This document shows, piece by piece, positions 1 through 64,000 of a stretch of 64,000 nucleotides of DNA (its first letter is position 1; each line of letters opens with the position of its first letter). Under the pieces are notes generated by a model. It did not search any database, was not told where the DNA came from, and saw only the letters and a list, made by a program, of their open reading frames with translations. The DNA is from Prorocentrum cordatum (Eukaryota > Sar > Dinophyceae > Prorocentrales > Prorocentraceae). The stretch is from contig CAUYUJ010021133.1 in assembly GCA_963575745.1 (NCBI GenBank), positions 1 to 64,000 on the forward strand. Reading direction: 5' to 3'. Both the position numbers and the translations under genes were made by a program.

Positions 1-560
1 CCCTCATGCCTGGGCAATGGCAGGGGCGACTTTTGGGTGGTATTGCCAAAAGGTCCCAATCGCTTTTTGGGGCACGCAGCTGAAATCGCAAGTTTGGTAC
101 GGCGCTGACGTGCACACGCATCTGTATTTTATGAAATTCATTTTAACATATGCGAACTGGCTAGGACACTTGTAGGCGAAAAGAGTCATGCCATCGCACA
201 GTAAATTCACGCTTCCATCGTTCTTTTCTGCTTTGAAGGGGGCCGAATATAGATTTTGTTGTTTCAACATCCGTAGACGGTGCTTGGCAAGCTGAACGCG
301 TTGTTGTTAGCACAGGGCTGGCAATAAACATCAGTCGGTTGACGCGTCCCTGGTGGCAGACAGCCAGAGGTTCGGTTTGCTGTGTCGGGTCCGACCGCGT
401 CTTCAATGCACATGGCGCAAGCGCTTGCTTGTCAAGATGATTTCGATGGCGTTGTGTGGCTGGCCTTGTTTTCGTTTGTTTTGCTCCCGAGTTTGATCGC
501 GTTGTGCGGTGCCCTCAGTTGCTTTGGTTCAGGGCCCTCACCAACAGAGAGAAAACGGCA
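1..560. other. Unassigned sequence, no gene recognised
   Basis: Mixed-composition DNA less GC-rich than what follows. Short open frames exist on both strands but none has a recognisable domain or compositional bias of coding sequence. I see no repeat, RNA gene or mobile element here. Confidence 0.4.
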
Positions 561-669
561 CCCGTCAAGTCACGGGCGAAAATCAGTATCCATTTCGGGG
601 CTTTGGAGGCACGTTTGGGGTCATCTTGAATGACATCGATCAGCCAAAGGGTCATTAGCCTGCCCCCAC

Positions 670-815
670 ACCCCCTCGAGCCCCGCAAGCCATCCGGGCC
701 CTCTTGGGGCGCTCTTGGGGCGCTCCCGGGCGCTTGGGGGGGCCGTCTTGGAGATATCCGGGGTCCTTCTGGGGACACCTGGGGCTTTCTTGGTCCATCT
801 TGGAGCCATCGTGAA
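670..815. repeat. Degenerate TCTTGGGG/GCGCTC array
   Basis: Short irregular units built on CTTGGGGC and GCTCTTGGGG recur every 10-20 bp. The same unit makes larger arrays at 27.2, 41.1, 48.0 and 55.3 kb. An open frame through it is a by-product of stop-poor G/C/T-rich repeats, not a gene. Confidence 0.5.
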
Positions 816-959
816 GCCTCGGAAGGCTGTTGCCAGCGAAAGAGGGGGGAGGGGGGGGGGAAATGCATACGTTTTTGATGTCCTTACTTTGTCTGGAAAC
901 TTGGCCGCGTTGGATCCTGAATTTTGGAAATGAGGACGCGGCCATGGTGGATTGGAAAC

Positions 960-2650
960 TAGATTAGACCTTTAGCGGTCGCCGCGCGGCTTTCGGGCGT
1001 GACGCGCGTCGCCCGCGCGCGCATCAGCGCGACTGCATGGCAGGCTCGTGCGAAGTGGAAGCGCAGACGTCACCACCTTTGCGCGGGAACTCAAATCTTA
1101 CACTCTCGCGCCCAAAATCTGCCCGTCTTTGAGAATTTAGCATGACGTTTTTGCGCCCCCTTTGCATGCGCCGAGCGCGCAGGACGTGGGCGGTGCGCGC
1201 GCGCGGCGGTGTCTTCACTGGGTGGGAACGCATAAGTCGCCACGCTGTCATAATAACTAGCGTTTTGCATTGGCGCGCAAGAAAGCTCTTGATGATATTC
1301 GCACGTGCACTGGCTCGCACGGCCATCCTGCACATAGCCGCACAGACTCATCGAGCCATATTGCTTTGAAAGCTGAATGGTTCCATGTAGTGACTGCCAT
1401 CCGTTCCCGATGCCAACTTAAGCGCGGTTTCCAAATGTACACGAGGTGCCCAGTGCACAGCGGGCGCGCGCGGCGGCGCGTGCATGACGAGGTCTGCCTC
1501 GTAGGAATGAAGAAGTTCGGTTGTCTGGTAACCGAAGCACGCCTTTAACGAGCGCGGCCCCGACTCGCAACTTTAAGTGTGTGTGTGTGTGTGTGTGTTT
1601 TCGCAGTTTCGCCAAGAGAAGCACGGTGCAACGCGCTTGGCGGCGTTTCCATGGCAAGCTCTGCGTTGTCGGCGCGGTCAAGTTGCCAACTTGGTTTGGA
1701 AGCACAGCCGGCGCCCAGGTTTGCGATCCTGGATGTCAGCTGGGCGCGAGGCGTTTTCAATCCGGCACGAGGAGCTACGCGCGCGCGGCGTCGACCGCGC
1801 AGCGAGGTCCGCGGTTCCCAAATCAAGAGTTCGCCTCGCGGGTCTGGGGACTGACATTGGCATTTGGCGCGCGTTCAATTCCCATTTTCGACTTGGCGCG
1901 CTGTTGTCCCCAGCCAACCGCGCGGCGAAATGCGCGACGCGCAGTCGCGCGCGCGCGGCGGCGCGCGCGCGGCGACTCCTGGGCGTCGCCGCGACGCGCT
2001 CAAGCCGCGCATCGCCTGGAAAATGCGCCGAAGATGCCGCGTGCCGCGCGGGCGGCCTCGAGCGCGCGGCCAATGGCAAAGACGACGCGAACTGCGCGGG
2101 CGGCATGGCGCGCGCGAAGGCACGGCGAGGCGCGCGCGCCGCGGGCGAGAGCACTCCCACGCTTCTTTTCTGGACCCATGGCGGCGTGATGGTTCGGTGT
2201 CCAGGAGCTGCGCTTCGGTCGCGCGCAGTCGAAAGCGCGCCCCCGCACCGGGGCCGCCGCGAGCGAGGCGGCCCCGTGGAAGGCGGGTTCGACTGGTTCG
2301 CCAGGGGGCGCGCGAACTGGCTGGAGATGCTGCGTGGACGCCGGCCGAGGAGGCGCTGCGGGTCGCGCATGCTCCGCTGGCGTGCAGCGCGCGAAGCGGA
2401 GGGACGGCGGTGCAGTTGGCATCGCGCACGGGCGCGCGGCCCCGCCCGGCCTCGCGCGGCCTGTCGCGGCCAACGAGAGGGCGCGTTTGTCCGCGCGCGT
2501 TCGAACGCCCTGGACGGGGGAACCACGGGAGTCTCGAGAGGGCTTCGTCGCGCAACGCATAGGAGTAAAATGCATTTTCGCGACGCCGGACATTCCGCGC
2601 ACAGGAAAAAGAGCCCCCCAGGACACTCGAGACACCTCGCGCGCCCAACT
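960..2650. other. CG-dinucleotide-rich tract, no supported gene
   Basis: Very rich in GCGCGC and GGCGCGCG runs, with a (GT)11 microsatellite at 1577-1598. All six frames are nearly free of stops simply because stop codons are AT-containing, so the long open frames (up to 545 codons) overlap one another on both strands and are full of R, A, G and P. I support no gene. Confidence 0.55.
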
Positions 2651-2654
2651 TTTT

Positions 2655-2860
2655 TTTGAGGCCGAAACTGCGACGTCGCCATTTGGGTTCGAAACTGCGA
2701 CGTGCGTTTCATTTTTCTTCCGAAACTGCGACGCACGTTTCATTTTTCCTCCGAAACTGCGACGTCGAAGAAAAACAAAGTCCACCTCGCTCGCCGAGAC
2801 ACTCATGCCCGGAAAACAAAAGTCCACCTCGCTCGCCGAGACATTCATGCCCGCAAAGGC
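2655..2860 (+). repeat. Two short tandem repeats (about 31 bp x4 and 39 bp x2)
   Basis: GAAACTGCGACG recurs at 2663, 2691, 2722 and 2753, separated by TTTCATTTTTC-type spacers, giving a 28-31 bp period. It is followed by two copies of a unit beginning GTCCACCTCGCTCGCCGAGA (2781 and 2820). No function is evident. Confidence 0.7.
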
Positions 2861-3099
2861 AGAATGCGATTTCGAACGCGGGCACACTTTCGAGAAAACG
2901 CACAAGTCATTTTCGCGTCTACGCTTGCCGTGCTCGAGCGCTAGGACGCACTTTAGGAAAAACCTCCGAGTGCCCGGGGGAGCCCCGGTAGCTTTTTCCC
3001 CCCACCACCCGCCCTGCGGGACGGGCAGCTGCGTCGAGCCACCGGGGGGGGGGGCGCGGGGATCCGGGTGGGAACCGTACGGGGGGCTGCGGCCACCCG

Positions 3100-3360
3100 C
3101 AGCACCGCCTATACGCGCCCGGGCGCGCCCTGGCGCTTCTGCCGCGGGTGCCTGCCTGCGCCCGCCCGCGCGGTCCGCGGGCGCGTGGTCGCGCCCGCCC
3201 GCGCATTGCGCGCGCGCGCGCCTGGCTGCGCGCGCCCGCAGGCCGCAAGTACCTGGCTGCGCCCGCGCGCGCGGGCCGCGGGTGCTTGGCCGCGCCCGCC
3301 CACGCACGCCGCGGGCGCCATGGCGCGCCCGCCCGCGTGCATTACTGGTGGCGCCTAGCG
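3100..3360. repeat. GCGCCCGCCCGCG low-complexity tract
   Basis: Irregular repetition of CGCGCCCGCCCGCG words. It is open in several frames on both strands, so the open frames are not evidence of coding. Confidence 0.5.
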
Positions 3361-3514
3361 AGGGCGTGCCCTCGCAGACTGTACAGCCTCGTCGATCCCG
3401 AGCTCCGCGAGCCCCTTGAGCTTCGGTCGGTTCAGAGCGTCGCAGGCCCCGAGCCTCGCGCGCCACGGGTGCCTGGCCGCGCGCGCCTGGGCCCCCGATC
3501 CACGCGCGCCGCGG

Positions 3515-3680
3515 TCTGCGGGGCTTGTGGGATAAGTGGGGGCCCGTGGGGCTTGTGCGACATGTGGGAACCGTGGGGCTTGCGCGACGTACAGGTCCCG
3601 TGGGGCTTGTGCGACCTGCGGGGCCTGTGGGGCCCATGTGGCTTGTCGGGTTTGCGGGGCCGGTGCGACCCGCGGGAAGC
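3515..3680 (+). repeat. GTGGGGCTTGTGCGAC minisatellite
   Basis: The word GTGGGGCTTG(T/C)GCGAC recurs with a 15/30-bp spacing through this stretch, diverging at its edges. Because 15 is a multiple of three the array stays open in several frames; I do not call it a gene. Confidence 0.6.
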
Positions 3681-3689
3681 CGTGCGATT

Positions 3690-5640
3690 TGCCGGCCCCG
3701 GGTCCTCGCAGACTCTTGCGCCTAGGTTGGCCCAGCGCTTTCCAGACTTGCGCCATGGCCCCCTTAGTTGTTGGAGTTCACAAAATACCTGGGCTGGCAC
3801 CGAGCCAAATGGCACCCTTGTGGGAGCATCTCGCGCTCCGCGCGAGATAAAAGCGCAACTAGTTCCAATTGGCAGAAATCGCTCGGCTGCGCGAAGGGAA
3901 GGGGGGGGTCGCTGGCAAGTGGTGCTCGCAGAAAAAATAGGCTGACGCCGAGAAAAAGCTTCACGATCCGCGCGAGAGAGGGCAGCGGATTGCACGTCGC
4001 CACAAACGTTCGGCTGCCGCCCATTCAAGGAGCCCCTGGCTGGTTGTTGGATACAAGAGAAAAAGGCGCTCGGCTTGCGCCGAGACAAGGAAGTATATTC
4101 GTTGTTGTAGTTAGAAAAAATCGCTCGCGCTCCGCGCAAGGACGGAGGGCTGCGCATGGCAATTCGCAGCACTGCGCTCGGCCGACGCCGAGATAAAAGA
4201 AGTCACGTGTTGCGCGCTACCCCGCGAGGTGAGCAAATTTGCGCGGCGGCGCGAATGGCGACAGCGCTTTTCGCTGAGCAACCACGACGTGGACGGTGAA
4301 GACCTTCGGCCGCTGCGTGGCTCGCGATTGGGGCCTGCTCCATGCTGGCCATGCGCGAGCGCTCTTGTTGGGGTCAGGCCCAGACCTAGTGCATTCCAGC
4401 CAGGCCATACCTTGTATCGTCCTCGTAGTATGGCTTCCAAACACAACTCTAGTATACTGCTTGTGGTCAACCAGGGCATATAAGGCGTCAGGCAAGCTCA
4501 TTGCACGGTATTGTTGCGCGCCCCCACAAACCCGCTCGGTTGCGAGTGGCGTTCCTGGAAAAATGACGCGCGCAAGCGTTGCGCCAGCCCGTTCCTTTGT
4601 TGGCCAGTTGGGCGGCGCTGACAGGCACCACCAGGTCTTGCAACCTGCGTAGTTTGTGAACGTGCGCTGCGTTCGCGCGTGGCCGAGGAATCGTTCTCCC
4701 AGGATATCCGGTCTGACTTGGGGAGGGGGGGAATGTGCATGTGCGTAGCGTTCGCTTTCATGCAGTATGCATTTGCATTGCATGTTGGTATCTTGCAGCG
4801 GGGGCATGCGTGCGTTCTGCGTTTGATGGCATGCCTGCATCTAGTCCTTACATGTCGGAGGTTCGCTTGCGTCGCAGCATTTGGTCTTGTACAAGCATAG
4901 CTGCTCGTGTCGCTAGGGGGCTCGGGCCGCGCAGATGTCCGATGCGCCCAAAACGTCTCCAAAGACGGCCGATATGACCTCAGGCGGCTCCAGGGGTCGC
5001 CTCGAGTCGCCCCGACGACGTTCCAACGCGATTCCGATCGCGCCCTAGATGCCCCGATGCGCCCGGGAGCATGGGCAACGCATGGGAAGCAACATCAATG
5101 TGAAAAGCGATGGGGGGGTCGGTGTACGAGTTGGCGCACGAACGACGTTGGGAAATTCGCACGCCTATTGCCGCGCGTGCGCGGCCCCGAAGTTCCCTGG
5201 CAAGCCGTTATGTGAGTGCGCTTGCTTTGAACGTAAGCCCGCCACCTCAGTCGTCCATTCATCGGTTATTGGCGGTTTGCGATTTGCGAATGTCCTCTGA
5301 TATAATGAGTGGTAGCTGGGCCGAGATGCGAATCAATTGCGGCAAACGCTGCGTGCGGCAGGCCGTGGAAGCCAAATACAATATTGCTCGTGAGCCAGCC
5401 CCTGAGCTACCCCCCAATAGCGCAGACCCCCAAGACAAAGCCAAGGTATACACCACACGTTTTCCTTCGTTCTTCAAGGGGGGCCACGACGGGGACGACG
5501 TCGCAGGATAAGTATACATACACACATATATACTTCCATCGTTTTCCAAGGGAAGCAACGAAACATGTATACACCAGGATCCCGTTCCTGTGCGAATTTC
5601 AGCACAGGGTCGGGAAAAGCGTCGGTGTATAGAGTTCGGT
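3690..5640. other. Intergenic-type sequence, nothing recognised
   Basis: Complex but anonymous sequence. Words such as GCTC(G/C)GC..CGCCGAGA(T/A)AAA recur near 3840, 3940, 4080 and 4190, suggesting an old dispersed repeat. I see no domain-bearing frame, tRNA or rRNA. Confidence 0.35.
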
Positions 5641-5697
5641 TCCCCAGGACATGCCAGGCCGAGGCCTGATCGGCAGACCTCGGAGGAGGGAAAGCGG

Positions 5698-5877
5698 TAC
5701 AGTCGGGGCGCTGCAGAAGGAACTCGTTTCGTTGGGGAGGGGCTCGGTGTTCCTTGATTGTTTCAAAGTTTGCCTCGGGTTTCCCCGAGGTTTTCCATGG
5801 GAAATCGAGGTTGAACGTATGGGAAAAAGGGACCTCGTTCCTTATTTAGGGTTCCTTGGGTCAACGCCTCGACTGTA
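5698..5877 (+). mobile_element. MITE family P, copy 1 (TA-flanked)
   Basis: This 180-bp non-autonomous element begins TACAGTCGGGGCGCTG and ends with the complement, ...CGACTGTA. The inverted ends run about 27 bp with mismatches; the body contains AAGGGACCTCGTTCCTTATT, shared by all copies. The flanking TA dinucleotides and CAGTC ends fit a Tc1/mariner or pogo-type mobilisation, which is inference from family rules. There is no internal coding capacity. Confidence 0.8.
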
Positions 5878-5965
5878 CCCATCCCAGACCCCCTCGAGTA
5901 GCGACAAAAGTCATGGCGGGAGTTATTTTTGTTGTTGCCATTTTCAGCCTCTGGGGGACTTCGCC

Positions 5966-6078
5966 GGGGCTCGGGACCGTCAGCAAAACAACTCAGGATG
6001 AAACACCGGTCCTGGAGAAGGGCTCTAGACTTCTGGGGGGCGACGTCATGAACAAATCATGACGTCGGGGGTCTGGGA
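5966..6078 (+). repeat. Dispersed repeat S, copy 1
   Basis: The stretch from CTCGGGACCGTCAGCAAAAC to GACGTCGGGGGTCTGG is repeated, diverged, at 10608-10685 and 12995-13086. No coding potential is seen. The copy at 12995 sits directly beside a family Z foldback element. Confidence 0.65.
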
Positions 6079-6711
6079 TACCTCTACCCTCCCCTCGTTG
6101 TCCCATTTTGGGACCTCCTGGGCCTCTTTTGTCGCCACCGCTACATTCGCTTCGAAATCCTGGTCAGAACGCACCCCAGGAGACGCCTGGGGAGTTGCGG
6201 TATCAGTATCTTCTGGCTTCCCCACCGACCCTGAAACAGAGCCACACAGGCACTACGCGAGCCCTGCAAGTCCTCGGCAAGGCTCCAAGAGATCCAAGTC
6301 GGGGACATGAAGAGGAGGACGAGCAGGAGGAGCAGGAGAAGCAGGAGGAACAGGTGGCCGGATGACGAGGAAGAGTATTACGTAGGAGACGGAGGACGAC
6401 GAGGAAGAAATTATGATTAGCTGCAGAACGAAGAATAACAGAAGAAGACGATCAGAACGGCCAATGTAATGAACGGAAGTGGCGAGTAAAAGGAGGACGG
6501 CGATGGGGAGGAGGGGAGGAGGAAGGAAGGGCATGCTCAGGATGAAGAGGCATTCCTAAGAGGAGCCATGTGAGGTGAGGAGGCGGAAGAAGGGAGGAGT
6601 AGTAAACGTATGCGGAGGCAGACATCAGAGGAGATTTGGGGAGGAGGAGGAGGACCGAAGCCCAGATTGGCAGCCGCGTCTCTGATGGGAGGCTGGCCGA
6701 CTCGGAGGAGC

Positions 6712-6894
6712 TTTTGCCGTCGGATGCGCTCGCCCTCCCCCCCGTCAGAGGCCAGAGAGGAGACGGAGCGGGAGCTCGAGAAGGCCATGGAGGAGCACCA
6801 GGCCGCGACGCTCGCGGGAGGGCGTGCACAGACCCCCTCCGCTTCCCCCCATGCCTCCTCCCGACGAATTCGGCTGCACATTCCTCTTTTCTAA
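6712..6894 (+). CDS. Possible exon fragment, unknown protein
   Basis: This frame reads SEAREETERELEKAMEEHQA followed by a serine/alanine-rich tail before a stop. It is helical, charged sequence of a kind the surrounding triplet repeats do not produce. It is followed at once by a (CTC)n tract. No start codon or splice signal can be fixed, and the opposite strand is also open here. I do not recognise a family; this is at most one exon of an intron-rich gene. Confidence 0.2.
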   Translation, partial: FCRRMRSPSPPSEAREETERELEKAMEEHQAATLAGGRAQTPSASPHASSRRIRLHIPLF

Positions 6895-6905
6895 ACGTTG
6901 AGCGG

Positions 6906-7018
6906 ACCTTCAACCCCTCCCCCTCCTCCTCCCCCTCCTCCTCGTCCTCCTCCTCCCCCTCCCCCTCCTCCTCCCTCCTCCCCTCGTCCTCCTCCTCCTC
7001 CTCCTCCTCCTCCTCCTT
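6906..7018. repeat. (CTC)n / (GAG)n triplet tract
   Basis: Nearly uninterrupted CTC/CCT/TCC triplets with a few CGT and CCC variants. The poly-Ser/Pro/Leu or poly-Glu/Arg/Gly frames across it are artefacts. Confidence 0.9.
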
Positions 7019-7603
7019 TGGAAGATTCCGCTTGAGTGGTTTCCCGTGCAGAACGCGTGACAACAGCCAGGCCCCTACTATATTCGTGGGTGTTCCCCTG
7101 CATTCCTCCGAGAAGGCCTCTCAGATAACCCCTTCCGAACTTCAGCAGTCACGGACAGACCAGCGGGCGTTATTGTTGATGAGAAAGTGGGAGGAATACT
7201 CTTGGGCTGCAGCGAGCGCGTCGGGCCGAATGTTGACGACCGAGCAGCACGCACCCATCTGGTCAGTCTCCGCCCCTTCGACAGCCAACTCATGACGAGG
7301 GAGAGGCAATTGGGTGGAATACGGCGAGGATGATAGAAGGGGGGGAGTGAGTGAGGAAGGCACAGAAACATGGGGGGAGGAAGGAGGAAGGGGATGAGGA
7401 TTATTTACGAGGACGAGGAAGAGGAGGAGGGGCAGGACGACGAGGACGTGGACGATAAAAAAACAAGGACGAAGAGTAGGTAAGGGAGTCGACGGATGCG
7501 GTTTGGGAGGGTCCCGGGGGGGTAATAGGAGCACTTGGAGCAGGACGAGCAGCAGGGGGGTGGGTGTGGAGCAGCAGCTGGAGGAGCAAGAGGAGCCAGA
7601 GGA

Positions 7604-7760
7604 CAAGGGCGCCCTCGAGGGCGCGAAGTTGTTCGCGCTTCGCGGTTCGGCTCCGATTCCTCCTCATCTTCATCTTCTCCCCTGGGAGGCGGCCCGAGAG
7701 CGCGAAGTTATTCGCACTTCGCACTTCGCGCAGCGCCAAGCGCGAAGGTGGGAGCCCTTG
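7604..7760 (+). mobile_element. Foldback element family E, copy 1
   Basis: The element runs from CAAGGGCGCCCTCGAGGG to GGGAGCCCTTG, with family E's CGCGAAGTTATTCGC-type hairpins near both ends. It is flanked by GAGGA on both sides (5-6 bp). It is the most diverged of five copies in the window (57596, 57880, 60211 and 53384 are the others) and has the shortest flanking duplication. It has no coding capacity. Confidence 0.75.
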
Positions 7761-8254
7761 GAGGACCAGTAAGGAGATTGTGAGTAAAGCTGCAGGAGGG
7801 GGACGAAGATGGGAGGAAGAGGGGGGGAGGTCGTCCACTTCCTTATCAATGCCCTTCTGGTGCTCCTTCCTCATGTTCCTCCTTAGCACTGGCATCCTCA
7901 ACATCAGCTTCCCCATCCTCTATAGTAGGGACATCAAGAGGTACCAATACCGCTACTCCCTGGACCTTTCATGGGGTGCGTTCTGACCAACGTTTGGAGG
8001 CGAATCCAGCCATGGCGGCGAAGGCCTTCCAGGAAGCCCAGCCTTTGCTGCCGCGGCTTCTCACATGTTCTCTTCATGGCGCATGGCTTCACTGGCGCGG
8101 TCATCACACTGTGCGCGCGTTGAGAGTAAATTCCCAACCTAGGCTCTGCCTAGAAGGGTTCTTACTCTCTGGGCTTAAAGGGGCCAGGCAGTGGAAAGCA
8201 CCCCGGGCGGTTCCCCCAGTATCCGCCCCGCGGTTCCCCCCAGTTACGTTCCCT

Positions 8255-8765
8255 TAGCTTAGCGTTGCTTATCTCATCTTAGCTTAGCTCAATTCATCGT
8301 AGTTTAGCTTCGTTTCGTCTTAGCTCAGTTTTATCTTAGCTTAGCTTACCTCCATATTATATTCGCTGAGCTTTAGCATAGCAGAGCGCAGCATCGCATA
8401 GCATAGCGTAGCATAGCATAGCGCAGGATAGCCTGTCATAGCATCGCCCAGCATCGCACATCATAGCGCAGTATAGCATAGCATATGATAGCCTAACATC
8501 GCCAGTCATACCATATCATATCATAGCATAGCGCAGCATATCATAGCATATCATAGCATAGCATGGCATGGCATGGCATAGCATGGCGCAGCTTAGCATA
8601 GCACAGCATATCATAGCATAGCGTAGCATATCACAACGCAGCATGGCATAGCCTATCATAGCATAGCTTAGCAGATTATATCATAGCATAGCATAGCGCA
8701 GCATCGCATAGCATAGCATAGCGCAGCATAGCATGGCATAGCATAACATAGCATAGCATAGCAAC
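8255..8765 (+). repeat. Pentamer satellite, TTAGC then (AGCAT)n
   Basis: The first ~90 bp are built on CTTAGCTTAG and the next ~370 bp on ATAGC/AGCAT, with substitutions such as AGCGC and ATGGC. It is not the dinoflagellate or plant telomere repeat (TTTAGGG). Related GCATGG pentamers occur at 33.1-33.3, 42.2-42.4 and 62.9 kb. Confidence 0.85.
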
Positions 8766-8959
8766 TAATGCTGCTTTCCTAGGGGCTCCAACTACTAGGT
8801 AGGGTCGCACTGGGGCAATAGTATGTATACGTATGGTATGCATATGTGTGTATATGTTCATGTGCTGTTTGTATGTTGTGTATATATATGTGTGTTCACC
8901 TATATATTATGTGAATTGACATACGCCACTCGCCAACCCCCACCAGGACTGATTGCCTC

Positions 8960-9120
8960 AGACGGCCGTGCTTCTGGGGTCAGGAGCCTCCTGGATGGGT
9001 CTGAAGGGGTGGTGGGCTGCCTCGTTGGGGGCCCCTTTGGAGCATCCTGGGGGGGGGCGTGTGGGAGGCGCTTGGGGCGTCTCGTGGGGGACTATGGGAG
9101 GCGTCTTGGGGAGGAAGGAA
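8960..9120 (+). repeat. Degenerate GCGTCTTGGGG array
   Basis: Another short run of the CTTGGGG-type unit seen at 0.7, 27.2, 41.1, 48.0 and 55.3 kb. Confidence 0.45.
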
Positions 9121-9194
9121 GGAAATGAAATCAGTGAAAAACCCAAATCAGTGGATGGTTCGAGATGGCATCGATCAAGAGATCAATAAGGAGA

Positions 9195-9287
9195 TCGACG
9201 GGGAACCCGGGAACCCAGAACCCACCGTAATCGGCCCAGAACCAATAACCCGGAACCGGGAACCCGGAACCGGGAACCCGGGAACCT
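9195..9287 (+). repeat. GGAACCCGGAACC minisatellite
   Basis: Tandem CCCGGGAACC / CCCGGAACC words, about seven copies, mostly 11-13 bp apart. No other feature. Confidence 0.75.
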
Positions 9288-9408
9288 AGCCAGCTACGAA
9301 AAATGTTTGCGAAACCTTCCTATTTCCGCTGGGACGTCTTCAGTGCAAGCACTGATCGGGGATCTAGCATCCACTTGGTGGTCTGCAGTGGGCGGCTTGA
9401 CTAAGGAA

Positions 9409-9735
9409 CAGTTGCTTTTCAAAAGGGGCTCGGTCGTTCCTTAGGCTTGCCTGCCTAGTTTGCAGTTCCTTACGCGTTATTTGTTGTTTCTCGTTCCTTA
9501 TGCGTTATTCCTTAGGATAAAAAGGGGCTTCGTTCCTTATTGGAGAGGCCTGACGGCCGGTGTCGCCGACCCTGATCGAAAGGGCTAGGAGTCGGGGGAG
9601 GAAGCGGAGGATGAGGAGGAGGAGGAGGAGGAGAAGGAGGAGGAGGAGGAGGAGCAGGAGGAGGAGCAGGAGGAGGAGGAGGAGGAGGATCGTACCTTAT
9701 TTATCGTTCCTTAGGTCAGGCCGATGACTGTGTCT
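9409..9735 (+). mobile_element. Decayed family P fragments broken by a (GAG)n tract
   Basis: Words typical of family P interiors (AAAAGGGGCTTCGTTCCTTATT, split here at 9530-9545; TCGTTCCTTAGGTCA at 9700) are present but out of order, around a (GAG)n expansion at 9603-9690. I read it as one or two ruined copies; the ends are not recognisable except near 9732. Confidence 0.4.
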
Positions 9736-9795
9736 CGCCAGGGCCGACGGCGACGGAGGCGACGACGAGGCTGCCCCCCCGCCCCCCACCCCCGG

Positions 9796-9915
9796 CGGAG
9801 CGAGGCCGCCCGCGGCCGCCTCCAGCGCACCACGCTGCAGGTGGAGCACATGAAGAGGTGGACCGCCCGCGTGGGGCAGCTGCTCAGCAGCATCGAGGCC
9901 TGCAGCGTGCGCCGA
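9796..9915 (+). CDS. Possible exon fragment, unknown protein
   Basis: The frame reads RSEAARGRLQRTTLQVEHMK, then RWTARVGQLLSSIEACSV. This is an amphipathic, high-GC3 stretch that looks coding. It lies between a (GAG)n tract and family P copy 2, and the frame beyond 9915 loses coding character. No flanking exon or family could be identified. Confidence 0.27.
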
Positions 9916-9957
9916 GCAGGGGTTTTTTGGTGTTTTGTGCTCTTCCCGGCGCGTCTC

Positions 9958-10138
9958 TACAGTCGGGGCGCCGAAGAGGGAACTCTGTTCGTGAGGGAGG
10001 GGCTCCGCGTTCCTTATGTGTTTCGCAGCTTGCCTCAGGTTTTCCTTATGTTTTCGATCGGAAATCGAAGTTTAACGTATGGAAAAAAAGGGGCCTCGTT
10101 CCTTATTTTGGGTTCCTTAGGTCAAGGCCCCGACTGTA
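9958..10138 (+). mobile_element. MITE family P, copy 2
   Basis: Begins TACAGTCGGGGCGCCGAAGA and ends CCCCGACTGTA. Its final TA is also the first TA of copy 3, so the two form a head-to-tail pair sharing one target dinucleotide. No coding capacity. Confidence 0.85.
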
Positions 10139-10316
10139 CAGTCGGGGCGCTGAAGAAGGAACGCTTTTCGTTGGGTAGCGGCTCCGTGCTCATTCATTGC
10201 TTCACAGTCTGCCTTGCGTGATCCTTGGGTTTTCGAAGGGAGATCGAAGTTCAACTTCTGGAGAAAAGGGGCCTCGTTCCTTATTTAGGGTTCCTTAGGT
10301 CAGCGCCCCGACGGTA
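10137..10316 (+). mobile_element. MITE family P, copy 3
   Basis: Begins TACAGTCGGGGCGCTGAAGA and ends GCGCCCCGACGGTA, with one substitution in the right end. It lies end to end with copy 2. The length of 180 bp matches copies 1 and 4. Confidence 0.85.
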
Positions 10317-10607
10317 CACGCCCGCCAACGATTGAGTGTGTGGGTGTGTGTTCGGTCGGCACGGTCTCAGAAGAGTTATGGTCGAGGCGGTCCTGACTGA
10401 ACACGTCGCCCTTGCGTTTCGAGAGCGTTGCTCTCAGAACGCGCTCTCGTTTGAAGGAACGCGTCATGGTAGGCCTACAGGAATGTCGGGACGGTCGATC
10501 CTTGGTTAGCAGCCGCAGCCGTTGCCGCTGCTGTCCTGGTGAGGCGACGGTTTCTTATGGTTGCTGTGCTGCTCTGTCCGGCCTCTCGGGGCCCTCTTTG
10601 GGCCCCC

Positions 10608-10685
10608 TTTGGACTGTCGGGAACAGCCCAGGATGCACGACCAGGCCGGAGAAGGGGTCCATAGTTCTGGGGGTTCCACGTCATG
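10608..10685 (+). repeat. Dispersed repeat S, copy 2 (partial)
   Basis: The stretch around CTGTCGGGAACAGCCCAGGATG...TAGTTCTGGGGG aligns with 5966-6078 and 12995-13086. It is shorter and more diverged than those. Confidence 0.5.
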
Positions 10686-10715
10686 CAGCCTGTCACGGGT
10701 GTCGAGGTCGCCTGC

Positions 10716-10890
10716 GATGGCGCAAAACGGAGCCGCGCATCGCGTTTCGGGCTGGAGATAAACGGTGGCGGCGGCTCGAGGGCGCGAAGATAGTCGCGTT
10801 TCGCGCATCGCGGTTTGGATTGGAGATGATCGGAGATGCCATGGCGGCGGCTCGAGGGCGCGAAGAGAACAGCGCGCCACTGATCGCGGG
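10716..10890 (+). repeat. Two GGCGGCTCGAGGGCGCGAAG units
   Basis: GGCGGCTCGAGGGCGCGAAG occurs at about 10768 and again at about 10846, separated by CGCG(T/C)TTCGCG words. It resembles the TCGAGGGCGCGAAG start of family E but lacks that family's CAAGGGCTCCC ends, so I do not call it a family E element. Confidence 0.5.
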
Positions 10891-10929
10891 GCGCAGTACG
10901 CAAAGTTAGGTGGCCTCACTTAACAGTAT

Positions 10930-11085
10930 CAGGAGGGACTAAAACACACAAACACAATTAATCGTCGACCCCCCAGAAAATATGAGCAAATATGGGAAGT
11001 GGGGGGAAAGAGAACAACCCTGAAAATATATGAAAACATGCGGAATCCTGTTTTTCGTGTCTATTTATGTGTGTATCCCGAGGCC
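10930..11085 (+). repeat. Dispersed repeat H, copy 1
   Basis: ACACACAAACACAATTAATC...GAAAATATGAGCAAATATGG...GTGTGTATCCC is a ~150-bp unit with two diverged relatives at 34196-34325 and 34444-34600. The ACACACA start and TGTGTG end are roughly complementary, so it may be a decayed foldback element. Confidence 0.55.
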
Positions 11086-11296
11086 TCTTCACACTAGGCG
11101 GACAACAATGAGCAGGGGGGATGATCAACAGTTGGAGAAGCCGCGTCCTTTATTCGATTGCAGAATGGTTCGAACCCCGCACGCCCCTCTCCCAGGAAAG
11201 GGGCGTGGGGTGCGACCCCCCACTCCCCCAGCGGTGCCAAAGGGGAAGTTGCGTTGTCGTATGCCCCCTGTCCCCCCGTTCCCCGCGCAGGCGACA

Positions 11297-11320
11297 GGAC
11301 GGACGACGACGACGACGACC

Positions 11321-11364
<44 letters not shown>

Positions 11365-11377
11365 CACGACCACGACC

Positions 11378-11430
<53 letters not shown>
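11297..11430. repeat. (GAC)n triplet tract
   Basis: About 45 GAC/GACCAC triplets. Poly-Asp, poly-Arg, poly-Thr and poly-Val frames all cross it; none is evidence of a protein. Confidence 0.95.
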
Positions 11431-11638
11431 TGGCGTGTCGTCATTGCCTGCTGGCGCGACTGAGGGAGGGAGTGGGAAATGGGACAGGTTGCTTATCCTT
11501 CCCTCCCTCTGAGCGGCGGGGCAAGGGTGGGCAAGGGAATTGGAGGAGGGGTGGATATTGATTGTCAAGCGCCATGGAAATACATTCCGTCAAGGATTCG
11601 TGTCAGTAAAAACGACGCAGAGACGGGATGTTGACGAG

Positions 11639-11830
11639 CATGAGGAGGAGAACGAGGGCGAGGAAGAGGAGGAGGAGGAGAAGGAGGAGGAGGAGGTGGA
11701 GGAGGAGGGGGATGAGGAGGGGGAGCAGCAGGAGGAGGAGGACGACGACGGCGAACACGAACACGACCACGACGGCGACGGCGACGGCGACGGCGACAGC
11801 GCCGACGACGACGACGACAACGACGAGAGA
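11639..11830. repeat. (GAG)n passing into (GAC)n
   Basis: Purine-rich GAG triplets to about 11740, then GAC/GGC triplets. Not coding. Confidence 0.85.
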
Positions 11831-11929
11831 GTGATCGAGGATCGACGCTTCTGGACGCCAATGGCCTCCCAACGGTCCTCTGGACCCCTCGGAATGCCTT
11901 CGGGGACCTCTGGAATGTTCCTTCCCCCC

Positions 11930-12375
11930 CTCTCCCTTTCGCCTTCCTCCTCCGCCTTCTCGTCCGACTGCGCCTCCTCGTCCTTTTCCTCCTCGCCCTC
12001 CTCCTCCTCCTCCTCCTCCTCCTCCTCCTTCTCCTCCCCCTCCCCCTCCTCCTCCTCCTCCTCCTCCTCTCACTCCATCTCCTCCTCCTCCCTCCCCTAC
12101 CCTCCTCCTCCTCCTCCTCCTTCTCCTCCTCCTCCTCCTCCTCCTCCTCCTCCCTTCCTCCTCCTCCTCCTCCTCCTCCTCCTCCTCCTCCTCCCCTTCT
12201 TTCTGCACCTCCTTCTCGTCCTCCCCCTCTCCTCCTCCTGCTCCTGCTCCACCTCCTCCTCGTCCTCCTGTCCTTGTTTCCTTTTCCTCCTCCTCATCCA
12301 CGTCCTTCTCCTCCTCCTTCCCCTCCTCCTCCTCCTCCTCCTCCTCCTCCTCCGTCTCCTCCTCCTCCTCCCCTG
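11930..12375. repeat. Long (CTC)n / (CCT)n tract
   Basis: About 440 bp of pyrimidine triplets with few interruptions, one of the longest in the window. Confidence 0.95.
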
Positions 12376-12384
12376 CGACCGCGG

Positions 12385-12545
12385 TGGGTGAGACAGCGAA
12401 GACGACGACGGACACGGCGGCACCCCGGGGCTCGCGCAGGAGCCCGCTGAGGTGAGGGGCCACGGCGACCTCCGCGGGCTCTCCGCGCGCCGCGCCCCCG
12501 TGCGGCCGCCGCCGCGACGGCCGGCGCCCTGCCTCTGGCGACGCT
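12385..12545 (-). CDS. Possible exon fragment, unknown protein
   Basis: On the minus strand the frame reads GEPAEVAVAPHLSGLLREPR, then GAAVSVVVFAVSPTAVAG, and runs into (GAG)n on that strand. A hydrophobic VSVVVFAV segment within an otherwise repeat-rich context looks protein-like. No start, stop or family can be assigned. Confidence 0.18.
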
Positions 12546-12579
12546 CGCGCCGGAGGATACGATCGAGGTCGGCTCGACC

Positions 12580-12660
12580 TCCTCGGTCCTCGATCCCCCT
12601 CGATCCTCGATCCTCCTCGGTCCTCGATCCTCCTCGACCCTCGGTCCTCCTCGACTCCCT
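12580..12660 (+). repeat. CTCGATCCTC minisatellite
   Basis: CCTCGATCCTC and CCTCGGTCCTC alternate about every 10-15 bp. Its reverse-strand equivalent, GAGGATTTGGAGCTC, forms a similar run at 23850-23990. Confidence 0.7.
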
Positions 12661-12665
12661 CGCGT

Positions 12666-12723
12666 CGTGAGCAGATCCCGGCGGGAGATTCTTCGCCACT
12701 TGCGGCCCCCGGGGGCCCTCGCC
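12666..12723 (+). repeat. Left flanking duplication of family Z element
   Basis: It ends GGGGGCCCTCGCC immediately before the element and matches 12931-12988. The last 49 positions agree at 42; the first 9 are too diverged to align. I read this as an old, long target-site duplication. Confidence 0.6.
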
Positions 12724-12930
12724 GGACGCCCGAAATGGGTGCGGAAAGAATGGGTACGATGCCCAACAGCAGTTCCTGTTCATGTTGAGCAGGATTCGCT
12801 GTCCCCGCCGCCGCGGCCTGTGTCCACTCGAGACAGAAGGCCGCCTGCCCAACAGCGGCCGCTGTTGGTTTGGGACAACACTTGTTGTTGGGCAGTGTAC
12901 CCATTTTTTCCGTACCCACTTCGGGCGTCC
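12724..12930 (+). mobile_element. Foldback element family Z
   Basis: The left end GGACGCCCGAAATGGGTGCG and the complement of the right end GGACGCCCGAAGTGGGTACG pair over about 47 bp with roughly six mismatches, so the 207-bp element is mostly two arms around a short centre. There is no coding capacity. It is bounded by the long direct duplication at 12666-12723 and 12931-12988. I see no other copy in the window. Confidence 0.75.
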
Positions 12931-12988
12931 AGAAATGCAATCACGACGGGAGAGTCTTCGCCATTTTTGGCCTCCGGGGGCCCTCGCC
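12931..12988 (+). repeat. Right flanking duplication of family Z element
   Basis: Matches 12666-12723 (see there). It ends GGGGGCCCTCGCC and is followed by unrelated sequence of dispersed repeat S. Confidence 0.6.
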
Positions 12989-12994
12989 GGGCCT

Positions 12995-13086
12995 CGGGGC
13001 CGTCAGAAGACGACTCGGGATGAAGAGCTGGTCCCAGGGAAGGGGTCGAGACCTCTGGGGGGCAATAGCGACGTTGGGGGTCTGGG
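12995..13086 (+). repeat. Dispersed repeat S, copy 3
   Basis: CTCGGGGCCGTCAGAAGACG to GACGTTGGGGGTCTGG aligns with 5966-6078 and 10608-10685. Confidence 0.6.
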
Positions 13087-13112
13087 TTCGGGGACCACGG
13101 GACGGGGGTCAG

Positions 13113-13307
13113 TGCAAGCGGGGGTGAGCCAGAGCGCCCGATCTCGCAGGATGCTGCAGGGCCAGGGTCGCATGGACCCGGATTTGGGAGCAGGATTCTG
13201 CAGGACCTTGCAGGATCTTTCGTGTTGACCCGGGCTTGGGTGCAGGATCTTGCAGGATCCTGCAAGGCCCGGCTGACCCGGGTCTGGATTGACCCGGGTC
13301 AGCAGAT
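13113..13307 (+). repeat. Dispersed repeat D, copy 1
   Basis: GCAAGCGGGG...CTTGGGTGCAGGATCTTGCAGGATCC...TCAGCAGATCC matches 55929-56087. It contains several GCAGGATCCTGCA words and ends in a perfect hairpin, 11-bp arms TGACCCGGGTC around TGGATT (13274-13301). The other copy's hairpin has decayed. Confidence 0.7.
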
Positions 13308-14134
13308 CCCCGATCGGGGCGGGTACCCCAGTGCTCTTCGTGCTCGTCGTATGGTCTTGTGCGTCCTGGGGAAGGCTTCCCTCGGTGATCTGGTGGTTTC
13401 GGATGTCTTGGCCGGCGGAGGCCCTCACGCTCTTGCAGGACGTGCTTCTGTCCTCGGGCGTCCGGCTGCATAGGCGTGGGGCGCACAGCTCGGCACTGGG
13501 GCCTCGCAGGGGGGAAAAGGTCGTTTCCCCCTCTTTGGAGAGAGCCCCAAGACGGTCCGAGAGGCGCCCAAGACGGCTCAGGATGGCTCCGAGAGCTCCA
13601 ACTCACATTTCGAGCCCTCCACCAAGGGGGAGACCGTCAGCGGGCCCTCAAGTATGATAATGATAATGAAACTGAAAGCCAGTCCAGGCTGGCTGCGCCT
13701 ACACGGCGGGACCCTGCTCCGCGGGGCCCAGGAAACGACAAGCGGGCCGGCGCGCCACCCACGGCACCACGGTTCTACCTTCCGGCCCGCCTGGGCCGGA
13801 GGGCAGAGCCCAACTTACCGAGCCGAGTCCGACTTGGGGCCCTCGTGGGAACACATCTTCGCCCGTACGGAGGCCGACAAGAGTGCCAGAGAGCAAGTCA
13901 AGGGGGAGCGAGCTTTCAACCACACTTGCGGGTAGGGGGGTGCGGCTCTAGAGAGAATAGCAAACCTCCTGGACAGCAGACGAGCTCGCTAACACGCCCA
14001 CTCCGTGCAGGCATAGTGGCGGATATAAACATCGAAGCATGGACGAGCTCGATTTCAACGCAACTCGCTGTTATGCCATGTTGTCTGAAGTCGGTCCCGA
14101 CTTCAATCAGAAGGCTCGCCGCAGTTCGCTCGGC

Positions 14135-14187
14135 CGCTCTCACAGCGTGCTGGAGCGCTCTGAAGCGGCCGCGGCGCCCGATACATC
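14135..14187 (+). repeat. Dispersed palindromic repeat R, copy 1
   Basis: GAGCGCTCTGAAGCGGCCGC followed by GGCGCCCGATACATCC. The same block, with AGAGCGTTCCGGAACGCTCT palindromes in front, lies at 30066-30145 and 57771-57846. Confidence 0.6.
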
Positions 14188-14216
14188 CTCGTCATGTTTT
14201 TTCTTCAGGGTTCCAA

Positions 14217-14412
14217 GGGCCCGCCAGATGGCAGGACCCGCCATCTCTCATCAGGACCGGCCAGCTCTCACCAGGTCCCACCAGCGCCCATCATGACCCG
14301 CACGTTCGTTCTCAGGGCCCGCCAGAGCTCTGGATCCGCCATCTCTCATGAGGTCCGGCCAGCTCTCACCGGGACCCGCCAGCGCTCATCATGACCTGCC
14401 AGGTCGTTCTCC
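14217..14412 (+). repeat. 98-bp tandem duplication
   Basis: GGGCCCGCCAG starts at 14217 and again at 14315. Each unit contains CGCCATCTCTCAT and AGCTCTCACC, and a third partial unit follows. It is rich in GACCCGCCAG words. Confidence 0.75.
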
Positions 14413-14488
14413 TCACCGGGACCCGCCAGTTCAGAGATTCTAGATGCATGGCCATCAGGATGTATCCCCGTCCAGACGTCGTCGTACA

Positions 14489-14660
14489 GTCAACCCGCAC
14501 AGCAAGAACGAGCAATTCTCCCAAGGGTACCCCTGCATCCTTGCCTCCTCTGTCCATCCTTGGCCGCTTTCTCGTTGGCCGCGCCCCGCTCCAGAAGCGC
14601 TCCGACATGGGCTTCCGAGGCCTTTGCAAACTTCATCGCGAATCCTTACGATACGGCTTG
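14489..14660 (+). repeat. Dispersed repeat, copy 1 (other at 50512-50670)
   Basis: ACAGTCAACC, CCAAGGGTACCCCTGCATCC and GGCTTCCGAGGCCTTTGCA all recur in the same order at 50512-50670 with substitutions. No coding signature. Confidence 0.55.
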
Positions 14661-14745
14661 ATTGTAGCCTGGTGGAGTGGAGAGGAAACATGTTGCCAAA
14701 TCACCTCCAGATGTTTACAACATGTGCAAACATAAGGTTAATATG

Positions 14746-15023
14746 TATACGTCTTCCTACCAGGTTTGGGGGGACACGGCCTAGGAGAGATTAAGTCTCA
14801 TGGGGATGGTGGGACCTGTCATTGCAGCCGCGCCTCTCGAGAGTTTCCCGGGGCGCCTAACCGTTCAGCGCATTTGACGTGCAAGCGGGATGACCCCCCC
14901 CTACTTGGCCGTAGTAGCAGACGCGAGAGGGGAGGCAGGAAGCTTGCGACGCGACAGAGAGAGGGCCAGGCAACCGTAGCCTCCGGCTCAAGCGAGCCCA
15001 ACAGCAGAGGCACAAAGAAACCA
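14746..15023 (+). repeat. Split direct repeat A1
   Basis: From TATACGTCTTCCTACCAGG to CAAAGAAACC. It is nearly identical to A2 (15471-15749), differing by a few substitutions and one extra C in a C-run. It forms the left terminus of the retroelement. Confidence 0.9.
14974..14992 (+). other. Spliced-leader-like motif in A1
   Basis: CCGTAGCC, then TCC, then GGCTCAAG. The dinoflagellate spliced leader ends with exactly these two 8-mers separated by ATTTT. I read it as a relic of a trans-spliced transcript captured by reverse transcription. It is a sequence match only. Confidence 0.55.
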
Positions 15024-15035
15024 TTGCGGCTCAAG
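15021..15035 (+). other. Second, partial spliced-leader-like motif
   Basis: CCATTGCGGCTCAAG differs at two positions from the last 15 nt of the dinoflagellate spliced leader. It straddles the end of A1 and is not in A2. It shares CGGCTCAAGCGAG with the motif 43 bp upstream, so a simple internal duplication would also explain it. Confidence 0.35.
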
Positions 15036-15237
15036 CGAGTTTCGCAGCGACAGCAAGCCAAACGAAGACCACTAAGTGGCTTCGGGAAGGCCGCAAATGA
15101 GGCCACACTCTGGGGGACCACCTAGTGGCTCCACACTCCGAGTATCCAGGATCTCGCATTGGCCTCCCAGGAAGTGGGTGGTATTCCGTTGGGCGTTGTC
15201 CCTGGAGGCCGGCCTCCCCGAAAGTAGGTATGACTTA
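15024..15237 (+). other. Unique spacer between A1 and B1
   Basis: About 214 bp with no coding potential and no copy elsewhere in the window. It is either the short arm of the split-repeat structure or what remains of a deleted element's interior. Confidence 0.6.
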
Positions 15238-15472
15238 GGGCTCGGGGGGAGGCCTGCCTTCCTTCCCCCGCTTGGGAGAGGACCTGCTGAAGCCCACGGA
15301 AGAATCATCACCCACCTATCCTCATCAATCTTGGGCGCAATACAATGAACAGCTGATAAGGAGAGTGGGGTGGGGAATGCAGAAACCGAAACTCGAAACT
15401 GATTTCCCAATTGGGGGCACGACGTGCCCACACCTTCAAGGTTTGGATCACCACCGCCGCAGAGGAGACTTA
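15238..15472 (+). repeat. Split direct repeat B1
   Basis: From GGGCTCGGGGGGAGGCCTGC to GAGGAGACTTA. The 235 bp align without gaps to B2 (23015-23249). It abuts A2, sharing the TA at 15471-15472, which is what joining the element's two ends in a circle would give. Confidence 0.9.
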
Positions 15473-15749
15473 TACGTCTTCCTACCAGGTTTGGGGGGAC
15501 ACGGCCTAGGAGAGATTAAGTCTCATGGGGATGGTGGGACCTGTCATTGCAGCCGCGCCTCTCGAGAGTTTCCTGGGGCGCCTGACCGTTCAGCGCATTT
15601 GACGTGCAAGCGGGATGACCCCCCCCCTACTTGGCCGTAGTAGCAGACGCGAGAGGGGAGGCAGGAAGCTTGCGACGCGACAGAGAGAGGGCCAGGCAAC
15701 CGTAGCCTCCGGCTCAAGCGAGCCCAGCAGCAGAGGCACAAAGAAACCC
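15471..15749 (+). repeat. Split direct repeat A2
   Basis: Second copy of A (see 14746-15023). It lies just upstream of the genes, so it may supply their promoter. It contains the spliced-leader-like motif at 15700-15718. Confidence 0.9.
15700..15718 (+). other. Spliced-leader-like motif in A2
   Basis: Same CCGTAGCC-TCC-GGCTCAAG arrangement as at 14974, lying 309 bp upstream of the tyrosine recombinase start codon. Confidence 0.55.
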
Positions 15750-16026
15750 ACCCCCACCCCCAACAGACCCACCACCGGGCACCGCTAAGCGGGCCCGAGG
15801 GACGGGAACGGGAAAAATAATCATCTGCCCCTCCACCTTCGTCTGACGGCCAGCGAACAGCAGCCGCGACGGGGAACGAGGGGGGAGCAAGCAAAAACCC
15901 GCACCACCGCGCACCGCCAAGCGGGCGTGGGGGACGCGGTTCGGCGCAGCTGCTGCTAAACCCGCGCCTCCGCCCCGTTGCCTTGCGGCCACGGCGGGAG
16001 GTAGTAGGAACACAAAGGCAGCTTCG
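15750..16026 (+). other. Leader region before the tyrosine recombinase
   Basis: Non-coding leader of 277 bp. It contains two imperfect copies of an ~40-bp block (GGCACCGCTAAGCGGGC near 15778 and GCGCACCGCCAAGCGGGC near 15907), each followed by a GGGGACG-type end. Confidence 0.5.
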
Positions 16027-18012
16027 ATGGAGAATCCCCACCCCGTTTTGGAGCAGAGCGGGGACGAGGGCCTGCGCGCCCCGCTGGCGCTTCTGACGCC
16101 GCGCCTCGAAAACGCAGTGGAGACATATTGCGCTGCATCGGGCGATTCCGCTGGCGCCGTGCGACAATGGCTGGAAGCGAATTATGTAACCTCACTGCTG
16201 GTGCTGGAAATCCTGGCAGACGAGCTTGGGGAACCAGACCCCGAAACAGACCCACTGCGACCACCGGCGGGCTTCTTCGACCATGCCCTGGATTTGGCAG
16301 AACAGGCGTACCTTGCCATCAAGCACGTGGCAAAAGTCCGAAGGAAGCATGCCACGGCCGACCTCAAAGAGGCGGCACCGCTGCGCACGGTTGAAAACCT
16401 GCGCACGCTGCCCGCGACGGGAGCACAACGACCCTTCAAAAGCTCGCGCCCGCGCGCAGAGCAGCAGCGCGACCAGGAGAGCCTGGACGTGCGCGAGCAC
16501 GAGACGGCGTTGAAGGCATGCCTGCATCTCGTTGACTCAGTGCGCCAACACAGCCAGCGTTGCGCCCGCATGGATGATTGCAGATTGCCGATTGGGGACC
16601 AGCGCAGGCTACTGGCCGAGCTGCTAGGGCGCAAAGCGCGAGTGGCGAGCACGGTCAGACAGCACTCCCGGCATGTCCATCGATTCATGACGTGGCTGGA
16701 ATCGCGCGGCCGCCAGGTTGCAACTGTGACTGAAATCGACGTCAAGGTGTATTTGGACGAGCAGAAGGATCGGGGACATTCTGTGCCCGGTGCTGTGTTT
16801 TCGGCGCTGCGCTGGCTTGACAACGCAATCCAGATGGGGTGGCCGCTGCAGGACGAACTGGTATTGACAGCCGTGACAGAAGCGCACGGAGCGGCAGCCG
16901 CCACGAGAGTGCAGGCGGAACCGTTCACGCAGCTGGTAGTGGACAAACTCCATGACCTCTTCTGGCGGGCACAAGGTGCAGAACGATGGATCACAGGTTT
17001 CTACATCTGCCTCGCCAGCGCTGTGCTCCGCTGGGGAGACCTCCACAGATCGTGGAACCTCGGGCTCACGCGGGATGCCTTGTACGGCACGTCGTACCGC
17101 ACGAACCGGAAAACAGCGCCGACCCCGTGGGCGGCGTTGCGGCACGACGCTGGCGGCCGCGACTGGGGTGGGGCATGGCACGAGCTGACCGGCGCCCTGA
17201 CTCCAGAAAGCGACCCAGGCCAACCACGGAAATGGCTCTGGCCGGCGGTGGAGCACCCCGGGGAGGGTAGACTGGAAATAGCTGCCCCTCTGAGGAAAGG
17301 CTCCTACCACAACTGCTTGCGCACCCTGCAGGTGATCCTCCGCAAGGCAGGAGTGCAAGACACACCGCGGGGGTACACCCTCCATTCGCCGCGTTTCTAC
17401 ATGCCGGCGGTGGTCCGGCAGATTCGTGGCACCAGGGAGCAGGTTGCAGCGGTCGGTCACTGGGCGGACGGAAGCCAGGTCCCTTTGCAATACGACCAGG
17501 CCAGGTGCTGCTCCGAACTGCTGGTGAAGGCACAGGTCTTGCAGGCGCTCTGGAACGGATTCCGACCGGCCGGAAGCTTCGAAGTGCCTCAATTCGGCGG
17601 GCCGCGTGACGTGCACCCACCGCCCGGGCAGCTGACTGAGGGCACCTTCGGGGACCGCAAAGCGGCCCCTGGGCTAGACGCGGAGGCCGCCAAGGCAAGC
17701 GCCGGGCACCAGGGCGACGACCAGGACAGAGACCCAGAATGGATATTGAACGTGCGGTCGGCCATGCTGCACAGGAAGCACCCGTCCCTGACGAACCGCA
17801 GCCTATGCCCGTACGTGCGCAATTACGAAAGCCACAAGAATTACCGGCTGGTCGCCTCCGGAAGCGAGTTGGACGCAGCATTTTGCGCCAGCTGTTTTGG
17901 GAAGGCGAAGGCCGTGGACATGCCTCAATGGAGCTCGCCAGAGGACTGCAGCGGATCTGAGGGTGGGGCCGCGCCCTGTGACAGTGACAGCAGTAGCCCT
18001 GCTGAGTCCTAG
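16027..18012 (+). CDS. Tyrosine recombinase (retroelement integrase)
   Basis: A 661-residue protein. It likely joins the circular cDNA to the genome by a conserved tyrosine recombinase reaction. Residues 205-290 look like the helical N-terminal DNA-binding domain (ASTVRQHSRHVHRFMTWLES). The catalytic domain follows, with the expected order R335 (VLRWGDLH), a lysine such as K362, H453 and R456 (LHSPR), H478 (VGHW) and nucleophile Y489 (LQYDQ). All catalytic positions appear intact. The first 200 residues and a C-terminal Cys-containing region (residues 580-630, CPYVRNY...CASCFG) are extensions that I do not recognise. The ATG at 16027 is the first in the frame. The gene is the first of the element, whereas DIRS-order elements usually carry it last. 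It lies 487 bp before gag, in a different frame. Confidence 0.85.
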   Translation: MENPHPVLEQSGDEGLRAPLALLTPRLENAVETYCAASGDSAGAVRQWLEANYVTSLLVLEILADELGEPDPETDPLRPPAGFFDHALDLAEQAYLAIKHVAKVRRKHATADLKEAAPLRTVENLRTLPATGAQRPFKSSRPRAEQQRDQESLDVREHETALKACLHLVDSVRQHSQRCARMDDCRLPIGDQRRLLAELLGRKARVASTVRQHSRHVHRFMTWLESRGRQVATVTEIDVKVYLDEQKDRGHSVPGAVFSALRWLDNAIQMGWPLQDELVLTAVTEAHGAAAATRVQAEPFTQLVVDKLHDLFWRAQGAERWITGFYICLASAVLRWGDLHRSWNLGLTRDALYGTSYRTNRKTAPTPWAALRHDAGGRDWGGAWHELTGALTPESDPGQPRKWLWPAVEHPGEGRLEIAAPLRKGSYHNCLRTLQVILRKAGVQDTPRGYTLHSPRFYMPAVVRQIRGTREQVAAVGHWADGSQVPLQYDQARCCSELLVKAQVLQALWNGFRPAGSFEVPQFGGPRDVHPPPGQLTEGTFGDRKAAPGLDAEAAKASAGHQGDDQDRDPEWILNVRSAMLHRKHPSLTNRSLCPYVRNYESHKNYRLVASGSELDAAFCASCFGKAKAVDMPQWSSPEDCSGSEGGAAPCDSDSSSPAES

Positions 18013-18140
18013 CGCAAAGAGGCGCGAGAGACCCCTCCCTCCCCGTCACCCCTGGACCTCCTTTCTCCCCTCTGCTCGAAGGGCAATCAGGAGCATGCTT
18101 CAGATGTAGCATCATGGGGTAGGGGGAGACGAAGGAAGTA

Positions 18141-18190
18141 CCCTCTGCCACTGAGCGAATTGATCATGAGACCCTAATTCCTTTGACGTC
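18141..18190 (+). repeat. Inter-ORF direct repeat, copy 1
   Basis: CCCTCTGCCACTGAGCGAAT...TTTGACGTC is repeated at 18280-18329 with about eight differences. The pair sits in the spacer between the recombinase and gag and may be regulatory or a relic of duplication. Confidence 0.7.
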
Positions 18191-18279
18191 TGCAAAGGAA
18201 GATATGGTAGTCAAATGTAGTATGTACTTGTAGATTTTATTGCCGAGGCCATCGCTGATCTATCGATGATGCATGCATA

Positions 18280-18329
18280 CCCCCTGCCACTGAGCGTATT
18301 GACCATGAAACCCGAATTTCTTTGACGTG
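18280..18329 (+). repeat. Inter-ORF direct repeat, copy 2
   Basis: CCCCCTGCCACTGAGCGTAT...TTTGACGTG; see 18141-18190. It ends 170 bp before the gag start codon. Confidence 0.7.
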
Positions 18330-18499
18330 TTACCTCGATTCTCAGAGGAACGACTAAGACATCAGGACGGAGGGGTCGCAGGGCAAACCGCCGAGAGAGG
18401 CAGCATATAACTGCGCCCGCAGCGCGGCCCCTGAGCTCGAACCAACCGCCGGCGCTGCTTGGTCCGCCCGCCCGGCGCGGGGTGGGCAGGCAAGGCAGC

Positions 18500-19699
18500 A
18501 TGGCCAGCTACGACGATGCTCTCGGCCGCCAGCTGGACGTCAACCTCCGGAACCTACTGGAGGAATGTCGTGTCCAGCCGGAGATCGCACAGTGGCTTGT
18601 GGAGAAAAGGATCACCCAGGTCGGAGCCTTCTCAGACTTGGCGGACAGCAAAGAGCAGATCGTCAAGGTGCTCCACATGGCTGGTGCGACCATTGACGTG
18701 AACGACCCTGTGAAGTGCCAGCCGGTCAAGACCGCCTTCAGGCGCGCCCTGGCCATCACGAAGGCCGAGGACGACGCGAGGGCCCGCGGCGAAGACATCG
18801 ACCGCGAGGCGACCCTGGGGTCCGAGGACAGGAAGCGCCTCGACAAGAACACGGCGCAGCATTACAACTTCCAGTGGCTTCAGACGATGCTGGTAGACGA
18901 TGCGACCATGGGGCGCCTCATAAAAATGTTCACCAAGAAGACTCGCTACGTCCCCCGGTTCGGAGAGATCCGAAACCTGATGGAGAAAGGACCAGTCCAC
19001 GAAGGCAAGATCCTGCTTGAGATGTCCACAAACACCGGGCACATCCGGGGCCTGTCAGGGGCCCCGGAAGATGCAGCCATTGGAGGGCTTATTCAGTTCG
19101 GCCGCCGGCACATGATGCTCATGGTGGGCTACGCGCACGCTGCGGGCCCTGACTGGGAGAAAGCAAGCCTCACGACGCTCCTAGACTACCACGAGTGGGT
19201 CATGAAGAAGGCCTACGAGGGCGACCGCACCCGCGAGAAGATCAAGCGCCTGATGGACGCGGACTACGAGATGAGGACCAAGTGGGCGCTTGGTTACAGC
19301 ACCGAGGAGCATCCGACGCTCACGGCAGCTATCCAGCACCACCGCTCCGAGAGCGCCTACCTTTTCCAGGATATCAACAAGAAGACCAACACCTACGGAC
19401 AGTACGAGCAGAACGAGGACAACAACCGGAGACGCGCCAGCTCGGCCAAGGGTTACCAGAACAACCGGCAGCACCAGAACCGCGGCCGGAGCCGCAGCCG
19501 GCGGCCAGAGACGAGCGACAAGCCGTTCATGTTCCAGAAGAAGACGCCCAGCGGGGCCGATATCTGCGTGTTCTACAACAAGGCTGCGGGGTGCAAGGAC
19601 CCCAAGTGCAAGCGGGAACACACCTGCAACTACCCGGGTTGCCACAAGCGGCACACCCGCTGCGACAACCACCCCACCCACCCGCCGAAGCGGAACTGA
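18500..19699 (+). CDS. Gag-like protein with CCCH-type zinc finger
   Basis: A 399-residue protein from the first ATG (MASYDDALGRQ). The N-terminal two-thirds is helical and probably forms the particle: VDDATMGRLIKMFTKKTRYV lies mid-protein. Next comes a basic, Arg/Ser-rich linker (RGRSRSRRPE). The C-terminus has C-X8-C-X4-C-X3-H (CVFYNKAAGCKDPKCKREH), followed by a second Cys/His cluster (CNYPGCHKRH). This finger type replaces the CCHC knuckle in dinoflagellate DIRS-like Gags as I recall them, and its likely role is RNA binding. The stop is a single TGA at 19697; the same frame stays open for 164 codons more, so gag and pol were probably one reading frame. Confidence 0.75.
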   Translation: MASYDDALGRQLDVNLRNLLEECRVQPEIAQWLVEKRITQVGAFSDLADSKEQIVKVLHMAGATIDVNDPVKCQPVKTAFRRALAITKAEDDARARGEDIDREATLGSEDRKRLDKNTAQHYNFQWLQTMLVDDATMGRLIKMFTKKTRYVPRFGEIRNLMEKGPVHEGKILLEMSTNTGHIRGLSGAPEDAAIGGLIQFGRRHMMLMVGYAHAAGPDWEKASLTTLLDYHEWVMKKAYEGDRTREKIKRLMDADYEMRTKWALGYSTEEHPTLTAAIQHHRSESAYLFQDINKKTNTYGQYEQNEDNNRRRASSAKGYQNNRQHQNRGRSRSRRPETSDKPFMFQKKTPSGADICVFYNKAAGCKDPKCKREHTCNYPGCHKRHTRCDNHPTHPPKRN

Positions 19700-20194
19700 G
19701 CGGGGCTGCCATGCAGCCCGGGGCCCGCGGCAACGTGCCAAGTGGTGCGGAGGTACCCCGGGGCCGGGCGAGAGCAGGCAGCGAGTGACGCTACCCAGGG
19801 GGAGTCGAACCCAGGGAAGCAGACAGCTGATTGCTCTCATGGCAGCAGTGGTATCGCTGACTCAGACACTGGCGGCGCGGCAACGACAGTGCCGTCGCGC
19901 GGCCGGGACCCAGCCAGGCTGGCCCGCGTGGCTGCCGCGGGCGACCAACCGACGGGGCAGGTGCGGCTGCCCCTAGTCCCCGGCGGGGCGGGGCCGCAGC
20001 AGTTTCTTGCTGACATGACCCGGGTGAAGCACCCGCTGGAGGCGCCGCCTCCCCTGCCGCAGCGCCTGGCGAACGCGATGGAGTTCATCGCTGAGATCAT
20101 GGCCCTCCGGGAGAGCATCATGCAGGACATCCGGCAGCTCGCCCGGGACCTCGAGGAACGGCCCGCCAGGGCACCGACGGGAAAACGAAACTAA
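19700..20194 (+). CDS. Pre-RT segment of the retroelement polyprotein
   Basis: This frame continues directly from gag's TGA with no in-frame ATG until 20016. The end is clearly protein-like: LADMTRVKHPLEAPPPLPQR, then a long amphipathic helix, then IRQLARDLEERPARAP. In related elements a KHP...LP...helix segment leads into the RT domain, so this is probably the missing N-terminus of the RT protein, now cut off by the 20.2-21.2 kb interruption. It ends at TAA (20192). It would be translated only by TGA read-through or from a copy without that stop. Confidence 0.6.
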   Translation, partial: AGLPCSPGPAATCQVVRRYPGAGREQAASDATQGESNPGKQTADCSHGSSGIADSDTGGAATTVPSRGRDPARLARVAAAGDQPTGQVRLPLVPGGAGPQQFLADMTRVKHPLEAPPPLPQRLANAMEFIAEIMALRESIMQDIRQLARDLEERPARAPTGKRN

Positions 20195-20274
20195 AGGGAA
20201 GGGAGGGCATGAGCACTACGAAGGGAGGAGACAATGGAACGGCAACGCCCACAGGGCGGAAGGGAAAAAGGGGG

Positions 20275-20355
<81 letters not shown>

Positions 20356-21218
20356 TCTCTTACACACACGTGCACATTATATATACACACAAATGCAGGC
20401 GAGCAGCCGCAACAACCAAACGCCCGCTGTCCCTCTACCTTCAGGTGCCTCAAAGGGCACACCGCCGTTTTCCGTCCCCCCTCGTAGGGCAATGCCGCCC
20501 CACCCCCCCCTCCCCCTTCCTGTATGCCAGGGGGGTTTATGAATTCGCCACCTCCGCCCGTCCCCCTTCGCCGCGCCCCCCCCCAGACGGTTCGGGCGCT
20601 CTGGCGGCGTGGTCCCTGGACGCAGGGAACGCAGTTGTCCGGGGGGCAAGGGGCGCGAGGGAAAAGGAAGCAGGAGGGGGGGGGGGGACGACGACGGGGT
20701 GGCGATAACGACGGCGGCGAAGGCGACGACGATCAGGGAGCCGACCGCCGGCCTCCAGCACGCCCTCCCGGGAAGGGCGTCGCGGCGGAGAGCGGGGGGG
20801 GGCGGTGGCGCCAACTTGGGGGGATCATCTAGCGGCCGGTTCCGCATCCAATCCCGCGTGCTGGTCCACCGTCCCGCCCCTCTCCCCCCCCTCCCTTCTC
20901 TGCCCCTCCCTGCCGCGGAGGTTTGGTTGTGGTCCGGACCATGTCCGTCTTCGCCTCTGTCTGAACTGCCCCTCGCCGAGAGCCTTCCGGAGGGCGCCCG
21001 GAATACGAAACTCTGGGAGCTCGCATGCTCTGACGCGGCTTCAGATGCACGCCGGGGAAAGGATTGATGCCGCGGGCCCAGAGGCCCGGAACCGTCCGCA
21101 AGGTGCGGATCGGTTCATTTTCCCGGTTGCGGATAAGAGCGAGGGGGAACGTGCCCGTGGACAGCGTAAGAAAGACAGGATTTGGCACGAGTTTGTTTTC
21201 AGAGGGCCGTCTGATTAA
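20195..21218 (+). other. Interruption between pre-RT and RT segments
   Basis: About 1 kb without coding character separates two parts that should be continuous protein. It holds a (GT)38 tract, G- and C-runs and stops in the relevant frames. AGG occurs near both edges (20169-20171 and 21243-21245), and joining there would restore the frame. That fits an intron or an insertion, but the left edge reads AGGGC and not a standard GT donor. I cannot decide between them. Confidence 0.5.
20276..20351. repeat. (GT)38 microsatellite
   Basis: An uninterrupted GT run of about 76 bp inside the retroelement. Its length suggests that this copy is not under selection for cDNA synthesis here. Confidence 0.97.
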
Positions 21219-23003
21219 TGCCTTATCCCGCCCAAGGAGTTCAGGCCGCGGTACGTGGAAGAGCTGCACCCACGTGTCCGACGCGTGATTGGACACCTGC
21301 ACCTGCCACTGCTGGAAGCACTCCTCCAGACCATAGGGTACACGGAAGACGCTGAATACATGAAGTCGTTAATGCAGGGGCGCCCGATGCTCGGCACAGG
21401 CATGCTGACTACAGGGTTGTATCCGCCACAGCAATCCCGGGCGTTGACATCGTTGACCGATTGGGCGGCGAACCCACGGGACCGGAATCTAGAGATGATA
21501 CGGTCGGTGAAAGCAAATCGCGATCCGGAGCTTGACAAGAAAGTCTGGGACAAGGTCCGGAAAGAAGTCCAGCGAGGATACGCCACCATCCGCGACCTCG
21601 ACGAATTCGACTTGCACGAAGTTTGCTTCACTCCACGATTCCCCAAGTGGGAGCTGAAGGAGACTGGCGAGTGGACGGCCCGACCCATCAGCGACTTCAA
21701 GCGCTCGGGCGGGAACGACACAGTCGACTTGGCTCAGCGGTATACCCCAGAGGACTTGGTCCAGCTGTGGGCCGTCACGAGATGGTGGAAAGAAACGTTC
21801 GGCGACCACGTGCCGCTCATGGGATACCGAATGGACTACGAGATGGCTTTCCGCCAGAGGCCAAAAGACCCAGACCAAACGCATCTAACCTTGGAGATTG
21901 TGTGGGACCCACACGAACAAAAGGTCCGAGTGGTAGACGTAGACGGACAGCCGTTCGGTGGCGCGCTGTCGCAATTCAACTACGTCCGGGACCCTGCCGC
22001 CATGGTGGCGATCGGCAGATCCATGCTGATGCTGGCGATCTCCCATTACGCGGACGACGCGTGGGGAGTGGAGCCGGCCAGACTAGCACAGCAAGCGCAC
22101 CTTCTCTGGATTGAGCTGAACACCCTGGTGGGGTGGCGCATCGACATGGAGAAAAGCCCACCGCCAGCTGATCCATTCAAGCTGTTGGGAGGCCTGCGTT
22201 ACCTTGGCGCGGGGGAGCCCCATAGTTGCCTCCACCCAGCCAAATTGCAGGCGATCCTCGCTCGGATACACGGCCACCTCGACAGTGGTTCAATGACGAG
22301 CTCGGAGGCAGGCACGCTCCGAGGGCAGCTGGGGTGGGCGCGCTCGTTCCAGTTTGGGCGGTTTGGAGCGGCGGCGCTCCGTCCCCTCGCAGAGCGACAA
22401 CACAACAAGCAACACCTGCGACTCAACCCAGCGCTGCGGGCATCCCTGCTGTTCTGGGCACGCGTGCTCAAAATCGCTGGAGGGAAACCGATCCCGTACT
22501 CGCCGGAACGCATGGACCTTCACATCATCGTGACGGATGGTGAAGGAACCGGCTGGGTGGCGGCGGGCTGGTGGCGGCCCCGACAGAGCGATTGGGCGCC
22601 ACGGGTCACTCGCGCCAGGGTGCCGCCGGAGTGGCGGGAGGCGTGGAAGCAGGGCAGCAAAGACATCGACATCAACGAGATCGAGGCAGTAGGACCCATG
22701 CTGGCGATGAACACATGGCCAGAGCTCCGAGGGGGCATGGTGCTGGCCTTCATCGGCAACGAGACAGCCAAGAGCACGCTCATCAAAGGCAACAGCTCAG
22801 TGACGTCCCTCAATGTGATCACGCACCGGACATGGGAAATGTTCCGCGAGAGAGAGCTGCGCGCCTGGATTGAGCGGGTGACGAGTGAAGATAACCCCAT
22901 TGACAAAGCGTCGCGGGGAGACGTGACCGACCGCTACCGGCAGGGATGGACAGCCCACCAAGGGGTGTGGCCAGACATCACTGACTGGGACCTTGTACGC
23001 TAG
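21219..23003 (+). CDS. Reverse transcriptase / RNase H of DIRS type
   Basis: The frame is open from 21219; the first ATG is at 21360, inside conserved sequence, so it was translated as part of a longer protein. Numbering from GTG at 21255 (582 residues): RPISDFKR at 143-150 (fingers), MDYEMAFRQ at 193-201 with D194 (motif A), PFGGALSQFNYVR at 233-245 (motif B), and HYADDAW at 264-270 with D267/D268 (motif C). RNase H follows: D428 (TDGEG), E475 (INEIEA), then FIGNETAK at 499-506 where DIRS-type proteins have FIDN, so the third acidic residue is replaced by G501, and D550 (DNPIDKASRGD). The RT site looks intact; RNase H may be impaired. The stop lies 11 bp before B2. It copies the element's RNA into cDNA. 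Confidence 0.8.
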   Translation, partial: CLIPPKEFRPRYVEELHPRVRRVIGHLHLPLLEALLQTIGYTEDAEYMKSLMQGRPMLGTGMLTTGLYPPQQSRALTSLTDWAANPRDRNLEMIRSVKANRDPELDKKVWDKVRKEVQRGYATIRDLDEFDLHEVCFTPRFPKWELKETGEWTARPISDFKRSGGNDTVDLAQRYTPEDLVQLWAVTRWWKETFGDHVPLMGYRMDYEMAFRQRPKDPDQTHLTLEIVWDPHEQKVRVVDVDGQPFGGALSQFNYVRDPAAMVAIGRSMLMLAISHYADDAWGVEPARLAQQAHLLWIELNTLVGWRIDMEKSPPPADPFKLLGGLRYLGAGEPHSCLHPAKLQAILARIHGHLDSGSMTSSEAGTLRGQLGWARSFQFGRFGAAALRPLAERQHNKQHLRLNPALRASLLFWARVLKIAGGKPIPYSPERMDLHIIVTDGEGTGWVAAGWWRPRQSDWAPRVTRARVPPEWREAWKQGSKDIDINEIEAVGPMLAMNTWPELRGGMVLAFIGNETAKSTLIKGNSSVTSLNVITHRTWEMFRERELRAWIERVTSEDNPIDKASRGDVTDRYRQGWTAHQGVWPDITDWDLVR

Positions 23004-23014
23004 CCTCCTCGAGC

Positions 23015-23249
23015 GGGCTCGGGGGGAGGCCTGCCTTCCTTCCCCCGCTTGGGAGAGGACCTGCTGAAGCCAACGGAAGAATCATCATCCACCTATCCTC
23101 ATCAATCTTGGGCGCAATAAAATGAACAGCTGATAAGGAGAGTGGGGTGGGGAATGCAGAAACCGAAACTCGAAACTGATTTCCCAATTGGGGGCACGAC
23201 GTGCCCACGCCTTCAAGGTTTGGATCACCACCGCCGCAGAGGAGACTTA
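23015..23249 (+). repeat. Split direct repeat B2 (right terminus)
   Basis: Aligns gap-free with B1 (15238-15472). It ends GAGGAGACTTA, followed by AAACC; no duplication of the left flank is seen. Confidence 0.9.
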
Positions 23250-23309
23250 AAACCATGTTTTAGCCAGGCTTGGAACATGTTCCTACTGTTTGCGCACATG
23301 GTTCACTCA

Positions 23310-23361
23310 ATGATATGACTGTTGGGGTGTCCACTGTCATGACTGTTGGGGTGTCCACTGT
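23310..23361 (+). repeat. 24-bp tandem duplication
   Basis: ATGACTGTTGGGGTGTCCAC followed by TGTC occurs twice in tandem just before the triplet tract. Confidence 0.85.
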
Positions 23362-23690
23362 CATGGAGGAGGAGGAGGAGGAGGAGGAGGAGGAACAGGA
23401 GGAGGAGGAGGAGGAGGAGAAGGAGGAGCGGGGGGAGGAGGAGGAGGAGGAGGGAGAGGAGGAGGAGGAGGAGGAGGAGGAGGAGGAGGAAAAGGAAATG
23501 GAGGAGGAGGAGGGGGAGGAGGAGGAGGAGGAGGAGGAGGAGGAGGAGAGGAGTGGGAGGTGGAGGGGGAGGGCAAGGGGAAGGGGGAGGAGGAGGGGGA
23601 GGAAGAGGAGAAGGAGGAGGAGGAGGAGAAGGAGGGGGAGCAGGAGGAGGAGGAGGAGGAGGAGGAGGAGGAGGAGGAGGAGGAGGATGT
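23362..23690. repeat. Long (GAG)n tract
   Basis: About 330 bp of GAG triplets with GGG, AAG and CAG variants. Confidence 0.95.
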
Positions 23691-23849
23691 CATCCGCAAC
23701 TGCAGCAGGGCCGCTCGCAGGCCTGCGCGAGTGCCGCGGGGCCGGCTGGCCAGGCAGGCGCGGGTGGCACGCGCGGACCAGCCTGCCTCCGCCGCCCTCC
23801 GCAGCCTCCGCGCGGGCGGCGACCTCGCCGTGCGGTCCATGGGCGCCCC

Positions 23850-23990
23850 TCGAGGATCCTCGGAGCTCGAGGATTTTGCTGCGGGGCCCGAGGATCGGAG
23901 TCCGATCTGGCTCGAGGATTTGGAGCTCGAGGATTCGGAGCTCGAGGAGTTGGCTCGAGGCTCGAGGATTTGGCTGCGAGGCTCGAGGTC
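23850..23990 (+). repeat. GCTCGAGGATT minisatellite
   Basis: CTCGAGGATTTGG / GCTCGAGGATTCGGA words every 12-18 bp. It is the complement of the CCTCGATCCTC run at 12580-12660. Confidence 0.65.
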
Positions 23991-24249
23991 CCTTCCGCTC
24001 GCGCTGGCGAGGACGACGACGGGGGGGCGAAGGAGGAGCAGGGGACGTGGGAGGAGGAGGTGGGGGAGGGACCCGACGAGGCGGGAGAGGAGGCTCAGGC
24101 AGGCCTCAGAAACGCACCACAATCAGTCGGGGGCACGCCGGATCGCTCTCGGGGCGTTCCATGGGACGTCGGGAGGCAGCCACGGCGCCGGATGCGTTCC
24201 CCAGAACGGATGGACGTCAGAGATCCCCGACCTACCCCGACCCGACGTT

Positions 24250-24336
24250 GTCCTGAGGGATGGGGTCCTGAGGGTACGAGGGGGTCCAAGAGTGGATTCA
24301 CGTTAATTGAGGCACCTCGACCCCATCCCTCAGGAC
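24250..24336 (+). repeat. 18-bp perfect inverted repeat
   Basis: GTCCTGAGGGATGGGGTC (24250-24267) and its exact complement (24319-24336) flank a 51-bp loop. It may be a hairpin or the remnant of a foldback element. Confidence 0.7.
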
Positions 24337-24443
24337 CCCATCTTTGAAGCCATCTTGAGTTTCTGGTTTCGTCTTAGGGGAGGAGAGGAGAGAGGGCACG
24401 GAACACAAACCAGAAGGGCCAGCGCAGACCGCCGCGGCCGCAG

Positions 24444-24537
24444 GTTCTTCGACAAGCTGCAGGCCACGATAGAGAAGTTCACGCGGAAGGTCGGGCAGCA
24501 GATCGCCGACGGCAAGCTCACTCGGAAGGCCCTGCGG
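24444..24537 (+). CDS. Possible internal exon, unknown protein
   Basis: Between GCGGCCGCAG and GTGGCC, which could be acceptor and donor, the frame reads FFDKLQATIEKFTRKVGQQI, then ADGKLTRKALR. It is an amphipathic helix with normal codon use, quite unlike the surrounding repeats. A stop follows soon after the putative donor. I recognise no family. Confidence 0.33.
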
Positions 24538-24793
24538 GTGGCCGTTATTTTCTAGGCTTGCGCCCGCCAGGTTTGGGCCCGAAGTCGTTTTCACTAAACC
24601 ACGTTTTACTAAAGGGAGGTCTGTCCATCCCCGAGAAGAAACTGCACACGCAAACATCTGCGGTCAGCTGGCGGCACGGCCCGGGCGCGCAGGGTTCCAG
24701 GGCTCCCGTGGCATCCTTTCCCCCTCGGGCCCGTCCTCGGCCGCTTCCGCTGGCGGCGCCCCCCCGCCCGCAGAGCGTCGGCCAGAGCCCCAA

Positions 24794-24895
24794 AATCATC
24801 AGGGGTAGCTCGGGTCAGGGCTAACTCGGGTTCGTTTTTCGGGATTCCGAACCCGATTTACCCCGGACCCGAGTTACCCCGGATAACTCGGGCGC
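24794..24895 (+). repeat. CTCGGG palindromic cluster
   Basis: AACTCGGGTTCG and CGAACCCGA pair around TTTTTCGGGATTC, and further CCGGACCCGAGTTACCCC / GATAACTCGGG words extend the fold. It is probably a short foldback element; ends not determined. Confidence 0.5.
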
Positions 24896-25007
24896 TCAAG
24901 TCGGCAAGACTTCTTCCAGGGCCCCTGCATCCTTCTCGCGCGTCCTCCCTGTGCGGGCTGACTGCGGAGCGACCCCCGACGGAGTCGACGCGGGTGGGGG
25001 GGGGGGG

Positions 25008-25015
25008 GCCTGGCA
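25008..25015 (+). repeat. Target-site duplication of G element, left
   Basis: GCCTGGCA, repeated exactly at 25177-25184 at the other end of the element. Confidence 0.75.
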
Positions 25016-25176
25016 TCAAGTCGGGCCTGTCCCTTTACAGGGGGAGGAAAATTTCAGAATAGTCCAGAAATGGTCTGGGGACCATTGTTTGGCCATTTGT
25101 TTGCAATCTTGGAGTATGTTGGGTTTTTTTTATTGTTCGTCGAAAATCCCCCTGTAGGGGGACACGCCCGACTTAA
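25016..25176 (+). mobile_element. MITE family G, copy 1, with 8-bp duplication
   Basis: Begins TCAAGTCGGGCCTGTCCC and ends GGGGACACGCCCGACTTAA; within the arms TCCCCCTACAGGGGGA is itself a hairpin. The 161 bp have no coding capacity. Flanked by GCCTGGCA on both sides. An 8-bp duplication fits the hAT superfamily or others with 8-bp targets; assignment is inference. Confidence 0.8.
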
Positions 25177-25290
25177 GCCTGGCACCGAAGGGGGGTGGGC
25201 GGCGAGGGGCCCCATCCTCGGCCACGCAGGAGGGGAGAGGGCGCAAAGCCCCCCCCCGGTCACGCAAGGGGGGGGGGACAGTAATCTTAC

Positions 25291-25335
25291 GTCGGGCGTG
25301 TCCCCCTACAGGGGGATTTTCGACGATACATACAC
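25291..25335 (+). mobile_element. Family G, left-end fragment
   Basis: GTCGGGCGTGTCCCCCTACA and GGGGGATTTTCGACGATAC, then a TA/CA-rich tract. No right end is adjacent; a matching right-end fragment lies at 27990-28026. Confidence 0.6.
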
Positions 25336-25672
25336 ACATATACATATATATATATATGCATGTATATATATATATGTTTATATACATTCATACATACATA
25401 TATATACATATACACAAGACTGCATTGGCGCTGCGCTCCATGCACCTTGGTCCTGTGGGTTCCGCACGCAAGCCGAATGCGTGCGTGCGTACATGTACAC
25501 ACGCGCACGCGCACACACGTTCCGTAGATTAATTATATATATGTCTAGGTGTATACACTATACTTACATTTTTGCATGTGTGTATACAGCGTACATATGT
25601 ACATAGACATTCATGTGTGTAAGGGTATGGACCTGCATATGCAACTCGTACGTGCTTTGTCGTTGCACGCCC

Positions 25673-25714
<42 letters not shown>

Positions 25715-25740
25715 CTGGAACTATGTATTCGCATACACAT
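25326..25740. repeat. TATA/CA-rich low-complexity tract
   Basis: Irregular TATACATA and ACACGC words and an (AT)15-like run near 25677-25708. No gene; the lowest-GC stretch of the window. Confidence 0.85.
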
Positions 25741-25742
25741 GC

Positions 25743-26717
25743 GTATCTCAGGCGGTAGTGGCCTGACCAGTTGCTCAGGGCATCTCGCAACTGAAAGGTG
25801 CGAGGGTCTCAGGCGAAAATGGCCAGATGACCATGGGACAATGCATCGCCGAGGTCAGTGTGCGAAGATGTCTCAAGCGAAAATGGCCTGAACACTTACG
25901 CTCAGGACATACCGGAACTCAGAGTTGCGAGGATATCTCAAGCGAAATCGGCCTGAACACCTCAGCTCAGGACAGACCGGAACTCAGTGACGCGAGGATG
26001 TCTCAAACGAAAGTGGCGGAATACCATGGGGCAGGGCATCTCGGAACCCAGAGCTGCGAGAACGTTTCTAGCGAAAATGGCCCGAACACCTCAGCTCAAG
26101 GAGCCCTGGAACGTAGAGTTGCGAGAAAGTCTCAAAGTGGAAGTGGCTGGACCACCTTGGGGCAGGGCTTCTCCGAGGTCAGAGTTCGGAGGAGGTCTCA
26201 GGCCACAGTGGTCTGATTTCCTCAGCTCAGGGCACCTCGGAACCGAAAGTTGCGAGGATGGCTCTGGCGAAAGTGACCAGAACACCGCATCTTAGGACAT
26301 CCCTGGACGCAGAGTTGCGAGGGTCTCGCATGCAGAAGTGGCCGGACCACCTTGGGGTAGAGCACCTCCGAGGTCAGAGTGTCGAGGATGTCTTAGGCGC
26401 AACTGGCCCGAGCACTATGGGGCGGGGCATCTCCGAAGTCAGCCTTGCGAGGAAGTCTGCAGCGAAGAGTGGTCTGAACACCTCAGCTCAGGGCATCCCG
26501 AAATCCAGAGTTGCGAGAAGTCGCAGGCGAAAGTAGGCTAACCACCATGGTGCAGGGCACCTCCGAAGTCAGACTTGCGAGACTGTCTCAGGCGAAATTG
26601 GCCTGAGCACCTCAGGCCAGGGCGTCTCGGACTCCAGAGTTGCGATGGTGTCTCAGGCGAAAATGGCGGGACCACTGCGAGGCAAAGCGTTTCCGAGGTG
26701 GGAGTTGTGAGCATACC
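25743..26717 (+). repeat. 65-bp minisatellite with two unit subtypes
   Basis: Fifteen diverged units of 64-66 bp, each beginning near TCTCAGGCGAAAATGGCC. Subtype A continues TGAACACCTCAGCTCAGGGC; subtype B continues GGACCACCATGGGGCAGGGC. The order I read is A B A A B A B A A B B A B A B. The unit length is not a multiple of three, so open frames across it are not coding. Confidence 0.85.
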
Positions 26718-26974
26718 CGGGCGAAGCGGATCTCACGACTCCCTCTTCCTCCTCCCCCTCCTCGTTATTTGTCTGGGTGATACTCGCCACTCGTCCTCCG
26801 CTTTCCCCTTGCGTATGATTCCCTCTTCCCGTTTCTTCATTTTCTTATTCGCGTTCTCCTGGTCCACATTCTCTTCCTCCTCCTCTCCTCATCCTCCTCC
26901 TGAGTTGCCAGCCGGGCCGGGCCGAGCAAAGCTGGCGGGCTGGCTGAAACGGGGACGACGACGATAACAACGAC

Positions 26975-27082
26975 GATTACGACAACGAACGACGACGACG
27001 ACGACGAGGTCGAAAAGGACGACGACGACGACGACGACGACGTGTGGACGGCTGGCGCCCTCCCGGGGCGCCCCTCCCGGCC

Positions 27083-27142
<60 letters not shown>

Positions 27143-27145
27143 AGG
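26975..27145. repeat. (GAC)n tract
   Basis: GACGAC triplets with a 60-bp non-repeat gap near 27040-27085. Confidence 0.9.
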
Positions 27146-27149
27146 ACGA

Positions 27150-27470
27150 ATTGGTGTAATTGGTGTTTTCGGGGCCCTCGTGGGCCGTTTGGGCGCCTTC
27201 ATGGGCCGTCCTGGGGCCTTCTTGGGCCGTCTTGGGGAGCTTGGGCCCGCTGGGCCCCCTTTGGACCCATCTTGGGCACTTCCGGGGACCTCCCATGGCC
27301 CTTGTGGGTCTGTGCTGGGAGACCTTGGGGGGCTTCTTGGGTCCGTTATGGGCTGTCTTGGGGCTCTCTTGGGCGATCGTGGGGCCCGGCTCGGCCGTCT
27401 TGAAGCTTTCTTTGGGGCCTTGTGGGGCGTCTTGAGGCGATCTCGGGGGCTTTGAAGCCGTCTTGAAAGC
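27150..27470 (+). repeat. GGGCCGTCTTGGGGC array
   Basis: A degenerate 15-bp unit (GGGCCGTCTTGGGGC) starts immediately after a (GAC)n tract and continues, weaker, to about 27660. Confidence 0.65.
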
Positions 27471-27989
27471 TGATGAAATCCGAAAGGCGAATAAGCTAAG
27501 ATTGTAAATTTTACGAAGGGAATGGGACGATTTTTGTGTTTTGAAGGCCCCTTGAAAAGCTTTTTGGGGTGCCTTGGGGGTCTTTTGGGCCGTCCGGAAG
27601 CAATTGGAGTTCCTCTTGGAGCGTTCTTGTGCTGTCTGGGGCCTCCCTTGAGCCTTTCTGATGACCCCTCTGATCGCTCGTGGTCTGCTGGCAAGGCGTT
27701 TGTGGAGACCCAGAAAGCCGGGTGACCTTTTCCAAGGACGTCCAAGGGAGCCCGAGAACCCCAGATCCCAGGGATCAATTTTTTTTCGGGGGGGGTGATG
27801 GTTTCCCCCCCCCGGGCTTGCAAAGTATAGGAAGAGGAATATATGTGTATATATACATATATTTACACATTTATATATATATGTGTATATATATACACAC
27901 ATAAACCCAAAAATACACCGAATGGTCAAAACAATCGTAGAAAATAGTCCCCAGAGTATTTTTTGCTATTTTGGAATATTTTTGAATAT

Positions 27990-28026
27990 TATTTCTTTTT
28001 ATCTCGCTGTAGGGGGACACGCCCGA
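27990..28026 (+). mobile_element. Family G, right-end fragment
   Basis: CTCGCTGTAGGGGGACACGC followed by CCGAACTAA matches family G right ends. On its left lies AT-rich DNA, with a TATA-rich tract at 27835-27900. Confidence 0.55.
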
Positions 28027-28029
28027 ACT

Positions 28030-28860
28030 AACAGTAATCGGGCGTCGCGTAATGGTTCTAGGCCTCCCAGATGGCGTCAGAGAGCAGGATGGGGTCGGAG
28101 GATCGCACCCCATCATCGATGCAGCGGCGATGCGGCTCGATGTGGAGCCTGATTTTCTCTACGCTGGCGTTTCCGATTCATCGTCGACGTCGCCGACGCA
28201 TCGACAATGCCTCGCCGGTGCATCGGCGATGCGGCGCGGTCCTCCGACCCCTCTCTAGGAGGCCTCTGATGGTGGAGCGATACATGGGCGGGCAGCGAGG
28301 GCTGCATCATCATCGAGCGTCCTTATCATACGGGTTGTCTATAGGCCTTCAGAGTTCCGCACGGTTTTTTTGGGGGGGGACCTGCGCTTCAAGCCCCCCA
28401 AGGCGGCGCCTCTCCGGTGCCCCGTACCCCGGGCGGGCTCCCCGCGGTCCACTGAGATTTTTTTGTGTCTGCTGTGAGCAGGATGGAAAGAAGCGCACAG
28501 ACACCAACCAGCGTCGATTCTCAGGAGAGCAGTTAGGGGGATCGTTTTCTTAGTCATTGTGTTGCCGATCGGCGCGGGCCCTCGCACCACCCCTTCCCCC
28601 CACCCATGGAGTAGATCTTGGCTGTTTCGGGCGCCTGTTCCAAGCAGATGGGGTCTCACCCGTAGGACGCACTGCTTCAAACAGTCGCACTGAGCAGAGG
28701 TCCGGAGCCAGACCCCCTCCCATTCCCCCCCTTCCGCCCAATGTCGAAACGCCGAACAAGAAAGCGCTCACATTAGAACATCTGGCAACAAAAGGTGGAG
28801 GGAAGACGAGACTAGAAAACATGTAGAAGAATTTGGGGATTCGGGGATATGTGCCTATTG
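28030..28860. other. No gene recognised
   Basis: Complex sequence with GCATCG/GCGATG words near 28095-28240 (short dispersed repetition). No domain-bearing frame. Confidence 0.35.
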
Positions 28861-29387
28861 TCTATTGTTGTTTGTTTGTGTGTGTGTGTTTGTTTGCTTG
28901 TGTGTGTGCGTGTCCCTGGGCCCCTTCGTTTATGCAGTTTCTGGCTCCTCCATTGTGGGGGGCTGGCTGATGGGCAGACTCTCTGAGCCCCCCCGGTCGT
29001 CCTCGACCCCGTCCTCGTGATTCTGATCGGCCAGGGCTATTCTCTGGATGATGAGCTCTCGCCGCCATCACGGGTCAACAATTGCTGCCAGGACGAAGCA
29101 TTTGCACCTACCTTGTGGCACTTGCGGGTAAACGTCGGGAGGGCGGGGCTCGAGCGCCAATGCAAGGAAGCCCGCCGCAGGCGCCGAGAACGAGGGTCAT
29201 TCCCGAAGCTATCAGCCCGATGCAGGCGCAGATATCCTTGCACGACGCTGTGGGTGGGTCGCGGGGCGGGGCGTCGGCTGGCAGCGCGGCCCGAAGCTAA
29301 GCGTGAAGGAGCCGCGCGCAGGCGCCAACCTGTTCCCCTGCGCAGCCGTAGCGCCACAGGCGGCAGCCTTTTGCCGATGCAGTGCGG

Positions 29388-29500
29388 GTGGGTCGTAGGG
29401 CGGGTCGCGGGGTTGGTCGCGGGGAGGGTCGCGGCGTGGGTCGCCGGGCGCGCCGCGGGGTGGGTTGCAGGATAGGTCGCGGTTGGTCGCGGGACGAAGA
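29388..29500 (-). repeat. GGGTCGCGGGGT array, minus orientation
   Basis: About nine copies of the 12-bp word whose complement (ACCCCGCGACCC) builds the larger arrays at 43.9 and 47.0 kb. Confidence 0.7.
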
Positions 29501-29666
29501 TGACGAACAGCAAGAGCATGAAGAACAGCAGCAGCGAACCGCATCGTAGAAGCCCGCTACAGCCAGGCACCCAGGGACCGTGGACGGCCTGGGCCCCCCA
29601 TCTTCTTCAACATCACCGCCTCCTCAGAAGTCCCCCCCTCGTCGCTCTCCGCGCTGAGAGGTCCTG

Positions 29667-29760
29667 ATGAACGAGTTCAGCAAGGAGTACGCTCGGCAGA
29701 ACGAGATGCTCGCCGACCCGAACTTCATCAGGCCGCATCCGCCGAGCTCGCCCGGGCCGG
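29667..29760 (+). CDS. Possible exon fragment, unknown protein
   Basis: The frame reads MNEFSKEYARQNEMLADPNF followed by IRPHPP, after which the sequence becomes proline/alanine-rich and loses coding character. Upstream the frame is not convincing. Single exon at most; no family recognised. Confidence 0.22.
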
Positions 29761-29880
29761 CCCTGCCCCCTGCGTCGCCCTGGCCCCCGCACGCACGGTG
29801 CGGTGTCGGCGCTCGCTTGCCCGCCAACCCCGCGTCGCCCCGTGCCGCCCGCAGCGTCAGGCGTGACACATCAGGCCAGT

Positions 29881-30047
29881 TGAGTCGGGCACGTCCCTCT
29901 ACAGGAGGAGTACTCAAACACAGTAAAGCACATGATCCGGGGGCGATTGTTTGATCGCATTTTTTTGTTGACCATTTGGGGGGCAATGTTTGAGCACGTT
30001 CTTTCTTTTTCGCCCAAGGTCCTCCTGTGGGAGGACAGGCCCGATAA
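29881..30047 (+). mobile_element. MITE family G, copy 4
   Basis: GAGTCGGGCACGTCCCTCTA at the left and TCCTGTGGGAGGACAGGCCC followed by GATAA at the right pair as family G arms with several mismatches. No clean flanking duplication is seen. Confidence 0.7.
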
Positions 30048-30065
30048 AACAGGGCTAGGATCGGG

Positions 30066-30145
30066 ATAAATCGCTCCAGAGCGTTCCGGAGCGCTCTCAG
30101 AGCGTTCCGGAACGCTCTGGAGCGGCCGCGGCGCCCAATACATCT
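30066..30145 (+). repeat. Dispersed palindromic repeat R, copy 2
   Basis: Contains AGAGCGTTCCGGAACGCTCT, then GGAGCGGCCGCGGCGCCC and ATACATC. The central 20 bp are a perfect palindrome. Confidence 0.75.
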
Positions 30146-30456
30146 TTTAAACCCGCCGATTCTCAGTCCCGATCCGATTTTGTCCTGACCTTCGCGTCGC
30201 TTTACCTGTGTGAGGACAGGCCCGACTCACGGCGGGGGGGGGGGACAGGCGCGGGGCGGGCGCCTCGACGCCCCCAGGGGCCGCTGGCCTGCCGAAGGGG
30301 GGGGGCCCGCGGCCCGCGCCCCGCCCCGGGGAGGCGTCTCGCTGCCGAGGGCCCCCGAGCCCGAGCCAGCGGCGCTGGCGCCGGGGCCGTGCGAGATTTT
30401 TTTCGCGATCGGGGGCCCGTCCCAGGCCGATCGGCGACGCATCGCGGTTCCAGGTC

Positions 30457-30614
30457 TTACCAGCCTGGCACGTATCCCTATCCCTGTGCTGGGCATCTCC
30501 TCATCACGATGCCAATCTCAGGGATTCCCTCGTTCTGTGAGGGCGCATCCCTAAGATTGTCATCGCCTTTGGGCGTGCCAATCTTGGGGATAGGGACAAG
30601 TTCGAGGCTGGTAA
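30457..30614 (+). mobile_element. MITE family T, copy 1, with 5-bp duplication
   Basis: Begins TTACCAGCCTGGCACGTATC and ends with the complement of TTACCAGCCTCGAACTTGTC; the middle has a second pair of arms (CAATCTCAGGGAT and ATCCCTAAGATTG), so the whole 158 bp can fold on itself. It is flanked by AGGTC on both sides. The uninterrupted site GGTTCCAGGTCGACGTTTCC is present at 30790-30809. No coding capacity. Confidence 0.92.
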
Positions 30615-30976
30615 AGGTCGACGTTTCCACCCCCCCCCCCCCTGAGTCGGCCGCCGCGTGTCGTGCCCATTCAGTCCTGCGGAGCTCTGGTGTCAGTTGC
30701 CCCGCGGAGGTTTTTGCCCCGCCGGGGCCGTGCGAGTTCTTTTTTTCGCGATCGGGGGCCCGTCGCAGGGCGATCGGCGACGCCTCGCGGTTCCAGGTCG
30801 ACGTTTCCTCCCCCCCCCCCCTGAGTCGGCCCCCGCGTTTCGTTCCCATTCAGTCCTGCGGAGCTTTGGTGTCAGTTGCCCCGCGGAGGTTTTTGCCCCG
30901 CCGGGGCCGTGCGAGTTTTTTTTCGCGATCGGGGGCCCGTCCCAGGGCGATCGGCGACGCCTCGCGGTTCCAGGTC

Positions 30977-30987
30977 TTACCAGCCTG
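30977..30987 (+). mobile_element. Truncated family T left end
   Basis: TTACCAGCCTG at the same site in the third X unit, then unrelated sequence leading to P copy 4. Confidence 0.65.
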
Positions 30988-31003
30988 TTCCTCCCTCCCT
31001 TCC

Positions 31004-31183
31004 TACAGTCGGGGCCTTGACCTAAGGAGCCCAAAATAAGAAACGAGGCCCCTTTTTTCCATAAGTTAAACTTCGATTGCCGATCGAAAACATAAGGAAC
31101 ACCTGAGGCAAGTTGCGGAACACTTACGGAACGCGGAGCCCCTCCCCAACGAACAGTGTTCCTTCTTCAGGGCTCCGACTGTA
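31004..31183 (-). mobile_element. MITE family P, copy 4
   Basis: TACAGTCGGGGCCTTGACCT to CGACTGTA; reads as the reverse of copies 1-3 (AATAAGAAACGAGGCCCC inside). Flanked by TA. It lies 16 bp from the truncated T end. Confidence 0.85.
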
Positions 31184-31187
31184 CTCA

Positions 31188-31386
31188 ATGTTCCTGCTCG
31201 CCGCCGAAAGCCGCAGTCCCAACAAAATCAGCGTTCCCGCTGGAGACTTCGTTCTGTTTTGCGCTGGACTGGCGCCCTGCTCTCTCCAGCATTGGCGCCG
31301 CTTCCAGCAGTAACAGCGGCCCTGCTCGAGACTTCCTCCCTTCCTATTCAGGGCCAGGTCCTTGCCTCGCCGCCGACAGTCCTTAT
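31188..31386 (+). repeat. Copy of the 39.85-40.04 kb sequence
   Basis: TGTTCCTGCTCGCCGCCGAA through GGGCCAGGTCCTTGCCTCGC is closely similar to 39848-40045, the last two units of the ~85-bp minisatellite plus the left flank of T copy 3. Confidence 0.8.
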
Positions 31387-31548
31387 TCACCAGCCTGGCA
31401 CATATCCCTATCCCTCCCTGTGCTGGGCATCTCCTCATCACGATGCCAATCTCAGGGATTCCCTCATTCTGTGAGGGCGCATCCCTAAGATTGGCATCGC
31501 CTCTTGGCGTGCCAATCTTGGGGATAGGGACAAGTTCGAGGCTGGTAA
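31387..31548 (+). mobile_element. MITE family T, copy 2 (chimeric flanks)
   Basis: A full-length element with one substitution in the left end (TCACCAGCCT). No duplication flanks it. Its left flank matches that of copy 3 (40 kb) and its right flank, AGGTCGATGTTTCC, matches that of copy 1. Confidence 0.88.
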
Positions 31549-31639
31549 AGGTCGATGTTTCCCCCCCCTGAGTCGGCCCCCGCGTTTCGTTCCCATGCAG
31601 TCCTTCGGAGCCTTGGTGTCAGTTGCCCCGCGGAGGTTT

Positions 31640-31815
31640 TCTCTACAGGTGAGCGGCGCAGAGAAGCGGGTTCGCCTGCGCCGGCACTTGCGCGCAAGTT
31701 GCCCGCGTAGGGTCGCACGTCGGTGCCATCGTGTACAATATGGCGTGCCGCGCTGGCTGCCTGCGTAAGCCGCGGCGTGAGGTCGCCATGCCATCTCGCG
31801 TGCGACCCATCGCTT
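31640..31815 (+). repeat. Dispersed repeat, copy 1 (other at 43610-43745)
   Basis: AAGCGGGTTCGCCTGCGCCG, GCCCGCGTAGGGTCGCACGT and CCATCTCGCGTGCGACCC recur in order at 43610-43745. No coding. Confidence 0.6.
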
Positions 31816-32389
31816 TTATCGGCGGCGCGCCCGGGGGGGGGAAGTGAGAAAAGGGCGGACCTTCTTATAGAAGGCTCGGGAGTCCCCCGGCCTACTGAAA
31901 AGCTTCCTAAGCCTCCTCCGAAGACGGAGAAGACCTCTCAGGAGGCGCGAGGGCTCCTGAGACCTCCCGCCGCCTCCCGAGAGGGCCTCCTCCTCGTCTC
32001 CCCCCCCCTCGCGCGTCGCCGAGTTTGTTCGCCCAAGGGCTCCGACCCAGTTGCCCAGCTGCCCTGTGCCCTTCCAGCCCGACGCCCCTGGAGAGGCCCA
32101 GAGGGGCCCTGCCGTGCCCGCGCGGTGCCGTGCCTGCTGCGGCTGGCCCCGGCCCGCCCCATTCATAGCCATTGCGCCAGCGCTGCTGGTGGCTCCTGCT
32201 TGTTTCGGGCCGGACGAAAAGGGGGGGATAGGGAAAGGGGGGGTTTACGAAATTTGCTGCATGCAGCTGGTTTCGGCTCCACCGAGGGGCCCAGTCCTCG
32301 ATACATGACCGCCTCCGGCGCCGGGAGGCGCCGGGAAAATCAGCTCTACGTGAGCTGATTCTCACCCCCCCCCCTTTGCTATCCCCCCC

Positions 32390-32500
32390 CTTCGCCCGGC
32401 CAGCGCCCGCCGGCCCAGCTGCCGTGCCGGCGATGTGGGTGGCTTCGAAGAGAAAGACACACACAGACACACACACACACACACACCAAACAAACAAAAC
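32390..32500 (+). repeat. Dispersed repeat with CACACA run (other at 34080-34190)
   Basis: GGCCAGCGCCCGCCGGCCCA, GCTGCCGTGCCGGCGATGTG resembles 34080-34130. It is followed by a short (AC)n run. Confidence 0.5.
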
Positions 32501-32689
32501 GCCATAAGCATACATTGTTTGGAGCTCCGCCCGGGTTCCTCGGATCCGGGTTCGGCGGCGCCTCTGGCGCAGCCCCTGGCGCGCTCCGCGCGCCAGGGAG
32601 GGGGTCCAGCGCGGTTCTTCGAAATATTACGTATGTTTAATGAAAAGGAAACGATAGAACAAAAATCCCCCGCCCCCGGACCCCCCAAA

Positions 32690-32760
32690 ATGATTGAGTG
32701 GGGCGGACTAATTGAATTCAGCCGCCAGAGGCTGTTTTTTTAATCGTCCGCCCCCCCGCG
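32690..32760 (+). repeat. GGGGCGGAC hairpin
   Basis: TGGGGCGGACTAATTGAATT and TTTTTTTAATCGTCCGCCCC pair around CAGCCGCCAGAGGCTG. A similar right arm, AAATCGTCCGCCCCCG, lies at 34009-34024. Possibly a very short foldback element. Confidence 0.5.
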
Positions 32761-33018
32761 TTTGCTTTTGCCCCTTTGGGGGAACTGATTTACTATTCGT
32801 CCTCCTTTGCTCGCTTGATCACCCGCGGCCGCGGGGGGAGGATTGCGGATGGGGGACGGGGTAATTAGGGAGTAGTTGAGGGCAGGGGTTTTCGAAGAGG
32901 CGCTTGATCACCCTCGTGCTTGCGGACGGCCGCCGGTCGTCCTTGCGGACGGCCGCGGCGATTGGGAGGTGGGGGATGAGGAGGAGGAGGAGGAAGAGGA
33001 GGAGGGGGGAGGACAATC

Positions 33019-33340
33019 TAGGTGCGCTCGCGTCATATATGACAGCCTACCCCTCCCTCCCATCCCTTACCATGGCGTAGATCACCTCTTTACTCGCACA
33101 GTCGGATGTCGAGCAGGGCAATGATCCCGAAAGGGTACGCGATGCATTGTAGAGCACGGCGTGGCATGGCGTTGAAGAACACCGCGAAGTGTAGTATGTC
33201 ACAGCATGGCGTGGCGTGGCGTAGTGAATAATTGCATCACAGATCTTTGCAACGCAAAGCATGGCATCTCACAGCGGCCCCGAACATAACATTGCATAGC
33301 ATGGCGTTGAAGAGCAAAGCGTATCATGGCAGAACACGAC
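33019..33340 (+). repeat. Dispersed repeat with GCATGG pentamers (inverted copy at 62880-63041)
   Basis: CTAGGTGCGCTCGCGTCATA to CGCACAGTCGGATGTCG matches the complement of 62950-63041; both copies continue into degenerate GCATGGC pentamers. Confidence 0.8.
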
Positions 33341-33354
33341 GTGGCACGTAAGCA

Positions 33355-33402
33355 CTTCTCCTCCTCCTTCTCCTCCTCCTCCTCCTCCTCCTCCTCCTCC
33401 TC
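33355..33402. repeat. (CTC)n tract
   Basis: CTCCTC run of about 48 bp. Confidence 0.95.
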
Positions 33403-33699
33403 TTAATTATTCTTCCTCCTCCTCAATTGCGAGGACGTCCGAGCGGGAACCGCCCCGTGGTTCATTATCTCCATATCCTGCTTGCGCTCTCCTTGCCACA
33501 CGCGCATTCATCGTTTCCCTGGGTGCCGCCACGAGGAACGAGGGGTGCATCGAACGAGTAAGGGCTCTTGGCTCTTTTACGACGCTTCCCTCAGGCTCAG
33601 ATCGCGAGAAGGGAGGGGCGGGCGAGGGTCTGTTGGTTTCCCTGAACAGCTGTCCCCTTCGTCGCCGCAGACGGTCCGCCTGCTTTGCCTTTCTACTAG

Positions 33700-33832
33700 G
33701 AGGAGGAAGAGGAGGAGGAGAAGGAGGAAGAGGAGGAGGAGGAGGAGGAGGAGGAGGAAAAGGAGGAGGAAAAGGAGGAGGAAGAGGAGGACGAGGACGA
33801 GGAGGAGGCGGAGGAGGAGGAGGAAGAGGACG
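33700..33832. repeat. (GAG)n tract
   Basis: GAG/GAA/GAC triplets; Arg/Glu/Gly-rich frames here are artefacts. Confidence 0.93.
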
Positions 33833-34195
33833 AGCTCGCCCTGAAAAAGTCACCCCGTCAATCCCCCTGGCCCCCGCGCCCTGGATCGCCCCCCCGTCCC
33901 CCCCCCCCCCCCTTGGCGTTCCAGGCGACCCGGAATTGTCAGCCCCCCGTCTGCCTGCCCTGCCCTCCCGCTATTGCGGGGGCGAGGGGGCCCGCGAAAC
34001 AATTGTTTAAATCGTCCGCCCCCGAACGTTCATTCCCCTCCATTATGTCGTGTCTTTTTTTTTCCACTTTTGCGTGGTAGCCAGCGCCTGCTGGCCCAGC
34101 TGTCATGCCGGCGTTGTGGGTGGTTGCCAATTTGCCTGGCTGCTCCCGGCGAGCCTCGGCTGGCCCAGCTCGCTCGCACGCACGACGGTTTTCAG

Positions 34196-34600
34196 GAGGG
34201 GGAACAACACAGACACATTTTATCGTCGATCCCCCCGAAAATAAGGGAACATATGGGAATTGGGCGGGAAGATCGAAATCCAAGAAATATGGGAAAATAT
34301 GGGGAATCCTTTTTCCTTGGGCCCCTTGAAGGTTTGGATGTCTGCCCGTTTGCCTGCCCAGTTGCTCGCCTGCGTGCGCGCGCGCTTGCCTGCCAGCGTG
34401 GCTGCCTCCAGGACTGCGTGCGTTGTGTTTGCGCGGTTGCGTTCAGGAGGAAAAAATCACACAGACACACTGAATCCTCGATTCCCCGGAAAAATATGGG
34501 AAATATGGGATGTGGTGGGGAAAACAGAAACCGAGAACATATGGGAAAATATGGGAAATCTGGCTATTGGTGTGTATTTATTTGTGTGTCCCAGTTCCCC
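34196..34600 (+). repeat. Dispersed repeat H, copies 2 and 3
   Basis: Two diverged copies (34196-34325 and 34444-34600) of the unit seen at 10930: TTCAGGAGG, ACACAGACACA, CGAT(T/C)CCCC and repeated AATATGGGAA. Copy 3 ends in GTGTGTCCC, like copy 1's GTGTGTATCCC. Confidence 0.65.
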
Positions 34601-34764
34601 TTCATGCTTGTACGCCTGCCCCGACGACCTCGGCGTCCAGACGTTGGTACCCAGACGCGCGGTTTGTTTTGTGTTGCGATGGGCAATGCGCCTATGATCT
34701 TCTGGACGTACACAGATGTGTATGTAGACCACCCGGGTTTGGGGTTGTTGTTGAACCCTCACTT

Positions 34765-37015
34765 TTGAAGAATAATTGTTGTTGATCCCCCCCGTCCGGT
34801 GCACTGTGCTTTTTCGATTGAAGTGCCCTTCCCGGGGCTCGCACCCTGTTTTTTTTTTTGCCAGGGAAAGTCTTGAGGGCCAAACTGTGTCGTTGGCCCC
34901 CAGTTTACAACAACAACAACAACAGCAACAGCAACAACAACAACGGCTCCCGCCCGATACTCATCACAATGTATTGAAGAATCGCGCTCTCGCTTGGGAC
35001 TTCCTTGCAATTCATCACCGGATCGCGGCTCCCGCTTGACACCTCCTCACAATTTGTTGTAGAATCGCGCTCTCGCTTGGGACTTCTGCAACTTACCACC
35101 GAATCGCGGCTACCGCCTGATACTCCCTCACAATTTATTCCGATGCCCTTCCTCGACGCTCGGGAATCGCGCTCCTGTTACATTTCGCCTGGCGGTTCCA
35201 GCAGAAATTACGCTTCAACGACCCGCCCGCTCGACCCGCCCGTCTGGGCCTGCCCGCCCGACCAGCCCGTTAGGGACTGCAGTCGCCGCTCGCTGCCCTT
35301 CGCTCGCCTTCGATGCCCTTCGCTGCCTGTGCTGGTTCCGCGGTCGCCTTCGCTCGCTGCCATTCGTGGCCCCGTTGCTGTCCTCAGTGGCCCCGTCGCT
35401 GCCCACTGTGGCCCCGCATTGTATGCCCTTCGTGGCCCCCGCTCGCAGTCGCCCGTCGTGGCCCCATACGCGTGCCCTTCGTAGTCCCGTTGTCGCCCTT
35501 CGTGACCTTCTCGCTGCCCTTCGTGGCCCCTTTACTGCCTTCAGTGGCCCCGCTGTCGCCCTTTGTGGCCCCATATACGAATGCCCTTCGTGGCCCCCGC
35601 TCGTTCGCGCCCGTCGTGGCCCCATATGCATGCCATTCGTGGCCCCGCTGTCGCCCTTCGTGGCCCCCTCTCTGCCCTTCGTTGCCCCGTTTCTGCCCTC
35701 AGCGGCCCCGTCGCTGCCCTCTGTGGCCCCGGATTAATTGCCTTTCGGGGCCCCCGCTCGTTCGCGCCTTTCGTGGTCCCATACGCATTTTCTGCGCTCA
35801 GTGGCCCCGCTGTCGCCCTCTCTGGCCCCGTATATGTATGCCCTTCGTGGCCCCCGTTCGTTCGCGCCCGTCGTGGCCCCATATGAATCATATGCGTGCC
35901 CTTCGTGGCCCCGCTGTCGCTTTTCGTGGCCCCCTCTCTGCCCTTTGTGGCCCCGTTTCTGCCCTCAGCGGCTCCGCCGCTGCCCTTTGCGGCCCCCTAT
36001 AAGTATGCCCTTCGGGGCCCCCGCTCGTTCGCGCCCGTCGGTGCCCGCGCCAACAACGGCTCCCGCTTGCGTTCCCGCACGTTTTCGGAGCCTCTGGAAC
36101 TGCTCGGTGGTCATCGGGGCCTTTCCGAGAACCCCCGGAGGTCATAGGAGGCTTTCGGGTGTTTTCCAATCCCCCCGCGCCTTGTTTCCGCACCAGTGTC
36201 CGCTCGCATCCACCTGCCCCCACTTTTCAATGCTCTTCCCCAGTCTTCTTTACTATTCCCCTTTATTTTCATGTTCATGTCGTTCGTACTCCATTGTGCT
36301 ATTCCTCAGTTCTTCGCATTCCGGCCATTCCTCCCCAGGACACCTCATCCCACGCCAGCAATCTCCACCCCTTCCCGCTAACAGTCTGCATTTCTTCTAA
36401 TTTGTTACAAGCCCCTCCTCCAGATTCCTCCGTGCGCCCCCCGTTCCTCCGTACTCCTCCCGGCTCCTTTTCTCCAGTATTCGTCGCTTTTCTTCCTGGG
36501 GCCCTACTCTTGTCCATTCCATCCCAATCCGCTCCACGCCCCCGCGCTCCTCTCGACTTCTCACTAGCCTTCCGCCCCACCTTCCCAACATCCCGGTTCC
36601 TTTCAGGGTTCCGCGAAATTTGTTTCTGGCACCAGTTCGCAGTTGTGCGCCCCTCCGTGGGGGCATATCCACGATATGTTCTTTCAAGGGGGGGGGGGGG
36701 CGCGTGGCGCTGTTCACGGCGCGACCCATCGCGAAATGTATTGTTAACCTGTGTTGGAGTGGGTGGCGCAAACCATGGCGCAATCTGAATCGCCATGCAC
36801 AGTGCAAATCATCGTCCTCCCCCCTTCTTGCCACTCCCCATCCCTTCCTCCGATCCCCTCGTCCCCATTATCTCCCTGTTAGCGGTTACCCTTCGTTTTC
36901 GGAGAGGGCGGGTGTCCAGGGTTTGGGATATGCATATTGCATGACACGCGAGCATATAAGAGCGAACGGTCTTAAAATGCTCATTGGTGTCATTGTTTAG
37001 GATGATGGTGGTGTT
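34765..37015 (+). repeat. Composite dispersed repeat C, copy 1
   Basis: Blocks in order: GATCCCCCCCGTCC...TGTTTACAAC-type leader; repeated CGGCTCCCGCCTGATACT; a TTCGTGGCCCC minisatellite; GGCGCGACCCATCGCGAAAT...GTTAACCTGTGTTGGAGTGG; and GGTATCCA/GTCCAGGGTTTGGGATATGC...GTCTTAAAATG. All recur at 45.2-46.9 kb. There is no long conserved frame, so I see a non-coding or decayed mobile unit. Confidence 0.75.
35330..36050 (+). repeat. CTGCCCTTCGTGGCCCCG minisatellite
   Basis: About 40 diverged units of 15-18 bp (CGCCCTTCGTGGCCCC, CGCTGCCCTC(T/A)GTGGCCCC). A shorter array of the same unit lies at 45536-45775. Open frames (ALRGPRSFAPVVAPY) are repeat artefacts. Confidence 0.85.
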
Positions 37016-37135
37016 TTGCTGCTGTTGTTGGTGAGCTTTTGTTCCCCATATCCTAAGATGGGGTTATTGTTATTACTTGGACGCCTCCAACTCCCTCTCC
37101 CCCTCCTCTTTCCTCCTCCCCTCCTCCTCGTTCCT

Positions 37136-37478
37136 CATATTCAGACCTACTCATATTCAGACTTACTCATGCTCAGACTTTTTCGTACTCAGACCTAGTC
37201 ATACTCAGACTTACTCACACTCAGACATACTCATACACAGACGTACTCACACCCAGACGTACTCATACACATACTTACTCATACCCAGACTTACACATAC
37301 ACAGTATCACTCATACTCAGACTTCTTCGTACCCAGACGTACACAAACACAGACTTACTCATACACAGACCTACTCATACCCAGACATACTCATACACAG
37401 ACTTACTCATACACAGACTTACTCATATTCAAGCACACTCATAGTCAGACCTACTCATACTCAGACTTACTCAACACA
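37136..37478 (+). repeat. 15-bp ACTCATACTCAGACT minisatellite
   Basis: About 23 units of (T/G)ACTCATAC(T/A)CAGAC(T/G/C)T. Being a multiple of three, it gives an open frame of repeated THTQTYSYT, which I do not regard as a gene. Confidence 0.92.
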
Positions 37479-37486
37479 CATCAGAT

Positions 37487-38111
37487 TTGGAGGATGTTCT
37501 GGGCTCAACATCTTTCGTTTGGAGAGCAGATTTGGAGGATGTCTCAGGCGGGGCGCTGGTTTCAGCACCCCTAAGGGGAGCCGCCAGGGGTGCTTGCACG
37601 GGCCCGTTCGCGGCCATTTTGTGGAATGTCTCAGGCGGTTTGCTTGTTTTTGGGCTCAACATCCTTCGCTTGGAGAGCAGATTGTGAGGATGTCTCAGGC
37701 GGGGCGCTGGTTTCAGCACCCCTAAAGGGAGCCGCCAAGGGGTGTTTGCACGGGCCCGTTCGCGGCCATTGTGTGGGGATGTCTCAGGCGGTTTGCTTGT
37801 TCTTGGGCTCAACATCCTTCGCTTGGACAGCAGATTGTGAGGATGTGTCAGGCGGGGCGCTGGTTTCAGCACCCCTAAAGGGAACCGCCAGGGGTGTTTG
37901 CACGGGCTCGTTCGGGGCCATTGTGTGGGGATGTCTCAGGCGGTTCGCCTGATTCTGGGCTCAACATCCTTCGCTTGGAGAGCAGATTGCGAGGATGTCT
38001 CAGGCGGGGCGCTGGTTTCAGCACCCCTAAGGGGAACCGCCAGGGCTGGTTGCACGGGCTCGTTCGCGGTCCGTTTGTGGGGATGTCTCAGGCGGTTAGC
38101 TCGTTTTAATA
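37487..38111 (+). repeat. 152-bp tandem array, about four copies
   Basis: GGGCGCTGGTTTCAGCACCC starts at 37551, 37702, 37855 and 38007. Each unit has two GGATGTCTCAGGCGG-type words, GGGCTCAACATCCTTCGCTT, and CACGGGC(C/T)CGTTCG. The period (151-153) is not a multiple of three. Confidence 0.95.
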
Positions 38112-38179
38112 CCCAACATCGCCGGCGGGGCTGCGCCTCCAAAAGTGGTGAAACGCGCCCTGGGGAACCAAGTTTGAGG

Positions 38180-38460
38180 AGGAAAAGGGGGAGGAAAAGA
38201 AGAAGGAGGAGGAGGAGGACTGGGGGAGGAAGCAAGGGGATCAGGACGATGAGGTGAAGGATGACGACAAGGATGAGGAGGATGATGTCTAAGAGATTGA
38301 GGACGAGGAGGAGGATGGCGTGAGCGAGGGAAATGACAGGAACGAGGATGAGGAGGAGGAACAGGAGGAGGAGGAGGAGGAGGCGGGGGATCGTGAGGAG
38401 GGGCATGGGGGTGCGGAGGGGGAGGGGGAGCAGGAAGATGAGGAGGAGGAGGAGGAGGGC
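38180..38460. repeat. (GAG)n-rich tract
   Basis: GAGGAG and GATGAGG words, interrupted near 38225-38320. Confidence 0.85.
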
Positions 38461-38509
38461 GCTTTGCTCGAAGGTCCTTGTCGCGAGCAAAACGTTTGTT
38501 CCGAAGTCC

Positions 38510-39340
38510 AGGACATATATATATGTATGTATGTATGTATGTATATATATATATGTATTCATAGGGCGTAGATTTTTTGCAAAACATGTTTGCGCCCGAG
38601 GTTGGGACACGATGCGAAGCGCGGACGGTTAAAGCCGGGGTGCAGGTCGCGAGGTGCCGCTTGAAGCGCTTGTCACTCGTTCTCCCCATGGTGCTTCGGA
38701 CGCGGCGCCGAGGGAATTCTTTGCCTTGACAAAAAAGATGCGCGGGCATATGCACGTGAATGAATGCATGCACGCGGTGAATGTGCAGCCGCGCTGCGCG
38801 CGCGTGTGCTCGCCGCTCACATTGACGCGCTCGTGGAGCAAACATCTGTCATAGATAAATGCTCACCGTGGCACTACCCTCCAACATGACATGCACTTAT
38901 GGCCTTGTGTGGCTAGGCGCTCGTCTTACATATCCCACTGCCAACTATCCTAAAACATATGCACATATGGGAAGCTCCAAAGCTACCGTGGGCTGACAAG
39001 GGGAAGGCCTGGCAGCTGAGGAGGGGGGATGAAGAGGAAGAGGCTCGCTTTCAACCATACTCAAAGCTCACTCTGACTCATACGCAATCACTTGCATTCG
39101 GGGTCACTCGTCTTCGTCGGCCTTGTCGCCCACGTGGACGCGCTATTGTAGTCGACCGCTCATGAACATACGCTCACCACGGCATGACATAAAACATGAG
39201 ATGCACATATGGGGAGCTCCACGCAGTTTGTAATTGTTGTTGTTGAAAATTAATTATTCAACAATCATTATTGTTTGACCCTCCAGGCGTTTTGGCGCTC
39301 ACGCCTCGGCGCCGGCCACATTTTCATTGCAATTGAGGCT
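38510..39340. other. No gene recognised
   Basis: Includes a TATATGTATG run (38515-38560) and two similar blocks around GCTCACCGTGGCACTACC (38857) and CGCTCACCACGGCATGAC (39171). No domain-bearing frame. Confidence 0.4.
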
Positions 39341-39344
39341 CGCG

Positions 39345-40045
39345 CTCGAGCGTCTTGGGGGGGCGCCAACACCACCACCCCAACGACAACAACGCCCCCG
39401 CTCGAGACTTCCTCCTTTTTTACCCAGGGTTGGTGTTTTTGCTCGCCGCCGAAAGCCGCCGCCCCAACGAATCCAGCGCCCCCGTTCGAGACTTCCTTCC
39501 GTTTTACCTTGGACTGGCACGCTACTCTTCTTCTCATCGGCGCCGCCCCCAGCAACAGCAACGCTCCGCTCGAGACTTCTTCCGTTTTTTATTCATGGCG
39601 GTGCTCGTCCTCGCCGCCGAAAACTGCCGCCCCGACAAAACCAACGCTCCCGCCCGAAATTTCCTCCAGTTCTACATTGGGTTGGCGCCGCACTCTCTTT
39701 TGAATTGGCGCGGCTCTCACCAAGAACCCCGGTCCCGCTCGAGATATCCTCCTTGTGTCCTCAACGCGGTGATATTCCTCGCCGCCGACAGCCCCTGTCC
39801 CGACAAAACCACGACTCCCGCTCGAGGCGTCTTCTTTTCCTACTCAATGTTCCTGCTCGCCGCCGAAAGCCGCCGTCCCAATCAAACCAGCGCTCCCGCT
39901 GGAGACTTCGTTTTGTTTTGCGCTGGATTGGCGCCGTGCTCTCTCCAGCACTGGCGCCGCTTCAAGCAACAACAGCGGCCCTGCTCGAGACTTCCTCCCC
40001 TCCTATTCAGGGCCAGGTCCTTGCTTCGCCGCCGACAACCCCCAT
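39345..40045 (+). repeat. ~85-bp minisatellite, eight units
   Basis: GCTCCCGCTCGAGACTTCCT-type words at about 39392, 39478, 39563, 39647, 39731, 39813, 39891 and 39979. Units also share CTCGCCGCCGAAAGCCGCC and CCCCAACGAA. The last two units are duplicated at 31188-31386. Confidence 0.88.
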
Positions 40046-40202
40046 TTACCAGCCTGGTACATATCCCCATCCCTATGCTGGGCATCTCTTCATCACGATG
40101 CCATTATCAGGAAATCCTTTATTTTTGAGGGCGCATCCCTAAGATTGTCATCGCCTTTTGGCGTGTCAATCTTAGGGATAGGGACAAGTTCGAGGCTGGT
40201 AA
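40046..40202 (+). mobile_element. MITE family T, copy 3, with 5-bp duplication
   Basis: TTACCAGCCTGGTACATATC to CGAGGCTGGTAA, 157 bp, flanked by CCCAT on both sides. Same structure as copy 1. Confidence 0.92.
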
Positions 40203-40716
40203 CCCATCCCCACAGAGGCAAGCCTGCCGTTGGGTACCTCCTCGTGTTTTCTGCCCTTGGTTGTGGTTCCGCTGGCGGTTTTCGCAGCGGCGCAGCAGGG
40301 CGCGGGGGCATGCGTTCTCGAGGCGGGGTGTGTTGGAATTCCTCGCAGGAGGTGTTCGCGAGACATCCTTGAGCGGGGGTGGACAGACCTCCTACCATGA
40401 CACGTCGATTAGGGAATTTTCCGTTTCCGGTTCGCGAGAGGGCGTCGCGGCCGTCATTTTTTCGGGTTCAGGTCCGTCGGTTTCGGTCCCACGCCGTTTT
40501 CACTAAGGGGAGGCTTGCTAAAGGTAGGTTTGTCCACCGCCGAACTGGGCGGGAGATCTGGGAGTGGGAATCACGGACACCGCTGCAAAACCAAAAAAAA
40601 AACCATATTGGAGATGGTTACCATGATGGTCGCATGCTTCGCGTGGAACCATCGCGCGGTAAAATGATTGATGTTGGTGTTGTTGGTGTTGGTGTTGGTG
40701 TTATTTCGTTTTGTTT

Positions 40717-40724
<8 letters not shown>

Positions 40725-40752
<28 letters not shown>
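40725..40752. repeat. (CT)n microsatellite
   Basis: TCTCTC run preceded by TTGGTG repeats (40672-40705). Confidence 0.9.
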
Positions 40753-40759
<7 letters not shown>

Positions 40760-40939
40760 TCTACATTTTTATATGTATATACATGTCTCTACCACTCCAT
40801 GGCGTTTTCTCTATCTTTCTTTTTCCTCCCGCCTGTCCATATCCCGCCCCACATACACGATACGCATGCACGTAACAATATGTTCATTTCCTGATGAACA
40901 GGTCATGCTGCGAAGGCCGTACGGCCGGCGCCGCCGACC

Positions 40940-40993
40940 CTGAACGACGACGACGGCGACGACGACGACGAAGACGGCGACGACGGCGGCGGT

Positions 40994-41054
<61 letters not shown>

Positions 41055-41085
41055 GCGGCGGCGGCGGCGGCGACGGCGGCGGCGT
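40940..41085. repeat. (GAC)n / (GGC)n tract
   Basis: GACGAC passing to GGCGGC triplets; directly followed by a CTTGGGG array. Confidence 0.92.
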
Positions 41086-41099
41086 GGGTCAGAGTCCTC

Positions 41100-41730
41100 G
41101 GGCATGTTCCGTAGGGTCTCTCAGGAGCGCGCTCGCAGGCCTCTGTGGGGCAGTTTCGGGGCCCCTTGGGAGCCTCTTGGGGGCCTCCTGCGGGCCCCTT
41201 GGGAGCCTCTTGGGGGCTCTCCTGGGGGCCTCTTGGGGGCCTCGTGGGACATGTTTGGGATCTCTTTGGGGCGTCTTGGGGGACCTCTTGGGGGCCTCTT
41301 TTGGGCAGCTCCTCGGGGCCGAGGACTCGAGGTCTTCGTTCGGGTCCCCCGTCTGGGCACCCTCTTGGAGCCGTCTCGGGGGCCTCTTCGGACCGTCTTG
41401 GCCTTTTGGGCAGTCTTGTGTGGCCCTCGTGGGTCGTTTTGGGGCCGTCTTGGAGGCCTGTAGGGTGTCTCCTGGGGCGATCTTGGATGCATTTTGGACC
41501 GTCTTGGAGCGTCGGGGAGGGGAAAAGGTGAGAACTCAGCCACGTATACAAAAAAATGAAGTTTGCCTATCGGGACCCTCTTGGTGTGCTCTTGGAGGCC
41601 TCCTCGCGCGTCTTGGAAGCCTCGTAGGCCGTCAGGATACCATCTTTGAAGTCTTGGACCGAGCGTTCGGCGATTCGGGGTCCTCGTGGGCCGTCTTGTG
41701 ATCCTCTTGTGGCACTCGTGGCCAGCATTG
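41100..41730 (+). repeat. GCCTCTTGGGGGCC array
   Basis: A degenerate unit of 10-15 bp built on CCTCTTGGGGGCC and CGTCTTGG. It is open in several frames on both strands. Confidence 0.7.
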
Positions 41731-42239
41731 GTGTTTTTGTTGGTCCCAAGACCCCCAGGATGATGGTATTTCAGCCCAGGACCCCCCTTCCGACCACCCC
41801 CACCCCCATGACCCCTCCTGCGTTCCCCTCCCTCCCGGCGGGGAAGGGCTTGCCGTGGCTCTTTTTGGACTCTGGCAGCGACAGTTGCAAAAGGGTTTGT
41901 TTGCCGTGGCCTTCTTGCGGTGACCCTTGGAAGTCGTAACGCCGAAAGGACTTTGAGTGCACTTTTCCCCGTTGGACTAGGCAGCTAAAGCTGCAGAAGG
42001 GTTTGATTAGTGACCCCGGGGATTGCTCCGACTGACCCGTTTGAATCTGCAGCGAACGCTGCAGACGGTCTGTTTGTAGCGACCCTGGGGTTCGCTTGCA
42101 AAGGGCGTTGTGAGCGCGCGGCAGCAGGAGCCCGCAAGGACGCGGAGAGCCCGAATGGATATGACAGGCTGCGAGCTCGAGCCAAAACGCCCGACAGGAT
42201 GCGGCCAGCACTACAGGGCTGCTGTGGCCGCTGGATCTC

Positions 42240-42360
42240 GCGACACGACGCTCGGCACGGCAAGGCGGCACAAGGCACAGCCGGCAGTACCAAGCACGGC
42301 TCTCGGCATGGCACGGCGTGGGTTAGCACGGCACGGCACACCAAAGACACGGCACGCGGT
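42240..42360 (+). repeat. GGCAC pentamer-like run
   Basis: GGCACGGC, AAGGCAC and CGGCATGG words; related in style to the 8.3, 33.1 and 62.9 kb pentamers. Confidence 0.45.
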
Positions 42361-42464
42361 CCGAGTCCAGCGCGGCGACGAAAAAGAGGGGCGAAGAGTG
42401 GATGGGCCGAATCTCCTTGGGCTGAGGGCGTCTTGAGTGTTGCCAGCTCGCGAGGGCCCATTGC

Positions 42465-42690
42465 CAATGAGGAGGAGGATAATCAGGAGGAGGAGGAGGA
42501 GGAGGAGGAGGAGGAGGAGGAGGAGGAGGAGAGAGGGAGGAGGGGACGGAGGAGGAGGAGGAGGAGGAGGACGAGAAGCAGGAAAGGAGGAGAAGGAGGA
42601 GCATGAGGAGCTGAGGAGGAGGAGGAGGAGGAGGAGGAGGAGGGGAAGGAGGAGGGGAAGGAGGAGAAACGTTGCGAGGAGAGGGGGTCA
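42465..42690. repeat. (GAG)n tract
   Basis: GAG triplets with few interruptions. Confidence 0.93.
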
Positions 42691-42691
42691 G

Positions 42692-42868
42692 AAAGATTCC
42701 ACAGCGCCAGGTGGTCGGGGGCCCTCCCATCTCGCCCTCCGAAGCAGAAGAGCGGCCGCCCGCCAGCATCAACCGGCGGGTGCTGCCGCCGGACAAGGGC
42801 GACCCCCGCTCGTCGTCGAGGCAGGAGCTCACGGGGGAGGACCGCGCGTTCCGTGGGCTGCGCAGGAA
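42692..42868 (+). CDS. Possible exon, unknown protein
   Basis: Between two (GAG)n tracts the frame reads KIPQRQVVGGPPISPSEAEE, RPPASINRRVLPPDKGDPRS, SSRQELTGEDRAFRGLRRK. This is balanced, non-repetitive protein-like sequence, the most convincing exon island of the window. GGGGTCAG just upstream could be a splice acceptor. After 42868 the frame enters GAG repeats; a second frame at 42940-43064 reads DREDLSNPSTQHRGADEGKK to a stop and might be the continuation if the repeat has gained or lost bases. I recognise no family. Confidence 0.38.
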
Positions 42869-43132
42869 GAGGAGGAGGAGGAGGAGGAGGAGGAAGAGGA
42901 GGAGGAGGAGGAGGAGGAGGAGGAGGGGGAGGGGCAACAGCAGGAGGAGCAAGAGGTTGGCGCAGGGGGAGGCGTGGACAGGGAGGACCTTTCAAACCCC
43001 TCGACCCAGCACAGAGGCGCGGACGAGGGGAAGAAGGACGGGAGGAAAAAAGGGGGAAGGTAGCGAAACGCCGCCCCCCCCCCTCCCCGCACTCCTCCGC
43101 CTCGGCCAGGGCCGGGCCAACACAGCACCCGG

Positions 43133-43471
43133 TGGCGGCGCGCAGAGGGGGGTAGGGTTGTTAAGTCGGGCGTGTCTGAATAATCAGGGGACGAAGTTTT
43201 ACCTATTTCCGATAATTTTGGAGTCGTATTTCCTCGAAAAGCCGCCTGTAGGATGACATGCCCGACCTAAGGGTAGGGGGAGGGGAGAAGACTTCTTAGA
43301 AGCACCCCTGCTTCTTAGAAGGCGCGGGCCTTGTCTATCTGAAAAAGGTGCTGGTCAGACTCTGGGGCGCCCCCAGACTATGGGGGTAGATGCACGGCCG
43401 GCGCCTTCTAAGAAGCAGGTTCTTTCTAAGAAGCCTTCCCCCCTCCCCCTACCCCCCTCTGCGCGCCGCCA
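43133..43471 (+). mobile_element. Large foldback element K, split by a G element
   Basis: The left arm GGCGGCGCGCAGAGGGGGGT...CTTCTTAGAAGGCGC and the right arm GCGCCTTCTAAGAAGCAGG...TACCCCCCTCTGCGCGCCGC pair over roughly 80 bp once G copy 5 (43158-43270) is removed from the left arm. No coding capacity; target duplication not determined. Confidence 0.75.
43158..43270 (+). mobile_element. MITE family G, copy 5, nested
   Basis: TTAAGTCGGGCGTGTC at the left and ATGACATGCCCGACCTAA at the right. It is flanked by GGGTAGGG (43150-43157 and 43271-43278), which occurs once in the uninterrupted right arm of K. Three extra bases (TTG) precede the left end. Confidence 0.7.
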
Positions 43472-43609
43472 TGCCCCTCTCGGCGAGTCACCCTGTCCCC
43501 CCAGGGGGGGAGAGAGGGAGGATGGGGAGGCTGAGGATGAGACATGCGGGAGGTATCCAGCACGAAGCAGAGCAGAAGTCGGGGCCGAGTATCCACGTTC
43601 ACTATGTGA

Positions 43610-43745
43610 GCGACGGAAAAGAAGCGGCTTCATCTGCGCCAGCATTTGCGCGTGAGTCGCCCGCGTAAGGTCGCGCGTAAGCGTGCCGCCTGGCGGCCCG
43701 CGTAAGCTGCGGCGCAAGGTCGCTGCGTCATCTCGCGTGAGACCC
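43610..43745 (+). repeat. Dispersed repeat, copy 2 (other at 31640-31815)
   Basis: See 31640-31815; GCGTAAGCTGCGGCGCAAGG here pairs with GCGTAAGCCGCGGCGTGAGG there. Confidence 0.6.
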
Positions 43746-43791
43746 GTCTTTGGATCGTCGCTCATGTATTTATCATGTACATCAGAGTGAG

Positions 43792-44315
43792 GGGGCCGAA
43801 CGTTCATTCTTTGTTCCCGGGTGCGTGGCTGAAGTGGGGATCCGCGGGGAGGATTCTGTTTGTTGTTGTTGTTGTTGTTGTTGTCGTCGTCCCTCCGCCG
43901 ACCCGCCCGCGGCCCACCCGCGACCCAGCCCGCGACCCACCCCACGACCCACCCCGCGACCCACCCCGCGACCCATACGCGACCCACCCGCGACCCACCC
44001 CGCGACCACCCCGTGACCTGCCCGCGATCCACCCGCGACCCACCCCGCCACCCTACCGCGACCCACGTCGCGACCTACCCCGCGACCCACCCCGCGACCC
44101 ACCCCGCGACCCACCCCGCGACCCACCCCGCGCTCCACCCGCGACCCACCCCGCGACCCACCCCGCGACCCATCCGCGACCCGGCCCGCGGCCCACCCGC
44201 GGCCCGCCCGCGACCCACCCCGCGATCAACCCACATTTGTTTTAACGAAAAAATCGGCGCCTGCGGCGGGCCCACAGCATAACTTATAAAACTTGGGCGC
44301 CTGCGGCGGGCTTCC
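43792..44315 (+). repeat. ACCCCGCGACCC array with conserved flanks, copy 1
   Basis: Starts with GTTCCCGGGTGCGTGGCTGA and a GTT run, then about 28 units of CGCGACCCACCC (10-12 bp), then GGCGCCTGCGGCGGGCCCAC. The array and right flank recur at 46920-47400; the left flank recurs alone at 45120-45210. Confidence 0.88.
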
Positions 44316-44319
44316 TTCA

Positions 44320-44610
44320 TCATGCCTCTTGCTCCCCTTCTTGCCCTTCCTACGCCTGCCTCTTCCTGCTGCCTCGTCCTTTTTCATTATTATGCTGCTC
44401 CTGCCTCCCCGCCCCCCCCCCTTCCTTCGTCTCCTTCTCTTCATCGCGCCTCATCCTTTTGCCTCCTCCTCATTCGGCCTCCTTCTCGTCCCCCTCCTCC
44501 TCATTCGGCTTCTTCAAAGCCTCGCAGACTGACGACGTCCTCGCCGCCCCCTCACACGTATCCGCAACTGCGGGGTGCCACGTCATGTCTCGGACGTCCG
44601 CGCGGTTCTC
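44320..44610 (+). repeat. Pyrimidine-rich dispersed block, copy 1
   Basis: CTTGCTCCCCTTCTTGCCCT to CGGCCTCC, then TTCAAAGCCTCGCAGACTGA. Both blocks recur, in swapped order, at 47390-47470 and 47630-47830. Confidence 0.75.
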
Positions 44611-44989
44611 CCGGATCGGCGCTGAAGCCTCCGTGGTGCGAAAAGACGCCTCGCGCGGGTGGTGGTGCCGCCTTTCCCCGTTCCTGGGGGCATCTGCCCG
44701 TGCGCGGGTCCCCTCCGTCGGAGGACTACTTCGACGGCAGGACCCCACATGATGCATCATATGCCACCGGGTTCTCCCCATCACGGTGCGATTGTTTTTT
44801 CTGATGAGCGCTATGCGCGAGTGTGGTTTGGTTTTCGTCGCGCTATTGGGATCGCCCTCCAGAAGGGCAGCGGATGTGTCGCTTCTCTTGCAAGAAAAAT
44901 ATATTCAGCTGTGGAGACCCTGCTGCTCACACTGCCCACCGCCTGCTGCCAGCTCCTTCTCCTGCCGGCTCCTCCTCCTGCCTCGTGTT

Positions 44990-45120
44990 CCTACCTCATC
45001 ATCATCAGCAGCAACATCAGCATCGGCATCAGCATCAACATTCTCAGCATCACCATCATCAGCAGCATAATCATCACCGTTATCACCACCATCATCGTCA
45101 TCATGGTCATCATCAGACAA
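44990..45120. repeat. (ATC)n-rich tract
   Basis: CATCATCAGCA words; a similar tract is at 47475-47635. Confidence 0.85.
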
Positions 45121-45214
45121 AGGGGGTCGAACGCTCATCCTGTGTTCCCGGGTGCGTGGCTGAAGTGGGGACCCGCGGGGAGGATTATGTTTGTTGTTGT
45201 TGTTGTAGTTGAGT

Positions 45215-46935
45215 TCTCACTTCTGAAGAATAATTGTTTTTGATCCCCCCCGTCCAGTGCACATCTTTGATTTTCCGATTGTGAAGTACCCTTCCCTGGG
45301 CTCGCACCTTGTTCTTTAGCAGGGAAGGTCTTGAGGGTCAAACTATGTTGTTGGCCCCTGGTTTACAACAGCAGCGGCTCCCGCCTGATACTTCCTCACA
45401 ATGCCTCGAAGAATCGCTCTGGAGTCGCGCTCTCGCTGGAGACTTGCTTGCAACTTACTGAAAAATGGCCTTGCGTTGGAATTTTCTGCAATTTGCCCAA
45501 GCGCCGCGCTCCCGACACCCAGGCACCCAGGAGTCGCGCCCGTTGTGGCCCCATGTGCATGCCCTTTGTGGCCCCGCTGTCGCCATTTGTGTCCCCCTCA
45601 CTGTCCTACGTGGCCAAGTTGCTACCCTCAGTGGCCCCATAGTTGCCTTCTGTCGCCCCGCATCATCACTTCGTGGCCCCCGCTCATTCGCGCTCTTCGT
45701 GACCCCATACGCATTCCCTTCGTGTCCCCGCTGTCGCCCTTCGTGGCCTACTTCGTGCCCTTCGCGGCCCTGCTGTCGTTCTCTCTCGCTCTCGCTCTCG
45801 CTCGTCGTCGCCGTCGTCGTCGCCGTCGTCTTCGACGTCGTCGTCGTCGTCGTCGTCGTCGTCGTGGTCGGTCCCCTGTCCGTCCCTCTTGGGGTCGGGT
45901 CGACGGTCCGCGGCCGTCCCGCCGATCAGCGCTGCCGCTGGCCAGGCCGACGGTCCGCGGCCGCCCCGCCGCTTGCCGGGGCCCAGCCTGCAGGGAAGAA
46001 CGGTATACCCCCCAAAAGGGGTTCGATCGAAGACGGAGCGCGGGTATCGACGGTTTGCGAATTACGCGTTATTGGACATTCGAGCATATAAGAGCGAATG
46101 GTCTTAGAATTGTTGTTGTTGCTGTTGAATTCTCATTAATTATTTTTGATCCCCCCCGTCCAGTGCACATGTTTGATTTCCCGATTGAAGTACCCTTCCC
46201 GGAGCTCGCACCTTGTTCCTTAGCAGGGAAAGTCTTGCGGGTCAAACTATGTTGTTGGCCCCCGGTTTACAACAGCAGCGGCTCCCGCCTGATACTTCCT
46301 CACAATGTCTTGAAGAATCGCGCTCTCGCTTGGGACTTCTCTGCAATGTACCGCCGGATCGCGGCTCCCGCTTGATTTGTCCTCGCAGTGTATTGAAGAA
46401 TGGCGTTATCACTTGGGGTTTCCGCGTTCCTTTCGACACCTCTGCAGTTCTCATTATTGTCCGCACCACTCCCAACATCCCGCTTCTTTTCAGGGTTCCA
46501 CGACACTTGTTTCTGACACCAATTCGCAGCTGTACGTCCCCCCGTGGGGTATCCACGATTTTTTTTGTTTTCAAGAGGTTGGTACGTGGCGCTGTTTCTG
46601 GCGCGACCCATGGCGAAACTTATTGTTAACTTGTGTTGGAGTGGCTGGCGCAAGCCATGGCGCAAGCTGAGTCGCCACTCGCAGCGCCGCAAATCATCGT
46701 CCCTCCTTTTTGCCCCTCCCTTCCCTTCCTCCGGTCCTTTCGTCCTCATTCTCTCCCGTTATCTGTTACCCTTCGTTTCCACGGGTTTCACCAACCACAC
46801 GTGGCAGGGAATGAGCATACCCCCAAAAAGGGTGCACGGTCGAAGACGAACAGGCGGGGCGGGTATCCAAGGTTTGGGATATGCAGATTGAATGACACGC
46901 CAACAGATATGAGCGAACAGTCTTAAAATGATTGT
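45215..46935 (+). repeat. Composite dispersed repeat C, copy 2
   Basis: Contains the leader block twice (45235-45480 and 46127-46440), the TTCGTGGCCCC array (45536-45775), a (GTC)n run (45800-45870), and the GGCGCGACCCATGGCGAAAC and GGTATCCAAGGTTTGGGATA blocks. The order matches copy 1 (34765-37015), with one internal duplication. Confidence 0.75.
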
Positions 46936-47400
46936 TGTTTTTGTCGTCGCCGTCGTCGTCGTCGACGTCGTCGTCCCCCCCCCCGACCCGCCCGCGACCC
47001 GCCCGCGACCCAGCCCGCGACCCACCCCACTACCCACCCCGCGACCCACCCCGCGACCCACCCTGCTACCCACCCGCGACCCACCCCGCGACCCAACCCG
47101 TGACCCGCCCATGGCCCACCCGCGACCCACGTCGCGACCTACCCCGCGACCCGCCCGCGACCCGCCCCGCGACCCGCCCCGCGACCCACCCCGCGACCCA
47201 CCCCACGACCCACCCCGCGACATACCCGCGACCCACCCCGCGACCCACCCCGCGACCCACATGCGACCCATACGCGACCCACCCCGCGACCACCCCCGCG
47301 ATTCACCCAAATTGTTTTAACGAAGAAATTGGCGCCTGCGGCGGGCTCACAGCATAATTTGTAAAACTTAGGTGCCTGCGGCGTGCTCCTTCAAAGCCTC
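46920..47400 (+). repeat. ACCCCGCGACCC array with conserved flank, copy 2
   Basis: A GTC run, about 27 units of CGCGACCCACCC, then TTTTAACGAAGAAATTGGCG and the GGCGCCTGCGGCGGGCTCAC flank. Confidence 0.88.
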
Positions 47401-47629
47401 GCAGACTGACGACATCCTCGCCGCCCCCTCGCTTTTATCCGCGCGGTCCGCAACTGCGTTCGAGGTGCTACTAAATCGCCATCATCATCATCATTATAAT
47501 AACCAGTATCATCATACTCATATCACTCATCATACTCATCAGCATCATTTTCCTATTCATCAACATCATCACCATCACCAGTTTCTTCGTCGTAAGCATC
47601 ATCACCACCACCTTCATCACCATCATCAT

Positions 47630-47830
47630 GTCTCTTGCTCCCCTTCTTGCCCCTCCTACGCCTGCCTCCTCCTGCTGCCTCGTCCTTTTGCATTATTATG
47701 CTGCCTCGTTCTCCTCCCGCCTCCCCGCCCCCCCTTCTTTCATCTCCTTCTCTTCATCGCGCCTCATCCTTTTGCCTCCTCCTCCTCATTCGGCCTCTTT
47801 CTCCTCCCCCTCCTGCTCATCGTCATCATC
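47630..47830 (+). repeat. Pyrimidine-rich dispersed block, copy 2
   Basis: CTTGCTCCCCTTCTTGCCCC to CTCATTCGGCCTC; see 44320-44610. Confidence 0.75.
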
Positions 47831-47939
47831 TTGCTTTCTGCCTCCTCCTCCTCGCTGTCCTCCTCCACCTTCTCTTTCTTATCATGCCTCCGTTTCCTTT
47901 TTTCCCTCTTTGCCTCCTCTCCCTCTTCTTTGTTATGCC

Positions 47940-48255
47940 TCCTCTTGGGGCCTCCTGCCTCCTCCCGGGGCGTCCCTTATACTGGAGAGCCTCCCGGGGC
48001 CTCCTGGAGCCGCCTGGTACCTCGGCGTCAGCCTGGGCCTCCTGGGGTGTTCCTGGGGCCTCCCGTGGCCTCGCGTGGCCTCCTCGTGGTAATCCTGGGG
48101 CCTGCTTTAGGACCTCTTGAGGCTCCGGGGGCCGCCTGAGGCTTCCGGGTGACTCCGACGGCCTCCTTTGGCCTCCTTGTGGCCTTCTGGAGCCTCCCTG
48201 TGGCGTACTTGGGTATCCTGGAGCTTCGTTTCTGGCCATCCTGGGGCACTCCGAG
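47940..48255 (+). repeat. CCTCCTGGGGCCTCC array
   Basis: A degenerate unit of 12-18 bp around CCTGGGGCCTCC. Related in style to the CTTGGGG arrays. Confidence 0.6.
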
Positions 48256-48279
48256 GGCTCCCGCTCAAGGAGTGGAGTC

Positions 48280-49045
48280 CCCGCCGCTCACCCCCAAAGA
48301 CGAGGCTCCCGCTCGAGACGCCCTCGCATCTCACTCGCGGACGAGGCACCCGCTCGAGACACCCTCCTGTTTCGGGCGTCAGGAGCTGACACGTGTCCAC
48401 AGTTGCAGGTGTGACTCGGAGTGGCAGCAGGAAGCGAGGGCCCCACAATTAGGCAGGGGCTCCCGCCTGCGACCCCCCCGCGGCTCACTCACAGACGAGT
48501 CTCCTGCTGGAGACCTCTCTCCCGAATCCATCAGGAGCCGATGACGGCCCCGGAGTGGCAACATGAAGTGCGGACTCCACAGGGAGGGGGGTTCCCGCCT
48601 GAGCCCTCGCGATGCACTCGCAGACAAGTCTGCCGCTCGAGACTTCCTGTTTCAGGCATCAGGTATGCGGATGGCCGCCTCGGATTCGTCACATGACATG
48701 CTGAGGGTTTCCCGCCTGCGACTTTCACGCTATGGACTCACAGACGGGCTCCCGCTGGAGACTTCCTCCTGATTCAATCAAGAGCCCCAAATTGGCGACA
48801 GTTACAGCTATGGCAATGACCGCATCGGAGCCGTTACATGAAGTGCGGGTCCCATGAGGAGGGGGTCCCGGTCTGAGTCCTCTTCGCGACTCACTCACGG
48901 ACAAGGCTTAGGCTCGAGACTTTCTCTTGATAAGTTTGGGCATTTAACGGTATGCCGATCGCCACCTCGGATTGGTGAGACAAAGCGCAAGTCTCACAGG
49001 GAGGGGGTTCCCGCCTGCGATTTCTTCCCCATTCATTTTCAGACA
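48280..49045 (+). repeat. Degenerate repeat with CTCCCGC(T/C)(C/G)GAGAC words
   Basis: CTCCCGCTCGAGAC, TTCCCGCCTG(C/A)GA and ACTCGCAGACAAG words recur roughly every 70-170 bp. The GCTCCCGCTCGAGACTTCCT core is shared with the ~85-bp array at 39.4-40.0 kb. Confidence 0.65.
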
Positions 49046-49054
49046 AGGCTCGTG

Positions 49055-49425
49055 GACATGCGTTATATGAGGATGATGCTATGGATGTTGTTGTTTGTGA
49101 TGAGGAGGCGGATTCTGATTATGCGGTGGTGATAATGATAATGCTGATGATGCTGCTGATGGTGATGGTGATGCTGCTGATGGCGATGGTGTCGATGGTA
49201 ATGATGAGAAAGTTTATGATGATGGTGATGGTGATGATGATGATGGTGATGACCAAGATGTTGGTGACGATGATAATGATACTGGTGATGCTGATGGTCA
49301 TGATGGCGATGCTCCTTTTAGTACTGATTCCGATACGAATAAATTTAATGTTAACAATGATGAGTGTCGGGATGAGGTTGCTTTCGATGACGATGATGGT
49401 GATGATGATGCTGCGGATGAGGACT

Positions 49426-49459
<34 letters not shown>

Positions 49460-49800
49460 CGATGGTGATGACTGTGATAATGATGGAAAGTGAAAGTTGA
49501 CGATGATGAATGTGGTGATATAATGATGATGATGCTGATGCTGATGATGACTATCTTTACTAGCATTACGCTTCTAGTTGTATCATCAATCTGATCACGC
49601 TTAGTTTGCTGACGATAACGGTTCAGATGCGGATTCTGACGACGATGACGACCACAACGACGACAATCATGATGACGAGGATGGTGGTGGTGATGATGAT
49701 GATTATAATGATGAGGGAGATGCGGACGATGGTGTTTCTGCTTTTGGTTGTGACGGGGTCAGTATGATGAGGATAAGGGTGCTGATGAGGACGATGCTAT
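49055..49800. repeat. Degenerate (GAT)n tract
   Basis: About 750 bp of GATGAT/GGTGAT words. Poly-Met and poly-Ile frames across it are artefacts. Confidence 0.9.
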
Positions 49801-50034
49801 TGATATGGGCATGGTAATTGTGATCATGGTGTTGTTGGTCATGGTTAGTTTTTCTCCTGGTGAGCGTATGAATACGAAAGTGATTCTGCGAGTGTGTATG
49901 TTAGCGACGATACTTGTGATGCCGGTCGGTGAGCATGATAGGACGGGATTGCGATCTGATGGCGGTGATGATGATGACGATGGTGGTGGTGATGGTGGTG
50001 GTCGTGTGATGGTGCTGGTGGGCGCGACTGGAGG

Positions 50035-50075
50035 AGGAGGAGGAGGAGGAGGAGGAGGAGGAGGAGGAGGAGATG
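50035..50075. repeat. (GGA)n tract
   Basis: GGAGGA run of about 40 bp. Confidence 0.95.
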
Positions 50076-50511
50076 CGAGATGGGGGACGTGTGAGAACTG
50101 CGCGGCGGTGTCACAGAAAACAAACATTTGTTTCGGATGGGGAGAAAAGAGGCACGCGCATGAACTTTCGAACGTATGCGATTGTGTTGCTCGTGTTTCT
50201 ATTCGGCTCTGGGTTCCTGCCTGGCCGCTGGCTGCAGCTTCTCTGTGCATCATGAGGGGAGTGCGGTTGGCGTCGGCGTCGTCGCCGTCTTGGAGGGCTT
50301 CGGGCGCGACGGCTGGAGGCTGCCCGAAACACTTGGCGTGATGATCGCTGGGGGGAGCTCGAGCACAGGTGCTGCACGGATTGTCTGTTGGGCTCCTTGC
50401 GGGAGGCGCCGTGGAGAAAGAGGGACACGCGGCCCAGCTGGTTTTCTTCATGGTGTTCTGGCCTTCCCAGGGCCCTCCCCGGGCAAAGGGATTGTGGAGA
50501 CAAGGCCTGGT

Positions 50512-50670
50512 ACAGTCAACCATGATGGTAAGGCTGGGGCAGCTTTCCAAGGCTACCCTTGCATCCTTGCCCCTTCGGCTTTCGGCATCCTTCGGCATTC
50601 TGCTGCGCTTCGCACGGGAATCGTCAACATGGCGTTCCAAGGCCCTTTGCATCCTTATCGCTCATCCTTA
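50512..50670 (+). repeat. Dispersed repeat, copy 2 (other at 14489-14660)
   Basis: See 14489-14660. Confidence 0.55.
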
Positions 50671-50775
50671 CTATGTATGAAAAGCCCAGACTGGGGGACG
50701 CTCTAGAGCCCAGATCCTGCTTTTCCCTCAGGGATCTCCTGTTTCCTGGCAACCTGTTGCAGGACTGCAAAGGTG

Positions 50776-50984
50776 CAGGCCTTGCCCCGACAGACGCGAC
50801 ACAAGCGCGGCATTCAGACCGGCCGAGGACGATCCCGACACCCTGTTCCGCGAGGACAGGAGCATGGCATTGAAGAAGGAGCGCGAGTTCATCGAGTCTC
50901 ACCATCAGGCGCAGAAGGCCAAGGCCAAGGAGGACAAGGCGGCCGGCTTCGCTCCCGGCACCGATCCGATGGCTCTTGGATATG
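50776..50984 (+). CDS. Possible exon, unknown protein
   Basis: The frame reads AFRPAEDDPDTLFREDRSMA, LKKEREFIESHHQAQKAKAK, EDKAAGFAPGTDPMALG. Charged, helical and non-repetitive; it looks like a real internal exon. AAAGGTGCAG at 50769-50778 could be its acceptor. Downstream of about 50976 the frame turns into CTCTCTCAATCTCTGT repeats, so the exon must end there. A basic tail at 52256-52331 on the same strand might be the last exon of the same gene; that link is speculation. Confidence 0.35.
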
Positions 50985-51039
50985 CGCACCGCCCACGCCA
51001 CCCTTTCACGCCCCTGCTGCTCGTTCATCTGGCCCCTCG

Positions 51040-51180
51040 TTGTTCGCTCGCTCTCAATCTCTGTCTCCCGTATCGCCCGCTCTCAATCTCTGTTCTACGC
51101 ATCGCTCGCTCTCAATCTCTGTCTCCCGTATCGCTGAGTCTCCACCTCTTTCTGTCTGTCTGTCTCTCTCTCTCTCTTTC
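51040..51180 (+). repeat. GCTCTCAATCTCTGTC minisatellite
   Basis: Four diverged copies of TCGC(T/C)CGCTCTCAATCTCTGT, then a (CT)n run. Confidence 0.85.
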
Positions 51181-51639
51181 CCTGAACGGCCATCCCCAGA
51201 GAGGGGTCCAGACTTCGGGGGGTCCACGCTGCCCTCCAGCACGCGACGCCGCGGGTCAGGGCAAGAGGGAAAGGGCGGAGGGGAGAGGGGGGAGGGGGAA
51301 GGGGGTATGTGCCCCTACCTCAATCGGCGGGCTGAACCTAGGAAAAAGAAAGACCAAGGCAAATATTGCGGCGACTCTACTCTGTGATTACGGATACACC
51401 AGTACTCAAGAGATTTTGGAGTCATTTCTGCATTCCTATGGACCGCCAAGGAGGAAGGGGGTCCTGAGGGGCACGGGTTCGAAACCTCAGGGCTTCCAAC
51501 GAGCCATCATCCGGAGTTGTTGTTTTGACATTGCGGGGGGGCCTTTGGAGGGCCCCGGGGCCCTGACGACGGCGAAACAAATCCAGGACCCTCTGACTTC
51601 AGGACCAGCTCCCCTCACGCTAAATGGTGAAGGGAAGTA

Positions 51640-51800
51640 GGAGGAGGAGAAGGAGGAAGAGGAGGAGAAGGAGGAAGAGGAGAAGCAGGGTGGTTGACGA
51701 GGAGGAGGAGGAGGAGGAGGAAGAGGAGGAGGAGGAGGAGGAGGTGGAGGTGGAGGAGGAGGAGGAGGAGGAGGAGGAGGTGGAGAGGGAGGAGGGAGGG
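51640..51800. repeat. (GAG)n tract
   Basis: GAG/GTGGAG triplets. It is preceded by CAGCTCCCCTCACGCTAAAT (51607), which recurs at 52162 in front of the next (GAG)n tract. Confidence 0.93.
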
Positions 51801-52114
51801 ATTGAGCTTTGCCGATCTGCGAGAGAGGGGCGGAGGAGGGAGGGACCTGTCAAGCCGTGGGGAGGTTCTAGAGCACGGTGTTGCCCCACGGCGTTCTTTC
51901 AGCCTCCGAGGAGGACGAGGGAGAAGGGCGGGATCTTTCGCGCGAGCGGAACATCCGACTCGGGTGAGCTGGCCCGAAGGCGTTTCATGGTGCACCCACA
52001 GCTGAAGCCGAAGCCAAAGTTGAGGTGCACAGAAATGGAGAGGGCCCACCCAACATGTTTGGTTGGCAGCACAGCGAGAGAGCCCGCCTTGCAGGTTTGG
52101 TTGCAGCCTCCCCT

Positions 52115-52255
52115 AGGAGGAGGAGGAGGAGGAGGAGGAGGAGGAGAAGGAGGTGGAGGACCAGCTCCCCTCACGCTAAATGGTGAAGGGAGGTATGAGG
52201 AGGAGGAGGAGGAGGAGGAGGAGGAGGAGGAGGAGGAGGAGGAGGAGGGGGGTAA
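52115..52255. repeat. (GAG)n tracts around CAGCTCCCCTCACGC block
   Basis: Two GAG runs separated by the ~40-bp block ACCAGCTCCCCTCACGCTAA, a copy of 51605-51640. Confidence 0.9.
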
Positions 52256-52331
52256 GAAGAAGGCAGGGGTGGCGCTCTCCCGAGCCCGCGCCGCGGCCGC
52301 CAAGGAGAGGAAGCAGCAGAAGCGGCCCTGA
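52256..52331 (+). CDS. Possible terminal exon, basic tail
   Basis: The frame reads KKKAGVALSRARAAAAKERK, QQKRP and a stop, directly after a (GAG)n tract. The composition resembles the basic C-terminus of a nucleic-acid-binding protein. Without neighbours it cannot be named. Confidence 0.22.
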
Positions 52332-52984
52332 GCCCGCCGCCGCGCTGCCGACGCCTGTCAGCGCGCGCGCGCACGCGCGTCTTCGTCGCAGTTGCCGTCG
52401 CCTGCAGCCGCCTCCTCGCTTCATTTAGATGTTTGTTTTGGGGGCCTGTCTGGGGCCCGCCGAGTCGGTCTGTTCGGCCCCAGTGCGACTCCGGCCCGAC
52501 TCCGGCTCGATTTTTTGTACGTCTCCATGTCGGCTCAAGTCGACGGAAGTTCACCGCAGCATCAAGCCATGAGTGGAGCGAGTGACTCCAGGAAGGTCCC
52601 CAGAACCAGCATATCCCTCCCTGCCCTCCCCCCTCCTCGTTGAGGCCTCCGATATTGCTTGATTTAGACCAGCTCCCAAGAACAACTCCCCCCCTCGTTC
52701 AAGGACCAGGGACGCCTTTCTCGTTCTCTCCCTCCTCCTCCCCTCTGGACTCATTGGCCCGCTTTGGGCAAACACTCCTCCCACCTCTTTCGCCGCCCCC
52801 ATCCTCCCCTCCTCCCTCCTCTCGCCTCCTTGTCCTGTCGCCTTCCTCTCCCTCCTCGCCTCCTCCGCCTCCTCCGCCTCCTCCTCCCCTTGACTCCTCC
52901 CGCCTCTGTCGCCGCCCCCCTCTCCTCCCCCCTCTGCGTCCTCCCCGCCCTCGCCGCCGCAGCTCCCCCCATCCCTGTCCTCGC

Positions 52985-53160
52985 CCTCACACACGTTCTG
53001 CCTGGGGTCATCGTTGTCGTCGTCAAGATCGTCCTCGTCGTCCTCGTCCTCGTCCTCGTGACCGTCGTCGTCCTCGTAGTCGTCGTCGTCAGCCTCGTCG
53101 TCGTCGCCATCGCCGTCGCCGTCGCCGTCATCGCGTGCGTCATCGGCGCCGTTGGGCCAT
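52985..53160. repeat. (GTC)n tract
   Basis: GTCGTC, CTCGTC and GCCGTC triplets. Confidence 0.9.
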
Positions 53161-53306
53161 CGTCGACCGTCGTGAGAAATGGGGCCCCCCCGCGGCCCGG
53201 GGGGCGGGGGGGGGGCTGCCAAGGAGGAGGAGGAGTGGGAGCAGGAGAGAGTGGGAGGACAAACGAGGCCCGCTCTCGCGGTATGTGACGTCCCGCCCCG
53301 CCCACC

Positions 53307-53383
53307 CGTTCCCCCCCACTGCACCGATCTCTCCTCTGTCCGCGGACGCGTGTCATGGCCGACCTGGAATTTGTCAGCATCAG
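53307..53383 (+). repeat. 77-bp target-site duplication of E copy 2, left
   Basis: Matches 53550-53626 at 75 of 77 positions without gaps. It begins CGTTCC and ends GTCAGCATCAG, exactly at the element's edge. Confidence 0.9.
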
Positions 53384-53549
53384 CAAGGGCTCCCTCGAGG
53401 GCGCGAAGTTATTCGCGCTTCGCGCTTCGCGGTCCTCGTTCCTTCTCCCCCTCCTCCTCGTCCTCCTATTCTCCCTTTGGGGGGGCGGCGCGAGAGCGCG
53501 AAGTTATTCGCACTTCGCGCAGCGCGAAGCGCGAAGTTGGGAGCCCTTG
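53384..53549 (+). mobile_element. Foldback element family E, copy 2
   Basis: 166 bp from CAAGGGCTCCCTCGAGGG to GGGAGCCCTTG. Inside each end CGCGAAGTTATTCGC and TTCGCGCTTCGCG words form further hairpins; the centre is pyrimidine-rich, then GGGGGGGCGGCGCGAGAGCG. No coding capacity. It is flanked by a 77-bp direct duplication. Confidence 0.9.
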
Positions 53550-53626
53550 CGTTCCTCCCCACTGCACCGATCTCTCCTCTGTCCGCGGACGCGTGTCATG
53601 GCCGACCTGGAGTTTGTCAGCATCAG
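53550..53626 (+). repeat. 77-bp target-site duplication of E copy 2, right
   Basis: See 53307-53383. After it comes GACCCC, which is not present after the left copy. Confidence 0.9.
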
Positions 53627-54049
53627 GACCCCTTATCGTGTTATGCGACATCTGCAAGGGGCAGTTGAGCAGGAGGAGAAGGAGGTGGAGGAGGAGGAGG
53701 GAGGAGGAGTAGGAGGACGAGGGCAGACGAGCAGCAGCAGCAGCAGCAGCAGCAGCCGGAGCTCGAGGGGAAGGGCCCGGGAGGAGCAGGAGGGCCCTGG
53801 GAAGGCGAAGGAGGGGTAATCGAGGGGGGCCGACAACGACCGGGAGGGACGCGGATCCTGACAGTCGCCCGCTTGTGGGCGGGAGCGCCAGTCCAGACGC
53901 TGGGAGCCAAGCGTTGACTTGAAAGTGAGGCCCACGCTGCACCAGGAGCACCCCCATGAGGCCCACGCTGCAGCGGGAGAACCATCTGGAAGGACCAAGA
54001 AGACGTACTCCGGATTCCATGATAAAGTGGGGGGGGTCACATTTGGGGG

Positions 54050-54990
54050 GGGGTCTAATTTGAGCTGTCTTGAGGGTTCGGGGGGGGTCTGGGCAAAGGG
54101 CCGCTCTTTCGTTGATGGTCTGGGGGGGTCTAAAACTTCTCGTCTAAGAGGGTTGAGACCCCCTCCCTTTTATTACAAAATCTGGAGTAGGCGGATGTCT
54201 AGAAGCCACCCGTTCTGAGGCTGCGCCCCCCTTCTCCTCCCCCTTCTCCGCATAATTCAAGCTCTGCGCTGCCCGCTTAGCTTCGACCGGGAGAGGTGCG
54301 CTCTCGACCCGCGAATCAAAAAAGTCTAGAAGCCACCAAACAAAACACATTGTTGCCCAAGATTGTGTGTACAACGGTAGGCTGAGATGGCAGGACATCT
54401 TCCAGACAAAGTCTGGGGAGAGAGAAGAGAGTAGCACTCACAGAGTGTAATTGTGGAGGAGGGGGAGGAGGACAGCATAAGGAGAGGAGGAGGGTCAATA
54501 ATGTGAGAGTCATGAGGAGGCAGAGCCGGAGGAACGAGAGGAACATGAACAGGATAAGGAAAGATTGGAGGACTGGTTGCGCAATGGTGGGGGGGGGCAT
54601 TGTGTGTGTGTTTGTTGCCCCTCCAGTTTCGCATGGACCCCCTGTCTTTAATCTCAAGAGCCAAGCGTTCGTGGAAAAAAAACACACCTTCCTCAGCCCG
54701 TGTTCGTTCTCCTGGTCGTCGCCTGCGTCGTTGCTCCATTGCTCGTCCCCTGCATCGCCGTCGTCGTCGTCGTCGTCGTCGTCGTCTCCTGAGTCGTGAC
54801 CGTCCTCGTCGCGCAGGATTGCCATTCTTCCCTCTCTATCCGTGTCTCATCTCCCTAGCATCCCTCCCCCTCCCTTCCCCCTCCCTCCTCCCCTGCTCCA
54901 TCCTTTCTCTGCCCTCCTCCCTCGTCCTCCTCCCTCCCTTATCTTCCTGCTGCTCATCTTCCTCCTCCCCCTCCCCCTCACCGCTTCGTC
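54050..54990. other. No gene recognised; G-runs, CTC and GTC tracts
   Basis: Contains GGGGGGTCT words (54030-54135), TCTAGAAGCCACC twice (54198 and 54326), a (GTC)n run (54758-54785) and a CTC/CCT tract (54860-54985). Confidence 0.45.
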
Positions 54991-55234
54991 TCAATCGTGC
55001 CCGGAATCGATGGGGCTGAGGTTTTTCGGAGCCGTCGTTTTTGATCGGGAACCCTCAGGCGCTTTCCCGCCATCCCCAAGCTGGTGGCCCCTTGTCATGT
55101 CCGTGGATGGTGTGAGGAACAGCTTTGCCAGCGGCTCTCGAGGCAGAGGATGCGGGGTGGGCAGTCCCTCTGACGGGGGGGGAGAGGAAGGGACATGCAT
55201 AGTCAAACAGCGAGGGAGGCTTGGGAGGCTCCGC

Positions 55235-55450
55235 GGCCATCTCGAGCCGTCCTGGAGCGGTCTCGGGGCCGCTCGGAGCATCTCGGGAGCCATCTTGAGC
55301 CAGCTTTGGCCATCTGAGCCATCTTGGAGGTCATCTCGGGCTCTCGGAGGCCGCTCGGGGGCCTCTTGGGGGCCTCTCGGGTGCCTCTTGGAGGCCTTTT
55401 CGGGCTTCTTGGGGCGCTCTTTAGGCTCCTTGGGAGCCTCTTGGGAGGTC
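55235..55450 (+). repeat. GCCTCTTGGAGGCC array
   Basis: Units of 10-16 bp on CATCTTGAGCC, CATCTCGGG and CCTCTTGGGGGCC. Open in several frames. Confidence 0.6.
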
Positions 55451-55928
55451 CCTCCCCTTCTCGGGGGCCACGATCTTCGTGAGGGGTGTCAAACATTTGC
55501 CCTCCCAGGGGCCGGAAAAGGACCCTCTGACACCTCGCGACCCCTCCGCCTTCCTGCTCACCTCCGAGACCATTCCCGGGGCCGTTCGCGACGTCACCGA
55601 ACAGCCCCACCTGCCTCGGCATCGCTCGGACGTGTGCATGTGTCTCGGGGAGGACCACCGATGATCAATCCTGGATCATCTGGCAAAACAAAAAAAAACA
55701 TCACGCACGAGACCGACACACGCACGGGGAATGGACGTCCGAGCGACGGCACGCTGCTGTAGTCTGGCTGTCGCGGGAAGTCGGATGGGAGGCGGGGCCT
55801 CGGGACACGAATGCGGATGTGCGGCGGGAGATCGGACATGCGGTGATCACGACTGTGTGGACGGCGTCTCGCTTCAAGCCGGTCCCCGAGCGCATCGTCT
55901 CCGTCGGGGCTCAAGAGACGGAGGTCGA

Positions 55929-56087
55929 TGCAAGCGGGGATCAGTCAGAGTGCTGGCTCTTTCAGGATCCTGCAGAGACAAGGTTGCATTGGCCCGTGCT
56001 TGGGTGCAGGGTCTTGCAGGATCTTGCTGGATCCTGTAGACCCCGACTGACCCGCGTTTGGATTGATCTGGGTCAGTAGATCCCCCG
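55929..56087 (+). repeat. Dispersed repeat D, copy 2
   Basis: GCTTGGGTGCAGGGTCTTGC, GGATCCTGTAGACC, TCAGTAGATCC aligns with 13113-13307; shorter by about 35 bp. Confidence 0.65.
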
Positions 56088-56189
56088 ACTCCACCCGTCT
56101 GGTCTAGCTATGCTAAGTCAGCGCGGCCGCCGCAATCTTGAGCGGCGGAGGCCGCCGGAAGGGAGTGGGAGGTCGGTAAGGGTTTTTGT

Positions 56190-56390
56190 TTCTTCTCCTC
56201 CGCCTCCTCCTCCTTCCCCTCCTCGTCGTCCTCCTCCTCCTCCTCATGATCATCATCCTCATGTTCCACCTCCATATCTTCCTCCTCCACGTCCTCCTCC
56301 TCCTCCACGTCCTCCTCCTCCTCCTCCTCCTCCTCCTCCTCCTCCTCCTCCTCCTCCTCCTCCTCCTCCTCCTCCTCCTCCCCCCACGGG
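56190..56390. repeat. (CTC)n tract
   Basis: Nearly perfect in its last 90 bp. Confidence 0.95.
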
Positions 56391-56519
56391 CGCCATATGG
56401 ATGTGTTGGCCTGGCGTGTGCGTCAGCGTGCGAGACGCGCTCCTTTGGGTACGCGCTCGAGGTGGATGGTCCGAGGGGTGAGCGGCACGTCTCCCCACTT
56501 TGTCTGCGTATCTCTCTGC

Positions 56520-56665
56520 GCTCCCTCCTCCTCCTCCTTTTCCTCCTTCTCATCCTCCTCTTCCTCCCCCTCCTCCACCTCCTTCTCCTCCTCCTGCTCC
56601 TCCTCCTCCTCCACCTCCTTCTCCTCCTCCACCTCCTCCTCCTCCCCCTCCTCCTCCTCGGCATC
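56520..56665. repeat. (CTC)n tract
   Basis: CTCCTC with CTT and ACC variants; directly followed by G copy 6. Confidence 0.92.
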
Positions 56666-56671
56666 TCTTAA

Positions 56672-56836
56672 ACTCGGACGTGTTCCTCTACAGGGGGAGT
56701 ATTCAAACATAGTCAATACGTAGTGCGGGGACGATCTATTGAGTATACTTGAACCTGTTCGAGCAGTTTCTGAGCATGTTCGACAATTGTTCTAATGTTT
56801 CGTCGAACATTCGCCTGTAGGAGAGCTCCTGCGATC
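56672..56836 (+). mobile_element. MITE family G, copy 6 (diverged)
   Basis: CTCGGACGTGTTCCTCTACA, GGGGGAGTATTCAAACA at the left is closest to copy 4; right end TTCGCCTGTAGGAGAGCTCC is degraded. Confidence 0.6.
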
Positions 56837-57029
56837 TCCCGCTCCATCTTCGTAGACCGCCCCAGCGGGCTGTCATTCTGCACCCAGGCGCGCGGTTTCG
56901 ATTGGCCATTCCGCGGTCATTCTGCGAAGAACGGGGGGGGCGGGAGGCGAAGGGCTGGGGAGGGAAGGGAACGCGAGAAATGATGGGGCAGGAGGCCGGG
57001 AAGGGCAGAAGGGGGGGGGAAGGAGGGAA

Positions 57030-57415
57030 GGATTATGCTCCATTGTCCCCTCCTCATCCTTATGATGCCTCCTCCTCCTCGCCCCTCAAAATCTCATCAT
57101 TCCCGTCCCCCTCCCTTCCTCCCGCCCCTCTTCGCTTCGTCCCCGTCCTCCCCTTTCTCCTCCTCCCCCTATCCTCCGTTTTCCTCCTTCCCCCGCCCCC
57201 TCCCCCCATTCCCCTTCCCCCTCCTATCCTTCCTCCTACTCTCATCCCTCCTTCCGTCCCCCTCCTCCCCCTCCTCCTATCCCCCTCCTCCTCATCCCCC
57301 TCCCTCCTCCCCTCCTTCACCCTCTCCCTCCTATCCTTGCCCCTCGCTCTCTCCCCCTCCTCCCTCCGCCCTCCTCCCTCCTCCCTCCTTCCCTCTCCCC
57401 CCCATTCCCACCGCG
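57030..57415. repeat. CCTCCC pyrimidine-rich tract
   Basis: C/T-rich for about 380 bp, less regular than the CTC tracts. Confidence 0.85.
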
Positions 57416-57595
57416 CCCCTTCCTGCCCGCCGCGCTGGGCTGGGCCAAAAATCGGCCGCAAAAGTTCAGCGCGGGGCGGCAGCCTGGAGCCAGGCCGAGC
57501 CCGACTCAAACTGTGCCGCCGCGCCGCGCGGGAAACGGACGCACAGCGCCAGCATCAGACGGGCCGATCTTCGGACGGGGCTAGGACATGATAAG

Positions 57596-57761
57596 CAAGG
57601 GCTCCCTCGAGGGCGCGAAGTTATTCGCGCTTCGCGCTTCGCGGTCCTCGTTCCTTCTTCCCCTCCTCCTCGTCCTCCTTTTCTCCCTTTGGGGTGGCGG
57701 CGCGAGAGCGCGAAGTTATTCGCGCTTCGCGGAGCGCGAAGCGCGAAGTTGGGAGCCCTTG
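57596..57761 (+). mobile_element. Foldback element family E, copy 3
   Basis: CAAGGGCTCCCTCGAGGG to GGGAGCCCTTG, 166 bp, very similar to copy 2. It is flanked by GATAAG (57590-57595 and 57762-57767). Confidence 0.88.
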
Positions 57762-57770
57762 GATAAGCCC

Positions 57771-57846
57771 GTTCCAGAGCGTTCTGGAACGCTCTCAAAG
57801 CGTTTCGGAACGCTCTGAGAAGGCCGCGGCGCCCGACACCTCCTCC
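57771..57846 (+). repeat. Dispersed palindromic repeat R, copy 3
   Basis: GTTCCAGAGCGTTCTGGAAC, GCTCTCAAAGCGTTTCGGAA, then GGCCGCGGCGCCCGACACC. See 14135 and 30066. Confidence 0.7.
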
Positions 57847-57879
57847 AGAACCGCCCGATCTCATAGATATTCGATGTAT
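57846..57879 (+). repeat. 34-bp target-site duplication of E copy 4, left
   Basis: CAGAACCGCCCGATCTCATA...GATGTAT matches 58053-58086 at 33 of 34 positions. Confidence 0.9.
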
Positions 57880-58052
57880 CAAGGGCTCCCCCGAGGGCGC
57901 GAAGTTATTCGCGCTTCGCGCTTCGCGGTCCTCGTTTCTCCTCCCCCTCCTCCTCGTCCTCCTTTTCTCCCTTTGGGGGGGCGGCGCGAGAGCGCGAAGT
58001 TATTCGCGCTTCGCGCTTCGCGGAGCGCGAAGCGCGAAGTTGGGAGCCCTAG
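57880..58052 (+). mobile_element. Foldback element family E, copy 4
   Basis: 173 bp, CAAGGGCTCCCCCGAGGG to GGGAGCCCTAG; it has one more TTCGCGCTTCGCG word near the right end than copy 3. It lies only 118 bp from copy 3. Confidence 0.92.
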
Positions 58053-58086
58053 CATAACCGCCCGATCTCATAGATATTCGATGTAT
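58053..58086 (+). repeat. 34-bp target-site duplication of E copy 4, right
   Basis: See 57846-57879. It is followed by CTGCAACC. Confidence 0.9.
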
Positions 58087-58089
58087 CTG

Positions 58090-60178
58090 CAACCGATGGT
58101 ATCCTGTTCCCGGCTTCGTCTTAGATCTGGCCCAGACGCTTTCGGTTCGGTGGCGGCGAAGATGAATGATGGCGTTGGTGATGGCGATTCATTGAGGATG
58201 CATCGACAACAAACAACTAATCCAAACAGCATAGTGAAGACGCGGCCTCACTGAGGTCCCCGTCGCTGGACCAGGGATGGTGAATCTGAGCGGTCTTGTT
58301 TGATACAGGCGGCCCGGATTAGCAGGTCGACCCTGCCAGATCAAGGGTACCCTCGTGTCCTGTGTCTTGCGACCCATGCCTCCTGCATTTCTGTGGCAAC
58401 GTGGCCCTCGGAAGGGTCTTGTGCCCTCTCGCGTGTCCTCTCCAATCAAGTCCGACCGTACATCTGCAGATGAGGCCCCTATCCTTAATGTTTTGGCTCT
58501 CCTGACTTGGGTCCCCTCCCAGGGGGTTAGGCGCCCCTCCATTGCTAATCAGCTATGACCGTGGTCGCGGTGGTAGTAATGATGAGGATGATTGTGATGG
58601 TAATGATAGAGTCATAAGGATGATGAGCTGGAGGATGACTTTGACTGCGCCTGTGGTGTTGTAGTGATGCGCCAGCGACGGCGACTCCGACGACTTATGC
58701 TGATGATGCCGGTGTACATGATGCGTGTTGACGACCACCATGGGTAAGGGTGAAGGTGATGATGACGAGAAGGATGGTGAGTGGATGTGGAATTGGGAGC
58801 GGAAGCTCTAGAAGACGCTGGGCTTATCAATGTGCCATTCCTGAGTTGATCGGTATTATTGTTCGGCGGAAGTGCAACTCTATACACTTGGCCGATATCA
58901 CTGCTCGGTGGGACCAAGCATCCTAGGCGACAAATTGCAGCACATTTTTACATTGGCACACCGGGTGCGAGTGCGAGGACGTTTTCAGTTAGAGCAGGGG
59001 ATCCGGATGCAGTGTAGCACGGCAGCCATTAGGATGGGTGTGATGAAAGGAATCTGAGCAGGGGATTGGGAGTTTAGGATGGGGCAGAGGATAAATGGAT
59101 GGAGACATTAGAGGGATGCCGAAGAGGATGAGTGAAGGAGGCGAGAGGAAGATTACTGTTAGGAGAACGGTTGAACATCAGTAGCATCATGAGAAGGATG
59201 GCGTCCGCAAGTCGCGTTTTCAAGGGATGCGTTATCCATGGCGGTTAGATTGGCTGGAATGGCAAGTGCTGTCTGCAATTCTGATGGAGCGAATCATTCT
59301 GCTTGGATTCCCCGCTGTAGGAGGCATTCGTTTCATCGACCAGTTGCGGGACGGACGCCTTCGTGTCACTGGCACATCCACCACAAATCCCAGTCCCCCC
59401 CTCGTCCATCACGGGAGTGATTTTGGACGAGGAGGGATTAAGGGGGAGAAGAAGGGAAGAGGAATATGGGGGCGGAGGAGTTGGAAGGAAGGAGCGGGGG
59501 GGACAGGCCGGGCGGGGTGAGGAAAGGAGATGGAGCTCGAGTTGAAGTCGGAGGGGTGATCTTCGCGGCACAAAATTACCATCACATGCTCCCCAGTAGG
59601 TGGCACGTGCTCCACAGCGCCCCGCGGAGGGGAAGACCACCACAGCCCGCTTTGCTGGCGCGACGGTGCTCTGAAGCCATGTTTTTGTTGACAGGTTGCC
59701 TGCAGGCACGGGGGCCAGGACCGACTGCACTGCAAAATCATATCTGAGACGGCATGTACAGGAGGGCGGAGCCGGCAGAGTACGACGGGGAGGGAGGGGG
59801 GGCGGGTTGCAGTGTGCGGTCAGAGCAGCTCTCTTGGCCCAGGGGCACCACCATTGGCACGCCCCGCCGCCTGCCTGGGGCGTCGGATTGGTGGTCGCCT
59901 TAGCGGCCCATCTCGATTGGTCTTCTTACTCGTATTATTGATGTATGCTTCATCGCCTGTTAGCATTCTGTTTCGTACTGTCATTCTGAAGTGTGCTCGC
60001 TCATTGCGTGGGCTCTCGCTTTCATCCGTTGCTGCTGGGAGAACCCGAGCGGCATGCGGGAGGGAGCGCAGTGAGGACGACCACCAGCGGCCCCGGGCAT
60101 CGCTTCCAGGCCCGCCCGCTGCGCCCGTGCTCCCGGCGTGCCTCCGAACGCGGCATGGGCTGACGGCCTCCACCGTGG
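58090..60178. other. Unassigned sequence, no gene recognised
   Basis: Complex, moderately AT-rich for this window, with GATGATG words at 58565-58780. No domain-bearing frame, RNA gene or element end was recognised. It is the longest stretch without evident repeats in the right half. Confidence 0.4.
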
Positions 60179-60210
60179 TGTCTGCTGGAGAGCGATTTTT
60201 CATTCCTGAG
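60179..60210 (+). repeat. 32-bp target-site duplication of E copy 5, left
   Basis: TGTCTGCTGGAGAGCG...ATTCCTGAG, identical to 60378-60409. Confidence 0.93.
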
Positions 60211-60377
60211 CAAGGGCTCCCTCGAGGGCGCGAAGTTATTCGCGCTTCGCGGTCCTCGTTCCTCCTCCCTCCTCCTCCTCGTCCTCCTCTTCTCCCTTTG
60301 GGAGGGCGGCGCGAGAGCGCGAAGTTATTCGCGCTTCGCGCTTCGCGCAGCGCGACGCGCGAAGTTGGGAGCCCTAG
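60211..60377 (+). mobile_element. Foldback element family E, copy 5
   Basis: 167 bp, CAAGGGCTCCCTCGAGGG to GGGAGCCCTAG. Its perfect 32-bp flanking duplication suggests it is the youngest insertion of the family here. Confidence 0.93.
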
Positions 60378-60409
60378 TGTCTGCTGGAGAGCGATTTTTC
60401 ATTCCTGAG
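60378..60409 (+). repeat. 32-bp target-site duplication of E copy 5, right
   Basis: See 60179-60210; followed by CGATGG. Confidence 0.93.
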
Positions 60410-60847
60410 CGATGGCGAGCGGTACTGAGGTTTCGCACCGGCGCCGCCCGGGAATGCTTACGAATCGCCAGGAAGCCAAGCAAGAATCGTGACGCTACAC
60501 TGGAGGGAGGGGCGCGGGGACGGCTGGGGCTTGCAAAGGTCGCCATCGCGAAGCATAAACGACTCTCTCGTGCCTCCCCTGCCATATCCAGAGGCTTCGC
60601 GTGTACCCATCGGTCGTTGAAAGTATGCATCTCTGGATTCCCATATTCAAATCTACTTTCAGCGCCTTCCTACTTCAGTGAGAGTGGCTTCACCTTTTCC
60701 GTCCTCCTTAGGGGGGATAGAACCCAATATATGTTCAACGCCTTCCTACTTCATGGTTCTACCTACTTCTTCCGACCGATGGGTACACCTGGGGCCAAGC
60801 AAGCACCTTATTTCATGAATGTCTTGAGTTAGACTGTCGTCTAAACC

Positions 60848-61181
60848 CTAGCACTTGCAGCTCCGGATCTGCTGGACCTTGCGCAGGATTTTCGCAGCTC
60901 CGGACTGGTCCAAATACGTGCGGTCCTGCCTGATTGCCGTCGACCTCTTGTTTACCAGGGGTCGACAGAAGTGAGGCCCACGTGTGCCTATCGGGTGGCC
61001 CTGGAGCGTGTCCCGTGCCCTGCTCCTCGATATCACGGGCCCTTCCACCGAGAGGGTGCAGGGGTGAGGTCGACCGTACGCACCGACACCTCTTTGCAAG
61101 GCGCGGGGTGCTGCGTGCTGGACAGAGGTTGCTTTGGTGAGCGCGGCGAGCAGCTTCTTCAGCTTGCCGTCGGCATTGGCC
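60848..61181 (-). CDS. Possible terminal exon, unknown protein
   Basis: On the minus strand, after ACTTCAG (possible acceptor), the frame opens ANADGKLKKLLAALTKATSV and ends NKRSTAIRQDRTYLDQSGAA, KILRKVQQIRSCKC and a stop. Both ends look protein-like; the middle (GAYGRPHPCTLSVEG) is less sure and could hold an intron. I recognise no family. Confidence 0.33.
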
Positions 61182-61462
61182 CTGAAGTCTCAGAATCGTC
61201 GGGCCCGTCCCCATCCCAGGAGGGCCAGCGCTCCTTGGCGCCACCAGCGTGCCCCGTCGCTGTCGGGACGGATGCCGCGCAGCCCGACGGAGAGAACACG
61301 GAGCACCCATCCCCAGTTTGGGGGGCACGTTTCCGCCGGATGGCGGCGCTCATGGACCGTCCTGCTGGCACCTGCGGCCTCCCTTCACCCCTGCGCGGCC
61401 CTGCCCGCTCCGCTCCCCGGGCGCGCGAGCTCCGCGAGCTGGCAGCGTGGAGCCCGCCTGCC

Positions 61463-61574
61463 CTCACCAGGCTCGAACTCGTCCCTGCCCCTGGGGCTGA
61501 CACGCCGCCAAAAGGCGATGACAGTCTTTCAGGGATGCGCCCCTGGAAAGCTAAGGGAGTCCCTAAGATTGGCA
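61463..61574 (-). mobile_element. MITE family T, copy 4 (diverged, truncated)
   Basis: CTCACCAGGCTCGAACTCGT and GGCGATGACAGTCTTTCAGG match the reversed element with about 20% differences. It stops abruptly at GATTGGCA, where V copy 1 begins. Confidence 0.7.
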
Positions 61575-61575
61575 C

Positions 61576-61733
61576 TTTGTGGGCCACGGAAACGGCAGGG
61601 CTGTTTTCTTCACCGTTTCCAAGTAAATGCCCCTTGAAAATGGAAACGGCAAAAAAACAGCGACCGGAAACGGCAACAAAAACGGCTCCAGGATTGGAAC
61701 CGGAGCCGGAACCGGTCAAAAAACGGCGACGGA
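61576..61733 (-). mobile_element. Foldback element family V, copy 1 (truncated)
   Basis: TTGTGGGCCACGGAAACGGC through GGAACCGGAGCCGGAACCGG to ACGGCGACGGAG; the other end is missing. It is the reverse of copy 2. Confidence 0.75.
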
Positions 61734-61889
61734 GTGCTTTTCGTGACTGCGGCCGTGCGCCGTCAGCTGCCGAGAGGCACTGGCGCTGGCGCCCCCCAGT
61801 CTGTGGGGAGCCGAGGCTTGCGAGTGAGGGGGTTACCCCAATATCGGCTCCTCAGACCATCTGACCTTGGTCTCAACGAAGTGCTACCT

Positions 61890-62032
61890 ACCTACCTCCT
61901 CCTCCTCCTCCTCCTCCTCCTCCTCCTCCCTTTCCCTCCTCGTCCTCGTCCTCCCCCTCCGCCTCCTCGTCCTCCTCCTCCCCCCCCCCCTTCCCCCCGC
62001 CCTGCCCTCCTCCTCCTCCTGCCCCTCCATCA
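61890..62032. repeat. (CTC)n / CCCCC tract
   Basis: CTCCTC run, then C-runs and GTCCTC words. Confidence 0.93.
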
Positions 62033-62063
62033 CCTCCGCACCAACATGAGCGCTACCCTTATA

Positions 62064-62302
62064 GTGGGCCCTGGACACGGCAGGGCCGTTTTTTTACCGG
62101 TTCCGTGTTGTCGTTTTTGGCTGGTTCCGACGCCGTTTTTTCACCGGTTCCGTCGCCGTTTTTTGACCGGTTCCGGCTCCGGTTCCAATCCTAGAGCCGT
62201 TTTTTTGCAGTTTCCGGTCGGTTTTTTGTTGACCGTTTCCATTTTCAAAGGGCATTTATTTGGAAACGGTGAAAAAACGGCCCTGCCATTTCCGGGGCCC
62301 AC
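62064..62302 (+). mobile_element. Foldback element family V, copy 2 (complete)
   Basis: GTGGGCCCTGGACACGGCAG at the left and its counterpart GTGGGCCCCGGAAATGGCAG on the complement of the right end pair over about 43 bp. The body repeats CCGTTTTTTGACCGGTTCCG-like words. 239 bp, no coding capacity. Confidence 0.8.
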
Positions 62303-62404
62303 AAAGAGTACTACCCCCCTCTCTCCCCTGGTGGCGCCCGGGAGATGGGTTGTGTACACTCGGGATTCCCGGGAGATGGGTTCTCGCTTGGCTTCTTTGC
62401 CTCA

Positions 62405-62605
62405 AGATGTTGCTCCCGCTGCAGCGCTGGCTTCATTTTTGGGTTTCCGCTCGTTCCGAATCGTGCTCCCGCTTCAGCGTTGGTCTCATTCCGCGTTTCC
62501 GCACATCCCGAATCGTGCTCCCGTTGCAGCGTTGGCCTCATTTCCGCGCCTCCGCTCGTCTCGAATAGTGCTCCCGCTGCAGCGTTGGCGTCATTATTTC
62601 CAGTG
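62405..62605 (+). repeat. 53-bp minisatellite, nearly four units
   Basis: GCTCCCGCTGCAGCGTTGGC-type words at about 62411, 62465, 62518 and 62571; units share TTTCCGC and CGAATCGT. Confidence 0.9.
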
Positions 62606-62879
62606 CCATGCCACAGCTAGGGGACCACATGCGAACCCTTTCCGAACGAAGTGACCCCCACCCTCCCCCTGAGAAATCGTGGGGAGTAGGGGTAGTGTTC
62701 GCATGCGGTCCCCTGACGGCCTGGTTTTCGGTCCTTCCAAATAGGATCCAAACTCGTTTTTACATGAAACACTCCCGCAAAAAACCATCGGAAGTGAGTC
62801 CACATCCAGTGTCGATTCGTTGATCATTGATCATTGGGGCCGCAGACGCCCTCCCCCCCATTTTTGGGGTCGTCGCCAC

Positions 62880-63041
62880 GCCATGCTATGTCATGCGACG
62901 CGTTGATCTCCAACACCATGTTATGCCATGTGATGCTATGCCATGATGCGACATCCGACTGTGCGAATACAGAGGAGATCTACGCCATGTTAAGGGATGT
63001 GAAGGAGGGGTAGGACGTCAAATATGACGTGAGCGCACCTA
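62880..63041 (-). repeat. Dispersed repeat with GCATGG pentamers, inverted copy
   Basis: The complement of 33019-33200; see there. Confidence 0.8.
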
Positions 63042-63077
63042 GCTTGCCCCATTCCCCTCTCCCTGCCCCCCCCTCCG

Positions 63078-63370
63078 CAAAGCAATGTGTCGCAAATTCT
63101 TAGTTCTGTGAACTAGACCTGGCCCGCGCGTGTGGAAGGCACTCGCCACCAGGCACGCATTTCCTGAGCTGTCCATACTTGTTGTGCCCTGGTCTGGACT
63201 TGCGCCTCCAGCTGCCGGCATTCCTTCAGCCGATGTGTCGTGCGGACACGGCGTTATTGATTGATCGGTCGATCCGATCGATCCGATTCGTCTTCAATCT
63301 GATTTATCCGATCCGATGTCGATGTGCTGGCGATCCGATGCGGCCCTCTGCTGGCGCAGTCGTCGGCGAT
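63078..63370 (+). repeat. ~290-bp direct duplication, copy 1
   Basis: CCCGCGCGTGTGGAAGGCAC, TTCAGCCGATGTGTCGTGCG and GCGATCCGATGCGGCCCTCT recur at 63470-63760 about 393 bp on. It contains (GATCC)-rich words. Confidence 0.85.
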
Positions 63371-63469
63371 CAGGAGCCTCCCCCCCTCTCTTCCCCCCCG
63401 CCCTGTCCTCGTCCTCCTCATCCCCCTCCTCCCCCCCTTCTCCATCTCCCTGCCCCCGTCCCTTAGGAA

Positions 63470-63760
63470 AGCAATCTGTCGCACATTCCTAGTCCTGCGA
63501 ACTACATAGCCCGCGCGTGTGGAAGACACTCGCCAGAAGGCCTGAACTGTTCATGCTTCTTGCGCCCTAATCTGGACTTGCGATTCCAGCAAGCGGCACT
63601 TCTTCAGCCGATGTGTCGTGCAGACACGGCGTTATTGATTGACTGGTCCACGTCGATCCGATCGATCCGATTCGACTTCGATCCCAGCCGGCCCGATCCG
63701 ATCCGCTGCCGAGATGTTTGCGATCCGATGCGGCCCTCTGCTGGCACAGCTGTCGCGCGT
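63470..63760 (+). repeat. ~290-bp direct duplication, copy 2
   Basis: See 63078-63370; the pair is separated by a C/T-rich spacer (63378-63465). Confidence 0.85.
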
Positions 63761-64000
63761 CCTGGCACGGCCGATCAGATCCGATCTCGGCCCCGTGCCG
63801 ACGCAGCCCGATCCGACGCCCGTTCTGATCGCCCACGGACGCACCGACACACGACGCCGGCGGGTCGAGGCGAGGGCCAGGCCGCCTTGGCCTGTGGAGG
63901 CTCCCTCGTCGCCGCGGTTGGATGTGTCTCGGGAAACTGATAAGTTTAGACCCTGGGACGTGTCCGGGGGGTCGATTTTGGGCGCCAGGCGGGAGGACCG

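Follow-up and report, generated by a model that had tools for sequence, protein, structure and literature searches.

A short element that occurs five times in the window (the whole stretch of 64,000 nt analysed here) inserts with target duplications (TSDs) that peak at 5 or 6 bp, extend into a tail of long repeats and are missing from a further set of copies. Most of the long-repeat copies have intact element ends, and the element differs in how often its insertions are aberrant from another foldback family of this genome, which is probably that of a dinoflagellate. It seems to be a short-duplication TIR element in which aberrant insertion is common, whatever inserts it holding no fixed spacing. 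We favour, with moderate confidence, the reading that it is a non-autonomous TIR DNA element inserted by a transposase without a fixed stagger. We call it MITE-like because the majority of its TSDs are short.

The ends of the element are CAAGGGCTCCC...GGGAGCCCTTG/TAG, the right end occurring in a TTG and a TAG form, and its terminal inverted repeats are 11 bp long with one mismatch in TAG-ended copies. It is short (157-173 bp in the window) and non-coding. All five copies lie on the forward strand. Three of them have the TTG right end: 7604..7760, flanked by the 5-bp duplication GAGGA (7599-7603 and 7761-7765); 53384..53549, both edges of which are abutted by a 77-bp duplication (53307..53383 and 53550..53626, the right copy with 2 mismatches); and 57596..57761, flanked by the 6-bp duplication GATAAG (57590-57595 and 57762-57767). 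The two TAG-ended copies are 57880..58052, between the copies of a 34-bp duplication (57846..57879 and, with 1 mismatch, 58053..58086; exact over 31 bp), and 60211..60377, between those of an exact 32-bp duplication (60179..60210 and 60378..60409), which becomes 33 bp if the last G of the element is counted as shared. Four of the five copies lie within 7 kb. Re-measuring the edges confirmed the five copies and the duplications of 5, 77, 6, 34 and 32 bp given in the initial annotation. Its label "foldback" suits the inverted ends with hairpins, but not a single long palindrome, since several hairpins lie inside the 11-bp ends; as single-stranded DNA, the copy at 57596-57761 folds with -56.1 kcal/mol (z -7.1). 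A Pfam search with 10 ORFs of the window detected no transposase and nothing explaining the element, and Rfam and tRNA scans of the whole window found nothing accounting for it. Exact-word scans of viral_contigs and genome_contigs, from which records of the same genome were possibly excluded, returned no copy of the element.

We compared the window duplications with chance. Points of the window were paired at random with a spacing of 166 bp, and in 400 such pairs the adjoining-repeat score reached 4 at the 95% level, 13 at the 99% level and 17 at most, with 2 bases of slack and repeats below 90 bp, compared with 6 bases and below 150 bp for real elements. The three long window duplications score 69, 30 and 32. 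The 5- and 6-bp duplications score only 5 and 6, and they are convincing because of the genome survey described below. Exchanging flanks between copies (2364 swaps) produced no long calls; 0.13% were called short with an exact match and 3% short with one mismatch.

The survey covered the 4.13-Gb assembly with three window copies as queries. The element is dispersed, with 138, 449 and 1145 first-look candidates for the three queries; 40 candidates were scored per query, and the surveyed copies were not drawn at random but are the best-scoring relatives of these queries. The 119 distinct insertions comprise 52 with exact repeats of 5-7 bp (31 of 5 bp, 20 of 6 bp and one of 7 bp), 14 with one-mismatch repeats of 5-6 bp, 16 with long repeats and 37 with none. 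The long class, in which 4 of the 16 were called by hand, spans 8-77 bp, and the lengths past the 5/6 peak are 7, 8, 9, 10, 11, 12, 20 and 32-77 bp. The observation that the duplicated segments adjoin the element ends and are unrelated to one another thus holds outside the window as well, where 13 of the 16 long cases lie and within which there are 3. The survey does not support long variable duplication as the habit of the family, as had been proposed: 66/119 insertions have 5-7 bp (52 exact and 14 with one mismatch) and 37/119 have none. Nor do most copies lack duplications, an outcome that the initial annotation had named as contrary evidence.

Several loci need comment. Before counting, we dropped L024 (microsatellite flanks), L035 (assembly gap), L026 and L087 (the same insertions as L025 and L086), and a sixth, near-full-length but diverged copy beyond the window (contig 85913-86071), which has no plain duplication in its flanks and was left out of all tallies. 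L054 (11 bp, 1 mismatch) counts as without repeat among the 119 insertions and as long in the comparison with the control family below, and L012 counts as long by hand in the former and as without repeat in the latter. An earlier hand-called tally of 80 insertions (the window and the first two sets) contained 41 short, 14 long and 25 without repeat. We rechecked 26 loci with longer flanks for very long duplications (about 1.2-1.5 kb for 10 loci of the first set, and about 700 bp for 16 others, among which L094 was unusable). This revealed two long repeats, about 73 bp at L012, where a later element is nested in the left copy of the repeat, and about 35 bp at L032, the latter known earlier. With two found in 26 loci, we rejected the idea that the no-repeat class arises from very long duplications. 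For L073 and the set 3 copies without repeats, the flanks covered only 118-150 bp, and some of these may hide longer repeats.

The second foldback family served as a control. Its copies in the window include 30457..30614 on the forward strand, with the 5-bp duplication AGGTC, and 40046-40202. Its exact repeats are all 5 bp long (27/27), and among 41 insertions 1 has a long repeat and 4 have none. Outside the window and with one caller for both families, long or absent repeats occur in 49/114 insertions of the element (about 43%) versus 4/38 of the control family (about 11%; p=1.7e-4). For long repeats alone, the difference between 13/114 and 1/38 was not significant (p=0.19). One more control-family copy, 31387-31548, looks recombinant, with a left flank like that of 40046 and a right flank like that of 30457. 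Such flank exchange could be the source of part of the no-repeat class.

The ends and the age of the copies also bear on the origin of the aberrant classes. Among the 80 insertions, the long-repeat copies kept the left CAA in 13/14 and the TAG or TTG right end in 13/14, and the terminal match beyond the repeat was at most 1 nt in 10/10 long-repeat copies tested. Nearest-neighbour divergence in the same 80 insertions was 0.018 for the long, 0.018 for the no-repeat and 0.024 for the short class, indicating that aberrant copies are not older than short-repeat ones; on this divergence we rejected, for the first two sets, decay as the origin of the copies without repeats. The left end was altered in 7/25 no-repeat copies versus 1/41 short-repeat copies (p=0.004), a difference suggesting that damaged ends and joining by the host account for some of the no-repeat copies. 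Repeats were missing more often from TAG-ended (19/40) than from TTG-ended copies (11/67; p=8e-4), and the TAG end had no association with long repeats (p=0.33).

On our preferred reading, a putative DDE-type transposase, presumably encoded elsewhere, would move the element in trans; an enzyme of this type is suggested because of the repeat length and the inverted ends. Its ordinary product would be a target duplication of 5 or 6 bp. A substantial minority of insertions would arise when both ends of the element are attached to target positions with an abnormal spacing. An offset in the duplicating direction, followed by gap filling, would create a long direct repeat against exact element ends, and an offset the opposite way would remove target sequence and leave no repeat, so that the no-repeat copies would represent target deletions. 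We suggest only tentatively that this is a eukaryotic mode of transposition in which the ends are unfixed in target spacing, a 5-6 bp mode being accompanied by joining to strands tens of bp apart, or to neighbouring or sister duplexes, with long duplications and deletions as regular products. Dinoflagellate chromosomes are permanently condensed, and this condensation together with the mutated TAG right end could favour such unfixed spacing.

Host end-joining might instead capture excised, clean-ended element DNA at staggered breaks, overhang fill-in giving duplications and resection giving deletions, with transposition proper limited to the 5-6 bp class. This predicts long duplications as well as no-repeat copies, and trimming would give the altered left ends of the latter. 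We nevertheless regard it as rather unlikely, since the long-repeat copies are mostly exact-ended, with no filler and at most 1 nt of microhomology in the 10 tested, the repeats of 7-12 bp are continuous with the 5/6 peak, and a general host process should affect both families equally, unlike what the control family showed. Less likely again is a replication-linked alternative transposition, in which the two ends that join a nearby target come from different sister chromatids or from two copies, leaving one product duplicated and the reciprocal one deleted. The long-duplication and no-repeat copies would then be reciprocal products, and related duplications are known from hAT elements, maize Ac/Ds among them, according to the available part of one report (PMC3744419). 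The maize duplications described there, products of reversed-ends transposition, have two element copies and short TSDs of 8 bp; they resemble ours as direct duplications adjoining a TIR element, but here a single element lies between two repeats (PMC3744419). The version starting from an inserted copy also predicts an excision scar past the second repeat. No such scar was evident: a 4-of-5 match was found in 1/10 cases, with 6.7% expected by chance.

We consider it improbable that the repeats carry no insertion signature, the element having hit the exact junction of pre-existing tandem duplications, or dispersed copies having recombined and swapped flanks. The apparently recombinant control-family copy is an example of the latter, but the repeats abut both element edges repeatedly in unrelated sequences, and the flank swaps yielded no long call. 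The 34- and 32-bp segments occur on the home contig, where alone they were searched (144,000 of 144,158 bases, 5,100 of these N), solely at their own element, and the 77-bp segment has two extra partial matches there (33 bp at 88%). Long segments duplicated at element-free sites, which the initial annotation had named as contrary evidence, were thus not encountered on this contig, the only place tested. Target-primed reverse transcription of element transcripts, that is, a retro-copied MITE, is disfavoured and very improbable: it typically gives variable and absent repeats, and retro-copied DNA transposons with longer TSDs have been reported in primates, but it is hard to reconcile with the 5/6-bp peak and with ends that are mostly intact, and the primate cases, as far as the available text describes them, lack terminal inverted repeats and are 5'-truncated and partly poly-A tailed (PMC11195612), whereas no A-tail was present at the right junctions inspected here.

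Our literature search, among the matches listed and with subscription papers largely outside its scope, returned neither the element family nor a eukaryotic MITE with the same mixture. Like the control family and other MITEs or short TIR elements, the element is small, non-coding and dispersed, with inverted ends and mostly short TSDs. Unlike MITEs with one TSD length, it has 5 or 6 bp, no repeat in 37/119 and long repeats in 16/119 insertions. Membership of the hAT superfamily is only a lead: the element starts with CAAGG, which would fit the TIR consensus YARNG. The usual TSD of hAT elements is 8 bp, and groups with 5- or 6-bp TSDs exist; the majority here is 5-6 bp. Introners of dinoflagellates and other algae are likewise short TIR elements, found in a genome of the same dinoflagellate type; the portions available of two reports describe some whose own sequence provides the 3' splice site, the TSD supplying the 5' one (PMC9860276, PMC10666404). 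We rejected an introner here, only 1/14 TAG-ended short-repeat copies having a repeat that starts with GT, GC or GA (by eye).

The length of the TSD is taken as constant for each transposase group and used to recognise it, and the canonical TSD of HERV-K (HML-2) is short, 5-6 bp. The premise of the initial annotation that DDE enzymes always make short duplications of constant length goes too far, given the available accounts of IS1634 and IS1549, with variable direct repeats of 8-514 bp for which no mechanistic model had been proposed (PMC2266710), and of HERV-K (HML-2), with rare duplications of up to 450 bp (PMC5488345). IS1634 and IS1549 share fixed ends and variable-length direct repeats with the element; they are insertion sequences of bacteria that carry a transposase of their own, and the text available describes no 5/6-bp majority (PMC2266710), whereas variable repeats are not the ordinary product here, with 66/119 insertions at 5-7 bp. 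HERV-K (HML-2) is likewise inverted-repeat-ended DNA with a DDE integrase and a rare long-duplication tail, at least eight long TSD lengths of 13-450 bp versus 451 inferred TSDs. It differs as a retrovirus, in a long class of about 2% compared with 13/114 for the element outside the window, and, in the available part of the report, in having no large no-repeat class described (PMC5488345). Within one genome, the element and the second family offer a natural comparison for what normally sets the stagger. If our reading is true, annotation tools demanding a short TSD would overlook many copies, and the case would also be relevant to the long repeats of IS1634/IS1549 and HERV-K (HML-2), which are precedents for long duplications and still lack an explanation.

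Five copies of the element, a short MITE-like foldback element, lie in the window, which has a G+C content of 0.54-0.69 (2-kb bins) and forms the start of a 144,158-bp contig. The initial annotation had claimed that their flanking direct duplications differ widely in length, and re-measurement found all five: 5 bp at 7604-7760, where the left terminal repeat differs by one base, 77 bp with 2 mismatches at 53384-53549, 6 bp at 57596-57761, 34 bp with 1 mismatch at 57880-58052, and 32 bp at 60211-60377. The long repeats (77, 34 and 32 bp) score 69, 30 and 32, against a maximum of 17 among 400 random pairs. All five copies have 11-bp terminal inverted repeats, CAAGGGCTCCC...GGGAGCCCTTG in the first three and with the right end GGGAGCCCTAG in the last two. 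The interior contains a pyrimidine tract and hairpin-forming motifs of the GCGCGAAGTTATTCGCGC type; in the copy at 57596, the single-strand fold has an energy of -56.1 kcal/mol (z -7.1).

We surveyed the assembly (4,128,499,153 bases, 21,875 contigs) with three window copies as queries, which gave 138, 449 and 1145 first-look candidates, and 40 were scored per query. The full-length scored copies, one extra copy beside locus L003 and the window copies made up 123, of which four were set aside, leaving 119 distinct insertions. The variable duplication length seen in the window recurred in this sample. Exact repeats of 5-7 bp flank 52 insertions (31 five, 20 six, 1 seven), one-mismatch repeats of 5-6 bp flank 14, long repeats flank 16 (8, 9, 10, 11, 12, 20, 32, 34, 35, 37, 55, 58, 62, 70, 73 and 77 bp), and 37 have no repeat. 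Four long repeats were called by hand (loci L012, L032, L074 and L080); the weakest automatic long call, at L110, is 11 bp, G-rich and has 1 mismatch. When flanks were swapped between copies (2364 trials), long repeats never arose, exact short ones arose in 0.13% and one-mismatch short ones in 3%, so that chance may account for 3-4 of the 14 one-mismatch repeats. Short, long and absent repeats numbered 27, 2 and 8 in set 1 (n=37), 11, 8 and 19 in set 2 (n=38), and 26, 3 and 10 in set 3 (n=39), the sets corresponding to the three queries; the window itself, with 2 short and 3 long, exaggerates the long share because it was chosen for long repeats. By eye, the 20-bp duplicated target at L059 is itself a hairpin sequence, GAGAAGG...CCTTCTC.

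Decay as the source of missing repeats was ruled out among 80 insertions (window, sets 1 and 2) tested for divergence and end state, because aberrant copies have relatives as near as normal ones do: the median nearest-relative divergence was 0.018 for long, 0.018 for none and 0.024 for short. Both ends are kept in 15/25 no-repeat copies, and the left end is altered in 7/25 of them versus 1/41 short-repeat copies (p=0.004). Across all 119 insertions, the repeat is missing more often with a TAG than with a TTG right end (19/40 vs 11/67, p=8e-4), as in set 2 alone (17/26 vs 1/10, p=0.007); long repeats showed no association with right-end type in the 119 (p=0.33). At L019, which lacks a direct repeat, the 6-bp flanks are inverted (GAGTTC/GAACTC).

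As a control we used a second foldback family of the same genome (TTACCAGCC..., 30457-30614; 3386 first-look candidates), sampling 38 copies from the assembly and 3 in the window. Exact repeats flank 27/41, every one 5 bp; nine copies have one-mismatch repeats, four none and one a long repeat. The last, at L148, is an exact 15-bp duplication, and therefore rare long repeats also occur beyond the element. With the same gapped caller on both families and window copies excluded, no-repeat copies are more frequent in the element (36/114 vs 3/38, p=0.003), as are long and absent repeats combined (49/114 vs 4/38, p=1.7e-4), but an excess of long repeats alone is not established (13/114 vs 1/38, p=0.19). 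Among all copies, exact 5-bp versus 6-7-bp repeats stand at 31:21 in the element and 27:0 in the control (p=3e-5). Because these class frequencies differ, imprecise insertion is a property of the element more than of the host, in this comparison with one other family. The control copy at 31387-31548, without a repeat, has a left flank resembling that of 40046-40202 and a right flank resembling that of 30457-30614, and looks like a recombinant of two control copies.

A duplication peak at 5/6 bp is the usual trace of a DDE transposase or integrase. The same joining chemistry, operating here without fixed spacing, would best account for the long tail and the absent repeats. Capture of the excised element at breaks, alternative transposition linked to replication, recombination and target priming are rival explanations; we prefer joining without fixed spacing because the ends of the long class mostly stay exact, left and right each being kept in 13/14 copies among the 80 insertions of the window and sets 1 and 2. 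The terminal match past the long repeat was at most 1 nt in the 10 copies tested.

The window also carries three consecutive long ORFs at 15847-23000 (+), which we take to resemble a putative tyrosine-recombinase (DIRS-like) retrotransposon. Pfam assigns a phage-integrase SAM-like domain to one (E 5.6e-5), another ends in Cys/His clusters, and the remaining one has 15 unnamed homologues (identity up to 73%) and no Pfam match. Another foldback family at 25018-25326 (AAGTCGGGC... / TCGTCGAAAATCCCCCTG...) is matched at many places in the contig and the fetched loci, one copy lying inside the left duplication of L012. A 16-bp-period array occupies 37067-37514, and 58-bp direct repeats at 45360-45417 and 46264-46321, spaced by 846 bp, are unrelated to the element.

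That DDE enzymes produce long variable repeats is already known. Like the element, IS1634/IS1549 and HERV-K(HML-2) have long, variable direct repeats: 8-514 bp in the former, for which the source notes that no mechanistic model had been put forward (PMC2266710), and 13-450 bp among the long TSDs of the insertions listed in the latter, against 451 inferred TSDs (PMC5488345, in part). Fungal KDZ elements vary less, at 4-8 bp in the part of the source consulted (PMC12810828). What appears new, as far as our literature searches show, is a eukaryotic MITE-like family that combines a clear short mode with so large an aberrant share.
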